DNA of 64,000 nt, taken from positions 56,882,001-56,946,000 of the forward strand of contig JAZBRS010000020.1 in NCBI GenBank assembly GCA_037176725.1. The letters run 5' to 3'. Source of the stretch: Posidonia oceanica (lineage: Eukaryota > Streptophyta > Magnoliopsida > Alismatales > Posidoniaceae). The translations under genes were made by a program, and so were the position numbers. Positions 1-64,000 of the stretch are shown one piece after another (position 1 is the stretch's first letter; the number at the start of each line of letters is the position of its first letter). Under the pieces are notes generated by a model, which was not told the origin of the DNA, did no database searches, and saw only the letters and a list, made by a program, of their open reading frames with translations.

Positions 1-199
1 TTGTCTCCCGATAATAGACACGGTGGCGACTCTGAATTGTCTTGTCTTCTTCTTTTCTTATCTTTTCTCCTCCATTTTAAGTGTTTTCGAGTTGAGCCCT
101 CCTCCTCGGACATAGCCGCTTATAGTGAGCCTGATTCCGATTGGTGCACGCGAGCTTCTGGCAGTGTGCATGGACGATCTGAACACTGGGATTACTACA
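1..199 (+). mobile_element. 3' tail of an Ogre/Tat-type LTR (cut by window edge)
   Basis: The segment aligns by eye with the last ~190 bp of the other Ogre-type LTRs in the window (near 29760-29905, 51530-51668 and 63900-64000). It shares the block with GTGGCGACTCTG (23-34), the stretch reading TTTTCGAGTTGAGCC and the terminal GCCTGATTCCGAT. It ends ACTACA at 199, the expected CA end. Integrase coding sequence of another lineage starts directly afterwards, so this is the 3' LTR (or solo LTR) of an element inserted into Athila. GTGGG at 200-204 is the likely right copy of its target duplication; the left copy is outside the window. Confidence 0.8.
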
Positions 200-1100
200 G
201 TGGGGTATTGATTTTATGGGCTCATTTCCTAATTCTCATGGCTATTTATACATTCTTATGGCAGTTGATTATGTGTCCAAATGGATAGAGGCTATACCAT
301 ATAAATCCAATGACAACAAGGTGGTCATTGAATTCCTAAAAGAGCATATTTTTTCTAGGTTTGGTATGCCACGAGCCATCATCAGTGATAGGGGCACACA
401 TTTTTGTAACCGATCATTTGAAGCCTTGATGAAAAAGTATTCTATCACCCACAAGCTTGCCATTCCATATCATCCTCAAACAAGTGGCCAAGTGGAGGTA
501 TCTAATAGGCAAATCAAGCAAATTTTGGAGAAAATGGTTAAGCCAAATAGAAAAGATTGGTCTGAGAAGATAAATGATGCATTATGGGCCCATCGGACCG
601 CATTTAAGACCAATTTAGGAATGTCTCCGTATAGGCTTGTTTTTGGAAAAGCTTGTCATCTACCTGTCGAGTTAGAACATAAGGCATTGTGGGCTATTAA
701 GCAATTAAACTTGGACTTAGAATCAGCGGGGCAGAAAAGAAAATTACAATTAGCTGAACTTGAAGAATTGAGGAATGAAGCATATGAGAACTCGAAAATC
801 ACTAAGGAGAAAACCAAAATCTTTCATGATAAAAGAATTCTAAGGAAATCATTTTCACCAGGTCAGAAGGTCCTCCTTTACAATTCTAGGCTTCACCTAT
901 TTCCAGGCAAATTAAGGTCCAGATGGACTTGACCTTATGTGGTTAAAAGTGTGTATCCTCATGGGGCTGTAGAAATTGAAAATCCTAAGTACAGTGAAAA
1001 TTTCAAAGTCAATGGTCAGCGTTTAAAACTGTTCTTCGAATTACCCACTGAAAAGGAAGGTGAGGGCATGGTTCTTCATGACCCTCAATATCTTGGGTAA
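200..1100 (+). pseudogene. Athila integrase, catalytic core to C-terminus
   Basis: Integrase inserts the element cDNA into the host chromosome. The reading frame enters at WGIDFMG (first catalytic Asp), then shows ISDRGTHF (second Asp) and [12 protein letters not shown] (catalytic Glu), so the DDE triad is visible. The C-terminal part with [10 protein letters not shown] and the PYVVKSVYPHG block follows. The frame is open from the left junction except for a TGA at 930-932, where this lineage normally has Gly in a TGP context; this is a single-base nonsense change. It continues in the same frame to a natural TAA at 1098-1100. The zinc-finger N-terminus is missing because of the LTR inserted at 199/200. 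Confidence 0.85.
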
Positions 1101-1387
1101 AGTTGTAAAAATGTTGTAAATATGTTTATAGTTGAGTCTTTTTGATATTTCCTTTATTTAAAAAAATAAATAAAAAATATAAAAATCAATAAAAAAAAGA
1201 AAAGAAAAAAAGAATAAAACATTTTGTAAATATGTACATAATGAGTCCTACATGTTTATGTTATTCATTTAATTCATATTCAACTTTTTATCTAAAAAAA
1301 AAAGAAAAAAATATAGGGATAAATAATAAGAATCTAGGAGCTATTTGTAATAAGTGTAGGGTAAAAATGATAATTTTTCACTTTTAA

Positions 1388-1395
1388 TATAAAAG
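1388..1395 (+). promoter_or_regulatory. TATA box ahead of the Athila post-pol ORF
   Basis: TATAAAAG lies in an otherwise AT-rich spacer 290 bp after pol and about 440 bp before the first ATG of the downstream ORF. A pyrimidine-rich stretch resembling a plant 5' leader follows. This would give the third ORF its own transcript. It is inferred from position and sequence only. Confidence 0.45.
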
Positions 1396-1498
1396 CCAAA
1401 AATATCTCACATCCTAACCCTAAAATCATTTTCTCCTTCTCCCGTGTTGCCTCCACCATCCCCTGTCGCGACATCAGCCACCGCCAGAGAACAAGTGC

Positions 1499-1697
1499 CG
1501 CCGGAAGGACGCCCATCAGGCGCCGGAAAGGTTTCTAGGCGCTCCCTAGGCACCCGTTCCTTATATTTTAGTTTGTTTTTATTCGAGGAGGGCTCAGCAT
1601 TTCAGATCTCCCGACTTCTCTGCTCGATTTCTCCGGCCGCTCTGCTTTGGACGCCTTCCAAGCGCCATATTCACCACTGGATGCCCCCCAGGCGCCC
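1499..1697 (+). repeat. Cluster of four GCGCC dyad words in the leader of the Athila post-pol ORF
   Basis: Words of about 17 bp occur near 1506-1524, 1535-1555, 1649-1666 and 1679-1697. Each has two copies of an (R)CGCC-type core about 11 bp apart, for example GACGCCCATCAGGCGCC and GACGCCTTCCAAGCGCC. Two more copies are in the 3' LTR (4511-4560). Confidence 0.6.
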
Positions 1698-1828
1698 GAT
1701 CGGAGGCAGAAGCGCCAACTGTCGAGTCATCTCCCCCTACTTTGGGGGTAGTAAGCTACTGCTACCCATAATTTCTGGTTTTGTCAATTGGTTTTGTGAT
1801 TTTCAATTTTTGTGATTACTTAGCAAAA

Positions 1829-2783
1829 ATGGGAGATAATGGTAGGAGAGAAGTATTCCCAGAAAAAGATTTTGATGAAATTTTTGGTGCATATGGTAGT
1901 TTCTTTAGGGAACAAATCTTAATTAGAGGCTTTCACTATTTATTGCATGCCACAAATAATCATTATTGGGTACTTCACTTAGTTGAAGAATTTTATAATT
2001 GTTTTGAATGGAATAATGTTGATATAGATAGAGGGGTAATTTACTTGGTGTGGCGTGGACTAAATATTAAAGTATCCCTAGATTTAATTTCCCAAGTCAC
2101 GGGAATCCCCATTTCACCTGTGAATTTACCCACTAAGGATTTAGGACATTATCTCCCACACATGAGACCTAATTATTCTATTGCCTCAGATGGGGGAATT
2201 AGAGGGACCACCTTATATGAGAATGTTTACACAACTTGTAGCTGGGTCCAGAACAATATTGTAGGGGGGTTCCCACATTTCATCATTCTATATTCCTACA
2301 GTTCACATTGTTTACATGATGATGACTAGGGATTCTAGGATTTGCCTCTGTTGTTGACTTTTTGATTCAATTACTCAGGTAAAAAGAACTAGAAGAAAGT
2401 CAACTCTGTCCTTATCTATTCTAATCACTGATATTGTTAAGACTTTCTTGACACCTGAGCAATTTGCGTTTGAGTCCCAAGAACGACGACAAATGGCATT
2501 AGTAGAAAATGTGTCTAACTCCTATAGGTTGACTGTTCGTACACCATGGGGGCCTCATATGCTTCAGGAACACATCATTAGAGCTGAGTCACCTCCAAGT
2601 GAGAATGAGGAGAGAGACACTTTCTGGACTGGTGGCCCTCCATTTGATTCTCAGAGTGATTTCAACAATCGGGTATGGGAGGGAATGCAAAGAATACATA
2701 GGGAAGTAAGGAGGACTAGAGCTGAGTTAGAGGAGTTGAGAATGGCCAGTTCTAGCAGACCAACGGGGAGAAGAAGGAGGTGA
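1829..2783 (+). pseudogene. Athila post-pol ORF (env-like position; putative plant transposon protein type)
   Basis: The ATG at 1829 opens a frame beginning MGDNGRREVFPEKDFDEIF and running to TAG at 2327-2329. The rest continues in another frame from about 2331 (with a TGA near 2355) to the TGA at 2781-2783. One frameshift therefore splits a protein of about 315 residues. The central part, with FYNCFEWNNVDIDRGVIYLVW-like wording and a VRGL-type block, resembles the domain usually called putative plant transposon protein in Athila third ORFs. The C-terminus (about the last 100 residues) is charged, probably coiled coil, and ends in an Arg-rich tail. I see no signal peptide or transmembrane helix, so an envelope role is not supported here. 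Confidence 0.6.
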
Positions 2784-3024
2784 GCTATCTAGGGTACTAA
2801 ACTTAGGATGTAAATGTGTATAAAATGTACATAACTTTTCTTTTCTTAGCAGTAGAAGTACTCCATCCCGAATCAAGTATCATTGTTCTAATCTTAAATG
2901 TTTTTCATTGATCATATTAATTGTTGCATACATTGAGGACAATGCATGGTTTAAGTATGGGGGGAGTCTTCTTTGCGTCTTTTTCATTTTCTTTAGTTAG
3001 AGTTTTTTGTGTGACATTTCATTT

Positions 3025-3058
<34 letters not shown>

Positions 3059-4228
3059 TAAAAAAAGTTTTCTTTGAGTTAGAGTTGTATGTACAAAAGT
3101 TTTCTTTTCATTTTCTTTAGTTAGAATCTTTTGTGTATCTTTTCTCCAAAAAACAAAAACACAAAAAATATATATATAAAAATAAAAACAAAAACAAAAG
3201 TAGGAATTATCCATAATAATTTAGCTAGCTAGGGGTGGATAAGTGACTTTGAGTTGGAGTTCAAAGGTAAAGCTGATAGAATGGAATCTCTCAAACCCTA
3301 GAGTGGAGACAAAATCTAAAAAATAGCATCATCTGGATTATCCTTAAGCACATGTGTACCTTATCTTGCACTTACACTTTAGTCCTTGACTATGGAGAAT
3401 AAAGGAAGACCTAAAGCACTGAGCATATTAAAAAAAAAAAGAAAAAAAAGAAAAAGAAAAAAGGGCTAAAAGTCTAACAATCACTGAGTAACAGGGTAAC
3501 CGTGCCTTAGGAAGTATTGGATATTCACGTAAAAAGGTGATTGGAGGAAAAAACATAAAAAAAAAAGAGAAGAAAAATCTTGTCTTTGTGGCCTTGGTTA
3601 CTTGAGTAATTAAGTCCTTAGAGGTGTCTCAACACCTGGTGTTCTAAAGCCATCTGGTTTGGGAATCACTGACCTAAAGATCGATAAATAGGTAGCCAAG
3701 AGAAAGCCTAAGAAAGCAAGAATAAAGTTCTCTAAATTATTCAAATAAGATGAAAAGGTGTTCAGGTTGGACTTGAAAAATCATTGTTAATGATTATTTT
3801 CACAAACACAAGGTACATGTAAGTCAAATTTTAAGAAGGATGATGTGAAAGATAGGAAAGAGTCTCCATGACATGAGGAGGAGAGAGAGATCTTGACTTG
3901 AGGTAGAGCTAGAGAATAAAAACTCAAGGTAGTTTAGAAGCCTCCTAACTTGTTAAAATATTGTGGATAGTGATAGTGTAAATAACTTTTTTTATCTTTC
4001 TTTATTTTTTCCATTTCTTCTGGGATTTTGTGGATAGATCCTCTGCAAACCCTCACGAGACACCACTCGTCCACTAGGACAACCTAGGGGTTTAAAGGCT
4101 TGTTGCACGTGCTAAGTGCAATCGCAATTCCTGCGAAAGTGAGTTAGGATTTTCTTTCTTTATTTGTTTTTTCTTTTGTTTGAGTTAGTTTTGCTCGAGG
4201 ACTAGCAAAAGATAGGTATGGGGGTATT
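2784..4228 (+). other. Athila 3' noncoding region
   Basis: No plausible gene. It contains an (AT)n run around 3027-3055, a partial duplication of a TTTTCTTTAGTTAGA phrase (near 2988 and 3112), A-rich tracts near 3430-3465, and a first purine tract (TATGGGGGGAG, 2957-2967). The second purine tract, TATGGGGG at 4217-4224, follows the GCTCGAGGACTAGC block. I take it as the PPT because that arrangement is usual just before Athila 3' LTRs. Confidence 0.5.
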
Positions 4229-5503
4229 TGATTAGCAAATTATTCTTACATGTTTTATGCTCATATTTACCTCTTTTGTTCATAAATAATATTACTCGAG
4301 GTATTTTATGCAATTTGTGCAGGAACTTTGGACCTGAAGAGAAAAGAGGAAAAGGAGGAAAAATGATAAAAGATAAAAAGAAATGCAAATTCAAGGATAA
4401 AAGAAATAGAAATCTGTGCAAGATATCAAATATATCTTTTCCACATGTGTGAACATGAGGAGTAAGATAAGATAATAGAAGCAACAAAGTTGGAGAAAAT
4501 TCAGGAACAGGTGGCGCCCCCCAGGCGCCCAAAAGCACATCTAGCGCCTCCCAAGCGCCCAGAGAAGATATTTTGGACTCCGTCTTTGGCAATCACAGAT
4601 TTAACTCGGAAATATCTTGTAATTGAAATTCAGTTTCTCCATTTGTATCTGGATTTGTTTATTTGACGGCCAAGTCCTTGTAAGCCAATAAAAGGGACCC
4701 ATTGTGTAAACCCTAGGCATCTCTTAATCTTCCACATTAGGCTTAAGCTTTCTTCTTCCATTGTTGTAGAGCTCTTCAAGCTATTTTCTGTAATCAACGT
4801 ATTTTATAAATACAAGTTCATTTCCTTTTTATTTATTATGTCTTGCTCTTCTCCTTCCTTCTCTTTTGTTTTGATGTTTTCCATAATCATGTCTGGCTAA
4901 GTTTTTAGATCTAGGGCTTAGATGAAGTTTATGTATGTTCATATGTTGTGATTAAGTCTCTCTTAGTCTTCTCTTGCTTAAATGCTATGATTATGTAGAC
5001 TGGATGTATATGACATGGATCATTCATTATTTGATAAACTTTGATAGATTAATATTGATAATATCTTTTTAATCTATGCTTGGGGAAGAATAACTTGGGG
5101 ATTGTGTATATAATCATAGATCTATCATATATCATTTGATTTAGTTTATTTTGTGTGATTTTATCTTAGGACTTGATAATCTATGGTGCATTGCATATAG
5201 GTTATGCTTGTTAGGATAAGAACCATTGAGTAAACTATTTAGATTATGAAGAGAGACAAGAGTAGATTTAATCATGCATATTGAATTTTACATAAATGGA
5301 TTCAAAGCCCTAGGTTTGTTTTAATTAGTTTGATTACATCTTCTGTTTGTAGTTCTTAATCATCATCAATCTCATCCCCCCTTTCAATAGTTGATAATAA
5401 GTCTTTGTTTTTTTCAAACAATATTCTCTATGGGATCGACCCGTATTTTGCATACGTACTACATAGTACACTGTGCACTTGCGGTTAATTAAAATTCACA
5501 TCA
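4229..5503 (+). repeat. Athila 3' LTR
   Basis: The start is placed at TGATTAG just after the second purine tract. The end is placed at CACATCA, after the phrase with GTGCACTTGCGGTTAATT that is typical of Athila LTR ends. Length is about 1.28 kb. A CAATAAAAGGG TATA-like site sits near 4686, downstream of two GCGCC words (4511-4560). The boundaries rest on this one copy and may be off by several bases. Confidence 0.55.
4511..4560 (+). repeat. Two GCGCC dyad words in the Athila LTR
   Basis: GGCGCCCCCCAGGCGCCC (about 4513-4530) and GCGCCTCCCAAGCGCCC (4544-4560) match the words upstream of the post-pol ORF at 1499-1697. They lie about 130 bp upstream of the TATA-like site near 4686. Confidence 0.6.
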
Positions 5504-6311
5504 CACCCCCTCACCCCAGCATTGTTCACCAGCCCTTGCCAGAGCACTCTAGCTCAGGAGTCATTGGGACCTCAAGAATTCATTCCCTCTTTCCTTCTGG
5601 GTCAACCCTCTCTCTAGTGGACCCCTCTTTTCTAATCCATGATATCTTTGAACCCTTTCCTGTCTCTCTCTATCGGTCGGCTCTTGCCAGCTCAGGATCA
5701 ACGATTCAAATGATCCAACTGGCCTCGAACCCGGAGTGCTCTACCGCGCAACCCACCATGCAATTACAGGCTCAATCACCTATTTGTTTGCTAGCCAGAG
5801 CCTCCTCAGCCTATCCTATGGCAATCCCAGTCGGTTAATTCTCCAACAAATCCACCAGAAACCCCACTGGAGCTCGCGGCTCGTTTTCCTTTGGTCATTA
5901 ACCTGACCAGGGACACCCATCGCGTCCCGTACGACTACGCCATAGAAATGTGTGTGGAGATCACGTGGTCGGGAAGGGTGTACAAGCCCACAGCGCTGAC
6001 AGCCAAGCCCAGTAGCTTGGAGCCTATCCCTTCTCCACTAGCAAAGCAGCTAGTCGGGTCTCCCACAGCAGAAAACCCAGCTCAACCCACCTCTTATGCC
6101 ACCACTCTAAAGAAAGATCAGCCCTCCGCCAACATCACTGCTTAATTAAAGAAGGTGAAGGCTGATATCTCCATCTGGGATCTCATCCACACCTCCTCAG
6201 AGCACAGGGAGGCTTTTCTCAGAGTTTTTCAGGCTGCCCACATCTCCCCTACCATTGAGCCAGTTGCCCTTGAATGCATGGTGGGCATGATTGCGGTTCC
6301 CCAAGTCATCT
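5504..6311 (+). pseudogene. Decayed Ogre-like gag C-terminus / start of protease region
   Basis: Three short frames read in order match the gag-to-protease interval of the complete Ogre-like element further right (33400-34340). Shared phrases are VHQPLPEHS, DTHRVPYDYA and KADISIWDLIHTSSEHREAF. The last shared phrase is VPQVIS; then homology stops abruptly near 6311, before the protease active site. At the point where the complete element has a TAG (34259) this copy retains CAG, which shows the ancestral codon. It is interrupted by frameshifts and stops and is non-functional. It is the substrate into which both Athila and the next LTR inserted. Confidence 0.75.
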
Positions 6312-6960
6312 CTATGGATGTGGATTTGGGGGTGCTTGGAATGAAGGTGCCGGCGCTTCCACGACGTCGACAGCTTGATGTGATCGCCACTTATCAACGG
6401 CGGACAAGGCGCCTAGGGAGATGTAGATGATGTGGGTACTCGGTTCATTGGATCGAAGGTAGGATGTTGTCCAATGGCTTCCTCATGTCACGTGAGCGTT
6501 TTCCTTTTCTTTCAAAATAAATGAAAATAAGAGATCTAGATAAGTTTATGTGTAGTAAATGATAATAAGAAAAGACAGAGAATAATATGAACAAATGAAT
6601 CTAATACTAACCGGGGGTTGTTCCTCGCATGCATATGCTATGGGTCCTATTTTAAGGAATGTAATATGAAATGAAAAAGATTGGAAGAACATACTCCCTT
6701 CACCCTCGTGCTGTATGCAGTGGAGTAAGGAAGTGGAGGCACGGTTGGAGCTCTGGCTATGCTCGAGATCTCTAGGATCGAAGTTGGGACGTGGTGATCT
6801 CTGGGATCTAGGGTTTCTCTCTTGGAGGTGGAAGTTAGGATTCCTCTTTTGAAGGTGGAAGCTTAAAAGAAATCTGAAGGAAATCCCTCTCTTGAGCTCT
6901 CTCCAAGATAGGTTTTTTTCTCCAAATTGGCCGGGGGTCCCAAGTACTTACGTACGAGGT

Positions 6961-6970
6961 CTATTTATAG
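6961..6970 (-). promoter_or_regulatory. TATA box of the minus-strand LTR
   Basis: CTATAAATAG on the minus strand is a near-ideal plant TATA box. It is located about 760 bp inside the LTR, with the word cluster 7020-7345 on its upstream side. Confidence 0.6.
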
Positions 6971-7019
6971 GCTCAGGGGATGTGGGTGGTTCACACCTAG
7001 AAGTTTCTAGAAGAAAAGT

Positions 7020-7345
7020 GAAAGTTATTGTCAATCGCCGCATATGTAGGCGTTTAAGACTAGCAACCGCTCAAGCACTCGTGGGAAAACAATGGAAATT
7101 CGGTTCGATGTAGGCCATGATCGTTAGTCGCCGGTTATGTTGGCGTCTATCGATCAAGGGGATCGTGGGAAAAAACCGTTGTAGTTCCACGATCGTTAGT
7201 TGCCGGTTATGTTGGCGTCTAACAGTCGGTGGGATCATGGGAAACAACCGTCAAAAATAACTGCAAGAGGCGGTTAAAGGAAGCCACGACAGTTAGTCAC
7301 CTGCTACGATGACGTTTAGGTTAGTCGCCTGTTCAAAGGGTGCCT
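7020..7345 (-). repeat. CGCC...GGCG word cluster in the minus-strand LTR
   Basis: The block GTTAGTCGCCGGTTATG followed by TTGGCGTCTA occurs near 7124-7151 and again near 7194-7221 (GTTAGTTGCCGGTTATG). Degraded forms lie at about 7031-7052 and 7286-7332. They sit in larger imperfect repeats of about 70 bp that also contain GATCGTGGGAAA and AACCGT. CGCC and GGCG halves face each other about 10-16 bp apart. Confidence 0.55.
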
Positions 7346-7727
7346 ATCCATGTCACCTCCGCAGCTGGCAACTAGCAAGCTCAGTTCATTTCTAACTCTA
7401 GCTCTTAGGTTCTATCCAGAGAAAACATGATAAAAGGTCGGGAAACTTCAGATATCATGAAATCATAAAAACATCTTCTTTAACTCAAATCTACCACGGA
7501 TTTGAGTGGGATAAAGTGTGCTAAAGGTACTTGGACTTGCCACGAGTCTGACTGCGTCAGCTCTGCCACAGCCAACAACCTTAAGTCAAGTAAAATCAAG
7601 CATTGTTTTTAAGCAGATCATGAAAACTCCGGAAAATATGTTATTAAGCCTTAGTTGTGTGATCTGGGTGCCTCATAAGTTCCTATCTTCTATGAACTCG
7701 GGGAAATGCGAAAATGGGATATCTACA

Positions 7728-9342
7728 GATGCTCCTCCTTGGAGTTGATCTTGGAACAAGATTGGGTCCAAGGTAAGAACAAATGTCCCATTGAGCATTT
7801 CCTGAAAAGGGGAGCTCCGTCTGAAACAATCCGCCACTAAGGATGAAAAAAGATAAATAAAAAGGAAGAAGGGGTGAACTGACTCAGTGTCGGGAGATTG
7901 CCGAATGGCCAAGTGGTTCGATTAATTGCCGTCATATTGAAGACTCAGGCATAGAGGGGTCAAGTCGGTGCTATGTGTCGCAGTCGATGCCAAGACCTGT
8001 CAACCATGTAGAGATATACTTCAACGGGGTCAACGGGGCAGAAGCTAAGGAGGAAATCGTGGGGCGTGACCCTTACACGATCGAAAAGGAGTGCTCTTGT
8101 GGCATCTTTTTTGAGATTTTACTCGGATTGGAAGTGATAGAAGGATTGGTAGGAACTAGGTTGGCTCTAGGAGAATCACATGTCCTAAGGGTTTCTAACA
8201 CTCTTGAAGGTCATTTGGCTCCATCCGTGCTCCACTTCCAATGATATGAGAAAATGCATGAATGCATGATTCAAGCAAACAAATGCAAATGCAACATATG
8301 ATGCAATGAATGGTACATATGCTACGTTAGGCCGGCCGGGTACGGTTGGTCCCAAACCATATGGACATATGTAAAATGAATGAATGCAATTCGTTGTGGT
8401 TAAGTGTTTTCCATCCTCGAGTGTGACCGGCACTCTCCGGAAAGGACTGTCATCCCATAGCTTAATTTGGCAAATAAAGGAGTTCTATGATTAAAGAATC
8501 GGGTGAGAGAGTGAACCCTTCCTTTGCCAAATCGGTGTTTGCCTTTTAGTCAAAGTGGGTGTGCCTTTGCACACTATATGAGCCCCTTAGGCGTGAGCTC
8601 ATTCTTTATGTTGTAAGCTTTGTACCTGCACACTTAACAAAAGGTGTTAGTAATCATAGGTGAACCTTTCCCAGTTCCTATGGAGATTGACTAAGTTATA
8701 CTTGTATAGGAGATATAGTAATCCCCTAATCAACATGCTTGAGAACTAGGTGGAGGGAATCAGTCTTGGCCTCAGCAGTGAGATGGAAAATCAGAGCCCA
8801 GTAGACGTTGATTGTGAGTCATCGTAGATGCTCTAAAGATTATTGCAGAAGCAATGTCTTTGTTGAGAAAAACGCACCCAAGCCGTGAGACATGCTTGAG
8901 TAGGACGTTATCTCCAAATCCGAGGTAAATGATTGTTGCATCACCGGCTAGACTAATTCCAGTCTTTCTACTTACTAAGTTTTCACTTGTATGTAAGGTG
9001 GATGGTGCTTCTTTTTGGTTGGTTTTCTTGGATTTTCTAATTTTTTAAATTTTGTGATTTTTTAATTTTTCTGATTTTTTTTTTGGTATTTGGGATTTTC
9101 TGATTTGGTAGTTTTTGGATTTTCTGATTTTTTGGTAGTTTTTGGATTGATGAGTGCAGTCACAAGCTTCTTACTTAAAGACCTTGTAGTATTGCCTTGT
9201 ATTATCTAGGGTGAGAGAACTTTTCCCTTCTAACATGCCTTGTCTTTTGAGAACTTAGGACATCATACTAGCCTTAGTTTGATTATTGTCTCCTTCATTT
9301 ACTTAGTCCTTCAACTTTTAGGATTCCCTGCCCCTTCCCTAT
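7728..9342 (-). other. 3' noncoding remnant belonging to the minus-strand Tat element
   Basis: No coding sequence recognised. The PPT (plus-strand 7728-7740, GATGCTCCTCCTT) is followed by about 1.6 kb that, read on the minus strand, weakly resembles the post-pol spacer of T (21840-22300). Both have a TCCAAAAA/AAATCC-rich low-complexity tract (here 9030-9150), a phrase close to GCCGGTGATGC and one close to CTGAGGCCAA. I infer it is the post-pol spacer of a related element whose remainder was displaced by insertion of T at 9343. Confidence 0.4.
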
Positions 9343-9551
9343 TGTAGACACCCCATTCTGACAGCTTGGAAGTTGGTAATTTCTCCTGCAGGCTTGTTTG
9401 GACTCTGGAATGGCACTCTTTTTCAGACTAACCCATTTCCAAACCTAAAACCTTACCTAAACCCCAAGCCTTAACCCAAGCCTTTTTATACCTTTTAAAA
9501 CCTTTTTAAGCCCAAGCCCAAGCCCATTTTCAGTATTTTGCATCCTCGGTT

Positions 9552-10157
9552 TGTTGTACGCTGGAATAGGCAGCGTCTAACGTTGGACGCGCCCTGTGCT
9601 AGCGTCCAACGTTGAATGCCTTCTGCTTTAGCGTCTGTAGATATCCTGTTTTGACACTCCTTTCATGTTAGGATAGTCTCTTGCATTAGGTCGCTCTTAG
9701 AAGCCCTCCACCCATTCCTGAATCTCACTTGAGCCAAATGTTCCTCTCAAGTCCAAAATGCTATACTCATTTAAGTCCCAAATGTTGGCAACCTGAGTGT
9801 TCTTTACGTCCTGACCAAATTTAGAAGTTAAACTGATTAAGGGTGTTGTCCGCTGGCTTCTCAGCGTACAACATTGGCTGCTGGTTTTCCAGCGGCTAAC
9901 ATTGGCCGCTGGCTTTCCAGCGTCCAACGTGGTAACCCAGTCAGCCAAAGCTTTCCTTATTTGGCCTAATCCAAAAATCATGTTTTTGCCTTCTTTGGAA
10001 CCTATTGACCGGTCAAAGCCATCAAAGTCAAGTTTAATCACACTTAAAGACTCCTTAATTGGAGAATCTTCTCTGATCCTGGCAGTTATGCCTTGGAGGT
10101 CGTTATACGCAGGTACTCTCGCTTATAACGTTATATGCTGGTTTTCCAGTGTATAAC
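9552..10157 (+). repeat. AACGTT-type word clusters in the U3 of T
   Basis: Clusters lie at 9552-9620 (GCGTCTAACGTTGGACGC, GCGTCCAACGTTGAATGCC), 9846-9935 and 10105-10157. Several words are joined into stem-loops by GCTGG-TTTT-CCAGC turns. Examples are 9874-9884 with 9889-9899 (11 bp, two G-T pairs) and 10130-10141 with 10146-10157 (12 bp, two G-T pairs). Confidence 0.7.
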
Positions 10158-10220
10158 ACTTCTGAAACAGGAAACTCTGCTGACTTGGCATTTGTGTCCT
10201 TTTTTGTTCCTCCCTTACTT

Positions 10221-10230
10221 CTATAAAAGC
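10221..10230 (+). promoter_or_regulatory. TATA box of the T LTR
   Basis: CTATAAAAGC followed by AAGGGTATCC is a strong plant TATA context. It lies about 65 bp after the last AACGTT-word hairpin, which makes it the likely start of element transcription about 30 bp downstream. Confidence 0.65.
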
Positions 10231-10870
10231 AAGGGTATCCCCACTGAGTTCAAGGCCGGAATTTTGAGAGGGAAAAGGAGTTAAGAAACTTTTGGAACTC
10301 ACATGCTCTTGAGATTAAAAATCTTAGAGAAGTGAGGTCCTTAAGAATTGAAAGAGAGAAGAGAGATTTTGGAAAGAAGGAGAGTCTTCAAAAAGAGCTT
10401 GAGGATCCTTTTGTCGTTGTTGGCTTCATGCCAACATAGTTTGCACCTTGTGCATAGACAGAGGAGACTCTATTTCATTCATTTCCTTTTCATTTCTGAT
10501 ATTACATGTTTAATTCCGTAGCATAATCAAGCATTTTTATTTCAAGTTCATTTATCGTTTTAGATAGGCATACATCTCTTTTAGTTGCAACCGGGGGGAT
10601 CAAACCCCTCGGGTACATATCTCACTACGCTTTCTTTATTTTCTTTTCTACTAATTCTGGATAGGTTACTATACATATTGATCCATTTTTATATTGTTTT
10701 GTTTGTTTTGCTTTGCTAATGTTTGTCATACAAGGAAGAAGAAGGAAGAAAGAGCTTATCAAGCACGGACACCCTTGGGCAATGCTGGCGTTGTCCGAAG
10801 GCAACTGAACCCGCAACCACACTACATCTCCCCAAAGGCGTCTCGAGGGCCGGCGAAAGCGAACCGAGAG

Positions 10871-10890
10871 TGGCGATCACACTGATTCCA
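10871..10890 (+). other. Probable primer binding site of T
   Basis: TGGCGATCACACTG shares TGGCGA and the later CTG with the clear PBS of N (TGGCGACTCTGCTGGGGA, 29907-29924). It lies at the expected transition between LTR and leader. Ogre elements are known to prime from a tRNA-Arg; the match here looks decayed. Confidence 0.45.
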
Positions 10891-12787
10891 TCACACGTGG
10901 AGTGACGGAGTCGGATACAAAAAAGGGACCCCGAGAAAGAGAAGATAGAGCGAGCAAGAGAGAGCCAAAAGAAGCCTCTTCTTCCCCAAACCTCCCTCAC
11001 CATCTTCTTCTTCACCTCGCCTTCCAAAAAACCCCATATCCACAGTCTAGCGATCACGGTGGGATGGCTAAAAGTACCCCCGTACAAGGTAAGTAAACCC
11101 TTCCTTTCTTCTTCGTCGTTCATTATTGACACTCTAAGTTTAGTTTTAGTTTCTTATTTTCTCGTATGTTTTAAAGAAGCAGCGAAATTCCTCGTAGTGT
11201 TTTGAGGCGTCGCGATCTTTTCCGTTTGTTTTCTACATGTCAATAACTGAAATCACCTCCCCTTTCTCTCTGGATTCTCGGGCGTGGGGGTGATCTGTAA
11301 AAATTACTGCTTTTTCTGAAAAAATACTGTCAGTACGTTATACGTGTGATCTGGCGCGTCTAACATTGGACGTTGCAATATCCGCGTCTAACGACTACTG
11401 AACAGAATCCCTTCTGTTTTGAAATTTCTTTTAATTTTCCTTGTTATAATTGGCCCAAAGAATTGAGGTGTGAGGTGATCGGCTCTGCCGTAGGGACCGG
11501 AACTTCAGTTTCTTTGGGTGCTTTGCAAAAAAAATAATAAAAGAAATCACATCTTTTTATATGACTTGCATGGCCCTCATTGGGAACTAATTGCTTGTGT
11601 CATTTCTTGGGTTATATAAGTATCATCTAGGTCCCAAGCACCTCTGTTGCAAAGGGCTTAGGAAAGGTACTTGTATTGTCGTTATCTTTTATTAGGGGCC
11701 CTCCTTCTTCCTTAGCCTTTTGTGAAAGATAATTAGAACCTCAACCTTTGACTTGTATTCCTCCCTCCCCCTTTCAGTGGTTTGCTTATTTCTTCTGTGT
11801 GTGGATACGTGAGAGACCCGATTAATCCTGAGTACGCTGGGCTCTACCTCTACGGGGTAGGGACCTAAGTGTATTCGGGCTCCCCCTAACATCCACAAGA
11901 GTTGAGGTAGGGGGTAGTACCAAAAAAAATATATTTACCCATATTGTGAGGAGCTTTAGAAATTCCAAAAAAAAAGAAGTCATACCTAAGCCTTAAGGGA
12001 CCCAGAGAGCTACAGCAGGTATAAAGCACTAATCACAAAGCGAAAACAAAAATTAAAATCTTAAATCGCTGTTTGAAAGTGTTTCTGTGCAGTTCTCTGA
12101 AACAGGGCGTTAGCCGTTGAGATCCCTGCGTATAACGTTGTACGCAGCAGGTTTCGCGTCTAACGTATTCTTTGTGTGGCAGTTATATTCTTAGCTCCTT
12201 TGTGATTTGTTTGGCAGGGGAAGACATTTGGAAAAACCCATAACAGTGACAGTTCAGTTTTATTTTTTTTATTTCTTTTAGGAATCTGTATTAAAATTTC
12301 CAAGTTCTTGTAATTTCTTTTCTTTGCATTTGTAAATCCTTAAAAAAAGAGAAAAAAAAAAGAAGAGAAAAGCCAAAACAAAAAAAAAGAAGAAAAAGAA
12401 AAATCATATATAAAAAAAGAGAGCAAAAAAAAATTAGAAAAAAAAGAAGAGAGCAAAAAAAAGAGAAAACAAAAAAAAAAAAAGAGAGGAAAAGGAGAAA
12501 AGGAGAAAAAGCAGAAAAGAAAAGACAGGAGAAAGCAGGAGGAATACTGTTAAGGGTGTTGTATGCCTGATATTGTGCGTCCAACGTTATACGCCTTACT
12601 CTGAGGCGTATTACGCCTTGAAGCCAATTCCATCTCAAACGCTGCAGCAATGATGAATCAAATCCATGAAGCTGATCAGCCAGAAAGAGAGAGGTTAGAT
12701 TCAGCAAGTACCTCGAGAGAGGAGCCTACAATCTACCATCCAATCACCGAAGAAGCCTTAGATCTGGACTCAATCTAGTATAGAGCC
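10891..12787 (+). other. Leader of T with word clusters and A-rich tract
   Basis: No credible gene. AACGTT-type words occur at about 11335-11398, 12107-12172 (including the near-perfect palindrome TGCGTATAACGTTGTACGCA, 12127-12146) and 12559-12617. An A/G-rich low-complexity tract fills 12341-12535. The gag reading frame is open from about 12620 onward apart from a TAG near 12776. Confidence 0.5.
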
Positions 12788-14780
12788 ATGTACCAGTTCT
12801 TAAACGAAGAGACATCAGCCCAAACGAGGCCATGTCTAAACAACCTCCAGCAGTCACCCCATCTCGGTGAAGGACAACGAAGGCCAGTTGCGGACCATAC
12901 CCCTGAAGATCTATACCAGGGACTAAATGGCAACCCACTGTCGGACACAAACCACCCAGGTCAGGGCACAGTGCTCAACGAAGCTTATAACTCAAGGGCC
13001 AACCCCTTGATTCAGGAACACAACTACATGCCACATGGCGAATACAAGGAAGGAGTCTATCTAAGACATCCCCAACCACCTCTGGCAGGCAATCAGCCTC
13101 AGCTAGATCATCACTACCACCAGGCATCTTCCCCGCGATACGAGCATGTCGCACCTCAACATTTCTGCAACAGTTACCTCCATCAGTAGCAGAACCATCC
13201 GTCCTTCAATTCACATGTCCCGACCCCATCAGCCGGGATAACAAGTTTGGATGAGAAGAGAAAAATGCTCAGTGCATTAGGGGTACATACCTAGGCTCCG
13301 GCAAACTTTGATATGAGCCGGTTTCCCCCGTTCAGACTACCTCCAGGCTTCAAGTACCCGAAGACTCCCAAGTTCAATGGAACCACTAACCCACTCAGTC
13401 ACCTAGTGCGGTTCCAAATGGAGTCAGCCCCCTATTTTCATGATTTGGGGCTTGTGGTACATCTGTTCTTCTACTCACTCGAAGGAGAGCCAATGGATTG
13501 GTTTCTCACTCTCTTCAAGGAAGACCTCAGCAGCTTTGATAAAATTAGAGAGAGCTTCCTCACAAAATACCAGCACAAGATAGACCCCAAGCCAACCTTC
13601 CACGACCTAAGCAAGGAGGTCATGAAGCAAGGCGAAAGTTGGGTAACATTCGCCTACAGATGGTGGGAAATGGCGGCCAGATCAGGGCTGACCATTCTGG
13701 AGAGACAAGTGGTCCAGACCCTCATTGCAAACACGACTGGACCAATGAAGAAAGGGCTAGTAAATGCCTGTTGCCCCAATGTAACGGCTTTGTATGAAGT
13801 GGCGGCCTCCATTAAAGAAAACTTGCATGAATTCATGGAGGAGCCAAAGAAAAGCCGGAAAGCACAGGTGGTAGAGGGAGTGACCGGAGTCGTCAACAAG
13901 ATGAACCCCGCACCCAGGCCATTCGAACAAAGGGCTATACTAGCTTCACAGCAGCCACCATGGAGCCACCCTCCTCCTCAGCAACAACCAACACGGAACC
14001 ACCCTCCTCCTCAGCAATAGCAAGCATGGAGCCGCCCTCCTCAGCAGCAGCAGGCATGGAATAACCCTCTCCCTTAGCAACAGATCCGCCCTATGTGGAA
14101 TGCTCCCCGGCCGCAATGGACTAGGGTAATCAAAATGGCAAGGCCAACAACAGAAATCCCCCCAACAACACTGGGAATGGGAGCGGTTATCACAATGTTC
14201 CCTCTCCACTGCCACGCAAAAAGGGAAGAAGAGACCATTACCCTCCTCTACTAGTCACACTGGCAGATATGTTCAGAGAACTAGAGGAAGCAAAAGTACT
14301 CGAATTCCCGCCAGCTAGGCCTGAATTGCCGAATTGTGACCGGAGCAAATACTGCCCGTTCCATAGAATGCATGGTCACAACATCAATGATTGTTGGACT
14401 TTCAGGGACATAGTCTATGACATGGTGGAGGCAGATGTGTTTGAATGGGATGTCCTGGTCAAAAGAGCCAAACAAAGAAAGCAGATAGGGACGTCTCAAC
14501 AGGTCTACAACGACCCTCTCCCCAAGCATCAAGTCATGGCATTCCAGGACGAGCAGCTCCCTAATCCATCAAAGGACTGGGACAACCATGTTGTACTAGA
14601 AGAGGACTGGGATAGTCAAGCTGAACAATGGGGAATAATCTCAGATGATGATTGGGAAAGTGAGACAGACGAGGGACTAACAGTGAAAGAGCTTCTTAGC
14701 CAGTTCAACCTCACAGCAGTAGTGGAGGAGCCACAAGAAGAGATAGAGGAAGAAAGCCAAGTTCAAAAAGCCAATCAGTA
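12788..14780 (+). pseudogene. gag of element T
   Basis: This is the capsid/nucleocapsid polyprotein. The core region (13313-13900) has the retrotransposon-gag pattern with KFNGTTNPLSHLVRFQ, FYSLEGEPMDWF and LTKYQHKIDP. A Gln/Pro-rich stretch (13960-14100) and a CCHC-like YCPFHRMHGHNINDCW (about 14349-14396) follow. TAG codons interrupt the frame near 12776, 13187, 13292, 14018 and 14075, in Gln-rich contexts where CAG is the likely original. A one-base frameshift near 14120 moves the remainder to another frame, which ends in TAA at 14779. The true start codon is uncertain. Confidence 0.75.
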
Positions 14781-15627
14781 ATTTGAACGGGAAAATATAG
14801 TCTTCAAAGATTCGGAGTTTCCGCCCCCACATAAGCAAGAGCTGCCACTTGTCATCACAGTGGGCATCAATGATAATGTGCTGCAAAGAGTATTGGTCGA
14901 CACTGGAGCAAGCCAAAGCCTCAGTTCTCTCTCCACACTCCGGAGCTTAGGGCTAAATGAGGACGAGCTGGATAGAACTCCCTTTATGTGCATTGGGTTT
15001 GATTAGAAAGAGAAATTGGCACTAGGGACAATACCCATGGAAATCATTGTCGGTCCTTTGACCAATATCACTTCGGTGATTATTATGAAGGAGGAAGTCC
15101 TGGAGCCACTCATCCTAGGGAGGTCTTGGCTAGCGGAGGTCGGGGCTGTAGCATCTTCGGTTCATCAAATGCTAAAATTCAAATACCAAGGAGCAGTTGT
15201 TAGCATTCCAGCCAATCGACCAGGGATTCTATGCACATTCAAGATGCCAGAGCCACAGATTGCAACCCTCCGGGAAGAGGAGGAGTCACAACGTCTGCCA
15301 TGGAGAAAATTGCCGCTATGGGATCCCAAGTCGTCGTCGCCACCAGTCTCCCCAATCTTCAGAGCAGCAAGGCCACCACCAAGTCAATTGCCGGCCCTCA
15401 GCACTTCAGTACTTTGGAGCACTACTACTCCATCATCCCCAATCTTCCGAGTGCCAACAGGGCAGCAAGCTAGGGCCACAAAGGCACCAGAGCTTGGCAG
15501 ATCTATACGGAGGGAGTCCATCTTCGCCTGGCCGCTCAAGAAGGGAGCATCCAAAGGAAATGAGGCTGCTGCACCCATCACCAGAGGAGGGAGGCTGTCA
15601 AATCGAATCATGCCACCAGCAGAGTAA
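14781..15627 (+). pseudogene. First (extra) aspartic protease-like domain of T
   Basis: A retropepsin-like domain spans about 14830-15205. It has the active-site motif VLVDTGASQSLSSLS (about 14892-14936) and, about 70 residues later, the flap-to-C-terminal signature LEPLILGRSWLAEVG. It lies between the gag zinc-finger region and a second, canonical protease. TAG at about 15004 interrupts it. The rest, to about 15627, is Pro/Ser-rich. The complete element N has only one protease at this position, so this domain looks additional. Confidence 0.6.
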
Positions 15628-16611
15628 GTAGAGCCGGTCAGACCTGAAGTAGGACTCGGGTCGGCAGAATATGACATCTTAGAACAATTAAAGAAGGCGC
15701 AGGCCAGGATCTCGATCTATGACCTCATAAACAGCTCAAATGAACACCGGAAAGCCCTGCTAGAAGTGCTAGAGAAGGCCCAAGTTGCCCCAGACATGCC
15801 AGCAGAGGAACTCCATATCATAGCCACAGCAGCCTTTGTAGAGCCAATCATTACCTTTGCTGATAGCGAGTTGGCACCAATAGAGAGGAGAAAAGCTCCA
15901 TTGAATGTAACCATTTCTACAAATAATAACTTAATTTCTGAAGTGTTCATAGATACTGGTGCATCAATGAACATCTGCTCGTTGAATACAATACGAGCCC
16001 TGGGCATGAATGAGACCTCCTTAACCCCCATTGATATGATGATTGCCGAGTATGATGACAGCAAAAGAAAAGCGCACGGCAAGTGGACCACAAAGATAGC
16101 GATAGGACCAGCTCAGGTTCTAACCCAACTAATCGTCATAGACGTCAATGTCCCATATCAGATCATTCTGGGGAGACAATGGCTAGACAGTATAAAAGGA
16201 GTATCATTTCTTTGACACCAATGCCTGAAATTCCCACACAATGGGAAAATCATCAAGATAGCGGGAGACATACCAGGCCAAGAAGCAGAGGCAAATGTGA
16301 TATACCTACCGCACCAGTTCAGTGTGCGAGAAAAGCTGACCCGCACCGAAAAAGGCAAGAATGTAGTGTCTATGGTCGAGCTGAGGGACAAGTGGGCCAG
16401 GCCTAAGCTATTTCACAAGAAGAAGGAACCCTCCAAAAGCAAAAAACCGTCCATAAATGTGAGATGGGAAATCATGAGGAGAATTGCCTACAAGAAAGGC
16501 CAGGGCTTAGGCCCAGAAGGAAAGGGAATGAAGGAGCCAGTGAAGGCCTATGACAGAGAAGGAAGGGGAGGACTCGGTTTTGACCAGTTCCCCGATAGAC
16601 GACCATTATAG
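15628..16611 (+). pseudogene. Protease and G-patch of T
   Basis: The leading phrase LKKAQARISIYDLINSSNEHR matches the LKKVKADISIWDLIHTSAEHR segment that precedes the protease in N. The protease has VFIDTGASMNICSL (about 15944-15985) and QIILGRQWLDSIKG (about 16159-16200). A TGA follows at 16213. A G-patch motif, a glycine-rich RNA/protein-interaction module, is at about 16456-16595 with YKKGQGLGPEGKGMKEPVKA and GRGGLGF. The frame is the same as the first protease and ends in TAG at 16609. Confidence 0.7.
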
Positions 16612-17411
16612 TGGAATCTACAAGGACATTTTACTAGCGTAGGGATATTCGACCCGAATTCATCCCCCTGGGAAATATTATTTTGGCGCAATCAACCAAA
16701 CACACTCACCAAAGTGCAGAGGACATAGCCGACGTAAACATTTCTGGCTTATTCCAAACACTTGAATTGCCAGCAGAGCCTCACGAAGGTCAGACTGCAA
16801 GGGAGTTGACAGCAGAGCCACATGAAGGCCAAACTATAGCAGCAAAACCTTACGAAGGTCAGACTGCAGAAGAGTTGCCAGCAAAACCTCACGAAGGTCA
16901 GACAGCAACATCGCCGCCACCACTGTTAGGCGCACCGGCCCCCGAACCTCCAGATCGGCCACCTCTTTCTTCTTCGCCCTCTTCTTCCTGCGCTGCCACT
17001 CCTGAACCTCCGGATCGGCCACCTCTTTCTTCTTCGCCTTCTTCTCTAGGCGCACCAGCCCCCGAACCTCCGGATCGGCCGCCTCTTTCTTCTTCTCCCT
17101 CTTCTTTCGGCACCGCCGCTTCCAAGCCTCCACCTCCTCTAGCTCCGGACATCTCTTCCTCTTTGGAGTAAAGGCCGAGGCAAACTCTACGCAAGTCACA
17201 ACGACTCGTAGACAGGGTCCGCCGCCTCACGGCTGATCTCTCTGAAGGGCTGCAACCTCAGAGATCTGAAGTTGACCTCGATCCAGGGGCCGACTATGAG
17301 CTTCTTGAAGATGATGGGAACGTCAATCCTGACGAGCCCGCCTAGAGAGGCTCTACCTCTACTGATGGAGGTAATTCTAGGGGCATTCCCCTAGATGCTG
17401 TAAATAAAACT
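16612..17411 (+). pseudogene. Low-complexity linker between G-patch and RT of T
   Basis: The linker holds two coding minisatellites. A unit with PHEGQT recurs four times (16774-16905). A 66-bp unit encoding PEPPDRPPLSSSPSS recurs about three times (16938-17130). Stops at 17169 (TAA) and 17343 (TAG) interrupt it. The corresponding region of N is also a Ser/Ala/Gln-rich linker. Published Ogre elements place an intron in this interval; I cannot define one here. Confidence 0.55.
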
Positions 17412-18955
17412 TTGTTTAATTCCACATTGTTTTCATTTCCTAGGAATAAAGGTAATTTACTTTCTGTTTTCAATAAGGGAGAGGATCACCATGTTAGTTC
17501 TAGCAGCTCGCGGTCAACTTCGACCACCGCTTCCAAAACTGTGCGCGCGTGTCAATACACGGAGGCATTGCCTCAGGAGCTGGCTACTGCTAACATGGTC
17601 TTCCTGGTAGAAGAGTTTGATCGGTTTGGGAAGTGTGCAGGAATGGAGGCATATGAGCTGGTTAGCTGCAGTGACGAGGAAGAAGATCAAGAGGTCGACT
17701 CAGACCTCCTTAAGCACCTCATGGATAAATATGATGAGCAAACCAAGGCAGCTGAAGAAGAGACCGTGGAGGTCAACCTGGGAACCATCAAAGAGCCAAA
17801 ACGAATACTCATCAGTGCAAGCCTGAGCCCAAAAGAGCGGGAGGAAATGGTCCAAATCTTGAAAGAATTTGTGAATGTGCTGGCCTTCAAATACGAGGAT
17901 ATGCCTAGACTGCACTCAGCCCTAGTGGAACACTTGCTTCCACTAAACTCTGGAACCAAGCCCGTCAAGCAGAAGCTAAGGCGACTAAGGCCGGAACTCG
18001 CCTTCAAAGTTAAAGAAGAAATTGACAAGCTCCACAAAGCAAAATTCATCAGAGTGGTTGTGTACCCCAGTTGGGTCTCAAATATAGTACCAGTGGCTAA
18101 AAAGGACGGGAAAGTTCGGGTTTGCATTGACTATCGCAACCTCAATGCCGCCTGTCCCAAGGATGACTTTCCTTTGCCACATATTGACTTGCTAGTGGAC
18201 AATACAGTAGGATTTGAGATGCTATCTTTCATGGATGGTTTCTTCGGTTACAACCAGATTAAGCTAGCAGAGGAGGACCAAGAGAAGACGTCGTTTATCA
18301 CACCATGGGGGACATACTGCTACGTAGTCATGCCATTCGGTCTCAAGAACGCCGGCGCAACATATCAGAGGGCGATGATGGCCATCTTCCATGACATGAT
18401 GCACGATTGCATGGAAGTGTACGTTGACGATATCTTGGTCAAATCAAGAACAAGGGAGGTACACTTTGAGGCACTAAGAAGGGTACTGAGCAGAGCAAGG
18501 CAATATCAGCTGAAAATGAACCCAAAGAAATGTGTGTTCGGGGTAACTGCCGGGAAGCTACTGGGCTTCATCATCAGCAAAAGAGGAATCGAGGTGGACC
18601 CACAGAAGGCCAGAGCAATAGCACAGATGCCTTCGTCCCGAAACATCAAGGAACTCAGGGGACATATTGGCCGCTTACAATTCATCAGGGGATTCATCTC
18701 ACAGCATGCAGATCGATGTAAGCCATTTTATGAGTTACTGAAGAAAGGAAGGGAATTCACCTGGGATGAGAAATGCCAGAAAGCTTTTGATGAACTCAAA
18801 GCATATCTCATGACTCCCCCAGTCTTGTCAGCACCTGTGCTAGGGAAGCCTTTGCTACTCTATGTGGCAGCCACTGCATCATCAATAGGGGTAGTGCTAG
18901 CTCAACATGATGAGGATGGAAAGAAGGAAAAAGCTATCTACTATCTGAGTAAACT
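17412..18955 (+). pseudogene. Reverse transcriptase of T
   Basis: This is the RNA-dependent DNA polymerase. Fingers/palm motifs appear in order: KQKLRRLRPELAFKVKEEI, VRVCIDYRNLNAACPKDDFP, FMDGFFGYNQI, TSFITPWGTYCY, MPFGLKNAGATYQ and the catalytic YVDD at 18420-18431. The thumb and connection follow with PKKCVFGV, GIEVDPQKARAI and GHIGRLQFIRGFI. This domain is open from 17412 to a one- or two-base frameshift near 18955. In GYNQI's neighbourhood the usual SGY is FGY. After the frameshift the protein continues as FLGYEEKYAAIEKHC. Confidence 0.85.
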
Positions 18956-19735
18956 TTCCTGGGTTATGAAGAGAAGTATGCAGCCATAGAAAAGCACTGC
19001 TTGGCCTTGGTATGGGCATCTCAAAAGTTGAGACACTACTTCCTAGCCCATAAAGTCTGTTACATTACCAAAATGGACCCAATCAAATATATGTTCAAGA
19101 AGCTAGCCCTCTCTGGAAGGTTGGCAAGGTGGCAACTCCTCCTCACTAAATTCAACTTGCAATATGTGTCCCAGAAGGCAGTCAAGGGGCAGGCCATTAC
19201 AGATCACCTAGTAGAACTACCAATAGAAGATTATCAACCAGTCCGAACAGACTTCCCCAATGAGGAGATACTGGAAATACAAGCTACCGAGTCTCCCACT
19301 CAACAATGAACTCTCTACTTTGATGGAGCACTCAACAGACAAGGGGCAGGCATTGGAGTAGCACTTCTCACTCCAGAAGGAGTTCTCATCCCTTGAGTCG
19401 TACAGCTAAACTTTGCCGCAAATACCAACAATGTTGCAGAATACGAGGCCTTGATCCTCAAACTACACCTAGCACTGGAGCTAGGGGCAAAGCGGTTGAA
19501 ACTCATCGGAGACTCCCAATTGGTTCTAAGACAAATTCTAAACAAGTATAGGACCCTCAACTCAAGGCTAGAAGAATACAAAGGCATTGCATGCCTCCTA
19601 TTAGCACAGTTTCAGCAAGTGGTGTACGTCCACACCCTCTGGAATCATAACCTGCTAGCAGATGCTCTCGCTTCGCTGGCTTCCTCAATCGAGTTCCCCA
19701 TCAATATCCGGAAGCAAACAATAATGGTTCAGTAG
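18956..19735 (+). pseudogene. RNase H plus archaeal-type RNase H of T
   Basis: The first part (LALVWASQKLRHYFLAHKV) ends the Ty3-type RNase H. From about 19309 the second, archaeal-type RNase H follows with LYFDGALNRQGAGIGVALL, NNVAEYEALILKLHLALE, LIGDSQLVL and ADALASLAS. This second domain is the known hallmark of the Tat lineage. TGA at 19307, TGA near 19394 and TAG at 19733 interrupt it. The frame is otherwise continuous with integrase. Confidence 0.8.
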
Positions 19736-21094
19736 CACGGGATACCTGCCATTGACTCAACTGTGTCATGGGCCGTGGAGCTTAGACAAAAAGTTGGGGA
19801 ATCAAGGGTAGGCATGTTTGAAGTTTGCTACAACATAGAGGATGACGGGAACCCATGGTTCTTTGATATCCAGAACTACATTCAAGACGGGATCTTCCCC
19901 GACTACGCAACTTCACATGACAAGGAGGCAGTTCGGAAGATGGCTACAAGATACTTCATGAGAGCTGGGGTCCTTTTCAAAAGGTCTTTCAGTAGAATAG
20001 AGCTGCGTTGTGTCACTTATGAGGAGGTTGAAGTTATCATCGAAGAAATGTATGAAGGCATATGTGGAGGACACATCAATTCTCAATTCATGGCAAAAAT
20101 GATACTGCGCAGAGGGTACTACTAGCCCACAATGGAGGTAGATTGCGCAAACAAAGTGAGAAGGTGCAAGTAGTGCTAGATCCACGCGGACAGAATACAT
20201 GCGCTAGCATCAGAGTTGAACCCGACTCAAGCGGTGTGGCCCTCCTCCATGTGGGCATTCGATGTCATGGGACCATTCGACATTGAAAAGCAGAATAGGT
20301 TCATCCTCACAGCCACTGAGTACTTCACAAAATGGGCTGAAGCGGAAGCGTTCACTGAAATCAAAGCTTCAAATCTTTGCAAGTTCGTATGGAAGAATAT
20401 CCTCTCAAGGTTCGGGATCCCAAAGAAATTGGTAGCAGACAATGGCACAATCTTCGTATCCCAAGACTTCAAAAAGCTCTGTAAGAAGTTTAAGATCGAT
20501 TTGCATCATTCATCGCCATATTACCCGCAAGGTAATGGGCAAGCTGAAGTTACTAATAAAATGTTAATCCGAATCCTTAAGAAAACGTTAAAAGGAGCCA
20601 AGGGACATGACTGAACAGATAAGCTAATTGATACCTTGTGGGCCTATTGAACCTCCATACGAACGCCTACGGGCCAAACCCCGTTTGCGCTTACTTATGG
20701 TATGGAGACGGTAGTTCCATTTGAGGTCATGGTCCCCTCATCCAGGATACAACTCGACAATGAGATAACTGCCGAGGATAAGAGGCAATTATTAAGGTTA
20801 TAGTTGGATTTGCTAGATGAGAAGCGGTTGCAAGCAGCTGAGCATGCACGCCTCTACCAGGAACAACTTGCAAGAGCATATAAGAAGAAAGTAATTGAAC
20901 GTAAATTCAATATTGGTGAATGGGTGCTTAAAGAAATCCTTCCTCGCAAGCATGGGAAACTAAGACGAATTTGGGAAGGACCATACTTGGTAGTTGAGGC
21001 ATATCTAGGCAACGCCTATTGTTTGGCCAGAGAGGATGGCTCTAGGCTTGAATATCACTGGAATGCACTGCACCTCAAAAGGTACTACCCTTGA
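19736..21094 (+). pseudogene. Integrase of T
   Basis: The HHCC zinc region is around 20070-20200 (GGHINSQF, then a C-x-x-C broken by two TAGs). The catalytic core shows AFDVMGPFD, VADNGTIFVS and GNGQAEVTNKM, which give D, D and E. The C-terminal GEWVLKEILPRKHGKLRRIWEG block ends at a natural TGA (21092-21094). Nonsense codons fall at invariant positions: TAG near 20123 where relatives have Trp (GYYWPTM), TGA near 20612 where N has Trp (DWHDKL), and TGA near 20648 where N has Arg (AYRTS). All are single transitions. Confidence 0.8.
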
Positions 21095-22788
21095 TATGCA
21101 CACTGAGCCATTAGACTACCCGTGCTCAAGGGCCCTCTGCTGTTGAAGCCTAGGAATCATGCCTTAGCCTCACCCTACAAACACCTTATGGGAGAAGGAA
21201 AGGAAATGGTCCCACACTGAGATAGAGGCAAATCATAAGGAGCCCCCTCCCAGTTCATGAATAACAAGTCCACACACATCCCTCAAGTCAGACGCATTAC
21301 CCTAGCACAAATTGGGTAGGCATCTAAGGCCAAAACCTAGAAGTGCAGAAAAGAGGGGAGTGTACCAAATGAAAGAGTGTCTCGGTTCGTCAAAGAGCAA
21401 GTATCCATTGACCGAGCACTCAGAAGGGGTGAGACTACTTGCCAAACTACCTAGAAAAGAAAGCAAAAAAAAAGGGACAGATAAGAAGGCAGCAAAGAAG
21501 CTGTCCATGTGCAAGGGAAAAGAAAGAGAGTGGAAAAGACGGCAGCAAAGAAGCTGTCCAAGAGTTAAAAATTGAAAAGCTAGGGAATACTAAGCGTAGT
21601 AGGAATCAACCTTGAACTAGGAGGGGTTTAGGCTTCAAATCTTCAGCTGACATCTTAGGATAGGGCATGGACTTTCCTTCTACCCATATCCTGCACTGTA
21701 CACTAAGAGGCAAGGGGCAGAGACCTAGGTCTAGGAGCAGTTAGGTGCCAAAGCAAGCCCGAGATATCTTCTGACTCTGAGATGCACAAGGGACCAAGCT
21801 GTCAAGGTTTTCTAACCATGAGGTCCCCAGTTTCCCAACTTCCCGGAGGATTCATCTCCCATAAAATAAAAAATCCAAAAAAATATAAAATCAAAAATCC
21901 AAAAAATGATAAAGTCAAAAATCCAAAAAAATGATAAAGTCAAAAATCCAAAAAAAAAAAATGATAAAGTCAAAAATCCAAAAAAATATAAAATCAAAAA
22001 TCCAAAAAATAGTGAATAGGGTAAAATCTACCCAACCAACATCATCTCATGAAACTGATAACAAGTAAAGGCCAGTGATGCGAAATCTAGGACACTTTAC
22101 GATTCCACGTCGTACTCGACCCCTCCTATTCAGGGCGGTCGCTTGGTATTCGCCTACGAGCTAAGACTAGGATCTCAAGAAGAGACAGTCCCTCGTTTGG
22201 CATATCATCTTTAGACAATAAAGCTGAGGCCAATACTTGTTATTCAAAACCTAAGTTTCCCCATTGCATTAAGACTTCATTCCCATTCATAGCATTAGGT
22301 TTGCTTAAAGTATGCATTGTATATAGGTTGTTACCAAGCTTTCTGTAACCATGCTGATTTCGCAATATTAAGGATGTTTTTGAGCTTCCAGAAGTCACTT
22401 TGGACTAGGGGCAATAATACCCCTAGATGGATTAACAAATTTGCTGAGGTAATGCAGGGAAACAGTCCAGGGGCGTTAAACGAGCAAAAATCAGCGTTCA
22501 TCGTTGGACGCGCCATCTGAAGCGTATAATGATCAACAAAGGGATATTGGACGCCTGATATTCTGCATCTTACGTTATTAGGGCCATATTGAGCGTCTTA
22601 CGTTTTAACTGTGACTTAAACTGCAGAATGTGGAAAAGAGGCTCTTGATCAAATATCAAAGCCACCAGGGAGTATTTCTAAACTCAGAACAGTCCAAAAC
22701 ACTTGAGCGAGGATGAAAAATGAAATATATATATTAATTCCCTTGAAAAGATACATGATCCCCAAAAATAAAAGATTACAATGATTGC
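21095..22788 (+). other. Spacer between pol and antisense gene A
   Basis: No gene seen. It includes tandem repeats at 21858-22016 and an AACGTT-type word cluster at 22472-22608. Gene A ends at 22789 on the opposite strand, so polyadenylation signals for both directions should lie here; I could not identify them with confidence. Confidence 0.5.
21858..22016 (+). repeat. AT-rich tandem repeat of about 26-30 bp
   Basis: Units reading close to AAAAATCCAAAAAATGATAA with small insertions repeat about six times. A similar tract on the opposite strand is present in the minus-strand element remnant at 9030-9150. Confidence 0.7.
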
Positions 22789-24116
22789 CTATCTAATCAT
22801 CTTCTTCCTTTTCCTACGCAGCACGCCCGTTGCTTCAACCCACTCCTCGGGCTTGGGCAGTAGCTTTGAATACCACTTCCAGTGTGCATCCTCCCGTGGT
22901 AGGCAGCAAGGAGCAGTTGATGGCCCCTCTGAATCATCATGGCGGTCCAGAGACGACCAGAGAGCCCGAATGTAGTACACCATTACTGCATCAGATGGAA
23001 GACTACGCTCCCGAACCCGAATACGAGGAATAAAGCTCAGCCGAGGCGGCACCCCTTTCTTCTGCCCCACCATCTCAAAGCAACGATGGGAGTTGTACAC
23101 TACAAAGTGGGTGGGCCCTATCAGCTCCAGCTCAATTGAAGAACCTTGCGCTTGGTGCTTATGAGAAAGGGACGTGGAAGGCGTGGAAATGTCAATAGGG
23201 GCAGCAGACAAAGAGCAAACCCTTTCATCAATCAAATCTATCTTCACGGGCTCGAGGCTCGGGAAATGGACCTGCAGCCACCTGGAAAGAAGGAAAGGAG
23301 AGCCTACAAAATCCCCTCCGGTGGAAACGCTGGTCAGGCCGAGATATGTGGCAGTAAGAATGGCGACTGAAGGAGAGCGCCAGAAATGCTCAGTAAGGCC
23401 TATCAAGAACTCAGTATGATAGACATCTAAGGAGAAATCTTTGGTGACAAATAAAGTGAGGCCTCCAATCAGTAAATGCAGACACACTAGCAGCTGATCC
23501 TGAGAGGTAGAGTCCTCAATTTGCCGAAAGCTGAAGTACAAATGCGCCAAGTTGAGTCCGTGACCTCTGATCACTGGGAAGGTAGGCGGAAGGGTGAAGA
23601 TACGGTCTATATATGTTTGCATATCCGTTGTTCCATGCGGCAATGGGAAGTCAATATCCGACCGGGCCGTTCCAATCTGAGTTACACCAAGCAAGTCGTG
23701 AACATCCTCTACTAGGATTGTCACCTCACAACCCCCAAAGAAGAATGTATGGGTCTCAGGACTCCAGAAGGCGCATGAGGCATGAAGCAGGGGCCAGTCC
23801 AATAAATCCAAAAGTCCATCAAAGCAGGTACGGGCCAAAACAAATTTCCTCTCTCGAGCCCAAAGCACAAAATCCTTCACCCAAGTGGAGTAGTAGGGGA
23901 AGTCATTGTCAAAGCAAGGTGTCTTGGTAAAATTGAGGATTTCCTGCAAAGAGATTCAGAAGCATGAGTAACAAAGGAATGTGAAGGGACCAATGAAGAA
24001 GATCATACCTTCCCTGTCTTGATAAGGGACATCATATGCCCTTCAATCTCTTTCAAAGGTTTTACGACCCCCTTCTTGTTTTGCATGAAGACATTGGGGA
24101 CTGAGCTAGAAGCCAT
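22789..24116 (-). CDS. Antisense gene A of T: spliced PMD-like protein, intact
   Basis: ATG at 24116-24114 opens exon 1 (24116-24009, 36 codons). A 65-bp intron (24008-23944) has donor GTATGATC and acceptor CTCTTTGCAG. Exon 2 (23943-22789, 385 codons with stop) completes a 420-residue protein with no internal stop. The middle contains SCAFWSPETHTFFF followed by EVTILVEDVHDLLG. This is the W-P-x-T-H-x-F ... E-x-T-I-x-L-E/x-D/E-V-x-x-L-L-G pattern of the aminotransferase-like plant mobile domain found in MAIN-like proteins and transposons. The C-terminus is basic (RRKRKKMIR). Gene C is a paralogue with the intron in the equivalent place. This is the only full-length open coding sequence of T. 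Confidence 0.75.
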
Positions 24117-24211
24117 GAAAGCCAGAGAGAGGGAAGGAAGAAGCACAAATCAGGAAGAAATCAGTAGAGAGAAAAGGAGGAGTATGCATGAAAATCAAAG
24201 GGGAGGCCAAG

Positions 24212-24222
24212 CTTTTATAAGC
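24212..24222 (-). promoter_or_regulatory. TATA box of antisense gene A
   Basis: CTTATAAAAGC on the minus strand lies about 100 bp upstream of the gene A ATG. It is followed by a CT-rich leader. The nested element N sits about 110 bp further upstream, in an AACGTT-word region. Confidence 0.65.
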
Positions 24223-24327
24223 ACAGGAGGATCGTCGGAAATCTTTCACGCGGGCATTGAGAAAATTTCGCAAGTAGATTAGACAAGAACAGGAAAGGAA
24301 AGAAAAGTTTCTGGGTTCGCTTTGTTG

Positions 24328-24332
24328 TACGC
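24328..24332 (+). repeat. Target-site duplication, left copy (TACGC)
   Basis: TACGC immediately precedes the 5' LTR of N and is repeated exactly at 51669-51673. The target lies inside a GTTGTACGC word of T. Confidence 0.95.
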
Positions 24333-27300
24333 TGTTGACACCCCATCTTGGCAGGCTTGGACCCATGGAGCCCTCTTGGTGATTGCTGGATCAAACCCCA
24401 ACCAAACCCTAACCCTAATCCTCCTCTCTACCCTTCAAAATCAGCTTGTCTTGACCTAAACGTTTACCCCCCTTCCCGACCTCAAAACCTAACCAAAATC
24501 CATAGGAAAACCTACCACTATCCACTCAACAAACCTACCCAAAGACCTAGGAATTTCCAAACCTAACCCAATCCCAAAAACCCTAGAAAACTTAGGTAAA
24601 ACTACCCTTTTTCTACACCTTGAAACCCCTCCAAAACCTCTTTAAAATCGGACCAAAACTTCAGACCTAACACTAGAAACCTTAGGCTACCCACTCGCCA
24701 ATTCTCACCCCATTCCAAGACCATTAAGACCCTCTTTCACCCAAATTATCCTTTTCTCTCTCCGGGATTATCATTTTCTCTCTCCTCTCTCTCTCCTGAT
24801 TATTATCTCTCTTCTCATCCCCTTCTTATCCTTTTTCTGGTCTGGCTGTGGGCCCCCTCTGTGCCTCTATCCTTCCTCTATCTTATCCCTATTTTTACTT
24901 TATTTTTAACACTTTTTCTGAATTTTAATAAATCGTTTTCCTCCAACCTATCTTTTTTCCTTTTATCTCCCTCCTTTTTCCATTTCTTTCCTCCTTCTCT
25001 TTTCTTTTCTCCCTTTTGCAAAAATCCACAAAAACCCATAAAAATCTGCAAAACCTCAAAACATAAAACAACAAATCAGTACCCTAAGAAAAACAATTAA
25101 AAAATATATTAAACAAGCCATTAAGAACTTAAACTTAACTTAAGCAAGCTAAAAGGAAAACCAAGCATGCAAACTAAAAAATGCAAAACAAATCAAAAGA
25201 AAACACTGAAAAATCGTGGAAAAAGCTAAAATAAAATCAAAACCCACCAAAGGTAAAAAACCCATCAGAAGAATTAAAAAAAACCCAAAAACAAGAATTA
25301 AAAAAAAATCAAATGCTAAAACAAGTAATTAAGGAAGACAAAAGACTTAACTTAATAAACATAAGAAAAACAAGTAAAAAACTTAATTAAAAAAGAAAAG
25401 AAAAACACATCTGAAAAGCCTAAAAAACACTCTATCAAACCAGAAAAATCCAACTAAAAACTTCAAGAAAAATCAACAAAATAAAAATCAAAACACAACT
25501 TAAAAGATTTAAGAAGGAAAAACCTTAACAAGACTACAACTTAAAAGTCTAAAAAACATCCTGATTAATGGGAAATTAAATTCTAAAAAATCCTAATTAA
25601 TATCCTAAGTGTCCAACAAGGGAAACACATTTTTTAAAACAATTTAAAAAAGGTTTAACAAACATTTAATCAAGTGAAAACTAATTAAAAGCAAAACCAA
25701 AACCCTAAAATCCTAATCAAGCCCAAAACCCATTTAAACCACACTAATTAACCAAAAGGAGTCATTAAAAAATCTGATTAAGATCCTGTTTCACAGCACA
25801 AGCACCTTAATATTTTTACTTATTTTTAATTTATTTTTTCCTATTTTTCCCCATTCTACCCTCTCTTTCTTTCTTCCTTCTTTCTTTCTTTCTTTCTTTC
25901 CTTACTGGGCTCAATCCGGCCCGTTTCTCCTTTTTTCTTTTTTTTTCTTCTTTCTTTTTTCTCGGCCCGCAGCAGTCCGGCCCGTTTTCTCCTTCTCCTT
26001 CCTTCTTCTTCCTCGCGCTTCCACCGGATTTCCTTCCCGCGAGCTCGCTGCTACAGATCTCCCTCCATCCATTTGAATTCGAAGCTCCGTCCTTTCATCT
26101 ACAGCAGCTCGCCGTCTCCTCATCTCAGCACCAAATCCGGAGTCGGTCGCCTCGCCGTCTCCTCTGCTGCAGTGGCCGCCGACGAATTTGAAATTCGGAA
26201 GCGCGCCAGCAGCCGGCCTCCACCAGATATAAGCCTCTCCTTCGTTCCTCCTTCGGTGGGCGGATGAACCTTCAGTAAGAGAGCAAACCCAGAGAGCGTG
26301 AGTGATCTCAGAGAGCAATTCAGAGAGCCATTCCCACTTCCCTTCTTCCACCTGCAACTCCTTCCTCTTCTTCTCTGTCTCCCCCACTTCCAGAGGAGAG
26401 AGTGGCCAGAAAGAGTGGTTTGGGAGTCACCTCTGTATCCCGGAGAGAGACTCCAATCCCCCAGCCTCCTCCACCCAATTCCCTTCCCTTCCTCTGCCAA
26501 AAACTTCAGCAAAACCTCCCCTCTCTTTTCCAGTGAGCCAGGCCCTTTCCCAGCCTCCATCTTCCTTCCTGTTACTTCCCCAATCTCACCCAGCACCTGA
26601 CTTTCTTCCTCCAACATTCACCAGCCGTTCCACCACTTAAAAATCTCCCAGAAACACACCCTGATCCCAACTGAAACCCAACTCCTCCCCTTCGGCAATT
26701 CCCTCTACTCCAGCTCACCGCCTTCCCCCAAACTTCTTCCAGAGACTCACTGGACCTCCATCTTCTCAAAACACCAACCATCAAACCCAACCACCCACCA
26801 CAGACCGAGAACTCCACTCCAAACACCTGCATCAACCACAGACCAAAATTTGTCCCAACTCCCAAACCCCCTCCACTCGTACCAGAAACCTTCTCCGAGC
26901 ATCCAGCTACACTCCTCAGACCTCCAGCAACCTCCCGGAGGGCTTCGCTCCGCCAGACGAGCAGCCAACACCTCCCCCGGCCTCCGGCAGTATCAGGCGA
27001 ACCCAAAAGTGCTGGATCTCCCTCCAGCCTTCGCAGCTCACGTCTGACCACCTGGGAAGCTCCGGAGGATCGTTCTGAGGCGACTCCAGCCTTCGCGAGC
27101 CGCTGAAAGCCTCCCCTACAACCGGACGACGACCACCGGCCGACTCCGACACTGCCGAGGTCGGGAGCGCCTTCCGGACACGATCGCAGGTACCACTCGC
27201 TCCCCCCTCTCTTTCTCCTCCTCCTGCTGCTTCTCCGCCAGTCAGAACCGAGTTCCGAGCGTTCCGGACGCAGTTGCAGTTCGCCGGACAGCTCTCCTTC

Positions 27301-27509
27301 TCCGGCGCCGGCTGTTCTTCCTCCGGACACTCCGACCACCCGAGCGAGCTCCGGACCATTCCCAGAGCTCCGGACGATCGCCGACGTCGTTCTTCGCCCT
27401 CCCGCGCATCCTCAGCCTCCCCTGTCGACGGCCACGGGTACTGCCGGCGCTCTGCTACAGTACTCGTCGCCGTCGACCAGTTACTGTGCATTTATTTTAT
27501 TCTGGCTAA

Positions 27510-28240
27510 AGTTTTAAGTAAATATTGCATATTTGGTTTAAGTTTCTGTCGTTTTACATTCCGGTCCTTATTCCACTTAATCTACTGTGCTTTTAAATCA
27601 AAATCATATTAAATTGTTGTTTTTATTGATGTTTTTCAGTATTTGCAATCTGGTCCATTTACTGTGCTATGCTGTTATAATATTTTGCATTTTAGCCCCT
27701 CTGTTTTCGTTTTTTGCATGTAAGTCCTGCACTAAATCATTTTATTTAAATGCATTAACTTTACCATACTGCATTGCATCCTGGCCCCCTGCATGTTTTT
27801 ATTTTTGCATTTAAGTCCCATGCACTGTAGCAACTTAGGATTTATTTTTTATTTTTGCATACTGCATTGCATATTTTACCTTTTAGTCTTGCATATTTGC
27901 AGTTAGGTCCATTTTAAATGGACAGTAACTGTGCTGCATGCATTTTAGCTTATTACATTGCATTTTTGACCCTGATCTTTTTAAAAATTGCACTGTGGTC
28001 CTGTTATTTAATTTTCAGAGCATATTTTCCATGCTAAATTGCATTTTCAGCCCCTGCATGATTTCAAAATCACACCTAGGTCCTTGCATGTTTTAAAAAA
28101 TCATGTGAAAAGACCATTTTGCCCCTAGGTTGCATTCTAGCCCCTATGCCCACCAAATTTCATGCAGACCTTCCACTAGTATCCCCAGACTCCCTGGAAC
28201 CCTGTTTTCTGGGAAATTTGCACTTTTAGCCCCTTCTCTT
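27510..28240 (+). repeat. TTTTGCATnTnAGtCC word array in the LTR
   Basis: About sixteen degenerate copies of a T-run followed by TTGCAT and, 4-6 bases later, AG(T/G/C)CC are spaced irregularly by 25-80 bp. Examples are TTTTTGCATTTAAGTCCC (27802) and TTTTTTGCATGTAAGTCC (27710). The same array is at about 49275-50000 and, more diverged, at about 61300-62190. Confidence 0.6.
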
Positions 28241-29034
28241 TTCCAAAATGTACCCTGAAATCCTGGTTTTTCCCAGTTTCTTATCATTGCTTTTTCTTGC
28301 TTTTGCATGCATCCTGCACTCATCTAGCTTCGCATTCTAGCATCTTCTTGCACACACTAAGCACTTCTAGCTCCCCTTCACCTGGGAGGACCCTTTGCAC
28401 ACCCCTAGGACCCCCCTGAACACCTAGATCTGTTCTTCTCCCCTGTTCTGGCCCTTCTGCCTTGAAGCTGCGATATCTTCCAATCCGGCCGTTGGATCTT
28501 CTCAAGTAAGCTGCCCAGGCGACTGCAGTAAAGCGCTCTTCAGCATGGACCAGACAGATTTCAGATCAGGCTCCCGGATTTCCAGGTATGTCCTCCTGAA
28601 CCCCTGCATTGCATTCATTTGCATGCCATTTGCACAGTTTTCCTTGTTTTCGCTTTCTGTCTCTTCGAGCATGTAGAATAGGACTTCCCCTTTCTGCTTG
28701 TCTATTCAAATCCCCATTTCGCGTACTCCTGTGTGTTCTGTGTTGAGTTTTCCTTGGATTTGCCACTTAATGTGACTTTCTTCCCCCTTTTCCACGATCC
28801 GATCGCATCGCGAGCTTTGGGCAGCATGCGAGACACACCGTGGAACGGTTTAGTGGGAAACAGTCGCTAAGAGGTGGTAATCCCTCCGTTTGCACACTCT
28901 CCCCTCTGTAGGTCTTCACACCTACTCTGAGTGGTCCTGAACGACGTCTGTTCTTACACACGTGTTGTTTTGACTCCCCTTTGACCTTTTCTAATCACTT
29001 TCTGCATTCTTGCATTCTCATGGCTTTTTCCGAG

Positions 29035-29270
29035 GTTTTGCTTCGCTGTTTTGGCACCATTTTGCGTGCCTGCTCTCGTTTTGGCACCGTTTTGCGTGCC
29101 CTTCTGTTTTCTTGTCTCGTTTTGCGTGTTGCCTTGTTTTCCGCCCGTTTTGCGTGCCTTTCTATTTTCTCGTCTTGTTTTGCGCGCCGTTTTCGCTCTT
29201 TTGCATCGTTTTGCGCGCATTGCTCATTTCTCGCCTCGTTTTGCGTGTTTTACGCCGTTTTCCTTTGCAT
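29035..29270 (+). repeat. GTTTTGCGTGCC minisatellite in the LTR
   Basis: About eight degenerate units of roughly 28-30 bp contain TTTTGCGTGCC or a variant. The 3' LTR copy is at 50800-51030. The diverged LTR at 58174 carries an expanded array (62985-63400). Confidence 0.65.
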
Positions 29271-29777
29271 GTCGATCGCATTGCACGGTTTTCTCGCTGT
29301 TTTGTTTTCTCGCTTGCATTTGCATATAGGGCTGTGATGCTTACTGCCTGGAGTTCTCACGAGCTAGGTTTCGCCTGGTTCGGAACACGGACAGCGTAGC
29401 TGAGCACTTAGAGAGCACGTTTACTTCTTTGCTTTGTTTCTTCCCACTTAGAGCACATCTTGAGCATTCATTCAGGCATTTATAGGCACATAGGCATTCA
29501 ATCCTGTATTTTTTTGCGTATGCGAGCGTAAGCCTAGAAAGACCGATTTTCGGGCGTGTCGGGGGTGCCTAATACCTTCCCCGCACGTAACAGGAGTCCT
29601 TACCCTGTCTTTTGGTCCGCAATGACCGTACTGCCCTTATCCTAGGCTAGAGTCATCTCATTTGCATTTGTTTGCATTTGTTTTCCTCTGCATTGCTTTG
29701 CTTTGCATTTCTTGCTCGGTTTTGTACGTTAATTCACGCATTACCCCGGTTTTCCTCGTCTTCCGTTAACAGACGTG

Positions 29778-29789
29778 GTGGCGACTCTG
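29778..29789 (+). other. PBS-like sequence inside the LTR
   Basis: GTGGCGACTCTG is identical to the first 12 bases at the true LTR/PBS junction (29906-29917) but lies 116 bp before the LTR end. It is kept at 51541-51552, 63918-63929 and 23-34. Confidence 0.7.
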
Positions 29790-29906
29790 ATTTGTCTTAT
29801 CTTCCCTTTTTCTCCTCGATTTCAAGTGTTTTCAAGTTGAGCCTCTTCCTCGGATCTCAATCGCCACTATATTTAGCGAGCCTGATTCCGATCGGGATCG
29901 CTACAG

Positions 29907-29924
29907 TGGCGACTCTGCTGGGGA
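29907..29924 (+). other. Primer binding site of N
   Basis: TGGCGACTCTGCTGGGGA begins one base after the LTR. It is the type reported for Ogre elements, which use tRNA-Arg as primer. Confidence 0.85.
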
Positions 29925-31237
29925 GGAGACTAGACTCCGGCTTTCATTTTCGGCTTTTTGCTCGCTTGTTTTGCAGTTTTGTCTGCCTTGTGTGCCTTCT
30001 TCACCTGTTTTGTTCGCTTTTCTGTGCAAACTCCTAGCAAGTCGCTTCGTGGCTACTTTGCTTAGGTTCTTGCACCTCTTTTGTCTCAGTTTGCGCCTTC
30101 TTTTGCTTGGCTTCGCTTGTTTGCTTGTTTATTTACTTATTGCCTTGCTTATGCCCCTATTTCTTTTACAGTCTGCTTACTTTTACCTTGCTCTACCTTA
30201 CTTGCTTATTATTGCTTTAATTCCTGCACATTGCCTGTCTACATATTTTGTTTGGCTAAAATACATGCTTTTTGGATGTTGAATGCTTCTTTTGCACCTT
30301 TGCTATGTCACTACACACGCACATACTATGCTTACATGCCTTTTGACTTGATGAATGTTTCTTTTTCACCATCATGCCCACAAACACTTGCACATGCCAT
30401 GAACATGCCTTTTGTTGTGTTGTATGATGGTTGCTTGCCATTTTGACTGATTTTCTTCCCTTTTGCACTTGCCATGCTTAGGATAGTAGAGACTTGTCTG
30501 CTTCCCCCATGGTTAACTAAAAAATATAAGTAAAAAGAACTTCTAGGGGCAACTAGAGACTATAAACAATCCTCCACTCCCTTTGGTTAATAAAATGTGC
30601 AAGATAAAAAACTTTAATCATTTTGCATAAGCATCATATAGGGCATGCATTCTTCTCCTCTGAGTCCACCTACTAGTCTGCGAAGGACGGTCCCGGCCTC
30701 TTGTTCCACTGCTTTGGGCGTGGCATAAGTTGGTCGGTCCGTCCCCTCCTTGTCCGGGGGTCGTGTCGGTGTTAGTAGAGGGTACCACCCACGCTTTGGC
30801 GGGGTAGAGGCCACCAACGCACCACCCTGTCATTTCCTGAGCTTTGGGCCGGGAGTTAGACAGGGGACCTACTTTTTCTGACCTGAGTCGGTGACCCGCA
30901 CATCCAGGGATACCCGAAGTAGACAACCTTGCTAGGAAACACTAGTTAGGTAAGGGGGGCATACTAGAAAGCATGCATGTCATTCATACCACTTAACTAA
31001 CTCATTTGCATCCATCTTTTAGTTTCTAACCCTAACTTCCTTCTGTTGTGTCAGCGTGATCGGTAAGTGAGTTTCTCTTTGCCAGAGCTTGAGTATCGAC
31101 CCTCGTTGACGCCCTTTTGCGACTTAGTTCGCGACCATTCCCCTTCCGAGCTATCCGCACTTGCGACGATAGCTCCTCTTAGGAAGTGCCGCTTGAATAC
31201 TCGTCGCAGCCCTGTTCTCACGCGCTCTAGGTCAGCA
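29925..31237 (+). other. Leader of N
   Basis: No convincing ORF. A T-rich half (29935-30480) is followed by a GC-rich segment (30655-30920) with many short complementary stretches, such as the runs around GGTCGGTCCGTCCCC and CCGGGGGTC. This may be structured leader RNA with packaging signals; that is inference. A good splice-donor-like GGTAAGTGAG occurs at about 31063-31072 just before gag. Confidence 0.5.
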
Positions 31238-34200
31238 ATGACCCAGTACGTTAGTGAGTCCTCTTTTACTCCTATCACGGAGGGTGTTTCCGTTCTGGCC
31301 CCTCCGGTTGCTCTTTCTGTCCCTCTTGTTCCCCCTCCGACGCCAGGGTTTCCTCCCCTGACGTCTCTAGGTTCTCAGTACACCCCAGGACAGTGGCAAG
31401 CCTCCCTTCCTCCGGATCTGGTCGCCGAATCTATCTTGACGGCCGTTACTCGCATTCCGGAGACGCCACTGCCCCCTCCGTCCCAGGGATACGTCACTTT
31501 CGACATCCCTTCCACCGCTGCTGCGACCTTTTCTGTAGAATCCTTCCTTCCCGGACCATCTGTGTCCGTGCCACCTGTTTCTCAGCCCCCGCCGGCACTG
31601 CACTTCAGCGTCCCCACTGCCGAGACGCCCGAAGCGCAGTACCAGCACCTGATGGAGCTCGCCCAGAGACTGCAGGGCATGGCTCTATCAGTTCGTCCTT
31701 CTCCTGTCTCTGTCGTCCCTGAGGTTCCCCCGAGGCCAGTTCCTGCATTTCCTGCATCAACCTCTGCACCTCCGCCTCGACCATCGTCGCAACTGCTCAC
31801 GGTTCCGGCGATGGGGGCTCGTTTACCGCCTCCTGCACAACACTTGGCACAGCACGCTCCACTTCCTTCTGGTGGTCAATCCTTTGGATCGGCTGGAGCC
31901 CAGTACCTCACTGGCTCGCTGTCTGGCACTCCGCCTGTACAGCAACTGGTGCTCCGTCATCCTCCCCCTATCCCAGCACAGCATGGCATTTATTCTTCTC
32001 CTCTCCACCAAGTCCAGCATCCTGCATACACTCCTGCATACACTGTCCCCCAGCACGGATACGCCGGCCATCCCGTTGCTCCACCAGGCGACGCTATGGT
32101 AGATCCGGAGGAGCACTTAGGTGCGACCCATTCGGCGTATGTGCTCACTACCCCTGCTGATCCCTCTCCTACAGCAGCAATCCCAGACCCCATCAATAAT
32201 CGGATGGACGTCTTGGAGAAGGCACTACGACTAGTGCAGGGTACTGAGCACCAGACCTACCAGTTCCGGGACCTCTGTTGCTTTCCAGAGGCGGTACTCC
32301 CTCCGAAGTTCAAAATCCTGGACTTCGAGAAGTATAATGGTAGGGGCTGCCCCGTAGCACACCTGAAGGCGTATTGCGGTGATCTCGCTCAGCTTCAGGC
32401 TGACGAGAGGTTGCTGATCCGCTTGTTCCAGAAGAGTTTGACCGGGCCGGCACTCAAGTGGTTCACATCACTTGATATGTCAGCCATCAAGACTTGGAAA
32501 CGACCTCAGTCAGGCGTTCCTGGAGCAATACTCCTTCAACCTCGATCTTGTCCCAAAGAGGGCGGACTTGATCGCCATCAAGCAGAACTCTGGCGAGCCG
32601 TTCGGGGAGTACGTCGGCCGCTGGCGCGCCCTTGCCTCTCAGGTTCGAGATAGACCCTCTGACGAGGAATCTATCGAGATCGTTATCAAAGGGGTGCAGC
32701 CGTCTCTCGGGGCTCTGCTTAGCATTCAACCAGTCACTACTTTTGCGGCACTCATCAGAGCTGGAGCGCGCGTGGAGAGTTCTTTGCGGAGTGGCAACTT
32801 CCCGGCTCTCTCTACGTTCGCTAAGTAGGCAGCGATCAGCAGCAACAGTGCCAACAGCAGCACCTTCAACAACAACAGCGGCAACAACAACAACCGTCCG
32901 AAGAGGAAGGACTCGTCGAAACCCGCTGTTGCCTTCGTCGATTCTCCTGCTGTGCCTGTTCGCTTGCCGTCTCGGCCTACCCCAGCTCAGATGGTGTACG
33001 CCCCTGCACCTAGGAACCCGCACACACCGCACATCACTACCACCGCTAGACCGGTCTATCCTGCCGCATCGGTTCAGCAAGGCTCGCACCCAAGGCAAAG
33101 AAGACCACCCGCTGAGAGGAGGAATTTCACCCCACTGGTGGAACCACTCACGGACATCTTGCCGAAGGTAGCATCGCTCCTGAAGTTCCCGGAGGTTCGT
33201 CTGCCACCAAGCCCTCTGCCGCATTGGTTTAGGCCGGACCTCTTCTGCAATTTCCATCGAAGTGTCGGGCATTCGACGGATAATTGCTTTTCCCTGCGGA
33301 ACGCAATTCAGGACTTGATCGAATCGGGAACGATTGTGATCGACACGCACGAGGCATCCACTCAAGCACGCACTCATGCATCTGCATCTTCAGCTGTTCC
33401 CTCGCATTCTGGCATCGTCCGCCAACCTTTACCGGAGCACTCTTATCTGGGAGGGGCGGGAACCTCAGGCGTCCACTCTGTCTTTCCTTCTGGGCCTGCT
33501 ACTTCTGTAGTAGACCCCTCTGATCTTATCTCTGACATCTCTGAGCCTTTCCCAGTCAGTCTCTATCTCACGGCAGTTGCCGGCTCCGAGTTGGGAATCC
33601 ATTTGCTCCGACCGCGTGCCAGGCCGGAGCGCCCTCTCGCGTATCCCACCGTGCTCCCTCAGGCTCAATCTCCTGTACACCTCTTAGCTAGAGCCCAGCC
33701 TAGTTCTCCCATCCACCTTTTAGGGCAGCCTCAGCTACACCTTCTAGGCAGACCTCAACCTGCCCCAGCTTTCCCACCCCAACAACCATACCCACTAGAT
33801 AGACCTCAACATCCTGTAGGTCCTCCTGTAACCCCTTTGTGCTCGCAGCACATGCTCCAGTCGTCATTAATTTGACCCTGGACACCCATCGCGTCCCTTA
33901 CAGCTACGCCACAGAAATGTGCACAGAAGTAACGCGATCGGGGAGGATTTACAGGCCCCCAGCACCGGTAACTAGGCCAACTCACCCTAGACCTGTTATG
34001 CCCCCACCCTCGGGCCAACCCTTAGCAGATCCAACTCCAGATCAGCCCGTAGCTAGCCAAATCTCTAGCCAACCTGTAGTGACCCGGCTTCCAGCCACTA
34101 CCCCTGTAGAACCTGCTAGAATCACCCCTCCAGCTGCTAGGAGAAACCAACCTAGAGCAGACCTAACTTCCCAGCTTAAGAAGGTTAAAGCCGACATCTC

Positions 34201-34261
34201 CATCTGGGATTTGATCCACACTTCTGCCGAGCACCGCGAGGCTTTTCTTCGCGTGTTCTAG
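31238..34261 (+). pseudogene. gag of N
   Basis: The ATG at 31238 is the first in a frame open from 31067. The N-terminal ~300 residues are Pro/Ser/Gln-rich. The capsid region starts around 32190 with PPKFKILDFEKYNGRGCP and LFQKSLTGPALKWF. An extra A near 32498 shifts the frame, and the capsid continues as LSQAFLEQYSFNLDLVPKRA. TAG at 32826 follows, then an Asn-rich stretch and CNFHRSVGHSTDNC (about 33247-33288). A second one-base shift near 33838 leads to DTHRVPYSYA and the LKKVKADISIW segment, which ends in TAG at 34259 where the 6228 copy has CAG. It cannot give full Gag without correction of these breaks. Confidence 0.8.
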
Positions 34262-34957
34262 GCTGCACGTGTGTCCCAGTCCATTGAGCCTTCCACCTTG
34301 GAGAGCATGGTTGGGTTAATCGTGGAGCCCCAAGTCATCTCTTTTACGAGTGATGAGTTGCCTCCGGCAGGGATTAATCACAACCAGCCCCTGTTCGTCA
34401 CGGTGCAGTTCAAAAACTTCCGCATTCCCCTAACACTGGTTGATAACGGGTCAGGCCTTAACGTCTGCCCCTTGCGTACAGAAACCAAGCTCGGGTTCAA
34501 AGCCGAGGATATCACGCCAGCCGTGAAGGGAATGACTGCTTTTGACAATACTCACCATGACGCTCTAGGGATTCTAATTATCCCTCTGGCTATCGGTCCG
34601 GTCGTCTTCAACGTAGAATTCTATGTCGTCGACTTGAAGCCTAACTTCAATCTTCTGCTTGGGCGCCCTTGGCTTCACAAGCATCAAGTCCTTCCTTCGA
34701 CCCTCCATCGAATGATAAAGTACCGTCGTGGCGATGATGTCATTGTCGTCATGGCGGAGAACTTTGAGAAGGAGCGGATTGAAGAAGTCTCTCCCGTGTC
34801 TTCGCAATCTATCCCATTTGACCCCGAGACTTCTGAAGCCCTATATCGCGTTAACCGGTGCGAGCTAGTTAACTTCGTTCCCGATCCTGAACGCGTCAAC
34901 TCCTTGACCGTTCATAATAACCCCTTTCGAATGTATGTCACAGGTGGGGTTACATAA
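34262..34957 (+). pseudogene. Aspartic protease of N
   Basis: This is a retropepsin-type protease for polyprotein cleavage. The active-site segment reads LTLVDNGSGLNVCPL (about 34432-34476), with the DNGS variant common in plant Ty3 elements. The later motif NLLLGRPWLHKH is at about 34648-34683. The domain is open, but it is cut from gag by TAG at 34259 and from the G-patch by a frameshift near 34945. Confidence 0.8.
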
Positions 34958-36450
34958 AGGGAACGCCGCTCGGGCGTCATGGCCAAGGGATCGCGGAGCC
35001 GATCATAGCAGTGGAGCGAAGGAAATCTGAAGGCCTCGGCTACGAACCAAAGCTCGATCAAGATCACTGCTTCCAGCTCAGAGATCGTGCATCAGCCATT
35101 CCCAGAGACCTCACTAACTTTACCAGTGCAGGAATTCTGGGATCAACCGACTACCAAGCTACAGCGCCGGCAGAGGATTGGGTGTGTATTGAGGACTACT
35201 ACTCGGATGAGGAGCAGTCTGATGCAATAGAGGCAGTCCCAATCAAATCAGCAGAAACAGTGGTCAGAGCAGAGGCCCCCTAGTCAGTTCATTTGGCTCC
35301 CCCTCTGGCAGAAACAGCAGGCAGTTCAGCAGGCCCTGTGGCAGATGCAAGTTCTCATCCTTTAGCAGCCACAACAGCTTCTCAAAATCAGACAGCAGCA
35401 GTGCAAGAGTCAGAGACACTCCTCTTGGCAGAACCAAGTATGCTACCAGCGGTCACAGACACATCAGTGCCACTGCCCCCATCTCTGGAAGGGCAGTCCA
35501 TCAACTCAGTCAGCAGCGTGGCCCAGCCCGCTCCCTCAACACCATCTTCAGGAATGCAGCTGGCGCAGTCCGCTCCGCATTCTCCTGACGACCTGCAGCA
35601 GCTCTCATGGCAAGACCCTATGGCGTCAGAGGCTGCGATCTCTCAGTTACGGCCCGATACAAAAGGCCAACTGAGCACTACATCATCCGGGCCCTTGAGC
35701 CCTATGAAGAGCATCCCTGCTTATTCTCCAACAGTGACCCTGGAAGCTCATTCATCAGTAGCACCGCTGGCCTGTCTATTTGGGCCTTCTACATCTGAAT
35801 TGCCATCAGCGGACGCGCCCGTGAACCAGATCATGCAGACTCCGAGGGCGGCGATCCATCTTGCAGCCGGGCCAGTGCCGCAGGCCCCCGGCGCCTACTA
35901 CGTCGACTCCCCCTCAGACGAAGAAGAAGGAGCGGCGATAGAAGCCCAGGTCGATTCTTGGATGTCCGACTTAGAGTTACTTTATCAAGAACAACTCCAG
36001 TCAATAGCGGAAGACCTGGCAGACCATCAAGCTGCAGAAAGGAAAGGAAAAACCGTAGTTACGGATCCTCCTCTGCAAGAGGACCATGCTTCTATCATGG
36101 TCCTAGAAGACTCAGTAGCGCCGGACTCCCCTAGACCAGATGAGCTCATCACTCTTCAACCAGAAGGCGGGTCTAGGTGGTTTGTACAACCCATGCCTCA
36201 CCTGAGCAATATACTGAGCGGCAGTAACCAGATCAGCCGCCAGTCCGGCGCATCCTCCACAAGCACACTAGAAGACCCAGAGGGAGGAGCATCAGTAGTA
36301 GATGCTACAGTAACAGAGCAGAATGCCTCAGCATCACAGTCAGCAGAGCAGTCAGCAGTACCGGCAGCAGAGTCAGTTGAGCCCTCAGCCGAATCAGCAG
36401 AGCACTCAGCAGAATCAGTCAGGCCAGAGCAAACAGTAGAAGGAGTTGCT
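34958..36450 (+). pseudogene. G-patch and low-complexity linker of N
   Basis: In the frame after 34957 the sequence reads GYIKGTPLGRHGQGIAEPI followed by SEGLGYEP, a good G-patch. It is one frame off the protease, so a single-base loss separates them. The linker contains TAG at 35281 and is rich in Ser, Ala, Gln and Pro. From about 36330 it holds repeated SAE/SAES units. Its equivalent in T is also low-complexity. Confidence 0.65.
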
Positions 36451-37701
36451 GGGACGGAGGTCGCGCACCGGGGCTACAAGAATACTCGAGTAGGCGTGAC
36501 CATCCTAAAGCGTCACCAGGGCCAAGCAGCGGAACACATACACTCTTTCAACATCACAAGTCCATTTTTTGAGAAAGAGATCCTCTCAGAACTTGTTGCT
36601 TATGGAGAAGAGGATGACACGGGCATGGACGAGACTGACGAACCTTTGCCCGAGTTCCGGCCCTATGACGACGACCCGGAAGGCCCCAACCTCCATGTTG
36701 AAGAAAAAACGGAGGTTGTCAACATCGGCACAGCTGAGGAAGTCAGAGAAGTTTGCATCAGTGCCCAGCTGTCCGCCCAGGCTCGAGCAGAATTCATTGC
36801 ATTCCTGAGGGAATATGCGGATGTCTTCGCCTGGAGTTATGAAGATATGGTCAGCCTTGACATAGAGATAGTGGTGCACAATCTGCCCTTAAATCCAGAT
36901 GCCAAGCCAGTAAAGCAGAAGCTAAGAAGATGGCGACCGCAGTGGCTGCTCATGATCAAAGAAGAGATAATGAAGCAGCTTGGAGTCAACTTTCTGAAGG
37001 TCGTTCTTTACCCTGAATGGCTGGCAAACATTGTACCTGTGCCCAAGAAAGATGGCCGAATCCGGATCTGCATCGACTACAGGGACCTGAACAAGGCGAG
37101 TCCCAAGGACGACTTTCCATTGCCCCACATTGACGTCCTAGTCGACAATACAGCGGGCCACAAAATGCTCTCCTTCATGGACGGCTTCTCTGGATACAAT
37201 CAGATCAAAATGGCAGAAGAAGACATGGAAAAGACCTCATTCATCACCCCTTGGGGAGTCTTCTGCTACCAAGTCATGCCGTTCGGCCTGAAGAATGCTG
37301 GTGCAACCTATCAGAGGGCCATGACTACGCTATTCCACGACCTCATACACCAAGAAGTGGAGGTCTATGTAGACGATATGATTGCCAAAACCAAAGAGCC
37401 CGAGGATCATCTTGCCTGTCTCAGAAAGCTCTTTGACCGTCTACGGAAATACAAACTGTGCCTGAATCCCAAGAAGTGCGTATTCGGGGTATCCTCTGGC
37501 AAATTGCTCGGCTACATTATTAGCCAAAGGGGGATTGAGGTGGACCTGTTGAAAGCACAAGCCATCGTGGACATGCCACCCCCTAGAACTGAAAAAGAAG
37601 TCAGAAGTCTGCTTGGGCGTTTACAATTTATCAGTCGCTTCATTGCACAGCTTACGCCCATCTGTGAACCCATTTTCAAGCTCTTGAGGAAGAATGCGTA
37701 G
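36451..37701 (+). pseudogene. Reverse transcriptase of N
   Basis: Motifs in order are KQKLRRWRPQWL, IRICIDYRDLNKASPKDDFP, FMDGFSGYNQI, TSFITPWGVFCY, MPFGLKNAGATYQ and catalytic YVDD at 37365-37376. PKKCVFGV and GIEVDLLKAQAIVDM follow. The same frame runs uninterrupted from 35293 to a TAG at 37699-37701. That stop falls in the KN-x-x-HWNEECQ segment just before the RNase H, where Gln (CAG) is the likely original. The enzyme core itself is intact. Confidence 0.85.
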
Positions 37702-39993
37702 ATCCACTGGAACGAGGAGTGTCAGGCTGCATTTGCCAAGATCAAGCAGCTGTTGATCAAGCCTCCTGTCCTGGTCCCGCCTACGCCGGGGAGACCCTTA
37801 CTTCTCTACCTTTCTACCACGCAGCATTCCATGGGCGTCATCTTGGGCCAACATGACGAATCTGGTAGGAAGGAGCGCGCCATCTACTACCTGAGCAAGA
37901 AATTTAATGAATGTGAAGCCAGGTACACAACACTAGAGAAGACTTGCTTGTCCCTTGTCTGGGCTGCACAGAAGCTGAGACACTACATGATGGCCTACTC
38001 AGTGCAGCTCTTATGCCGGCATGATCCCATCAAGTTCCTCTTTCAGAAGCCGGCCATGGTGGGCAGATGTGCTAAGTGGCAGGTGTTATTGTCTCAGTAC
38101 GACATCACCTTTGTCACACAGAAATCCATGAAGGGCCAAGCAATGGCAGACCATCTTGCTGACCTCCCTCTGCCTGAATACCAACCCCTTCAGACGCAGT
38201 TCCCTGATGAAGACATTCTCTTTGCAATGGAGGACTCTGAGCAGAAAGACCCTGAAGAAGCAGAGGAATGGAAGCTCTACTTTGATGGTGCGGTCAACAA
38301 GAAGGGTCGAGGCGTAGGCGCAGTGCTGACCACGCCCCAAGGACAGATGACTCCTTTCGCAAGGAAGCTGACTTTCACCTGCACAAACAACGAAGCAGAA
38401 TACGAAGCGTGCATCCTGGGGTTGAAAGTCGCCCTTGAGCATGAGGCGCAGAAGCTGCATGTGCACGGCGATGCCATGCTGGTAATTTCTCAAGTGAACG
38501 GCGATTGGAAGACAAAAGATCCCAAGCTTGTGCCGTATCACGAAACCCTGCTGAGGCTGATGGAAGAGTTCAAGAGCATCCGCTTCACGTACCTGAACAG
38601 AGCAAAGAACGCGTATGCAGACGCACTAGCAACTCTGGCATCCTGGCTCACCATTTCAGAAGACAGCACTGTGGATGTATCAGTCACTCGCATTGAACAG
38701 CCTGCATACTGCATGAGCATAGAGGAAGCGGATCCCGCAGAGGGGCAGCCCTGGTATCAAGACATAAAATCCTTCCTGGAGTCTGGTAGCTTTCCTCCTG
38801 ATACCACGGCAACAGACAAGAGAACTCTGGCGCGTCTGGCGTCAAAGTATGTGTTAGGGGCCGGACAGCTGTACAGAAGGTCATACAATCAGATGCTGCT
38901 GCGCTGCCTGAACAAATCAGAGGCTGACACGCTGATGCTTCAAGTGCATGCGGGGACCTGTGGCCCGCACATGAACGGCGTCCTCCTGGCCAAGAAGATC
39001 ATGCTGCAAGGTTATTTCTGGCAGACCATGGAAGCCGACTGCTGCCGGTTCGTGCGTAGATGCCACAATTGTCAAATCCATGGAAACTTCATCAAGGCCC
39101 CCCCACATCAGCTGCACAATATGTCTTCGCCATGGCCTTTCTCCACCTGGGGGATCGATGTCATCGGCGCCATCCACCCTGCTGCTTCGAATGGTCATCG
39201 TTACATTCTGGTAGCGATCGATTACTTTACCAAGTGGGTGGAAGCAGCCTCTTACAGAACAGTCACCGCTGCGGCAACAGAAAAATTTATCAGAAACAAT
39301 ATTGTTGCCCGATATGGGGTCCCGCACTCTGTCATCTCTGATAACGGCTCAAATTTCATTGCCAGAAGGATCGAAGAATACCTGCAAAGTCTCAAGATCC
39401 AGCACCATCGATCCTCGCCTTATCGGCCACAGATGAACGGAGCAGTGGAATCTGCAAACAAGAACATTGTCAAAATCCTGAAGAAAATGGCAGAAATCCA
39501 CAAGGATTGGCACGACAAGCTCCCGTACGCGCTCTGGGCGTACAGGACATCAATCCGGACCTCTATAGGAGCCACCCCGTACTCTCTGGTGTACGGCATG
39601 GAAGCGGTGTTACCTGTTGAAGTGGAGATCCCCTCCCTACGAATCCTGCGGGAAGCTGAGTTGGAAGAAGCAGAATGGGTCGAAGACCGCTGCATCCAAC
39701 TGAACTTAATTGATGAGCATAGACTGCAAGCTATGCACAACGCTCACTGCTATCAGAAGTGAATGGCCAGAGCATTCTTGAAGAAGGTCCAGCCCAGAAG
39801 TTTCCAGTCAGGGGACCTTGTCTTGCGCGCCATTCATTTGCCTGATGGTCGAGGGAAATTCCGACCCAATTGGCGTGGCCCCTTTGTGGTCAAGCAGATC
39901 TTTTCGGGAGGCGCTGTAACCCTTGAGGATATGGACCATGTCGAGCAGTCTGAGCCCGACAACCTCTGCTATCTGAAGAAATACTATCAGTAG
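37702..39993 (+). pseudogene. RNase H, archaeal-type RNase H and integrase of N
   Basis: The frame is open from 37702 except for TGA at 39760-39762. The Ty3 RNase H (LLLYLSTTQHSMGVILGQHD, LSLVWAAQKLRHY) is followed by the second RNase H (LYFDGAVNKKGRGVGAVLT from about 38275, NNEAEYEACILGL, HGDAMLVISQV, ADALATLAS). The integrase zinc region is at about 38940-39080 (C-H-N-C-Q). The core has WGIDVIGA, ISDNGSNFIA and GAVESANKNI, giving D, D, E. The C-terminus ends at TAG 39991-39993. The TGA at 39760 probably replaced CGA. Confidence 0.85.
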
Positions 39994-41493
39994 CTGAAAG
40001 CGGCCCCGTTGCAGATGCCCTTCTCCCACCTGCACTTGCATTCTCGCCCTCTTGCTTCAACTCTCTTTTCAAATCATCATCGTCATCCTTTCAGCTCTTG
40101 CACCCTTTCTTTTCAAATCATCTTCGTCATCCTCTCAAACATTGCATCCTCTGCCCGGTGATGACAACCGGGAGTGCTTGCCTGCTCTGGAAGGGGTCAC
40201 CCTGCCTCACCTGGCACTACTTAGATGTCTTAGCAAGTGAGGGAGCCACCACCAATAAGGACAGGCGAACTGCCCAATCTCGCAAGGACATACACCTCTG
40301 AGGGAGAAAAATGTTAGGTTGTGAGCTTGAAAAAGTGAGGATAGACATCTAGGTTTGGGCACCTCAAAGGAACAGAAGACGAAGACAGAAGCCGGCCCTA
40401 GAGATAGGGGTGTGCAGTCTAACCCTGCTCCTTCTACCCATCACACAGCAGACCCAAAACCTGAATCCACTGCAATTCAAGCACCCTTCTTTTGCCACCA
40501 AAATGGGGATAGCAAAAGCCAGAAGAAAAAAAAGGAAAAAGATCAAACAAAAAAAAAAGAGAAAAAAAAAGAAAAGAAAAAAAAAGGGATAGAACAAAAA
40601 CAAAAACAAAAAAAGGAGAAAAGCAAGCAAAACAAAAAAAAAAAGAAGAAGAAGAAAAGGGCAAAGGTAGCCCGAAAAACACAAGCACCGTTATCCCCCA
40701 TACTTTACTAGAGATCCCCAGCATGTCAAGCCTGGAAAAGGGGTCTACCACATTCTCCCAAGAGCAAACACATACCTTCTCCTAGCTAGGGGCAGAGAAA
40801 GACTGCATACCTATGAGGGAGAAACCTTTCAAAAAAAAAGAGAGAGAGCTGAAAGAATAGGTGTAGGTCCTGAGAGTGCAGCCAGTAGCCTGTCCTCACC
40901 ACATCACCACCTGTATAATGCCAACGACCTGTCCCGGAGCGCCACCAATAAGCCGAGAGTCTGAGTAGGGCCCAGTGAGTCAAGGACCACTCCCTTCCTC
41001 TGCAGCAGGCACCAAAGCACTCCGTACGCTGAGGGCACCCTAGCATACCCATCCACCCAAGCATACCCATCCATTCAAGCATACTTATTCATCCAATAAT
41101 ATTCATCTTCATGAGCATATCACTAGCATCTTGCATTCATGCATCTTCTTTCTCTCCTTTCCTCTTCCATCAATATCTCCGCTCTGCAACGCGCTCAGGC
41201 CCTGAGACAGTACTCTTCCCCAGCAGAGCGCATCGACGACACTCAAGCTGCGCCGGTCCAGATCCCCTGCCGGCCCTCGCCCCCGCATTCGTCGGACTGC
41301 TGCCAATTCCCTTTATTCATTTGTGCTCAATTGCTATGTTCTGTTATCAACTGCTAAATGCATATGGAACTACATTTTCAGTCTCAGTTTCTGCTTGTTG
41401 ACAAAGATTACATACCTGCGAGATCTGACTGTTTATTGATAGCAGGTACCTCAAGCCTTGCAGTAATCAGCCTGTCTTCTGCAATCAAGTGTA
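39994..41493 (+). other. Spacer between pol and accessory ORF of N
   Basis: No gene seen. A 48-bp duplication containing TTTTCAAATCATC is at 40063-40150. An A/G-rich low-complexity tract is at 40518-40670. A short array of CATACCCATCCA units is at 41044-41095. Confidence 0.5.
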
Positions 41494-42696
41494 ATGGGTT
41501 TTCCTACTCTGCTGACTCCTACACACTGCTCGGAAACCCTGCGAGAGTGGATCGGCAGGCTCACTCTACAAGACTGTGAAAAGCTGCGCCTGTGAGGCAT
41601 ACCAACCAAGCTGCTAAAGGCTGCTGATGTGGAGGTCAGCCGCCACCTTCTGTGTGCCGCCGCGAGATTCTGGAAGCCGGCGCATCATGTCTTCCGCTTC
41701 AACAAGACTGAGCTGACACCTACACTGGAAGAGGTGCGTCGGATATGCGGCTTTTCAAAGATCTTGGGGCCGCCTGTTTTCATGAGGCGCGACGGATATC
41801 TCTGAGTCCTGAACCAACTGACTGGACTCTCCACTCAAGACTGCCAACAACACCTAATCTGCACCAGTGGACCAGAGCCTATGCTTCGCCTTGCACACTT
41901 TAATGATATCTTAAACAAGCGTGCTGACCTCGGAGATGAGCTGTGGCTCCGAGGATTCGTCATCCGCTTTCTGGGCGAACTAATCTTCACTCATGGCCGA
42001 CTAACAGTGGCCATCGAAGTCGCAGAGATCGCATTAGCTGTGGTGACCCAGCACATAGATCTGGCACCAGTTGTCTTGGCAGAGACATATCGCGGGCTGG
42101 ACCGCATTTCTCATCACTGCCGCCACTTCCACGGTTGCGGAGCACTCATACAAGTCTGGCTGACCGCGCACTTAGAGATGGACATCCTGCGCCCTCAAGT
42201 GCATGCTTTCGAAGCCTACTGCAGCAGCGCCCGTACTAGAGCAGACAAAAGCGTCAAAGACGAGTACGAGAGGCTGTCAGCATTGACTGACGACACTGTG
42301 ATCTGGCGCATCGTTCCCTCTGCAGCAGAGCCGTTCACAATCTTCTTCAGCCCGCGTGACACGCGGCTGATCATTCTCCCAGGCTTCACAGCAGGCGTAG
42401 AGTACCACCCAATCAGGGTCATGCGCCAGTTCGGCTTCCAGCAGGGCGCCTTCATTGACAGTACAACGCCTGAGCTTCTACAGACTTATCCTCTCAGCAC
42501 CACTGCCCCGACCAAAAAGCTTGCTAGTCTGATGCAGCACGGGGTCCAATCCACAGACATTGCAGCTCTGAGAGGTACAGGATGCACTCCTGATTATGAA
42601 GCTGAAGTCCGACAGCTCTGGCCAATTACTGAAGTCCCGCCAGGCGGCCCCTTATTCCCCGACTCCAGGCAGCAGAAGAAGGCCCGGGTTGACTAG
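41494..42696 (+). pseudogene. Sense accessory ORF of N, PMD/DUF7745-like
   Basis: The ATG at 41494 starts a 400-residue frame that ends at TAG 42694-42696 and has only two internal stops, both TGA (41593-41595 and 41803-41805). These are easily explained as CGA to TGA. The segment AARFWKPAHHVFRFN followed by ELTPTLEEVRRICGF matches the core pattern of genes A, B and C of T. It is the type annotated in plants as DUF7745 or aminotransferase-like. The C-terminus ends QQKKARVD. There are no introns. The position, after pol and in sense, is one of the known places for extra ORFs in Tat elements. Confidence 0.65.
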
Positions 42697-43690
42697 GCCC
42701 TTGTGCGATCATCATGTGGTCTTCTTTCAAATTGTGCTGTACATTTCTGGCCTGCCGCAGGCATTGTACCTATCAAGCTATATCAATAAAAACTGTTTCT
42801 GCTTTCTGCTTGCACATCAAGACTCTTTGCTGCATTGCATATCATCATCATCATTATCTTGGGCCCTCTAATCAGACTCGCAGACATCCCAGCGCGGCAA
42901 AGTCCTCAACACCCAATCCGGGGCCCAGAGCATCTGCAGGCCCGCGACACCAAGCTCCGCCGTCCGGCATCCTCAGCTGGTCATCCCCGGCTGGACCACT
43001 GTCCTCTGCGGGCTGGCACCCCAAACTGCCCGGTGAAAGGTCCGTCAACCTGTCATCCTCCTCAGCTGTTCATTCTCAGCTGAGTCCCTTGCGGGCTGGC
43101 ACCCCAAACTGCTCGGCGATGGGTCCGTCAACCTATCATCTATCCGCTCGCTCATCTGTCTTTGCATCTTGATGCCAAGGGCGCACCGACCATCCCCTGG
43201 TATCATCCTGATACCAGGGGCATCTTTTGGTCGCCCGGTGGTATCATCCCCAGCTGATCATCCCCAGCTGAGTCCTCTTCTCGGCTGGTCATCCCCAGCT
43301 GAGTCCCCAGTTGGTCGCCCCAGCTGGATCCTTCTCTGCGGGCTGGCACCCCAAACTGCTCGGCGAAAGGTTCGTCAACCTGAGTCCTCTTCTCGGCTGG
43401 TCATCCCCAGTTGAGTCCCCAGTTGGTCGCCCCCAGCTGGATCCTTATCTCTGCGGGCTGGCACCCCAAACTGCTCGGCGAAAGGTTCGTCAACCTGACA
43501 CTTTTCTCGGCTGGTCACCCCAGCTGAGTCCCCAGCTGATCGCCCCCAGCTGGATCATCATCCCTTGCGGGCTGGCACCCCAAACTGTTCGGCGAAAGGT
43601 CCATCAACCTGACACTCTTCTCGGCTGGTCACCCCAGCTGAGTCCCCAGCTGACCGCCCTCAGCTGAATCCCTTGCGGGCTGGTACCCCA
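42697..43690 (+). repeat. Repeat-rich region with GGGCTGGCACCCCAAACTG units
   Basis: Six copies of a phrase beginning GCGGGCTGGCACCCCAAACT, followed by CGGCGAAAGGTTCGTCAACC, occur from about 43007 to 43690. They are spaced 80-245 bp apart with CAGCTG-rich palindromic text between them (GGCTGGTCACCCCAGCTG). Confidence 0.7.
43194..43220 (+). repeat. Perfect 11-bp hairpin
   Basis: CCCCTGGTATC (43194-43204), loop ATCCT, GATACCAGGGG (43210-43220). Confidence 0.9.
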
Positions 43691-43762
43691 AACTACTCGT
43701 CTGACAAGCACGACACTCTTGTCATTACTCTCTGTTCTCGATGCCAAGGACGCGCTGGCCAA

Positions 43763-43789
43763 CCCCTGGTGTCATCCCGACACCAGGGG
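43763..43789 (+). repeat. Perfect 11-bp hairpin, covariant copy
   Basis: CCCCTGGTGTC (43763-43773), loop ATCCC, GACACCAGGGG (43779-43789). It differs from the 43194 copy by a matched A-T to G-C change in the stem. Confidence 0.9.
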
Positions 43790-43830
43790 CATCTTTTGAT
43801 CGCCCCTTGGTATCATCCCTTCCCTCTTTC

Positions 43831-43857
43831 CCCCATGACGTTCCTGGCGTCATGGGG
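43831..43857 (+). repeat. Perfect 10-bp hairpin
   Basis: CCCCATGACG (43831-43840), loop TTCCTGG, CGTCATGGGG (43848-43857). Confidence 0.9.
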
Positions 43858-43983
43858 ATGGTTTCTTCTCATCATTCCCTTACCCCTTCTTTGCCGGCCG
43901 ATAAGTCCGATATCTTATCATTCTCATCATTCCCTTACCCCTTTTTTGCCGGCCGATAAGTCCGATATCTTATCATTCTCATC

Positions 43984-44415
43984 ATGATCTCATCCCCCTC
44001 TTTAGCTTAATTTCTCATCACGACCTCATCCCCCTCTTTAGCTTAATTTCTCATCACGACCTCATCCCCCTCTTTAGCTTAATTTCTCATCACGACCTCA
44101 TCCCCCTCTTTAGCTTAATTTCTCATCATGATCTCATCCCCCTCTTTAGGTTAATTTCTCATCATGATCTCATCCCCCTCTTTAGGTTAATTTCTCATCA
44201 TGATCTCATCCCCCTCTTTAGCTTAATTTCTCATCAGGACCTCATCCCCCTCTTTAGCTTAATTTCTCATCATGATCTCATCCCCCTCTTTAGCTTAATT
44301 TCTCATCATGATCTCATCCCCCTCTTTAGCTTAGCTTCTCATCATGATCTCATCCCCCTCTTTAGCTTAGCTTCTCATCATGATCTCATCCCCCTCTTTA
44401 GTTCAACTTCTCATC
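43984..44415 (+). repeat. 36-bp tandem repeat, about 12 copies
   Basis: Units read CTCATCCCCCTCTTTAG followed by CTTAATTTCTCATCATGAT with small differences (GACC/GATC, GCTT/GGTT, AATT/AGCT). Period is 36. Confidence 0.9.
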
Positions 44416-44512
44416 ATTACCTCATCCCCTCTTTGCCGGCCGATAAGTCCGATATCTTATCATTCTCATCATGATCTTGCCCCCTCTTATCAATCAATCA
44501 ATCACTCGTGCT

Positions 44513-45561
44513 AGGCTGATATCCGAAACTATCTCAGGCTGATATTCCTAAACTATCATCTATCAATCACTCGTGCTAGGCTGATATCCGAAACTATCTC
44601 AAGCTGATAATCCTAAACTATCTTCTGGTCGATCCATGGTCGGCCCGCAGTTGTGTTATACGGCTGACATCCAGTAACTGTCCCTCGTAATTGCACTTTT
44701 CCAGTTGATAGGTCTGTAAACTATCCACCGGTTGACAGGACCGTAAACTGTCGCTCCAGTTGGTAGGACTGTAAACTACCGCGTGCAATTACGTTATACG
44801 GCTGACATCCAGTAACTGTCCCTTGCAATTGCGGTTTCCGGTTGACAGGACCGTAAACTGTCGCTCCAGTTGATAGGTCTGTAAACTATCCACCGGTTGA
44901 CAGGACCGTAAACTGTCGTTAGGCTGATACTCCTAAACTATCACCCGCAATTGCATTATATGGCTGATATCCAGTAACTATCCCTCATCATCGCGCGTCT
45001 CCAGTTGATAGGTCTGTAAACTATCCGCCGGTTGACAGGACCGTAAACTGTCGCTCCAGTTGATAGGTCTGTAAACTATCCACCAGTTGGTAGGACTGTA
45101 AACTACCACGCGCAATGATGTTATACGGCTGACATCCAGTAACTGTCCCTCGCAATGCCGTTTCCAGTTGATAGGACTGTAAACTATCCACCAGTTGATA
45201 GGTCTGTAAACTATCCGCCGGTTGACAGGACCGTAAACTGTCGTTCCAGATGATAGACTGTAAACTATCCGGCGTTGCGTTATACGGCTGATATCCAGTA
45301 ACTATCACTCATGGTTTGTGGGTTCCGGTTGATAGGACCGTAAACTGTCGCTCCAGTTGATAGGTCTGTAAACTATCCACCGGTTGACAGGACCGTAAAC
45401 TGTCGTTAGGCTGATACTCCTAAACTATCACCCCCAACCATGTTATACGGCTGATATCCAGTAACTATCACTCACAACTGCTCCGGTTGATAGGACCGTA
45501 AACTGTCACTCCCGGTTGATAGGACCGTAAACTATCCGGACGATAAGCCCGTCACCTTATC
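44513..45561 (+). repeat. Array of about 31 short hairpins with covarying arms
   Basis: Units have 4-5 bp stems and 8-9 nt loops. Types seen: GACAG-gaccgtaaa-CTGTC, GATAG-gtctgtaaa-CTATC, GGTAG-gactgtaaa-CTACC, GACA-tccagtaac-TGTC, GATA-tccagtaac-TATC and GATA-ctcctaaac-TATC. Two copies (45329 and 45486) pair GATAG with CTGTC, a U-G pair in sense RNA. A related 6-bp stem GATAAG/CTTATC with 8-nt loop is at 43900, 43955, 44442 and 45542. TTATACGGCTGA and similar phrases separate subgroups. Confidence 0.85.
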
Positions 45562-46098
45562 ATTTTTTTTTCTCCTTTTCGGCGTGACCTTGTCCCAGGA
45601 AGACGAAGTCACGCACCCCCTTTCTGCGATAGGAGAGTTGGCCTCTCTCCCCTCGCGCCCCTTCTTCCTGCTAGCTTGCTCCCCGGGCGGGGACCAGCTG
45701 CACCCTGTTTTCCTTCGCTTTGTCGTGCGAGTCTGGCCTCCCTGCCGGACATTCGCACCACATCGCGCCTTTTTATCATTTTTTTTGCATCATCTCAGCA
45801 CTTTCTTAGCTAGCAATGCATATCACTTTAGCATCATCAGCATTACTTGCACAGCATCAGCATTTTCTTATAGCTGCACTAACTTTTGTACTAACTCTTG
45901 CATTGCACTCGCATCAGCATGCATACACACAGCACAGCATCCATCTGCACCGGCATCTTGCATTGCGGCAACGGGCTACGATCTACGGTGCATCCGCCGA
46001 ATAAGTAGCTCACGCCCATAGCAACCCGCTGCTCTCGGCGGTCAGATGGGGTGTCTTGTCAACCCTAAGCAGCGGCCGCGCTCCGCTTGCCCTCGCTC

Positions 46099-46107
46099 AG
46101 GGAGGGG
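46099..46107 (+). other. Polypurine tract of N
   Basis: AGGGAGGGG followed by CATC directly precedes the 3' LTR (46112). It should prime plus-strand DNA synthesis. Confidence 0.8.
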
Positions 46108-46111
46108 CATC

Positions 46112-49100
46112 TGTTGACACCCCATCTTGGCAGGCTTGGACCCTTGGAGCCCTCTTGGTGATTGCTGGATCAAACCCCAACCCTAATCCTCCTCTCTACC
46201 CTTCAAAATCAGCTTGTCTTGACCTAAACCTTTACCCCCCTTCCCGACCTCAAAACCTAACCAAAATCCATAGGAAAACCTACCACTATCCACTCAACAA
46301 ACCTACCCAAAGACCTAGGAATTTCCAAACCTAACCCATTCCCAAAAACCTAAGAAAACTTAGGTAAAACTACCTTTTTTCTACACCTTGAAACCCCTGC
46401 AAAACCTCTTTAAAATCAGACCAAAACTTCAGACCTAACACTAGAAACCTTAGGCTGCCCACTCGCCAATTCTCACCCCATTCCAAGACCATTAAGACCC
46501 TCTTTCACCCAAATTATCCTTTTCTCTCTCCGGGATTATCATTTTCTCTCTCCTCTCTCTCTCCTGATTATCATCTCTCTTCTCATCCCCTTCTTATCCT
46601 TTTTCTGGTCTGGCTGTGGGCCCCCTCTGTGCCTCTATCCTTCCTCTATCTTATCCCTATTTTTACTTTATTTTTAACACTTTTTCTGAATTTTAATAAA
46701 TCGTTTTCCTCCAACCTATCTTTTTTCCTTTTATCTCCCTCCTTTTTCCATTTCTTTCCTCCTTCTCTTTTCTTTTTCTCCCTTTTGCAAAAATCCACAA
46801 AAACCCATAAAAATCTGCAAAACCTCAAAACATAAAACAACAAATCAGTACCCTAAGAAAAACAATTAAAAAATATATTAAACAAGCCATTAAGAACTTA
46901 AACTTAACTTAAGCAAGCTAAAAGGAAAACCAAGCATGCAAACTAAAAAATGCAAAACAAATCAAAAGAAAACACTGAAAAATCGAGGAAAAAGCTAAAA
47001 TAAAATCAAAACCCACCAAAGGTAAAAACCCATCAGAAGAATTAAAAACAAACCCAAAAACAAGAATTAAAAAAAAATCAAATGCTAAAACAAGTAATTA
47101 AGGAAGACAAAAGACTTAACTTAATAAACATAAGAAAAACAAGTAAAAAACTTAATTAAAAAAGAAAAGAAAAACACATCTGAAAAGCCTAAAAAACACT
47201 CTATCAAACCAGAAAAATCCAACTAAAAACTTCAAGAAAAATCAACAAAATAAAAATCAAAACACAACTTAAAAGATTTAAGAAGGAAAAACCTTAACAA
47301 GACTACAACTTAAAAGTCTAAAAAACATCCTGATTAATGGGAAATTAAATCCTAAAAAATCCTAATTAATATCCTAAGTGTCCAACAAGGGAAACACATT
47401 TTTTAAAACAATTTAAAAAAGGTTTAACAAACATTTAATCAAGTGAAAACTAATTAAAAGCAAAACCAAAACCCTAAAATCCTAATCAAGCCCAAAACCC
47501 ATTTAAACCACACTAATTAACCAAAAGGAGTCATTAAAAAATCTGATTAAGATCCTGTTTCACAGCACAAGCACCTTAATATTTTTACTTATTTTTAATT
47601 TATTTTTTCCTATTTTTCCCCATTCTACCCTCTCTTTCTTTCTTCCTTCTTTCTTTCTTTCTTTCCTTACTGGGCTCAATCCGGCCCGTTTCTCCTTTTT
47701 TCTTTTTTTTTCTTCTTTCTTTTTTCTCGGCCCGTAGCAGTCCGGCCCGTTTTCTCCTTCTCCTTCCTTCTTCTTCCTCGCGCTTCCACCGGATTTCCTT
47801 CCCGCGAGCTCGCTGCTACAGATCTCCCTCCATCCATTTGAATTCGAAGCTCCGTCCTTTCATCTACAGCAGCTCGCCGTCTCCTCATCTCAGCACCAAA
47901 TCCGGAGTCGGTCGCCTCGCCGTCTCCTCTGCTGCAGTGGCCGCCGACGAATTTGAAATTCGGAAGCGCGCCAGCAGCCGGCCTCCACCAGATATAAGCC
48001 TCTCCTTCGTTCCTCCTTCGGTGGGCGGATGAACCTTCAGTAAGAGAGCAAACCCAGAGAGCGTGAGTGATCTCAGAGAGCAATTCAGAGAGCCATTCCC
48101 ACTTCCCTTCTTCCACCTGCAACTCCTTCCTCTTCTTCTCTGTCTCCCCCACTTCCAGAGGAGAGAGTGGCCAGAAAGAGTGGTTTGGGAGTCACCTCTG
48201 TATCCCGGAGAGAGACTCCAATCCCCCAGCCTCCTCCACCCAATTCCCTTCCCTTCCTCTGCCAAAAACTTCAGCAAAACCTCCCCTCTCTTTTCCAGTG
48301 AGCCAGGCCCTTTCCCAGCCTCCATCTTCCTTCCTGTTACTTCCCCAATCTCACCCAGCACATGACTTTCTTCCTCCAACATTCACCAGCCGTTCCACCA
48401 CTTAAAAATCTCCCAGAAACACACCCTGATCCCAACTGAAACCCAACTCCTCCCCTTCGGCAATTCCCTCTACTCCAGCTCACCGCCTTCCCCCAAACTT
48501 CTTCCAGAGACTCACTGGACCTCCATCTTCTCAAAACACCAACCATCAAACCCAGCCACCCACCACAGACCGAGAACTCCACTCCAAACACCTGCATCAA
48601 CCACAGACCAAAATTTGTCCCAACTCCCAAACCCCCTCCACTCGTACCAGAAACCTTCTCCGAGCATCCAGCTACACTCCTCAGACCTCCAGCAACCTCC
48701 CGGAGGGCTTCGCTCCGCCAGACGAGCAGCCAACACCTCCCCCGGCCTCCGGCAGTATCAGGCGAACCCAAAAGTGCTGGATCTCCCTCCAGCCTTCGCA
48801 GCTCACGTCTGACCACCTGGGAAGCTCCGGAGGATCGTTCTGAGGCGACTCCAGCCTTCGCGAGCCGCTGAAAGCCTCCCCTACAACCGGACGACGACCA
48901 CCGGCCGACTCCGACACTGCCGAGGTCGGGAGCGCCTTCCGGACACGATCGCAGGTACCACTCGCTCCCCCCTCTCTCTCCTCCTCCTGCTGCTTCTCCG
49001 CCAGTCAGAACCGAGTTCTGAGCGTTCCGGACGCAGTTGCAGTTCGCCGGACAGCTCTCCTTCTCCGGCGCCGGCTGTTCTTCCTCCGGACACTCCGACC

Positions 49101-51668
49101 ACCCGAGCGAGCTCCGGACCATTCCCAGAGCTCCGGACGATCGCCGACGTCGTTCTTCGCCCTCCCGCGCATCCTCAGCCTCCCCTGTCGACGGCCACGG
49201 GTACTGCCGGCGCTCTGCTACAGTACTCGTCGCCGTCGACCAGTTACTGTGCATTTATTTTATTCTGGCTAAAGTTTTAAGTAAATATTGCATATTTGGT
49301 TTAAGTTTCTGTCGTTTTACATTCCGGTCCTTATTCCACTTAATCTACTGTGCTTTTAAATCAAAATCATATTAAATTGTTGTTTTTATTGATGTTTTTC
49401 AGTATTTGCAATCTGGTCCATTTACTGTGCTATGCTGTTATAATATTTTGCATTTTAGCCCCTCTGTTTTCGTTTTTTGCATGTAAGTCCTGCACTAAAT
49501 CATTTTATTTAAATGCATTAACTTTACCATACTGCATTGCATCCTGGCCCCCTGCATGTTTTTATTTTTGCATTTAAGTCCCATGCACTGTAGCAACTTA
49601 GGATTTATTTTTTATTTTTGCATACTGCATTGCATATTTTACCTTCTAGTCTTGCATATTTGCAGTTAGGTCCATTTTAAATGGACAGTAACTGTGCTGC
49701 ATGCATTTTAGCTTATTACATTGCATTTTTGACCCTGATCTTTTTAAAAATTGCACTGTGGTCCTGTTATTTAATTTTCAGAGCATATTTTCCATGCTAA
49801 ATTGCATTTTCAGCCCCTGCATGATTTCAAAATCACACCTAGGTCCTTGCATGTTTTAAAAAATCATGTGAAAAGACCATTTTGCCCCTAGGTTGCATTC
49901 TAGCACCTATGCCCACCAAATTTCATGCAGACCTTCCACTAGTATCCCCAGACTCCCTGGAACCCTGTTTTCTGGGAAATTTGCACTTTTAGCCCCTTCT
50001 CTTTTCCAAAATGTACCCTGAAATCCTGGTTTTTCCCAGTTTCTTATCATTGCTTTTTCTTGCTTTTGCATGCATCCTGCACTCATCTAGCTTCGCATTC
50101 TAGCATCTTCTTGCACACACTAAGCACTTCTAGCTCCCCTTCACCTGGGAGGACCCTTTGCACACCCCTAGGACCCCCCTGAACACCTAGATCTGTTCTT
50201 CTCCCTTGTTCTGGCCCTTCTGCCTTGAAGCTGCGATATCTTCCAATCCGGCCGTTGGATCTTCTCAAGTAAGCTGCCCAGGCGACCGCAGTAAAGCGCT
50301 CTTCAGCATGGACCAGACAGATTTCAGATCAGGCTCCTGGATTTCCAGGTATGTCCTCCTGAACCCCTGCATTGCATTCATTTGCATGCCATTTGCACAG
50401 TTTTCCTTGTTTTCGCTTTCTGTCTCTTCGAGCATGTAGAATAGGACTTCCCCTTTCTGCTTGTCTATTCAAATCCCCATTTCGCGTACTCCTGTGTGTT
50501 CTGTGTTGAGTTTTCCTTGGATTTGCCACTTAATGTGACTTTCTTCCCCCTTTTCCACGATCCGATCGCATCGCGAGCTTTGGGCAGCATGCGAGACACA
50601 CCGTGGAACGGTTTAGTGGGAAACAGTCGCTAAGAGGTGGTAATCCCTCCGTTTGCACACTCTCCCCTCTGTAGGTCTTCACACCTACTCTGAGTGGTCC
50701 TGAACGACGTCTGTTCTTACACACGTGTTGTTTTGACTCCCCTTTGACCTTTTCTAATCACTTTCTGCATTCTTGCATTCTCATGGCTTTTTCCGAGGTT
50801 TTGCTTCGCTGTTTTGGCACCGTTTTGCGTGCCTGCTCTCGTTTTGGCACCGTTTTGCGTGCCCTTCTGTTTTCTTGTCTCATTTTGCGTGTTGCCTTGT
50901 TTTCCGCCCGTTTTGCGTGCCTTTCTATTTTCTCGTCTTGTTTTGCGCGCCGTTTTCGCTCTTTTGCATCGTTTTGCGCGCATTGCTCATTTCTCGCCTC
51001 GTTTTGCGTGTTTTACGCCGTTTTCCTTTGCATGTCGATCGCATTGCACGGTTTTCTCGCTGTTTTGTTTTCTCGCTTGCATTTGCATATAGGGCTGTGA
51101 TGCTTACTGCCTGGAGTTCTCACGAGCTAGGTTTCGCCTGGTTCGGAACACGGACAGCGTAGCTGAGCACTTAGAGAGCACGTTTACTTCTTTGCTTTGT
51201 TTCTTCCCACTTAGAGCACATCTTGAGCATTCATTCAGGCATTTATAGGCACATAGGCATTCAATCCTGCATTTTTCTGCGTATGCGAGCGTAAGCCTAG
51301 AAAGACCGATTTTCGAGCGTGTCGGGGGTGCCTAATACCTTCCCCGCACGTAACAGGAGTCCTTACCCTGTCTTTTGGCCCGCAATGACCGTACTGCCCT
51401 TATCCTAGGCTAGAGTCATCTCATTTGCATTTGTTTGCATTTGTTTTCCTCTGCATTGCTTTGCTTTGCATTTCTTGCTCGGTTTTGCGCGTTAATTCAC
51501 GCATTACCCCGGTTTTCCTCGTCTTCCGTTAACAGACGTGGTGGCGACTCTGATTTGTCTTATCTTCCCTTTTTCTCCTCGATTTCAAGTATTTTCGAGT
51601 TGAGCCTCTTCCTCGGATCTCAATCGCCGCTATATTTAGCGAGCCTGATTCCGATCGGGATCGCTACA
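46112..51668 (+). repeat. 3' LTR of N (5,557 bp)
   Basis: It is near-identical to 24333-29905 and has the same ends. Differences I noted are mostly C/T or A/G, for example 25973/47734 and 29093/50884 regions, plus a shorter TTTC microsatellite and a few 1-9 bp indels. The TTGCAT array, TGCGTGCC array and internal PBS-like site are all retained. Confidence 0.95.
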
Positions 51669-51673
51669 TACGC
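51669..51673 (+). repeat. Target-site duplication, right copy (TACGC)
   Basis: Exact repeat of 24328-24332. Joining the flanks restores a continuous word region of T. Confidence 0.95.
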
Positions 51674-52278
51674 GAGATGATGTGTGTCCAACGTTAGCCG
51701 CGCCATTTGACACGTATAACGTTTAGAGTAGCTACCGGCATTGGACGTAGACATTCAAGCGGATAACGTTGGCCACAGCAGATGAGGCGTATAACGTTTT
51801 TTCAGTGACTTAAGTTACAGAACTTGGCTGGATTGCCCCCTGATCCGTGATTGAGTTGCATGTGCCCGTTTTGCCCATTCCAGAGGTTTAACTAAGTTGA
51901 AATACACGTGTGAGCATTGGTTTCATATTTTTTGGACATCCGGGCCAGTCGGAATCTCTGGTTGCTCGTTTCATCAAGTAAATGGCTCGTTAAGATGTCA
52001 ACGACTTCAAAATTCAATTTTTAAGCTTCCAGGTGAAATCTTTCCTTATAATAACTATGTCATTTACATACTATTTCACTTGAATATGCTGGTTTCAAGT
52101 TAATTCGGATTAAGGGCCAGTATTTTACCATATTGGTCGTTTAAGCTCACTTTAGCTTTGAGTAAGGTAATTTAAAAGAAGTATTTGACAAGTTTACTGA
52201 GTGTGCAGAAATCTATATCTTTTCAAAATATACAATTGTTCTACAAGGTCACAGGGGCATACCCCTAAAGTACAAAAG
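51669..52278 (-). promoter_or_regulatory. Upstream region of gene A / end of gene B
   Basis: Words GTCCAACGTTAGCCGC (51690-51705), CGTATAACGTT (51714-51724), CATTGGACG and GCGGATAACGTTGGCC (51759-51774) and GCGTATAACGTT lie in 51669-51800. Before N inserted these were about 110-240 bp upstream of the gene A TATA box. The rest (51810-52278) is ordinary AT-rich spacer after gene B, with no gene seen. Confidence 0.6.
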
Positions 52279-55200
52279 CTAGGGGGCACTCTCTCCCTCA
52301 CCCTTAGGAGCTGAAGCAGGAGCTGAAGTAGGAGCCGGAGAAGGGGCAGTAGCGGGACGAGGCGACTGTCGAACCGAAACGCCTGACGGGGCCCTGGAAA
52401 TAGACCGAGAATAGTGGCTACCTGACCGACAGCTCGGCACAAAGGGAACAAGCACCCCGAGCCTGGCACCAGCTAAAAAAGCAAACCTTCGGTAGTGCCC
52501 AAGCTCAAGCTCAAGCTCAAGCTGGGAGATAATGCTCGCTGTGCCCTGAGAAGAGAAGCAGTCCAAAATATCAGATATAAGTGAGGACATGGAAGACATA
52601 AAGAAGCACTGAATTAAATCATACCACCTGAGATTGGGCGATCTCAGCATCCCTATCAGCCACTTGCTGCTCCAGCTCCTGGATCCAAGCGCTTCTAGTG
52701 GCCACTATCCCCTCCAGCTCCTCCAACCTCCCAACAGAGCTGGCAGCTATAAAGTCACCAGCCCGCTCCCTCAGCTCGCCCTCTAGATAAGCAACCTACA
52801 AGCAATGGCGTCAAGACCAAGGAAATTTCAAAAGCAGAAATAAAATAAAAGCATGTTTACCTTCTCCTAGAGATGGGAGATCTCCTCTGAGCGGTCCGGA
52901 GGGGGAGCACTGCTAGTCGAAGGCTGAAAAGAAAGATTCAAGTCAGTTACAATTCATAGCCAGACTACAAAAGCTACTTGTGAAAGTACCTGAGAGGCAG
53001 AGGCCCGTAGATGGTCAATCTCCCAGGTCAGAATGGAGAGCTGCTGCGTCAAGTGGTGCTCCTGCTGAGCCCACTCATCGGCCGCTTTGAGCTACAAAAG
53101 AAAGAAAGCAAGTTAGCCAAATTGAATTAACAGTCTACAAAATGAAATTCAGAAGCTCACCGCTATCTCCAGCTGGGCTCGAGAAGTATGAACCTCCTCC
53201 AACAGGGCCGCACGGGAAACCACCGCCTCCCCGGGATCTGTGTCCCCCAAAGGAAGGTTCCCACGCCCAAGGAAGTGGGACCGGTGGAAGATCATCAGAG
53301 AGGAAAACTCCCAGTCTATCCACTCAGCCCACTCCGCCTCGTCCTCCTCTATAGCATTCGTCTGAGCGGGGGAACCACGACGGGCCCAGTCCAGGAGCTG
53401 TGGACCGTAGACGTCCACCTAGTGGCGAGCACAGCTGCCCCCACCGCGTGTCTCTCCCCAAACTCGGTGAGGTGGAGGTGAAGGCTGAGCCTGCCGGCGT
53501 CCTAGCTGTCGTAGTGCCCTGCCAATCTGCTGGAAGTGGCAGTGGTTCCAATAGTGGATCCATACGTCCTGGTCGAAAATGGCCCGATCACGGGCAATCT
53601 CGGGGATGTCCGCATGCTCTCCCTCAGCATAGGAATGCCAAACCACTTGAAAGGAGCAATACATGTCAGCAAGCGGCATAAACAAATAAACAGAAGCTGA
53701 AATTAAAAGAAGCAAGTTACCTGAGCCAGGACAAGAAGCTCGAAAAGCAGATGATCGACATAGCGGTTGTCATCTGCTGGCTCGAGGGCTTGCTCAGCAG
53801 CAGCCCAAAATAGTCCCTGAGGAAAGAGGACACCGGTAGGCGGAACCGGAGGAGGGGCAGGGCGCAGAAAGGCGAAGTGGTCCTACGCCCACATCTGCAC
53901 GCAAAACGAGGAAGCTGTTAGGAAGAATATAATATCCAATGCAAGCTTAAATATGCAGATTTACTTGAAGGAAGGGTAGGTTCCCACCCAGCTAGCGAGA
54001 ACTGCCATCAGTGAAGCAGAATAGGGTGGAGTACAGGTTCGCCAAGCTGGCCGCACCCCAAGCGTACTCTCCCACACGCTCCAGGTCCGCCAGAAGAGGA
54101 AGGAACCACACCAAGAGCTTTGAGGAGTGCGAGAAGAGCACCTCCCCAAACAGCACCAGGAGGAAGGCCTGCAGCTGCTGGTCAGCCTCCACACCTGGTC
54201 CGGCTACTGTCTTCGCCAGCTCACTCACCCGGCGAACCGCAGAAGTGATCACCACAAGCTGCTCCCCGCTCATGGCTAACTGGCGTCCAACAAGCTCCTG
54301 TGCCAAAACCGAGTAGCCCGGGCGCACCCGCCCTGTCACTGGTCTACCCGTGACCCAGAGACCAGTCAGCCGTGCCATGTCCTCAAGGGAGAGGACACAC
54401 TCACCTGCCCTCGTAACGATCGAGCTCGTCCGGAAGCTCCACCGCTCTGCAACCGCTTCTAGAAACATCGGACGAAGGGGAAAGTCCGGGATGGACAAGA
54501 AATGCCTAAATCCCATCCAATCCAGACGCTCCTGCTGGAAAGAAGCCAACAAAGCGTACGACCGGCGGACCTAACCCTAGTAGCAGTGGGTCACGGCCGA
54601 TGCTCGACACTACAAGCACGCAGAAGAACTATCAGTCAAGATGAAATAATTGAACAAAATAAGGAAATAAAGAATGGAAAATGTATACCTGCCCCCTAGA
54701 AGCCGGTGTGGCAGTGGCGTACTCTGATCGGGATGCGTCCTTACGCGGTCCCGATGCTTGCACCTCGTCTCTGGGGATCTGCTCCCGCCAGTAGTCCGAG
54801 GGATCCCTCGCATCGCCCTCCGCCTCCCGTCGGATGAAGTCAACCATGTTCCGCCACCAGCCGTCGTCCTCGCCAAATTGCATGAGGAAGGGGTTGATTG
54901 GCCTCGCCTCGGGCACCTTCGAAGCCCCTTCCTCGTCTAGGCTGACCTCAGGCCTCACCTTTGAGACCGTCTCCTCTGAATCCTCCAAGCTGAAGGAAGT
55001 GCTGGAACCGAAGGCCGCCTCTGCCGTCGTCTCTACGGCCTCCCTGGAACCAGAGTCCTCCCCCACGGTGGCCTCACTGGCCGTCGCCTCCGCATCCACA
55101 CGTCGTCACCAACCACCACCTCGGCCTCTACGGTACCACCAACGGCAGCCCCCATCTCCGCTCCTGTAACCTCGGCATCGCCACCGGATGTCTCCCCGAG

Positions 55201-55503
55201 ACCCGCCACGGCACCACCAGCCTCCACCATGCCTGCCACGCCCTCGTCGGCCTCCACGGCCACCCCAGCAGCCAGCCCAGGCACAGCCACGTCGCCCCCA
55301 GGCACCACAGCCGCCGAACTCGCTGCCACGGCCTCACCGCCGCCTGCCATGACCTCGCCGGCGCCTCCCGCAGCCCTCGCCGCCGAGTCCCGCGCCGCAG
55401 CAGCCCCAGCCGCCGTCTCCAACGCCGTCTCGCCGAAAGGGGAAGGGCTGGTCCAAGCCCTTTTAGCCGCCCGAGTATAGAAATGCGAAATTTGCCTCTC
55501 CAT
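52279..55503 (-). pseudogene. Antisense gene B of T: 8-exon plant mobile domain protein
   Basis: Exons (minus strand) are 55503-54689, 54609-53965, 53894-53721, 53646-53161, 53091-52990, 52923-52861, 52795-52628 and 52545-52279. Introns are 65-82 bp with GT-AG ends, except that the exon 4 acceptor reads AA (G to A). Exons 2-8 are each a multiple of three; exon 1 has one missing base near 55100. The product would be about 906 residues: an Ala/Gly-rich N-terminus, then a full PMD in exons 2-4 (LSLEDMARLTGLWVTGRPVTG-like, WGAASLANLY, LQ then MWA-x-DHFAFLRP, VWHSYAEGEH, ALRQLG), then a coiled-coil tail. PMD proteins such as MAIN/MAIL1 act in transposon-related silencing. Exon 2 has three TAGs, exons 3, 4 and 6 one each. 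Confidence 0.7.
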
Positions 55504-55610
55504 CAAGGTATGATCACCGGAATGGGGGGAGAGCCGCCGAAGAAGACACTGTCACTGGAGAAGAAGAAGGGAGGAAGAGCAGATGGCCACCCATGGCGTA
55601 GGACGAGGGC

Positions 55611-55618
55611 TTTATACC
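55611..55618 (-). promoter_or_regulatory. TATA box of antisense gene B
   Basis: GGTATAAA on the minus strand lies about 108 bp before the gene B ATG. A short upstream ORF begins at an ATG near 55597 in the presumed leader. AACGTT-type words start directly upstream. Confidence 0.6.
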
Positions 55619-55620
55619 TT

Positions 55621-55785
55621 TCAATGTTGTACGCGTGAATCCTAGCGTCCAACGCCTCGGGAAGAAAGAATGTTATACGCACCCTATGACGCGTTCAACG
55701 TTTTGCGAGTTAAAACGTTAGCCACTGCTTTTCCAGTGTATAACGTTGGACGCTCCAATTTGAGCGTACAACGCTTTAAGTTCAG
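55621..55785 (-). repeat. AACGTT-type word cluster upstream of gene B
   Basis: Words include GTTGTACGC (55627), GCGTCCAACGCC, GTTATACGC, GCGTTCAACGTT, AACGTTAGCC, TATAACGTTGGACGC and GCGTACAACGC. An ACTG-ctttt-CAGT turn lies between two of them. Confidence 0.7.
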
Positions 55786-55891
55786 GGAAGTGTTCTGAAT
55801 TCTGATATTCTCATTCAACTCATACAAATTCATTCAAAAGAGACCAAAGAGACGAAATAAATTTTATTGATGATAAGTGATACATTTCTAA

Positions 55892-57243
55892 CTACATCTT
55901 CTGTCTTTTTGAAGGAAATTCAATAAACAATTTAGGACGCACGCCCTCGTACCAAGCGTCATAAGTTGCAAGAGAAATGGCTTCACGGTCCGCATTCGAG
56001 TTCTCCCATGCAGAAAGGACTCGGTTTCGCCCCTTCCCGTCCCAAGTACCAGCCTGATAGAAGACCTGGATGATGTCCCCAGGAGTGTCCCTCAAGCATG
56101 GGAGAATCATATCAGAGAAGCGCAGCAAGGGAGGTATAGCTCGAGGAGTACCCAGCATTGAGAAGCATCGCTGAGGATTGTACCTCACAAACTTGGTCGC
56201 CCCAATCAGCGTCAGGAAATACTCCGGGTTAGACACTGCCCTGAAAGACGAGGGGGGACTGAAGGAGTCCATCTGGGACTTGACCTCGCAAGCGCATAAA
56301 CGGCGAATGAGCTCTTCCAAGGGAATGCTAGCATCAAGAGCAGGCAGAAGAAAATGCTCCTCCAGCCAACGCAGAACTAGGAACGGCGAGCCAAAGAATG
56401 GCTCCCCGAGGCAGGCACTGCATAAGCCTCGGATGGTAAAAGCCAAAACAGACTGACTCAAACATTTCTCCTGGTTGCGCACGCAGATGCACATGAGCTC
56501 AGCATGGTAGGCACTAATAGTCAGAGCTTCATTTGGGAAGAGCACTAGTCCCCTGATCAGAATAAAGACGCATTCCAAGCAAGAAGCCTCAGAGCGGATG
56601 CTGTTGCGCTATTTCTAGAAGAACTTCCATAAGGAGGAGAGCTTGATACAGCCATCCAGCACCAGATCCTTCGGCACAACAACAGAGCCGAAGATGCACT
56701 TTAAGAGAGAAAAGGAACCTACCACCCTGATTGGCAAAAGGTAGGCATCCCTGTAGTAAATGGATGGGTCGGCATGCCGAGTACCTAGGAGGGCGCTCAC
56801 CTCCTCCAAAAGAATGGTCAATTCCCCAGAAGAAGAAAAGAACATGTGAGTCAAGGGATTCCACAGCCCACAGAGGCTGAAGAGCACCTTCCAGTCAACA
56901 GGCTGCCGCAGCTGGCGAAGGGCCTGACAGAGACCAGCCTCCTCCAAGCGCTCCCGATACTTCTTCAAAGCCCAAGAGCGGAATTGTTGAACCCAGTCCA
57001 ACTGATAGGCTTTCGAGTCACGGTCGTTGTTGGCAGAAGATAGGGGCTATAAAGTAAGGAAAAATCAGCAGAAATACGAGAATAGGAGTATGTGGAAATG
57101 ATGAAAACAGAGAGTACCTTCTCAAGCACCAACAGATTCGCCAAATGGTTGGGTATAGCCTCCAGCCGGAGTTGCACCATGTTAGAACGAGAGGAGAAGA
57201 CGGCCACCTGGAAAGCATGACGTGGGATATCACTCAAATCCAT
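55892..57243 (-). pseudogene. Antisense gene C of T: spliced PMD-like protein, paralogue of A
   Basis: Exon 1 is 57243-57118 (42 codons from ATG). A 71-bp intron (57117-57047) has donor GTACTC and acceptor TTTATAG. Exon 2 is 57046-55892 (1,155 nt, the same length as exon 2 of gene A). The core reads GLWNPLTHMFFS and ELTILLEEVSALLG. The C-terminal half has FVRYNPQRCFSMLG, matching FVVYNSHRCFEMVG of gene A. Two TAGs four bases apart at about 56617-56609 (F-F-stop-K-stop) interrupt exon 2, both probably former CAG. The protein ends SKRQKM, basic like that of gene A. Confidence 0.7.
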
Positions 57244-57302
57244 GAGGAGAAGCACAAGCCCTAGCAAGCAAAAATCAATAAGGGAAGGGAGATAAATGTT
57301 TG

Positions 57303-57316
57303 AACTATAAGATTCA
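57303..57316 (-). promoter_or_regulatory. Possible TATA box of antisense gene C
   Basis: CTTATAGTTC on the minus strand lies about 65 bp upstream of the gene C ATG. It is weaker than the A and B boxes. The AACGTT-word cluster 57437-57533 is about 120 bp further upstream. Confidence 0.35.
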
Positions 57317-57436
57317 AGCCAAGAGGAGGTCAAATACAGGCCATGGAGCCCTCATCGGAATGGAAACCCAAAGAAAATCGGGAATTTACTACCAAAACGG
57401 TGGTGCCCAAGCAGGAAAGACAGCAGCCTGTCTCGC

Positions 57437-57533
57437 GACGTTATATGCGACCGTAATGCCGTCCAACGTTAGCCGTGGTTCTTCAAGCGTCCAACGTTGA
57501 ACGCTAACAATCAAGCGTCCAACGAGTCAAAGC
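57437..57533 (-). repeat. AACGTT-type word cluster upstream of gene C
   Basis: Words include CGTTATATGCG, GTCCAACGTTAGCCG, GCGTCCAACGTTGAACGC and GCGTCCAACG within 97 bp. Confidence 0.7.
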
Positions 57534-57612
57534 AGAATTGAGAGCAGAACAGCAAGAGCCCTGGAGCACAACTGGGTCAACAAAGCAAGCAAAGCCAAAA
57601 AAAGTATCCTTT

Positions 57613-58170
57613 TCGACTCCCTTGGGCCATCCCCAAGGCACGTCATGTTTTTTATTTTCAACTCCCTTGGGCCATCCCCAAGGCACGTCATGTCTTTATT
57701 TTCGATTCTCTTGGGCCATCCCCTAGGCACGTCATGTCTTTATTTTCGACTCCCTTGGGCCATCCCCTAGGCACGTCATGTTGTTTTTTTCGACTCCCTT
57801 GGGCCATCCCGTAGGTACGTCATGTTTTTAATTTTGACTCCCTTGGGCCATCCCCTAGGCACGTCATGTTGTTTTTTTTGACTCCCTTGGGCCATCCCGT
57901 AGGTACGTCATGTTTTTATTTTCGACTCCCTTGGGCCATCCCCTAGGCACGTCATGTTGTTATTTTCGACTCCCTTGGGCCATCCCCTAGGCACGTCATG
58001 TTTTTATTTTTGACTCCCTTGGGCCATTCCCTAGGCACGTCATGTTTTCATTTTTGACTCCCTTGGGCCATCCCCTAGGCACGTCATGTTTTTATTTTTG
58101 ATTCCCTTGGGCCATCCCCTAGGCACGTCATGTTTTTTATTTTCGACTCCCTTGGGCCATCCCCTAGGCA
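57613..58170 (+). repeat. 43-bp tandem repeat, about 13 copies
   Basis: The unit has a TTTTCGACTCCCTTGGGCCA half and a TCCCCTAGGCACGTCATG half followed by a T-rich spacer. Each unit carries TGGGCC and ACGTCA. The array ends abruptly at the next LTR and lies upstream of gene C on that gene's strand. Confidence 0.9.
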
Positions 58171-61100
58171 TGTTGTTGACACCCCATTTCGACAAGGCTG
58201 AATTGGCAAGATCTCGGGCGGCTAGGAAAAACCAAAATTACACTTTCCCCCCTCACCCTTCCTTTCAAATCAAAACCCCACCTCAAACCTCAAAACCAAA
58301 CCTAGAACCACACCCATTTTCAATCCTAGAAAACCACCCCAAAACCCTCTCAAAACCTTACCCTGAAACCATCCAAGACCTTGCCCTAAAACCATCCAAA
58401 CCTAGGTCCAAATCCAAACCCTAACCCTCCTCTTTACCCTTCAAAACAAGCCAAACTTGACCTAGGCCTTTACCCCTCTTCCCAAGCTCAAAACCTGACC
58501 AAAATCCATAGGAAAATCCACCAACACCTACTTAACAAACCCACCTAAACACTTAGAAATTCTTAAACCAAGACCATTCCCAAAAACCCTAGAAAACCTA
58601 GGTAAAACTACCCTTTTTCTACACCTTAAAACCCTTCCAAAACCTTCTTGAAATCAAACCAAAACTTCAGACGCAGCACTCCAAGCCCTAGCCTACCCAC
58701 TCCCCAATTTTCATCCCATTCCAAGACTCCTAAGCCTTCCATTTACCCAAATTATCCTTTTCTCTCTCCTGGATTATCATTTTCTCTCTCCTCTCTCTCT
58801 CCTGATTATCATCTCTCTTTTCATCACCCTCTTGCTCTTTTTCTTGCTTGGCTGTGGGCCCCCTTTGTGCTTCTACCCTTTCTCTACCTTATTCCTATTT
58901 TTACTTTATTTTTAACATTTTCCTTGAATTTTAAAAAATCATTTTCCTCCAACTCATCTCTTTCCTTTTTATTTCTCCCTTTTCCCATTTTCTTCCTCCT
59001 TCTCTTTTCCTTTTCTTCCCTCTACTAAAATCCATAAAACCCCCTAAAAATCTGTAAAACTCTAAAACATAAGGGAAACAAATCAGAACTCTACGAAAAA
59101 CAACTTAAAAACATTAAACAAACAATTAAAAACTTAAACCTAATTAAATCAAGCTAAAAAGAAAATCAAGCATGCAAACTAAAAAACGCAAAACAAACCA
59201 AAAGAAAATACTGAAAAATCAAGGAAAAAACTAAAATAAAATCAAAACCCACCAAAAGTAAAAACCCTATCAAAAGAATTAAAAAACAAACCCTAAAAAG
59301 AAGAAAACAATTAAAACACTAAGATAAGTAATTAATGAAAGGAAAAGCCTAACCTAACAAACCTAAGAGAAAAAAAACAACCTAAAAACTTAATTAAAGA
59401 GAAAATGAAAAAACACATTAAAAAGACTTAAAAACACTCCATCAAACCAGAGAAACCCAATTAAAAAAAAACATCAAGAAAAATCAACAAACAAAAATCA
59501 AAAACATAATTCAAAAGACTTAAGAAAAGAAAACCCTAAAAGACTAAAACCAAAAAAGCCCAAAACCCACTCCAATTAATACGAAAATAAATCCTAAAAA
59601 ATCCTAATTAATGTCCTAAATACTTAACAAGAAAAACACAATTTTTAAAACAATTTAAAAGATTTAACAAACACTTAATCAAATGGAAAACAAATTAAGA
59701 ACAAAACAAAACCCTAAAACCCTAATCAAGCCCAAAACACACTAATTAACCCCAAACAGTCATTAAAAAAAATATAATTAAAATCCTAACTCACAACACA
59801 ACCTTTCTAGTATTTTTGCTTATTTTTTAATTTATTTTTCCTAATTTTATTTCCTCACTTTTCCCTCTCCTTCTTCTTTCTCCTCTTTCTTTCTTTTTCT
59901 TCCTTCTCCCCTTTCTTTTGGTCCAACCCATTCAACTTTTCCCCTCCTTCTTTCCTTCTTTCTTAATTTCTTTTTTTCTCTCAAGCCCACAACCCACGGC
60001 CCATGCATTTCCCCTCCTCTTTCCCTCCTTCTCTTCTTCTTCTTCTTCCTCTCTTCCTCTCCTCCTCTCACAGCAAAACGACAGACCTTCTTCTTCTTTT
60101 TCAAACCTCCACCTGACATCCAAGACCTCCCTCCATCACTCCCATACCCTGTGGCCGACGACCCGCACAGCAACCCCATCCATGCTCTGCCAAAGATGGC
60201 AGAAAGCCATCCCCTTGACCTCAGACCATTGAATTTCAGTAGGGAGAGAGGAGATAAAAAAGGGTTCTTTTCCTTCACAACGGGACTTTTTTGGCTCACA
60301 CTCTGAAACACCAAGTCTCCAGCTCTCTCACCCTTCTTCCAGAACCCAAAAACACCTTGAAACCTTCCCAGAATCGGCCTCCGAAGCTTTCAACACCCAA
60401 CACCCTCCAGACCGACCATCTCCATTGAAAATCCATCACCACGAACCTCCTAAAATCCCAGAACCTTGCCATTAGACTCACCAAGCAACCACCTTCCCGA
60501 GCCACCCAGAATTGCGGCCTAAAACCTCCCACGCTCCTCACAGTCCACTACAAACACTTGGGTCCTCTTTTTACCCAAAAACTTCAAACCCCCATAACTT
60601 CCTCCACATTCAGTGAAATCCACTTCCGATTCCTCCCACGCACTCCCCAAGCAACCACCTAGCCGCCCGTACCCTTGGCTCGGCCTGGAACGCCGCACAA
60701 CGCCGCGTCCACCTTGGCCTCCACCGGTGGAGCTCTGTTGAACCAGATCTCGCCTCGGGCTGTAGAACGCGCTCCCGATTGGTCCGTCGTCTTCCTTGGA
60801 CCTTCGGCGACGCCCCCAAGCCTCCCCCGCACCAGCAGCCGCCGTCCTCCGCCGTCTCCACCTTCCTCCGGCCGGCCGAAAGCCACCTAGGTGGGTGGAC
60901 TCTTCCGGCGTGCGCGAGTGCCGAAGCAAGCCTCCGCCGGATTCTCCTCGTCTCCCTCTTGCTCCTCGGCTTTCCCCCGAGGGTTTTCATCACCTGTGCC
61001 GCCCGCAATCCTTCGCCGAAGTCGTCATCTTCTCCGGCGCCGGCCACCCCCGCAGCAGCCGTCCCGCGCGTCTCCGCCGCCGCCGACGCCGCTGCAAGCC

Positions 61101-61279
61101 TCCCCCGCCTTTGCCGCGTCACGCCGCTCACTCCCCACGCTCCGCCGCCCCGCGTCGCCTCCTCTCCGCCGGTCCAGAGCGAACGTCGGTGGACCTCCGG
61201 CCGTCCCCCCATTGTAAGTCCGTTGCCTCCTTTTTTTTTTATTTTCAGTAACTTTAGTTAAATTTACGTTGCATTGCAT

Positions 61280-62190
61280 TCATGTTATAATAACTTTCTA
61301 ATATTGCATGTAGGTCCTGATCAGATTAAGTTTTATGTTATATTGAATTTAGAACTTTATTAAATTGCTTTAAATGTTTCTGGTTTTTAGTATTTGCATG
61401 ATAGTCCACTTACTGTGCTGTCCAGTTGTAAAAAATTATGTTTTAGCCCTTCTACTTTTAATTTTTGCATCTGAGTCCTGCAGTAGTTTAATTAAATTTA
61501 ATACTGTAAGTTTGCCTTATTGTATTGCATTCTGGGTCCTTCTTAGTTTCTGTTTTTGCATCTTAGTCCAATGCACTGTAGAACTTAGGGTTTATTTTCG
61601 TATTTTGCATACTGCATTGCACATCTGTCCCTCTGTTTTTCCATTTTTGCATATAGATCCATTTAAATGCACAGTAGCCATTTTGCATGCATTTTTGCAT
61701 ATTGCATTGCATTTTCAACCCTGTTTTTTAAAAAAATTGCACATCAGTCCATAGACCTTGATTTCAGAGCACATTTTGCATCTAAAATTGCATACTCGGC
61801 CCTTGCACGTTTTAAAAATAACACGTAGGTCCTTGCATCCTTTTAAAAGCATGTAAAATGACCGTTTTGCCCCTAAAGATGCATTTTAGCTCCCATGTTT
61901 GCGAAATTGCATGTAGGCCCTCCACTTGCATTCCCAGACTCCCTAGAACCCTGTTTTCTGGAAAAATTGCATTTTAGACCCTAGAGTTTTTCAAAATTGC
62001 TTTTTGCTTGCCTTTTGTTTTCAAAACTTCTTCTAATGCATATCTCCTTTTCAAAATTGCATTCTAAGCCCAGTCTTTTGCAAAACCGCATGCAACCCCT
62101 CCTGTTTTCAAAGTCCCTGCCTGTAAGCCCCAATCCTTTTCAAAAATTTGCATTTAAGCCCCTTTTCTTTTTTAAAAATAGCATTTGAAC
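61280..62190 (+). repeat. TTGCAT-AGTCC word array, diverged LTR copy
   Basis: Examples are TTGCATGTAGGTCC (61303), TTTTGCATCTGAGTCC (61464) and TTTTGCATCTTAGTCC (61554). These are the same word type as 27510-28240, although most flanking sequence has diverged. Confidence 0.55.
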
Positions 62191-62984
62191 CCCCTTTTTT
62201 CCTAAAAGTCTTCCTCCTTGTCTTTTCTTACTTTCCGCATGCATTCGCATCCATGTAGCTTTGCATTAAGCATCTTTTGCACACACCAAAGCCCCCTTAG
62301 CTCCCATCCACCTGGGGGGACCTTCTTGCACACCCCTAGGATCTCCTGAACACTTAGATCTACTTTTCTCCCCTGTTCTGGCCCTCCTGCTTTGAAGCTG
62401 CGATATCTTCCAATCCGGCCGTTGGATCTTCCCAAATAAGCTGCCCAGACGACCGCGGCGAAGCGCTCTTCAGCATGGACCAAGCAGATTTCAGATCAGG
62501 CCCCAGGACTTCCAGGTATGTCCTCCTGAACCCCTGCATTGCATTCATCTGCATGCCATTTGCACTGTTTGCCTCGTTTTCGTTTTCTGTCTCTTTGAGC
62601 ATGTAGAATAGGACCTCCTCTTCTTGTCTATCAGCTCCGATCTCCGTTTCGCGTTTCCCCAGGTGTTTTGTGTTATATTTTCCCTGGATTCACCACTTAA
62701 TGCGACCTTCTTCCCCCTTTTCCACGATCCGATCGCATCGCGAGCTCTGGGCAGCGTGCGAGACAGATCGTGGAGCGGTTTAGTGGGAAACGGTCACAAA
62801 AAGTGGTAATCCCTCCATTTGCTCACTTCTCCCCTTTGTAGGTCTCCACACCTACTCCGTGTGGCCCCGAACAGCGCCTGTTCTCACACATACGTTGTTC
62901 TACTTCTCCTTTTGCTTCTTCCAAGCTCTTTCTCTGCATTAGCATTCGCATGGCTTTTTCGAGGTTTTACCTCGCTGCTTTTGG

Positions 62985-63400
62985 CACCGTTTAGCGTGCC
63001 CACTCTCGTTTTGGCACCGTTTTGCGTGCCCGCTTTGTCTTTGGCACCGTTTCGCGTGCCCGCTTCGTTTTGGCACCGTTTTGCGTGCCCGCTTTCTCTT
63101 TTGCGCTGTTTTGTGTGCCCACTTCTTTTTGGCACCGTTTTGCGTGCCCGCTTTCTCTTTTGCTCTGTTTTGTGTGCCCGCTTTCGTTTTGGCACCGTTT
63201 TGCGTGCCTGCTTTGTCTTTCGCGCCGTTTTACGCGCTCGCCTTGTTTTTGGCACAGTTTGCGTGCCCGCTATCGTCTTTTGCACCGATTTGCGTGTCGC
63301 CTTGCTTTCTTGCTCGTTTTGGCGTGCCGATCTTGTTGTTTTGCTCCGTTTTGCGTGTCGTTCTTGTTTCTTGCCTCGTTTTGCGTGTTTTACGCCGCTT
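62985..63400 (+). repeat. Expanded TTTTGCGTGCC minisatellite
   Basis: About 13 units of roughly 30 bp, alternating TTGGCACCGTTTTGCGTGCC with CTTTTGC-CTGTTTTGTGTGCC forms. The N LTRs carry about eight units here. Confidence 0.7.
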
Positions 63401-63917
63401 TCTCTTGCACGTCGACCGCATTGCATGGTTTTGCCGTTGTTTTGCTTTTTCGCTTGCATTTGCATATAGGGCAGTGATGCTTACTGCCTGGAGTTCACAC
63501 GAGCTGGGTTTCGCCCGGTTCGGAACACAGATAGCGTAGCTGAGCACTTAGACAGCACGTTTACTTCCTTGCTTTGCATCTCTCCACTTAGAGCACACCT
63601 TGAGCATTCATTTAGGCACTCATAGGCACATAGGCATTCAGATCTGCATTTCCCTGCATATGCGAGCGTAAGCCTAGAAAGACCGATTCTCGGGCGTGTT
63701 GGGGGTGCCTAACACCTTCCCCGCACGTAACAGGAGTCCTTGCCCAGTCTTTTGGCCCGCAATGACCATATTGCCCTTATCCTAGGCTAGAGTCATTTCA
63801 TTTGCATGTATTTGCATTTGTTTCCTTTGCATTACTTTGCTTTGCATTTCTTGCTTGGTTTTGCGTGTTAATTCACGCATTTCCCCCGATTTTCCTTGTC
63901 TCCCGTTAATAGACATG

Positions 63918-63929
63918 GTGGCGACTCTG
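63918..63929 (+). other. PBS-like sequence inside the third LTR
   Basis: GTGGCGACTCTG is identical to the internal site of the N LTRs and to the true PBS start of N. Confidence 0.65.
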
Positions 63930-64000
63930 ATTTGTCTTATCTTTCCTTTTTTTCCTCGATTTTAAGTGTTTTCGAGTTGAGCCTCTTCCTCGGATCAATC

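Follow-up and report, generated by a model that had tools for sequence, protein, structure and literature searches.

A tandem array of short co-varying units in an Ogre-type retrotransposon of Posidonia oceanica, probably part of a large sense-strand RNA structure

Arrays of interleaved short repeats located between the coding region and the 3' LTR have been described for several Ogre/Tat retrotransposons of plants, viz. the minisatellites of soybean Gmr9/GmOgre (PMC3305785) and the arrays of Lathyrus and pea (PMC7004042). The accessible portions of these papers treat such repeats as a source of satellites: the Gmr9-associated minisatellites number 63,841 copies in soybean and their function is given as unknown (PMC3305785), and Ogre 3' repeats are described as seeding satellite DNA (PMC7004042). 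The words hairpin, secondary structure and pseudoknot are absent from the accessible text of PMC7004042 and PMC11963269. Consecutive pseudoknots in a plant 3' UTR are also found in TMV and related plant viruses, and no domain helices or closed junction are described for the TMV upstream pseudoknot domain in the available part of the source (PMC4683447). Structured genomic RNA that is bound by multimeric or host proteins and brings about the export of unspliced RNA is represented by the HIV-1 RRE, the constitutive transport element of MPMV and the CERV of Cer1 (PMC10309623, as far as its accessible text goes).

In the present work, we describe an array from P. oceanica in a window of 64,000 nt (the whole stretch of DNA that was analysed), which is most simply read as a large sense-strand RNA structure predicted to lie, in an Ogre-type retrotransposon, downstream of the last ORF and ahead of the 3' LTR (probability roughly 0.7). 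It is comparable to the Gmr9, Lathyrus and pea repeats by its placement and its short interleaved repeats, to the RRE, transport element and Cer1 by position and structure alone, being far more repetitive than these, and to TMV by its consecutive units, with up to 34 units having a loop-flank stem of at least 3 bp as against three pseudoknots (PMC4683447, accessible part). The open-access literature yielded no paper on tandem pseudoknots in a retrotransposon untranslated region and, judged by title and beginning of abstract, no plant LTR retrotransposon with pseudoknot or hairpin repeats; a related search of it gave virus papers among the matches listed and no like element.

The element carrying the array has two LTRs (24333-29905 and 46112-51668) that match at 99.07% over the 5576 columns of the LTR-LTR comparison, and a 5 bp target duplication, TACGC, was read directly on both sides of the LTR pair (24328-24332 and 51669-51673). 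The Ogre lineage is marked, among other things, by a tRNA-Arg primer site and by an intron between gag-pro and pol. In this copy TGGCGACTCTGCTGGGGA lies 3' of the 5' LTR, and gag-pol is split over several separate ORFs. The reverse transcriptase domain is located in the ORF 35293-37701, and the ORF 37753-39762 holds RT_RNaseH (12-116), RVT_3 (177-295), H2C2 (387-443) and rve (462-559), a Ty3/gypsy pol order in which, as we read RVT_3, RNase H and integrase are separated by a further RNase H. This arrangement covers Ogre and Retand alike, and a plant mobile domain ORF, present here as an extra ORF, is reported from 57% of Ogre elements; the very large size of the Posidonia element (27.3 kb, with 5.6-kb LTRs) slightly exceeds the approximately 24 kb and 5 kb given for Ogre (PMC6317226, accessible text). 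Two other plant mobile domain ORFs lie outside the element on the minus strand (53992-54552 and 22789-23949, the latter under the curated cut-off). Among the best 120 of 1791 matches to the integrase-region ORF, the homologues are from plants where named (Cicer, Coffea, Trifolium, and others) and the top match has 61% identity. A reverse transcriptase query and an integrase alignment found no relative among viral contigs, and the reverse transcriptase/integrase query against genome contigs gave one bacterial locus at 26% identity, which was set aside. The array lies within the 3.4-kb stretch that separates the 3' LTR from the plant mobile domain ORF.

The first-pass annotation of this DNA had reported about 31 tandem hairpin units at 44513-45561, and our analyses bear this out: 44,527-45,530 contains exactly 31 copies of the right arm AACTRYC. 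By their loops these units comprise 19 of class A (GTAAA), 6 of class B (CCAGTAAC) and 6 of class C (CCTAAAC or CCGAAAC). The alternation of stems that had been described is found in class A, where the arms are GATAG/CTATC in 9 units, GACAG/CTGTC in 6 and GGTAG/CTACC in 2, as are the two GATAG/CTGTC units with a U-G pair in the sense RNA (2 of 19); the second class said to show the same paired change corresponds to class B, with GACA/TGTC and GATA/TATC in three units each. The common loop core GTAAA/GTAAC holds for the 19 class A units but not for the 6 units of class C, which had not been separated, and the range, although it fits the 31 units, is too narrow, since related units begin at 43,015 and the 3' region contains 42 in total. 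Outside 44513-45561 these are six class E units and four of classes D and F (S2 starts 43,703; 43,900; 43,955; 44,442), and a class D unit with its S2 start at 45,542 ends at 45,561, inside that range. In class E the arms change from GGCA:TGCT to GGTA:TACT in the last unit, and 5 of 6 units have, by eye (the first unit was also folded), a nested CGGGC:GCYCG stem as a competitor to the pseudoknot. Repeated CTCRGCTGG...CCAGYTGAG hairpins in A-U, G-C and G-U states adjoin the class E units at 42970-43670. A hammerhead-like reading of CTGATA...CGAAAC in class C was rejected by eye, there being no stem II. Nine consecutive T come after the last class D unit (45542-45572), an arrangement shaped like a terminator. 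The features are summarized in Table 1.

Table 1. Coordinates, within the window, of the element and of the units, joints and predicted helices of its 3' region
Feature	Position	Strand	Characteristics
LTR retrotransposon, Ogre type, carrier of the array	24333-51668	+	about 27.3 kb
Plant mobile domain (PF10536) ORF, the last large sense ORF ahead of the array	41881-42696	+	E 8.6e-12, over curated cut-off
Six class E units	43010-43698	+	GGG-CT-GGYA-CCCCAAAC-TRYY; S2 starts 43015, 43098, 43345, 43460, 43574, 43682
Class F unit	43697-43723	+	S1 TCGT:ACGA, S2 GACAAG:CTTGTC
Two class D units	43894-43974	+	S1 CGG:CCG, S2 GATAAG:CTTATC
Class D units three and four	44436-44461 and 45536-45561	+
Four class C units	44513-44626	+	S2 starts 44518, 44541, 44583, 44606
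P4 5' arm GCAGTTGTG	44647-44655	+	9 bp with 45473-45481
Class B joint 1	44656-44685	+
Domain 1	44686-44793	+	P3 44686-44696 / 44783-44793; three class A; duplex -16.6 kcal/mol
Domain 2	44824-44955	+	P3 44824-44834 / 44945-44955; three class A, one class C; -18.9 kcal/mol
Domain 3	44986-45120	+	P3 44986-44998 / 45108-45120, one C-A mismatch; four class A; -17.6 kcal/mol
Domain 4	45151-45279	+	P3 45151-45160 / 45270-45279, one U-G; four class A; -17.9 kcal/mol
Domain 5	45310-45442	+	P3 45310-45322 / 45432-45442, interrupted; three class A, one class C; -15.0 kcal/mol
Other five class B joints (TTATAYGGCTGAYATCCAGTAACTRTCMCT)	starts 44794, 44956, 45121, 45280, 45443	+
P4 3' arm CACAACTGC	45473-45481	+	pairs with 44647-44655
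Two class A units and last class D unit	45484-45561	+	outside P4, T run next

The stem formed by the two arms of a unit (S2) is found in all 31 units, two of them with one U-G pair. Perfect non-overlapping stems (at least 5 bp, loop 4-12) number 24 in 44,513-45,561 as against 6.4 +/- 2.2 (maximum 13) in 200 dinucleotide shuffles; this count includes inter-unit and S1-type stems and is inflated by tandem copying, hence covariation is the better test. A second stem (S1) is formed by the loop and the 5' flank. The class A consensus is CCRG-TT-GAYAG-GN-CYG-TAAA-CTRTC (GGTAG/CTACC in two units, one unit 1 base shorter), and in 19 of 19 units the loop pairs with the flank as CAG:CTG or CGG:CCG, flank R and loop Y varying in step (A opposite T in 10 units, G opposite C in the other 9); this R-Y pair has the highest association among all column pairs, 1.00 bit, and S1 is extended to CRGT:ACYG in 12 of 19. 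The pseudoknot structure pairs 97.5% of the class A cells against 92.1% in shuffles (1 of 500 as high), with a covariation of 0.290 against 0.166 (1 of 500) and at most 0.087 in slid versions, for an alignment in which only 9 of the 19 rows are distinct. Two other class A measures were unremarkable, viz. further pair types (4 against 4.7 in shuffles, 488 of 500 as high) and pairs with two-sided change (3 against 1.4, 43 of 500 as high). Inter-unit stems of the form AACTG...CAGTT were rejected by eye, their partner letter being independent of the R change.

The letters of S1 differ between classes and yet pair (CAG:CTG, CGG:CCG, TCGT:ACGA, GGG:CCC, TTAGG:CCTAA). An S1 of at least 3 bp is present in 23 of 27 distinct units, as compared to 32% with permuted flanks (0 of 5000 as high) and 21% with shuffled flanks (0 of 2000 reaching the observed value), and the 3' flank used in place of the 5' flank gave 2 of 31. 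Across the 42 units, S1 is 3-5 bp long in 34 and only 2 bp in the remaining eight (five of the six class B units, three of the six of class C); the four class C units at 44513-44626 have 3 bp in one and 2 bp in three. A unit of about 25 nt consists of S1 (3-5 bp), L1 (1-2 nt), S2 (4-6 bp) and L3, which is short and reads TAAA in class A. The pairing of loop with flank supports the predicted layout of an H-type pseudoknot, and layout and covariation, both read from sequence, are those of consecutive H-type pseudoknots. The earlier description as hairpins in tandem was thus correct as to the pairing of the arms but incomplete, as the loops have their partners in the 5' flanks, and helices between the spacers gather the units into five domains within one junction.

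The units might instead be nested only, forming simple hairpins or switching between S1 and S2 inside closed domains without pseudoknots. Either stem taken alone is a hairpin, folds of single units show S2 in some units and the S1 stem in others, and covariation is blind to whether two stems pair simultaneously or alternately; S1 and S2 are, however, both retained together with a short and near-constant L1 and L3, which alternation does not need, and we consider this reading rather unlikely.

Beyond the units, the predicted RNA is organised into five domains of 121-148 nt, each holding three or four units and closed by a helix (P3) with arms of 10-13 nt. Four pairs of P3 spacers are complementary (CGTAATTGCAC/GTGCAATTACG, TGCAATTGCGG/CCGCAATTGCA, CATCATCGCGCGT/ACGCGCAATGATG, CGCAATGCCG/CGGCGTTGCG) and a fifth is complementary with interruptions (CATGGTTTGTGGG/CCCCAACCATG). 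The cognate duplexes range from -15.0 to -18.9 kcal/mol, the true pairing ranks first among 120 assignments, and the longest stems average 9.0 against 5.3 in 2000 shuffles (maximum 7.6). When the arms are anchored at their outer end and 11 positions are compared, 51 of 55 cells are paired, 10 of 11 pairs show two-sided change, and the covariation is 0.836 against 0.352 in shuffles (0 of 500 as high) and at most 0.188 in slid controls. Between domains the P3 arms are 49% identical, as against 99% for two aligned class A units of the same five domains. The units and joints appear to be held or homogenised in sequence, and the helix arms to drift in pairs. An arm private to each helix would favour its own partner and could thereby prevent misfolding of a repetitive array; selection may have acted on this hindrance of wrong pairing among repeated domains, and private arms in a repetitive array would represent a natural case of orthogonal-helix design. 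All of the unit, helix and covariation counts refer to one copy of the element and five P3 domains.

Paired change could also arise if C-to-T decay ran in parallel on the two strands, or if tandem amplification had spread a small number of chance changes, and it is indeed by transitions that the class A, B and E arms change on both sides; linked subtypes without pairing were also seen, by eye, in an unpaired 36-nt array nearby. However, P3 pair 4 takes the states A-U, C-G and G-C, and G-C alternates with C-G in pairs 8, 9 and 11, changes that such decay is unable to produce. As the helices are of unequal length, these inner pairs are subject to the choice of anchoring. S1 changes from CGG:CCG to CGT:ACG between classes D and F, and C-A states are absent from S2. 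Unless the P3 alignment is wrong, these transversions contradict the proposal; plain C-to-T decay was rejected on account of those in P3, and we regard this account as extremely improbable.

Little more probable is the suggestion that the arms are half-sites of a dimeric DNA-binding protein and their pairing a by-product of symmetry. Inverted repeats at fixed spacing can be bound as DNA, and the related Retand elements carry antisense ORFs thought to be DNA-binding (PMC11963269, accessible text). Half-sites would nevertheless be expected to keep their sequence, whereas the P3 arms differ from domain to domain and still fit; furthermore, S1 and S2 interleave, and the wobble in S2 is sense G-U in 8 of 8 cells, though these represent few events.

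The first-pass annotation also offered template switching, by a polymerase or reverse transcriptase copying one arm from the other, as a source of pairing without selection. Perfect arms with new sequence, as in P3 of domains 1 and 2, are what such rewriting would yield, but it has become less likely since interleaved stems of 3-4 bp and helices with about 85-110 nt between their arms co-vary too. The process would have to stop exactly at the conserved joints in six helices, to span those distances within the domains and more than 800 nt for the closing helix described below, and to hit the short S1 stems as well; one stepwise G-U intermediate is present in P3 of domain 4. Moreover, a 44-nt tandem array in the same window (57605-58170) contains a palindrome in which, among the 12 units read, 10 have changes in a single arm (13 units are listed, of which 12 match the pattern; the one at 57708 was left out), which indicates that arrays in the window keep no pairing by default. 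We consider rewriting very unlikely. The 44-nt array had itself been a candidate for a second example of paired change and was rejected because of this one-sided decay; it ends just before the LTR-like start (58174) of a related element.

The pairing of the two spacers left over from the five domains, viz. the first 3' spacer and the last 5' spacer, gives a further helix, P4, whose register beside the joints is the same as that of P3. The cyclic assignment including P4 is the best of 720 (-101.1, the next being -88.0). P4 was noticed by inspection before its test, in which 9 bp were reached in 8 of 20,000 shuffles of the spacer pair; one non-cognate pairing, that of the 5' spacer of domain 2 with the first 3' spacer, equals it (-15.9). 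The six joints of about 30 nt have a mean identity of 92% over 31 nt, their GAYA:TRTC stem having C-G in three and U-A in three. P4 would thus close the five domains into one six-helix junction with six near-identical joints, spanning 835 nt, and in an unconstrained fold of 3262 nt the six helices (five P3 and P4) have mean probabilities of 0.91-1.00. A more elaborate picture, which we offer as speculative and on balance doubtful, is that of an RNA wheel, in which six helices with largely orthogonal arms are set around a closed junction that repeats one joint six times and the spokes bear pseudoknot arrays, the whole providing a pseudo-six-fold scaffold for the assembly of a protein of the element, such as Gag or the plant mobile domain protein, in the export and packaging of a very long RNA.

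Several of the folding results weigh against the structure. The nested 3262-nt fold gives several S2 stems probabilities of only 0.12-0.55 and in places prefers inter-unit stems; in it, the last two class A units find their partner at 43587-43614, in the class E region (0.83-0.97). Folding z values are modest over 44651-45650 (-0.28 to -2.75, sense) and lowest at 42,901-43,900, upstream of the 31 units; the means are -2.15 (sense) and -1.81 (antisense) for the whole 3' region and -0.33 and -0.41, respectively, for the rest of the internal region. Rfam, searched over 42500-46300 with E up to 10, gave no credible family, its five matches all being on the minus strand and far under their gathering scores, and the unit patterns had 0 matches in viral contigs.

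The strand of the structure is indicated by the 197 S2 cells of the 42 units, of which 189 are Watson-Crick, 8 are G-U and 0 are A-C in the sense reading. The argument from wobble is modest because the 8 G-U cells derive, by our estimate, from perhaps three events. The sense reading has an L1 of 1-2 nt and, in class A, an L3 of about 4 nt; H-type pseudoknots allow loops of these lengths, whereas in the antisense reading the short loop would need to cross the shallow groove. Loop geometry thus points the same way as the wobble. The C-A mismatch in P3 of domain 3, which is a G-U on the other strand, counts against the sense reading. Selection on a sense RNA structure, the simple reading proposed at the outset, is supported by the lack of A-C cells in S2 and by the covariation of helices with private sequences.

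The most likely function, which we put forward tentatively and by analogy, is that of a multivalent scaffold for the export or packaging of unspliced genomic RNA. The genomic RNA running from LTR to LTR would contain the array region, and with it many copies of one small RNA shape to which a protein could bind cooperatively, candidate binders being Gag, the plant mobile domain protein encoded just upstream, or a host protein. The bound array would then single out the unspliced, full-length RNA to be exported from the nucleus, protected and packaged, for which the HIV-1 RRE and the MPMV transport element would be retroviral parallels. According to the accessible portions of the sources, Ogre transcripts are spliced only in part (PMC6317226), retroviral genomic RNA is exported through structured RNA bound by NXF1 or Rev multimers, and export of Cer1 requires a protein of the element (PMC10309623). 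A multivalent RNA next to an accessory ORF would fit such a role.

The main alternative, which we hold to be less probable, leaves the RNA structure the same and assigns it a role in translation or stability, like that of the upstream pseudoknot domains of plant viruses. The three consecutive 3' UTR pseudoknots of TMV are bound by eEF1A and have a part in replication as well as in translation (PMC4683447, PMC8518580, accessible parts). Those viral RNAs, however, end in a tRNA-like structure, for which Rfam gave no match in the array region (42500-46300, E up to 10). The RNAs of LTR retrotransposons are polyadenylated, which likewise counts against this alternative.

If the 3' repeats of Ogre are structured RNA, their hypervariability would be expected, pairing being selected rather than sequence, and the reason for their persistence would become testable; repeats usually seen as spacer may then be working RNA structure. 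Should the wheel prove true, the hypervariable 3' repeats of Ogre in general would represent fast-evolving structured RNA.

Other repeats were also observed in the window. Two long perfect hairpins at 43194-43220 and 43763-43789 (CCCCTGGTATCA/TGATACCAGGGG and CCCCTGGTGTC/GACACCAGGGG) are set apart by a change of A-U to G-C that keeps the pairing. The 36-nt tandem array (43976-44434, 12.8 copies) is without clear hairpins and has linked, unpaired C/T subtypes, and three 28-nt units with GCTGG...CCAGC hairpins are located at 9846-9928, after another LTR-like start at 9343.
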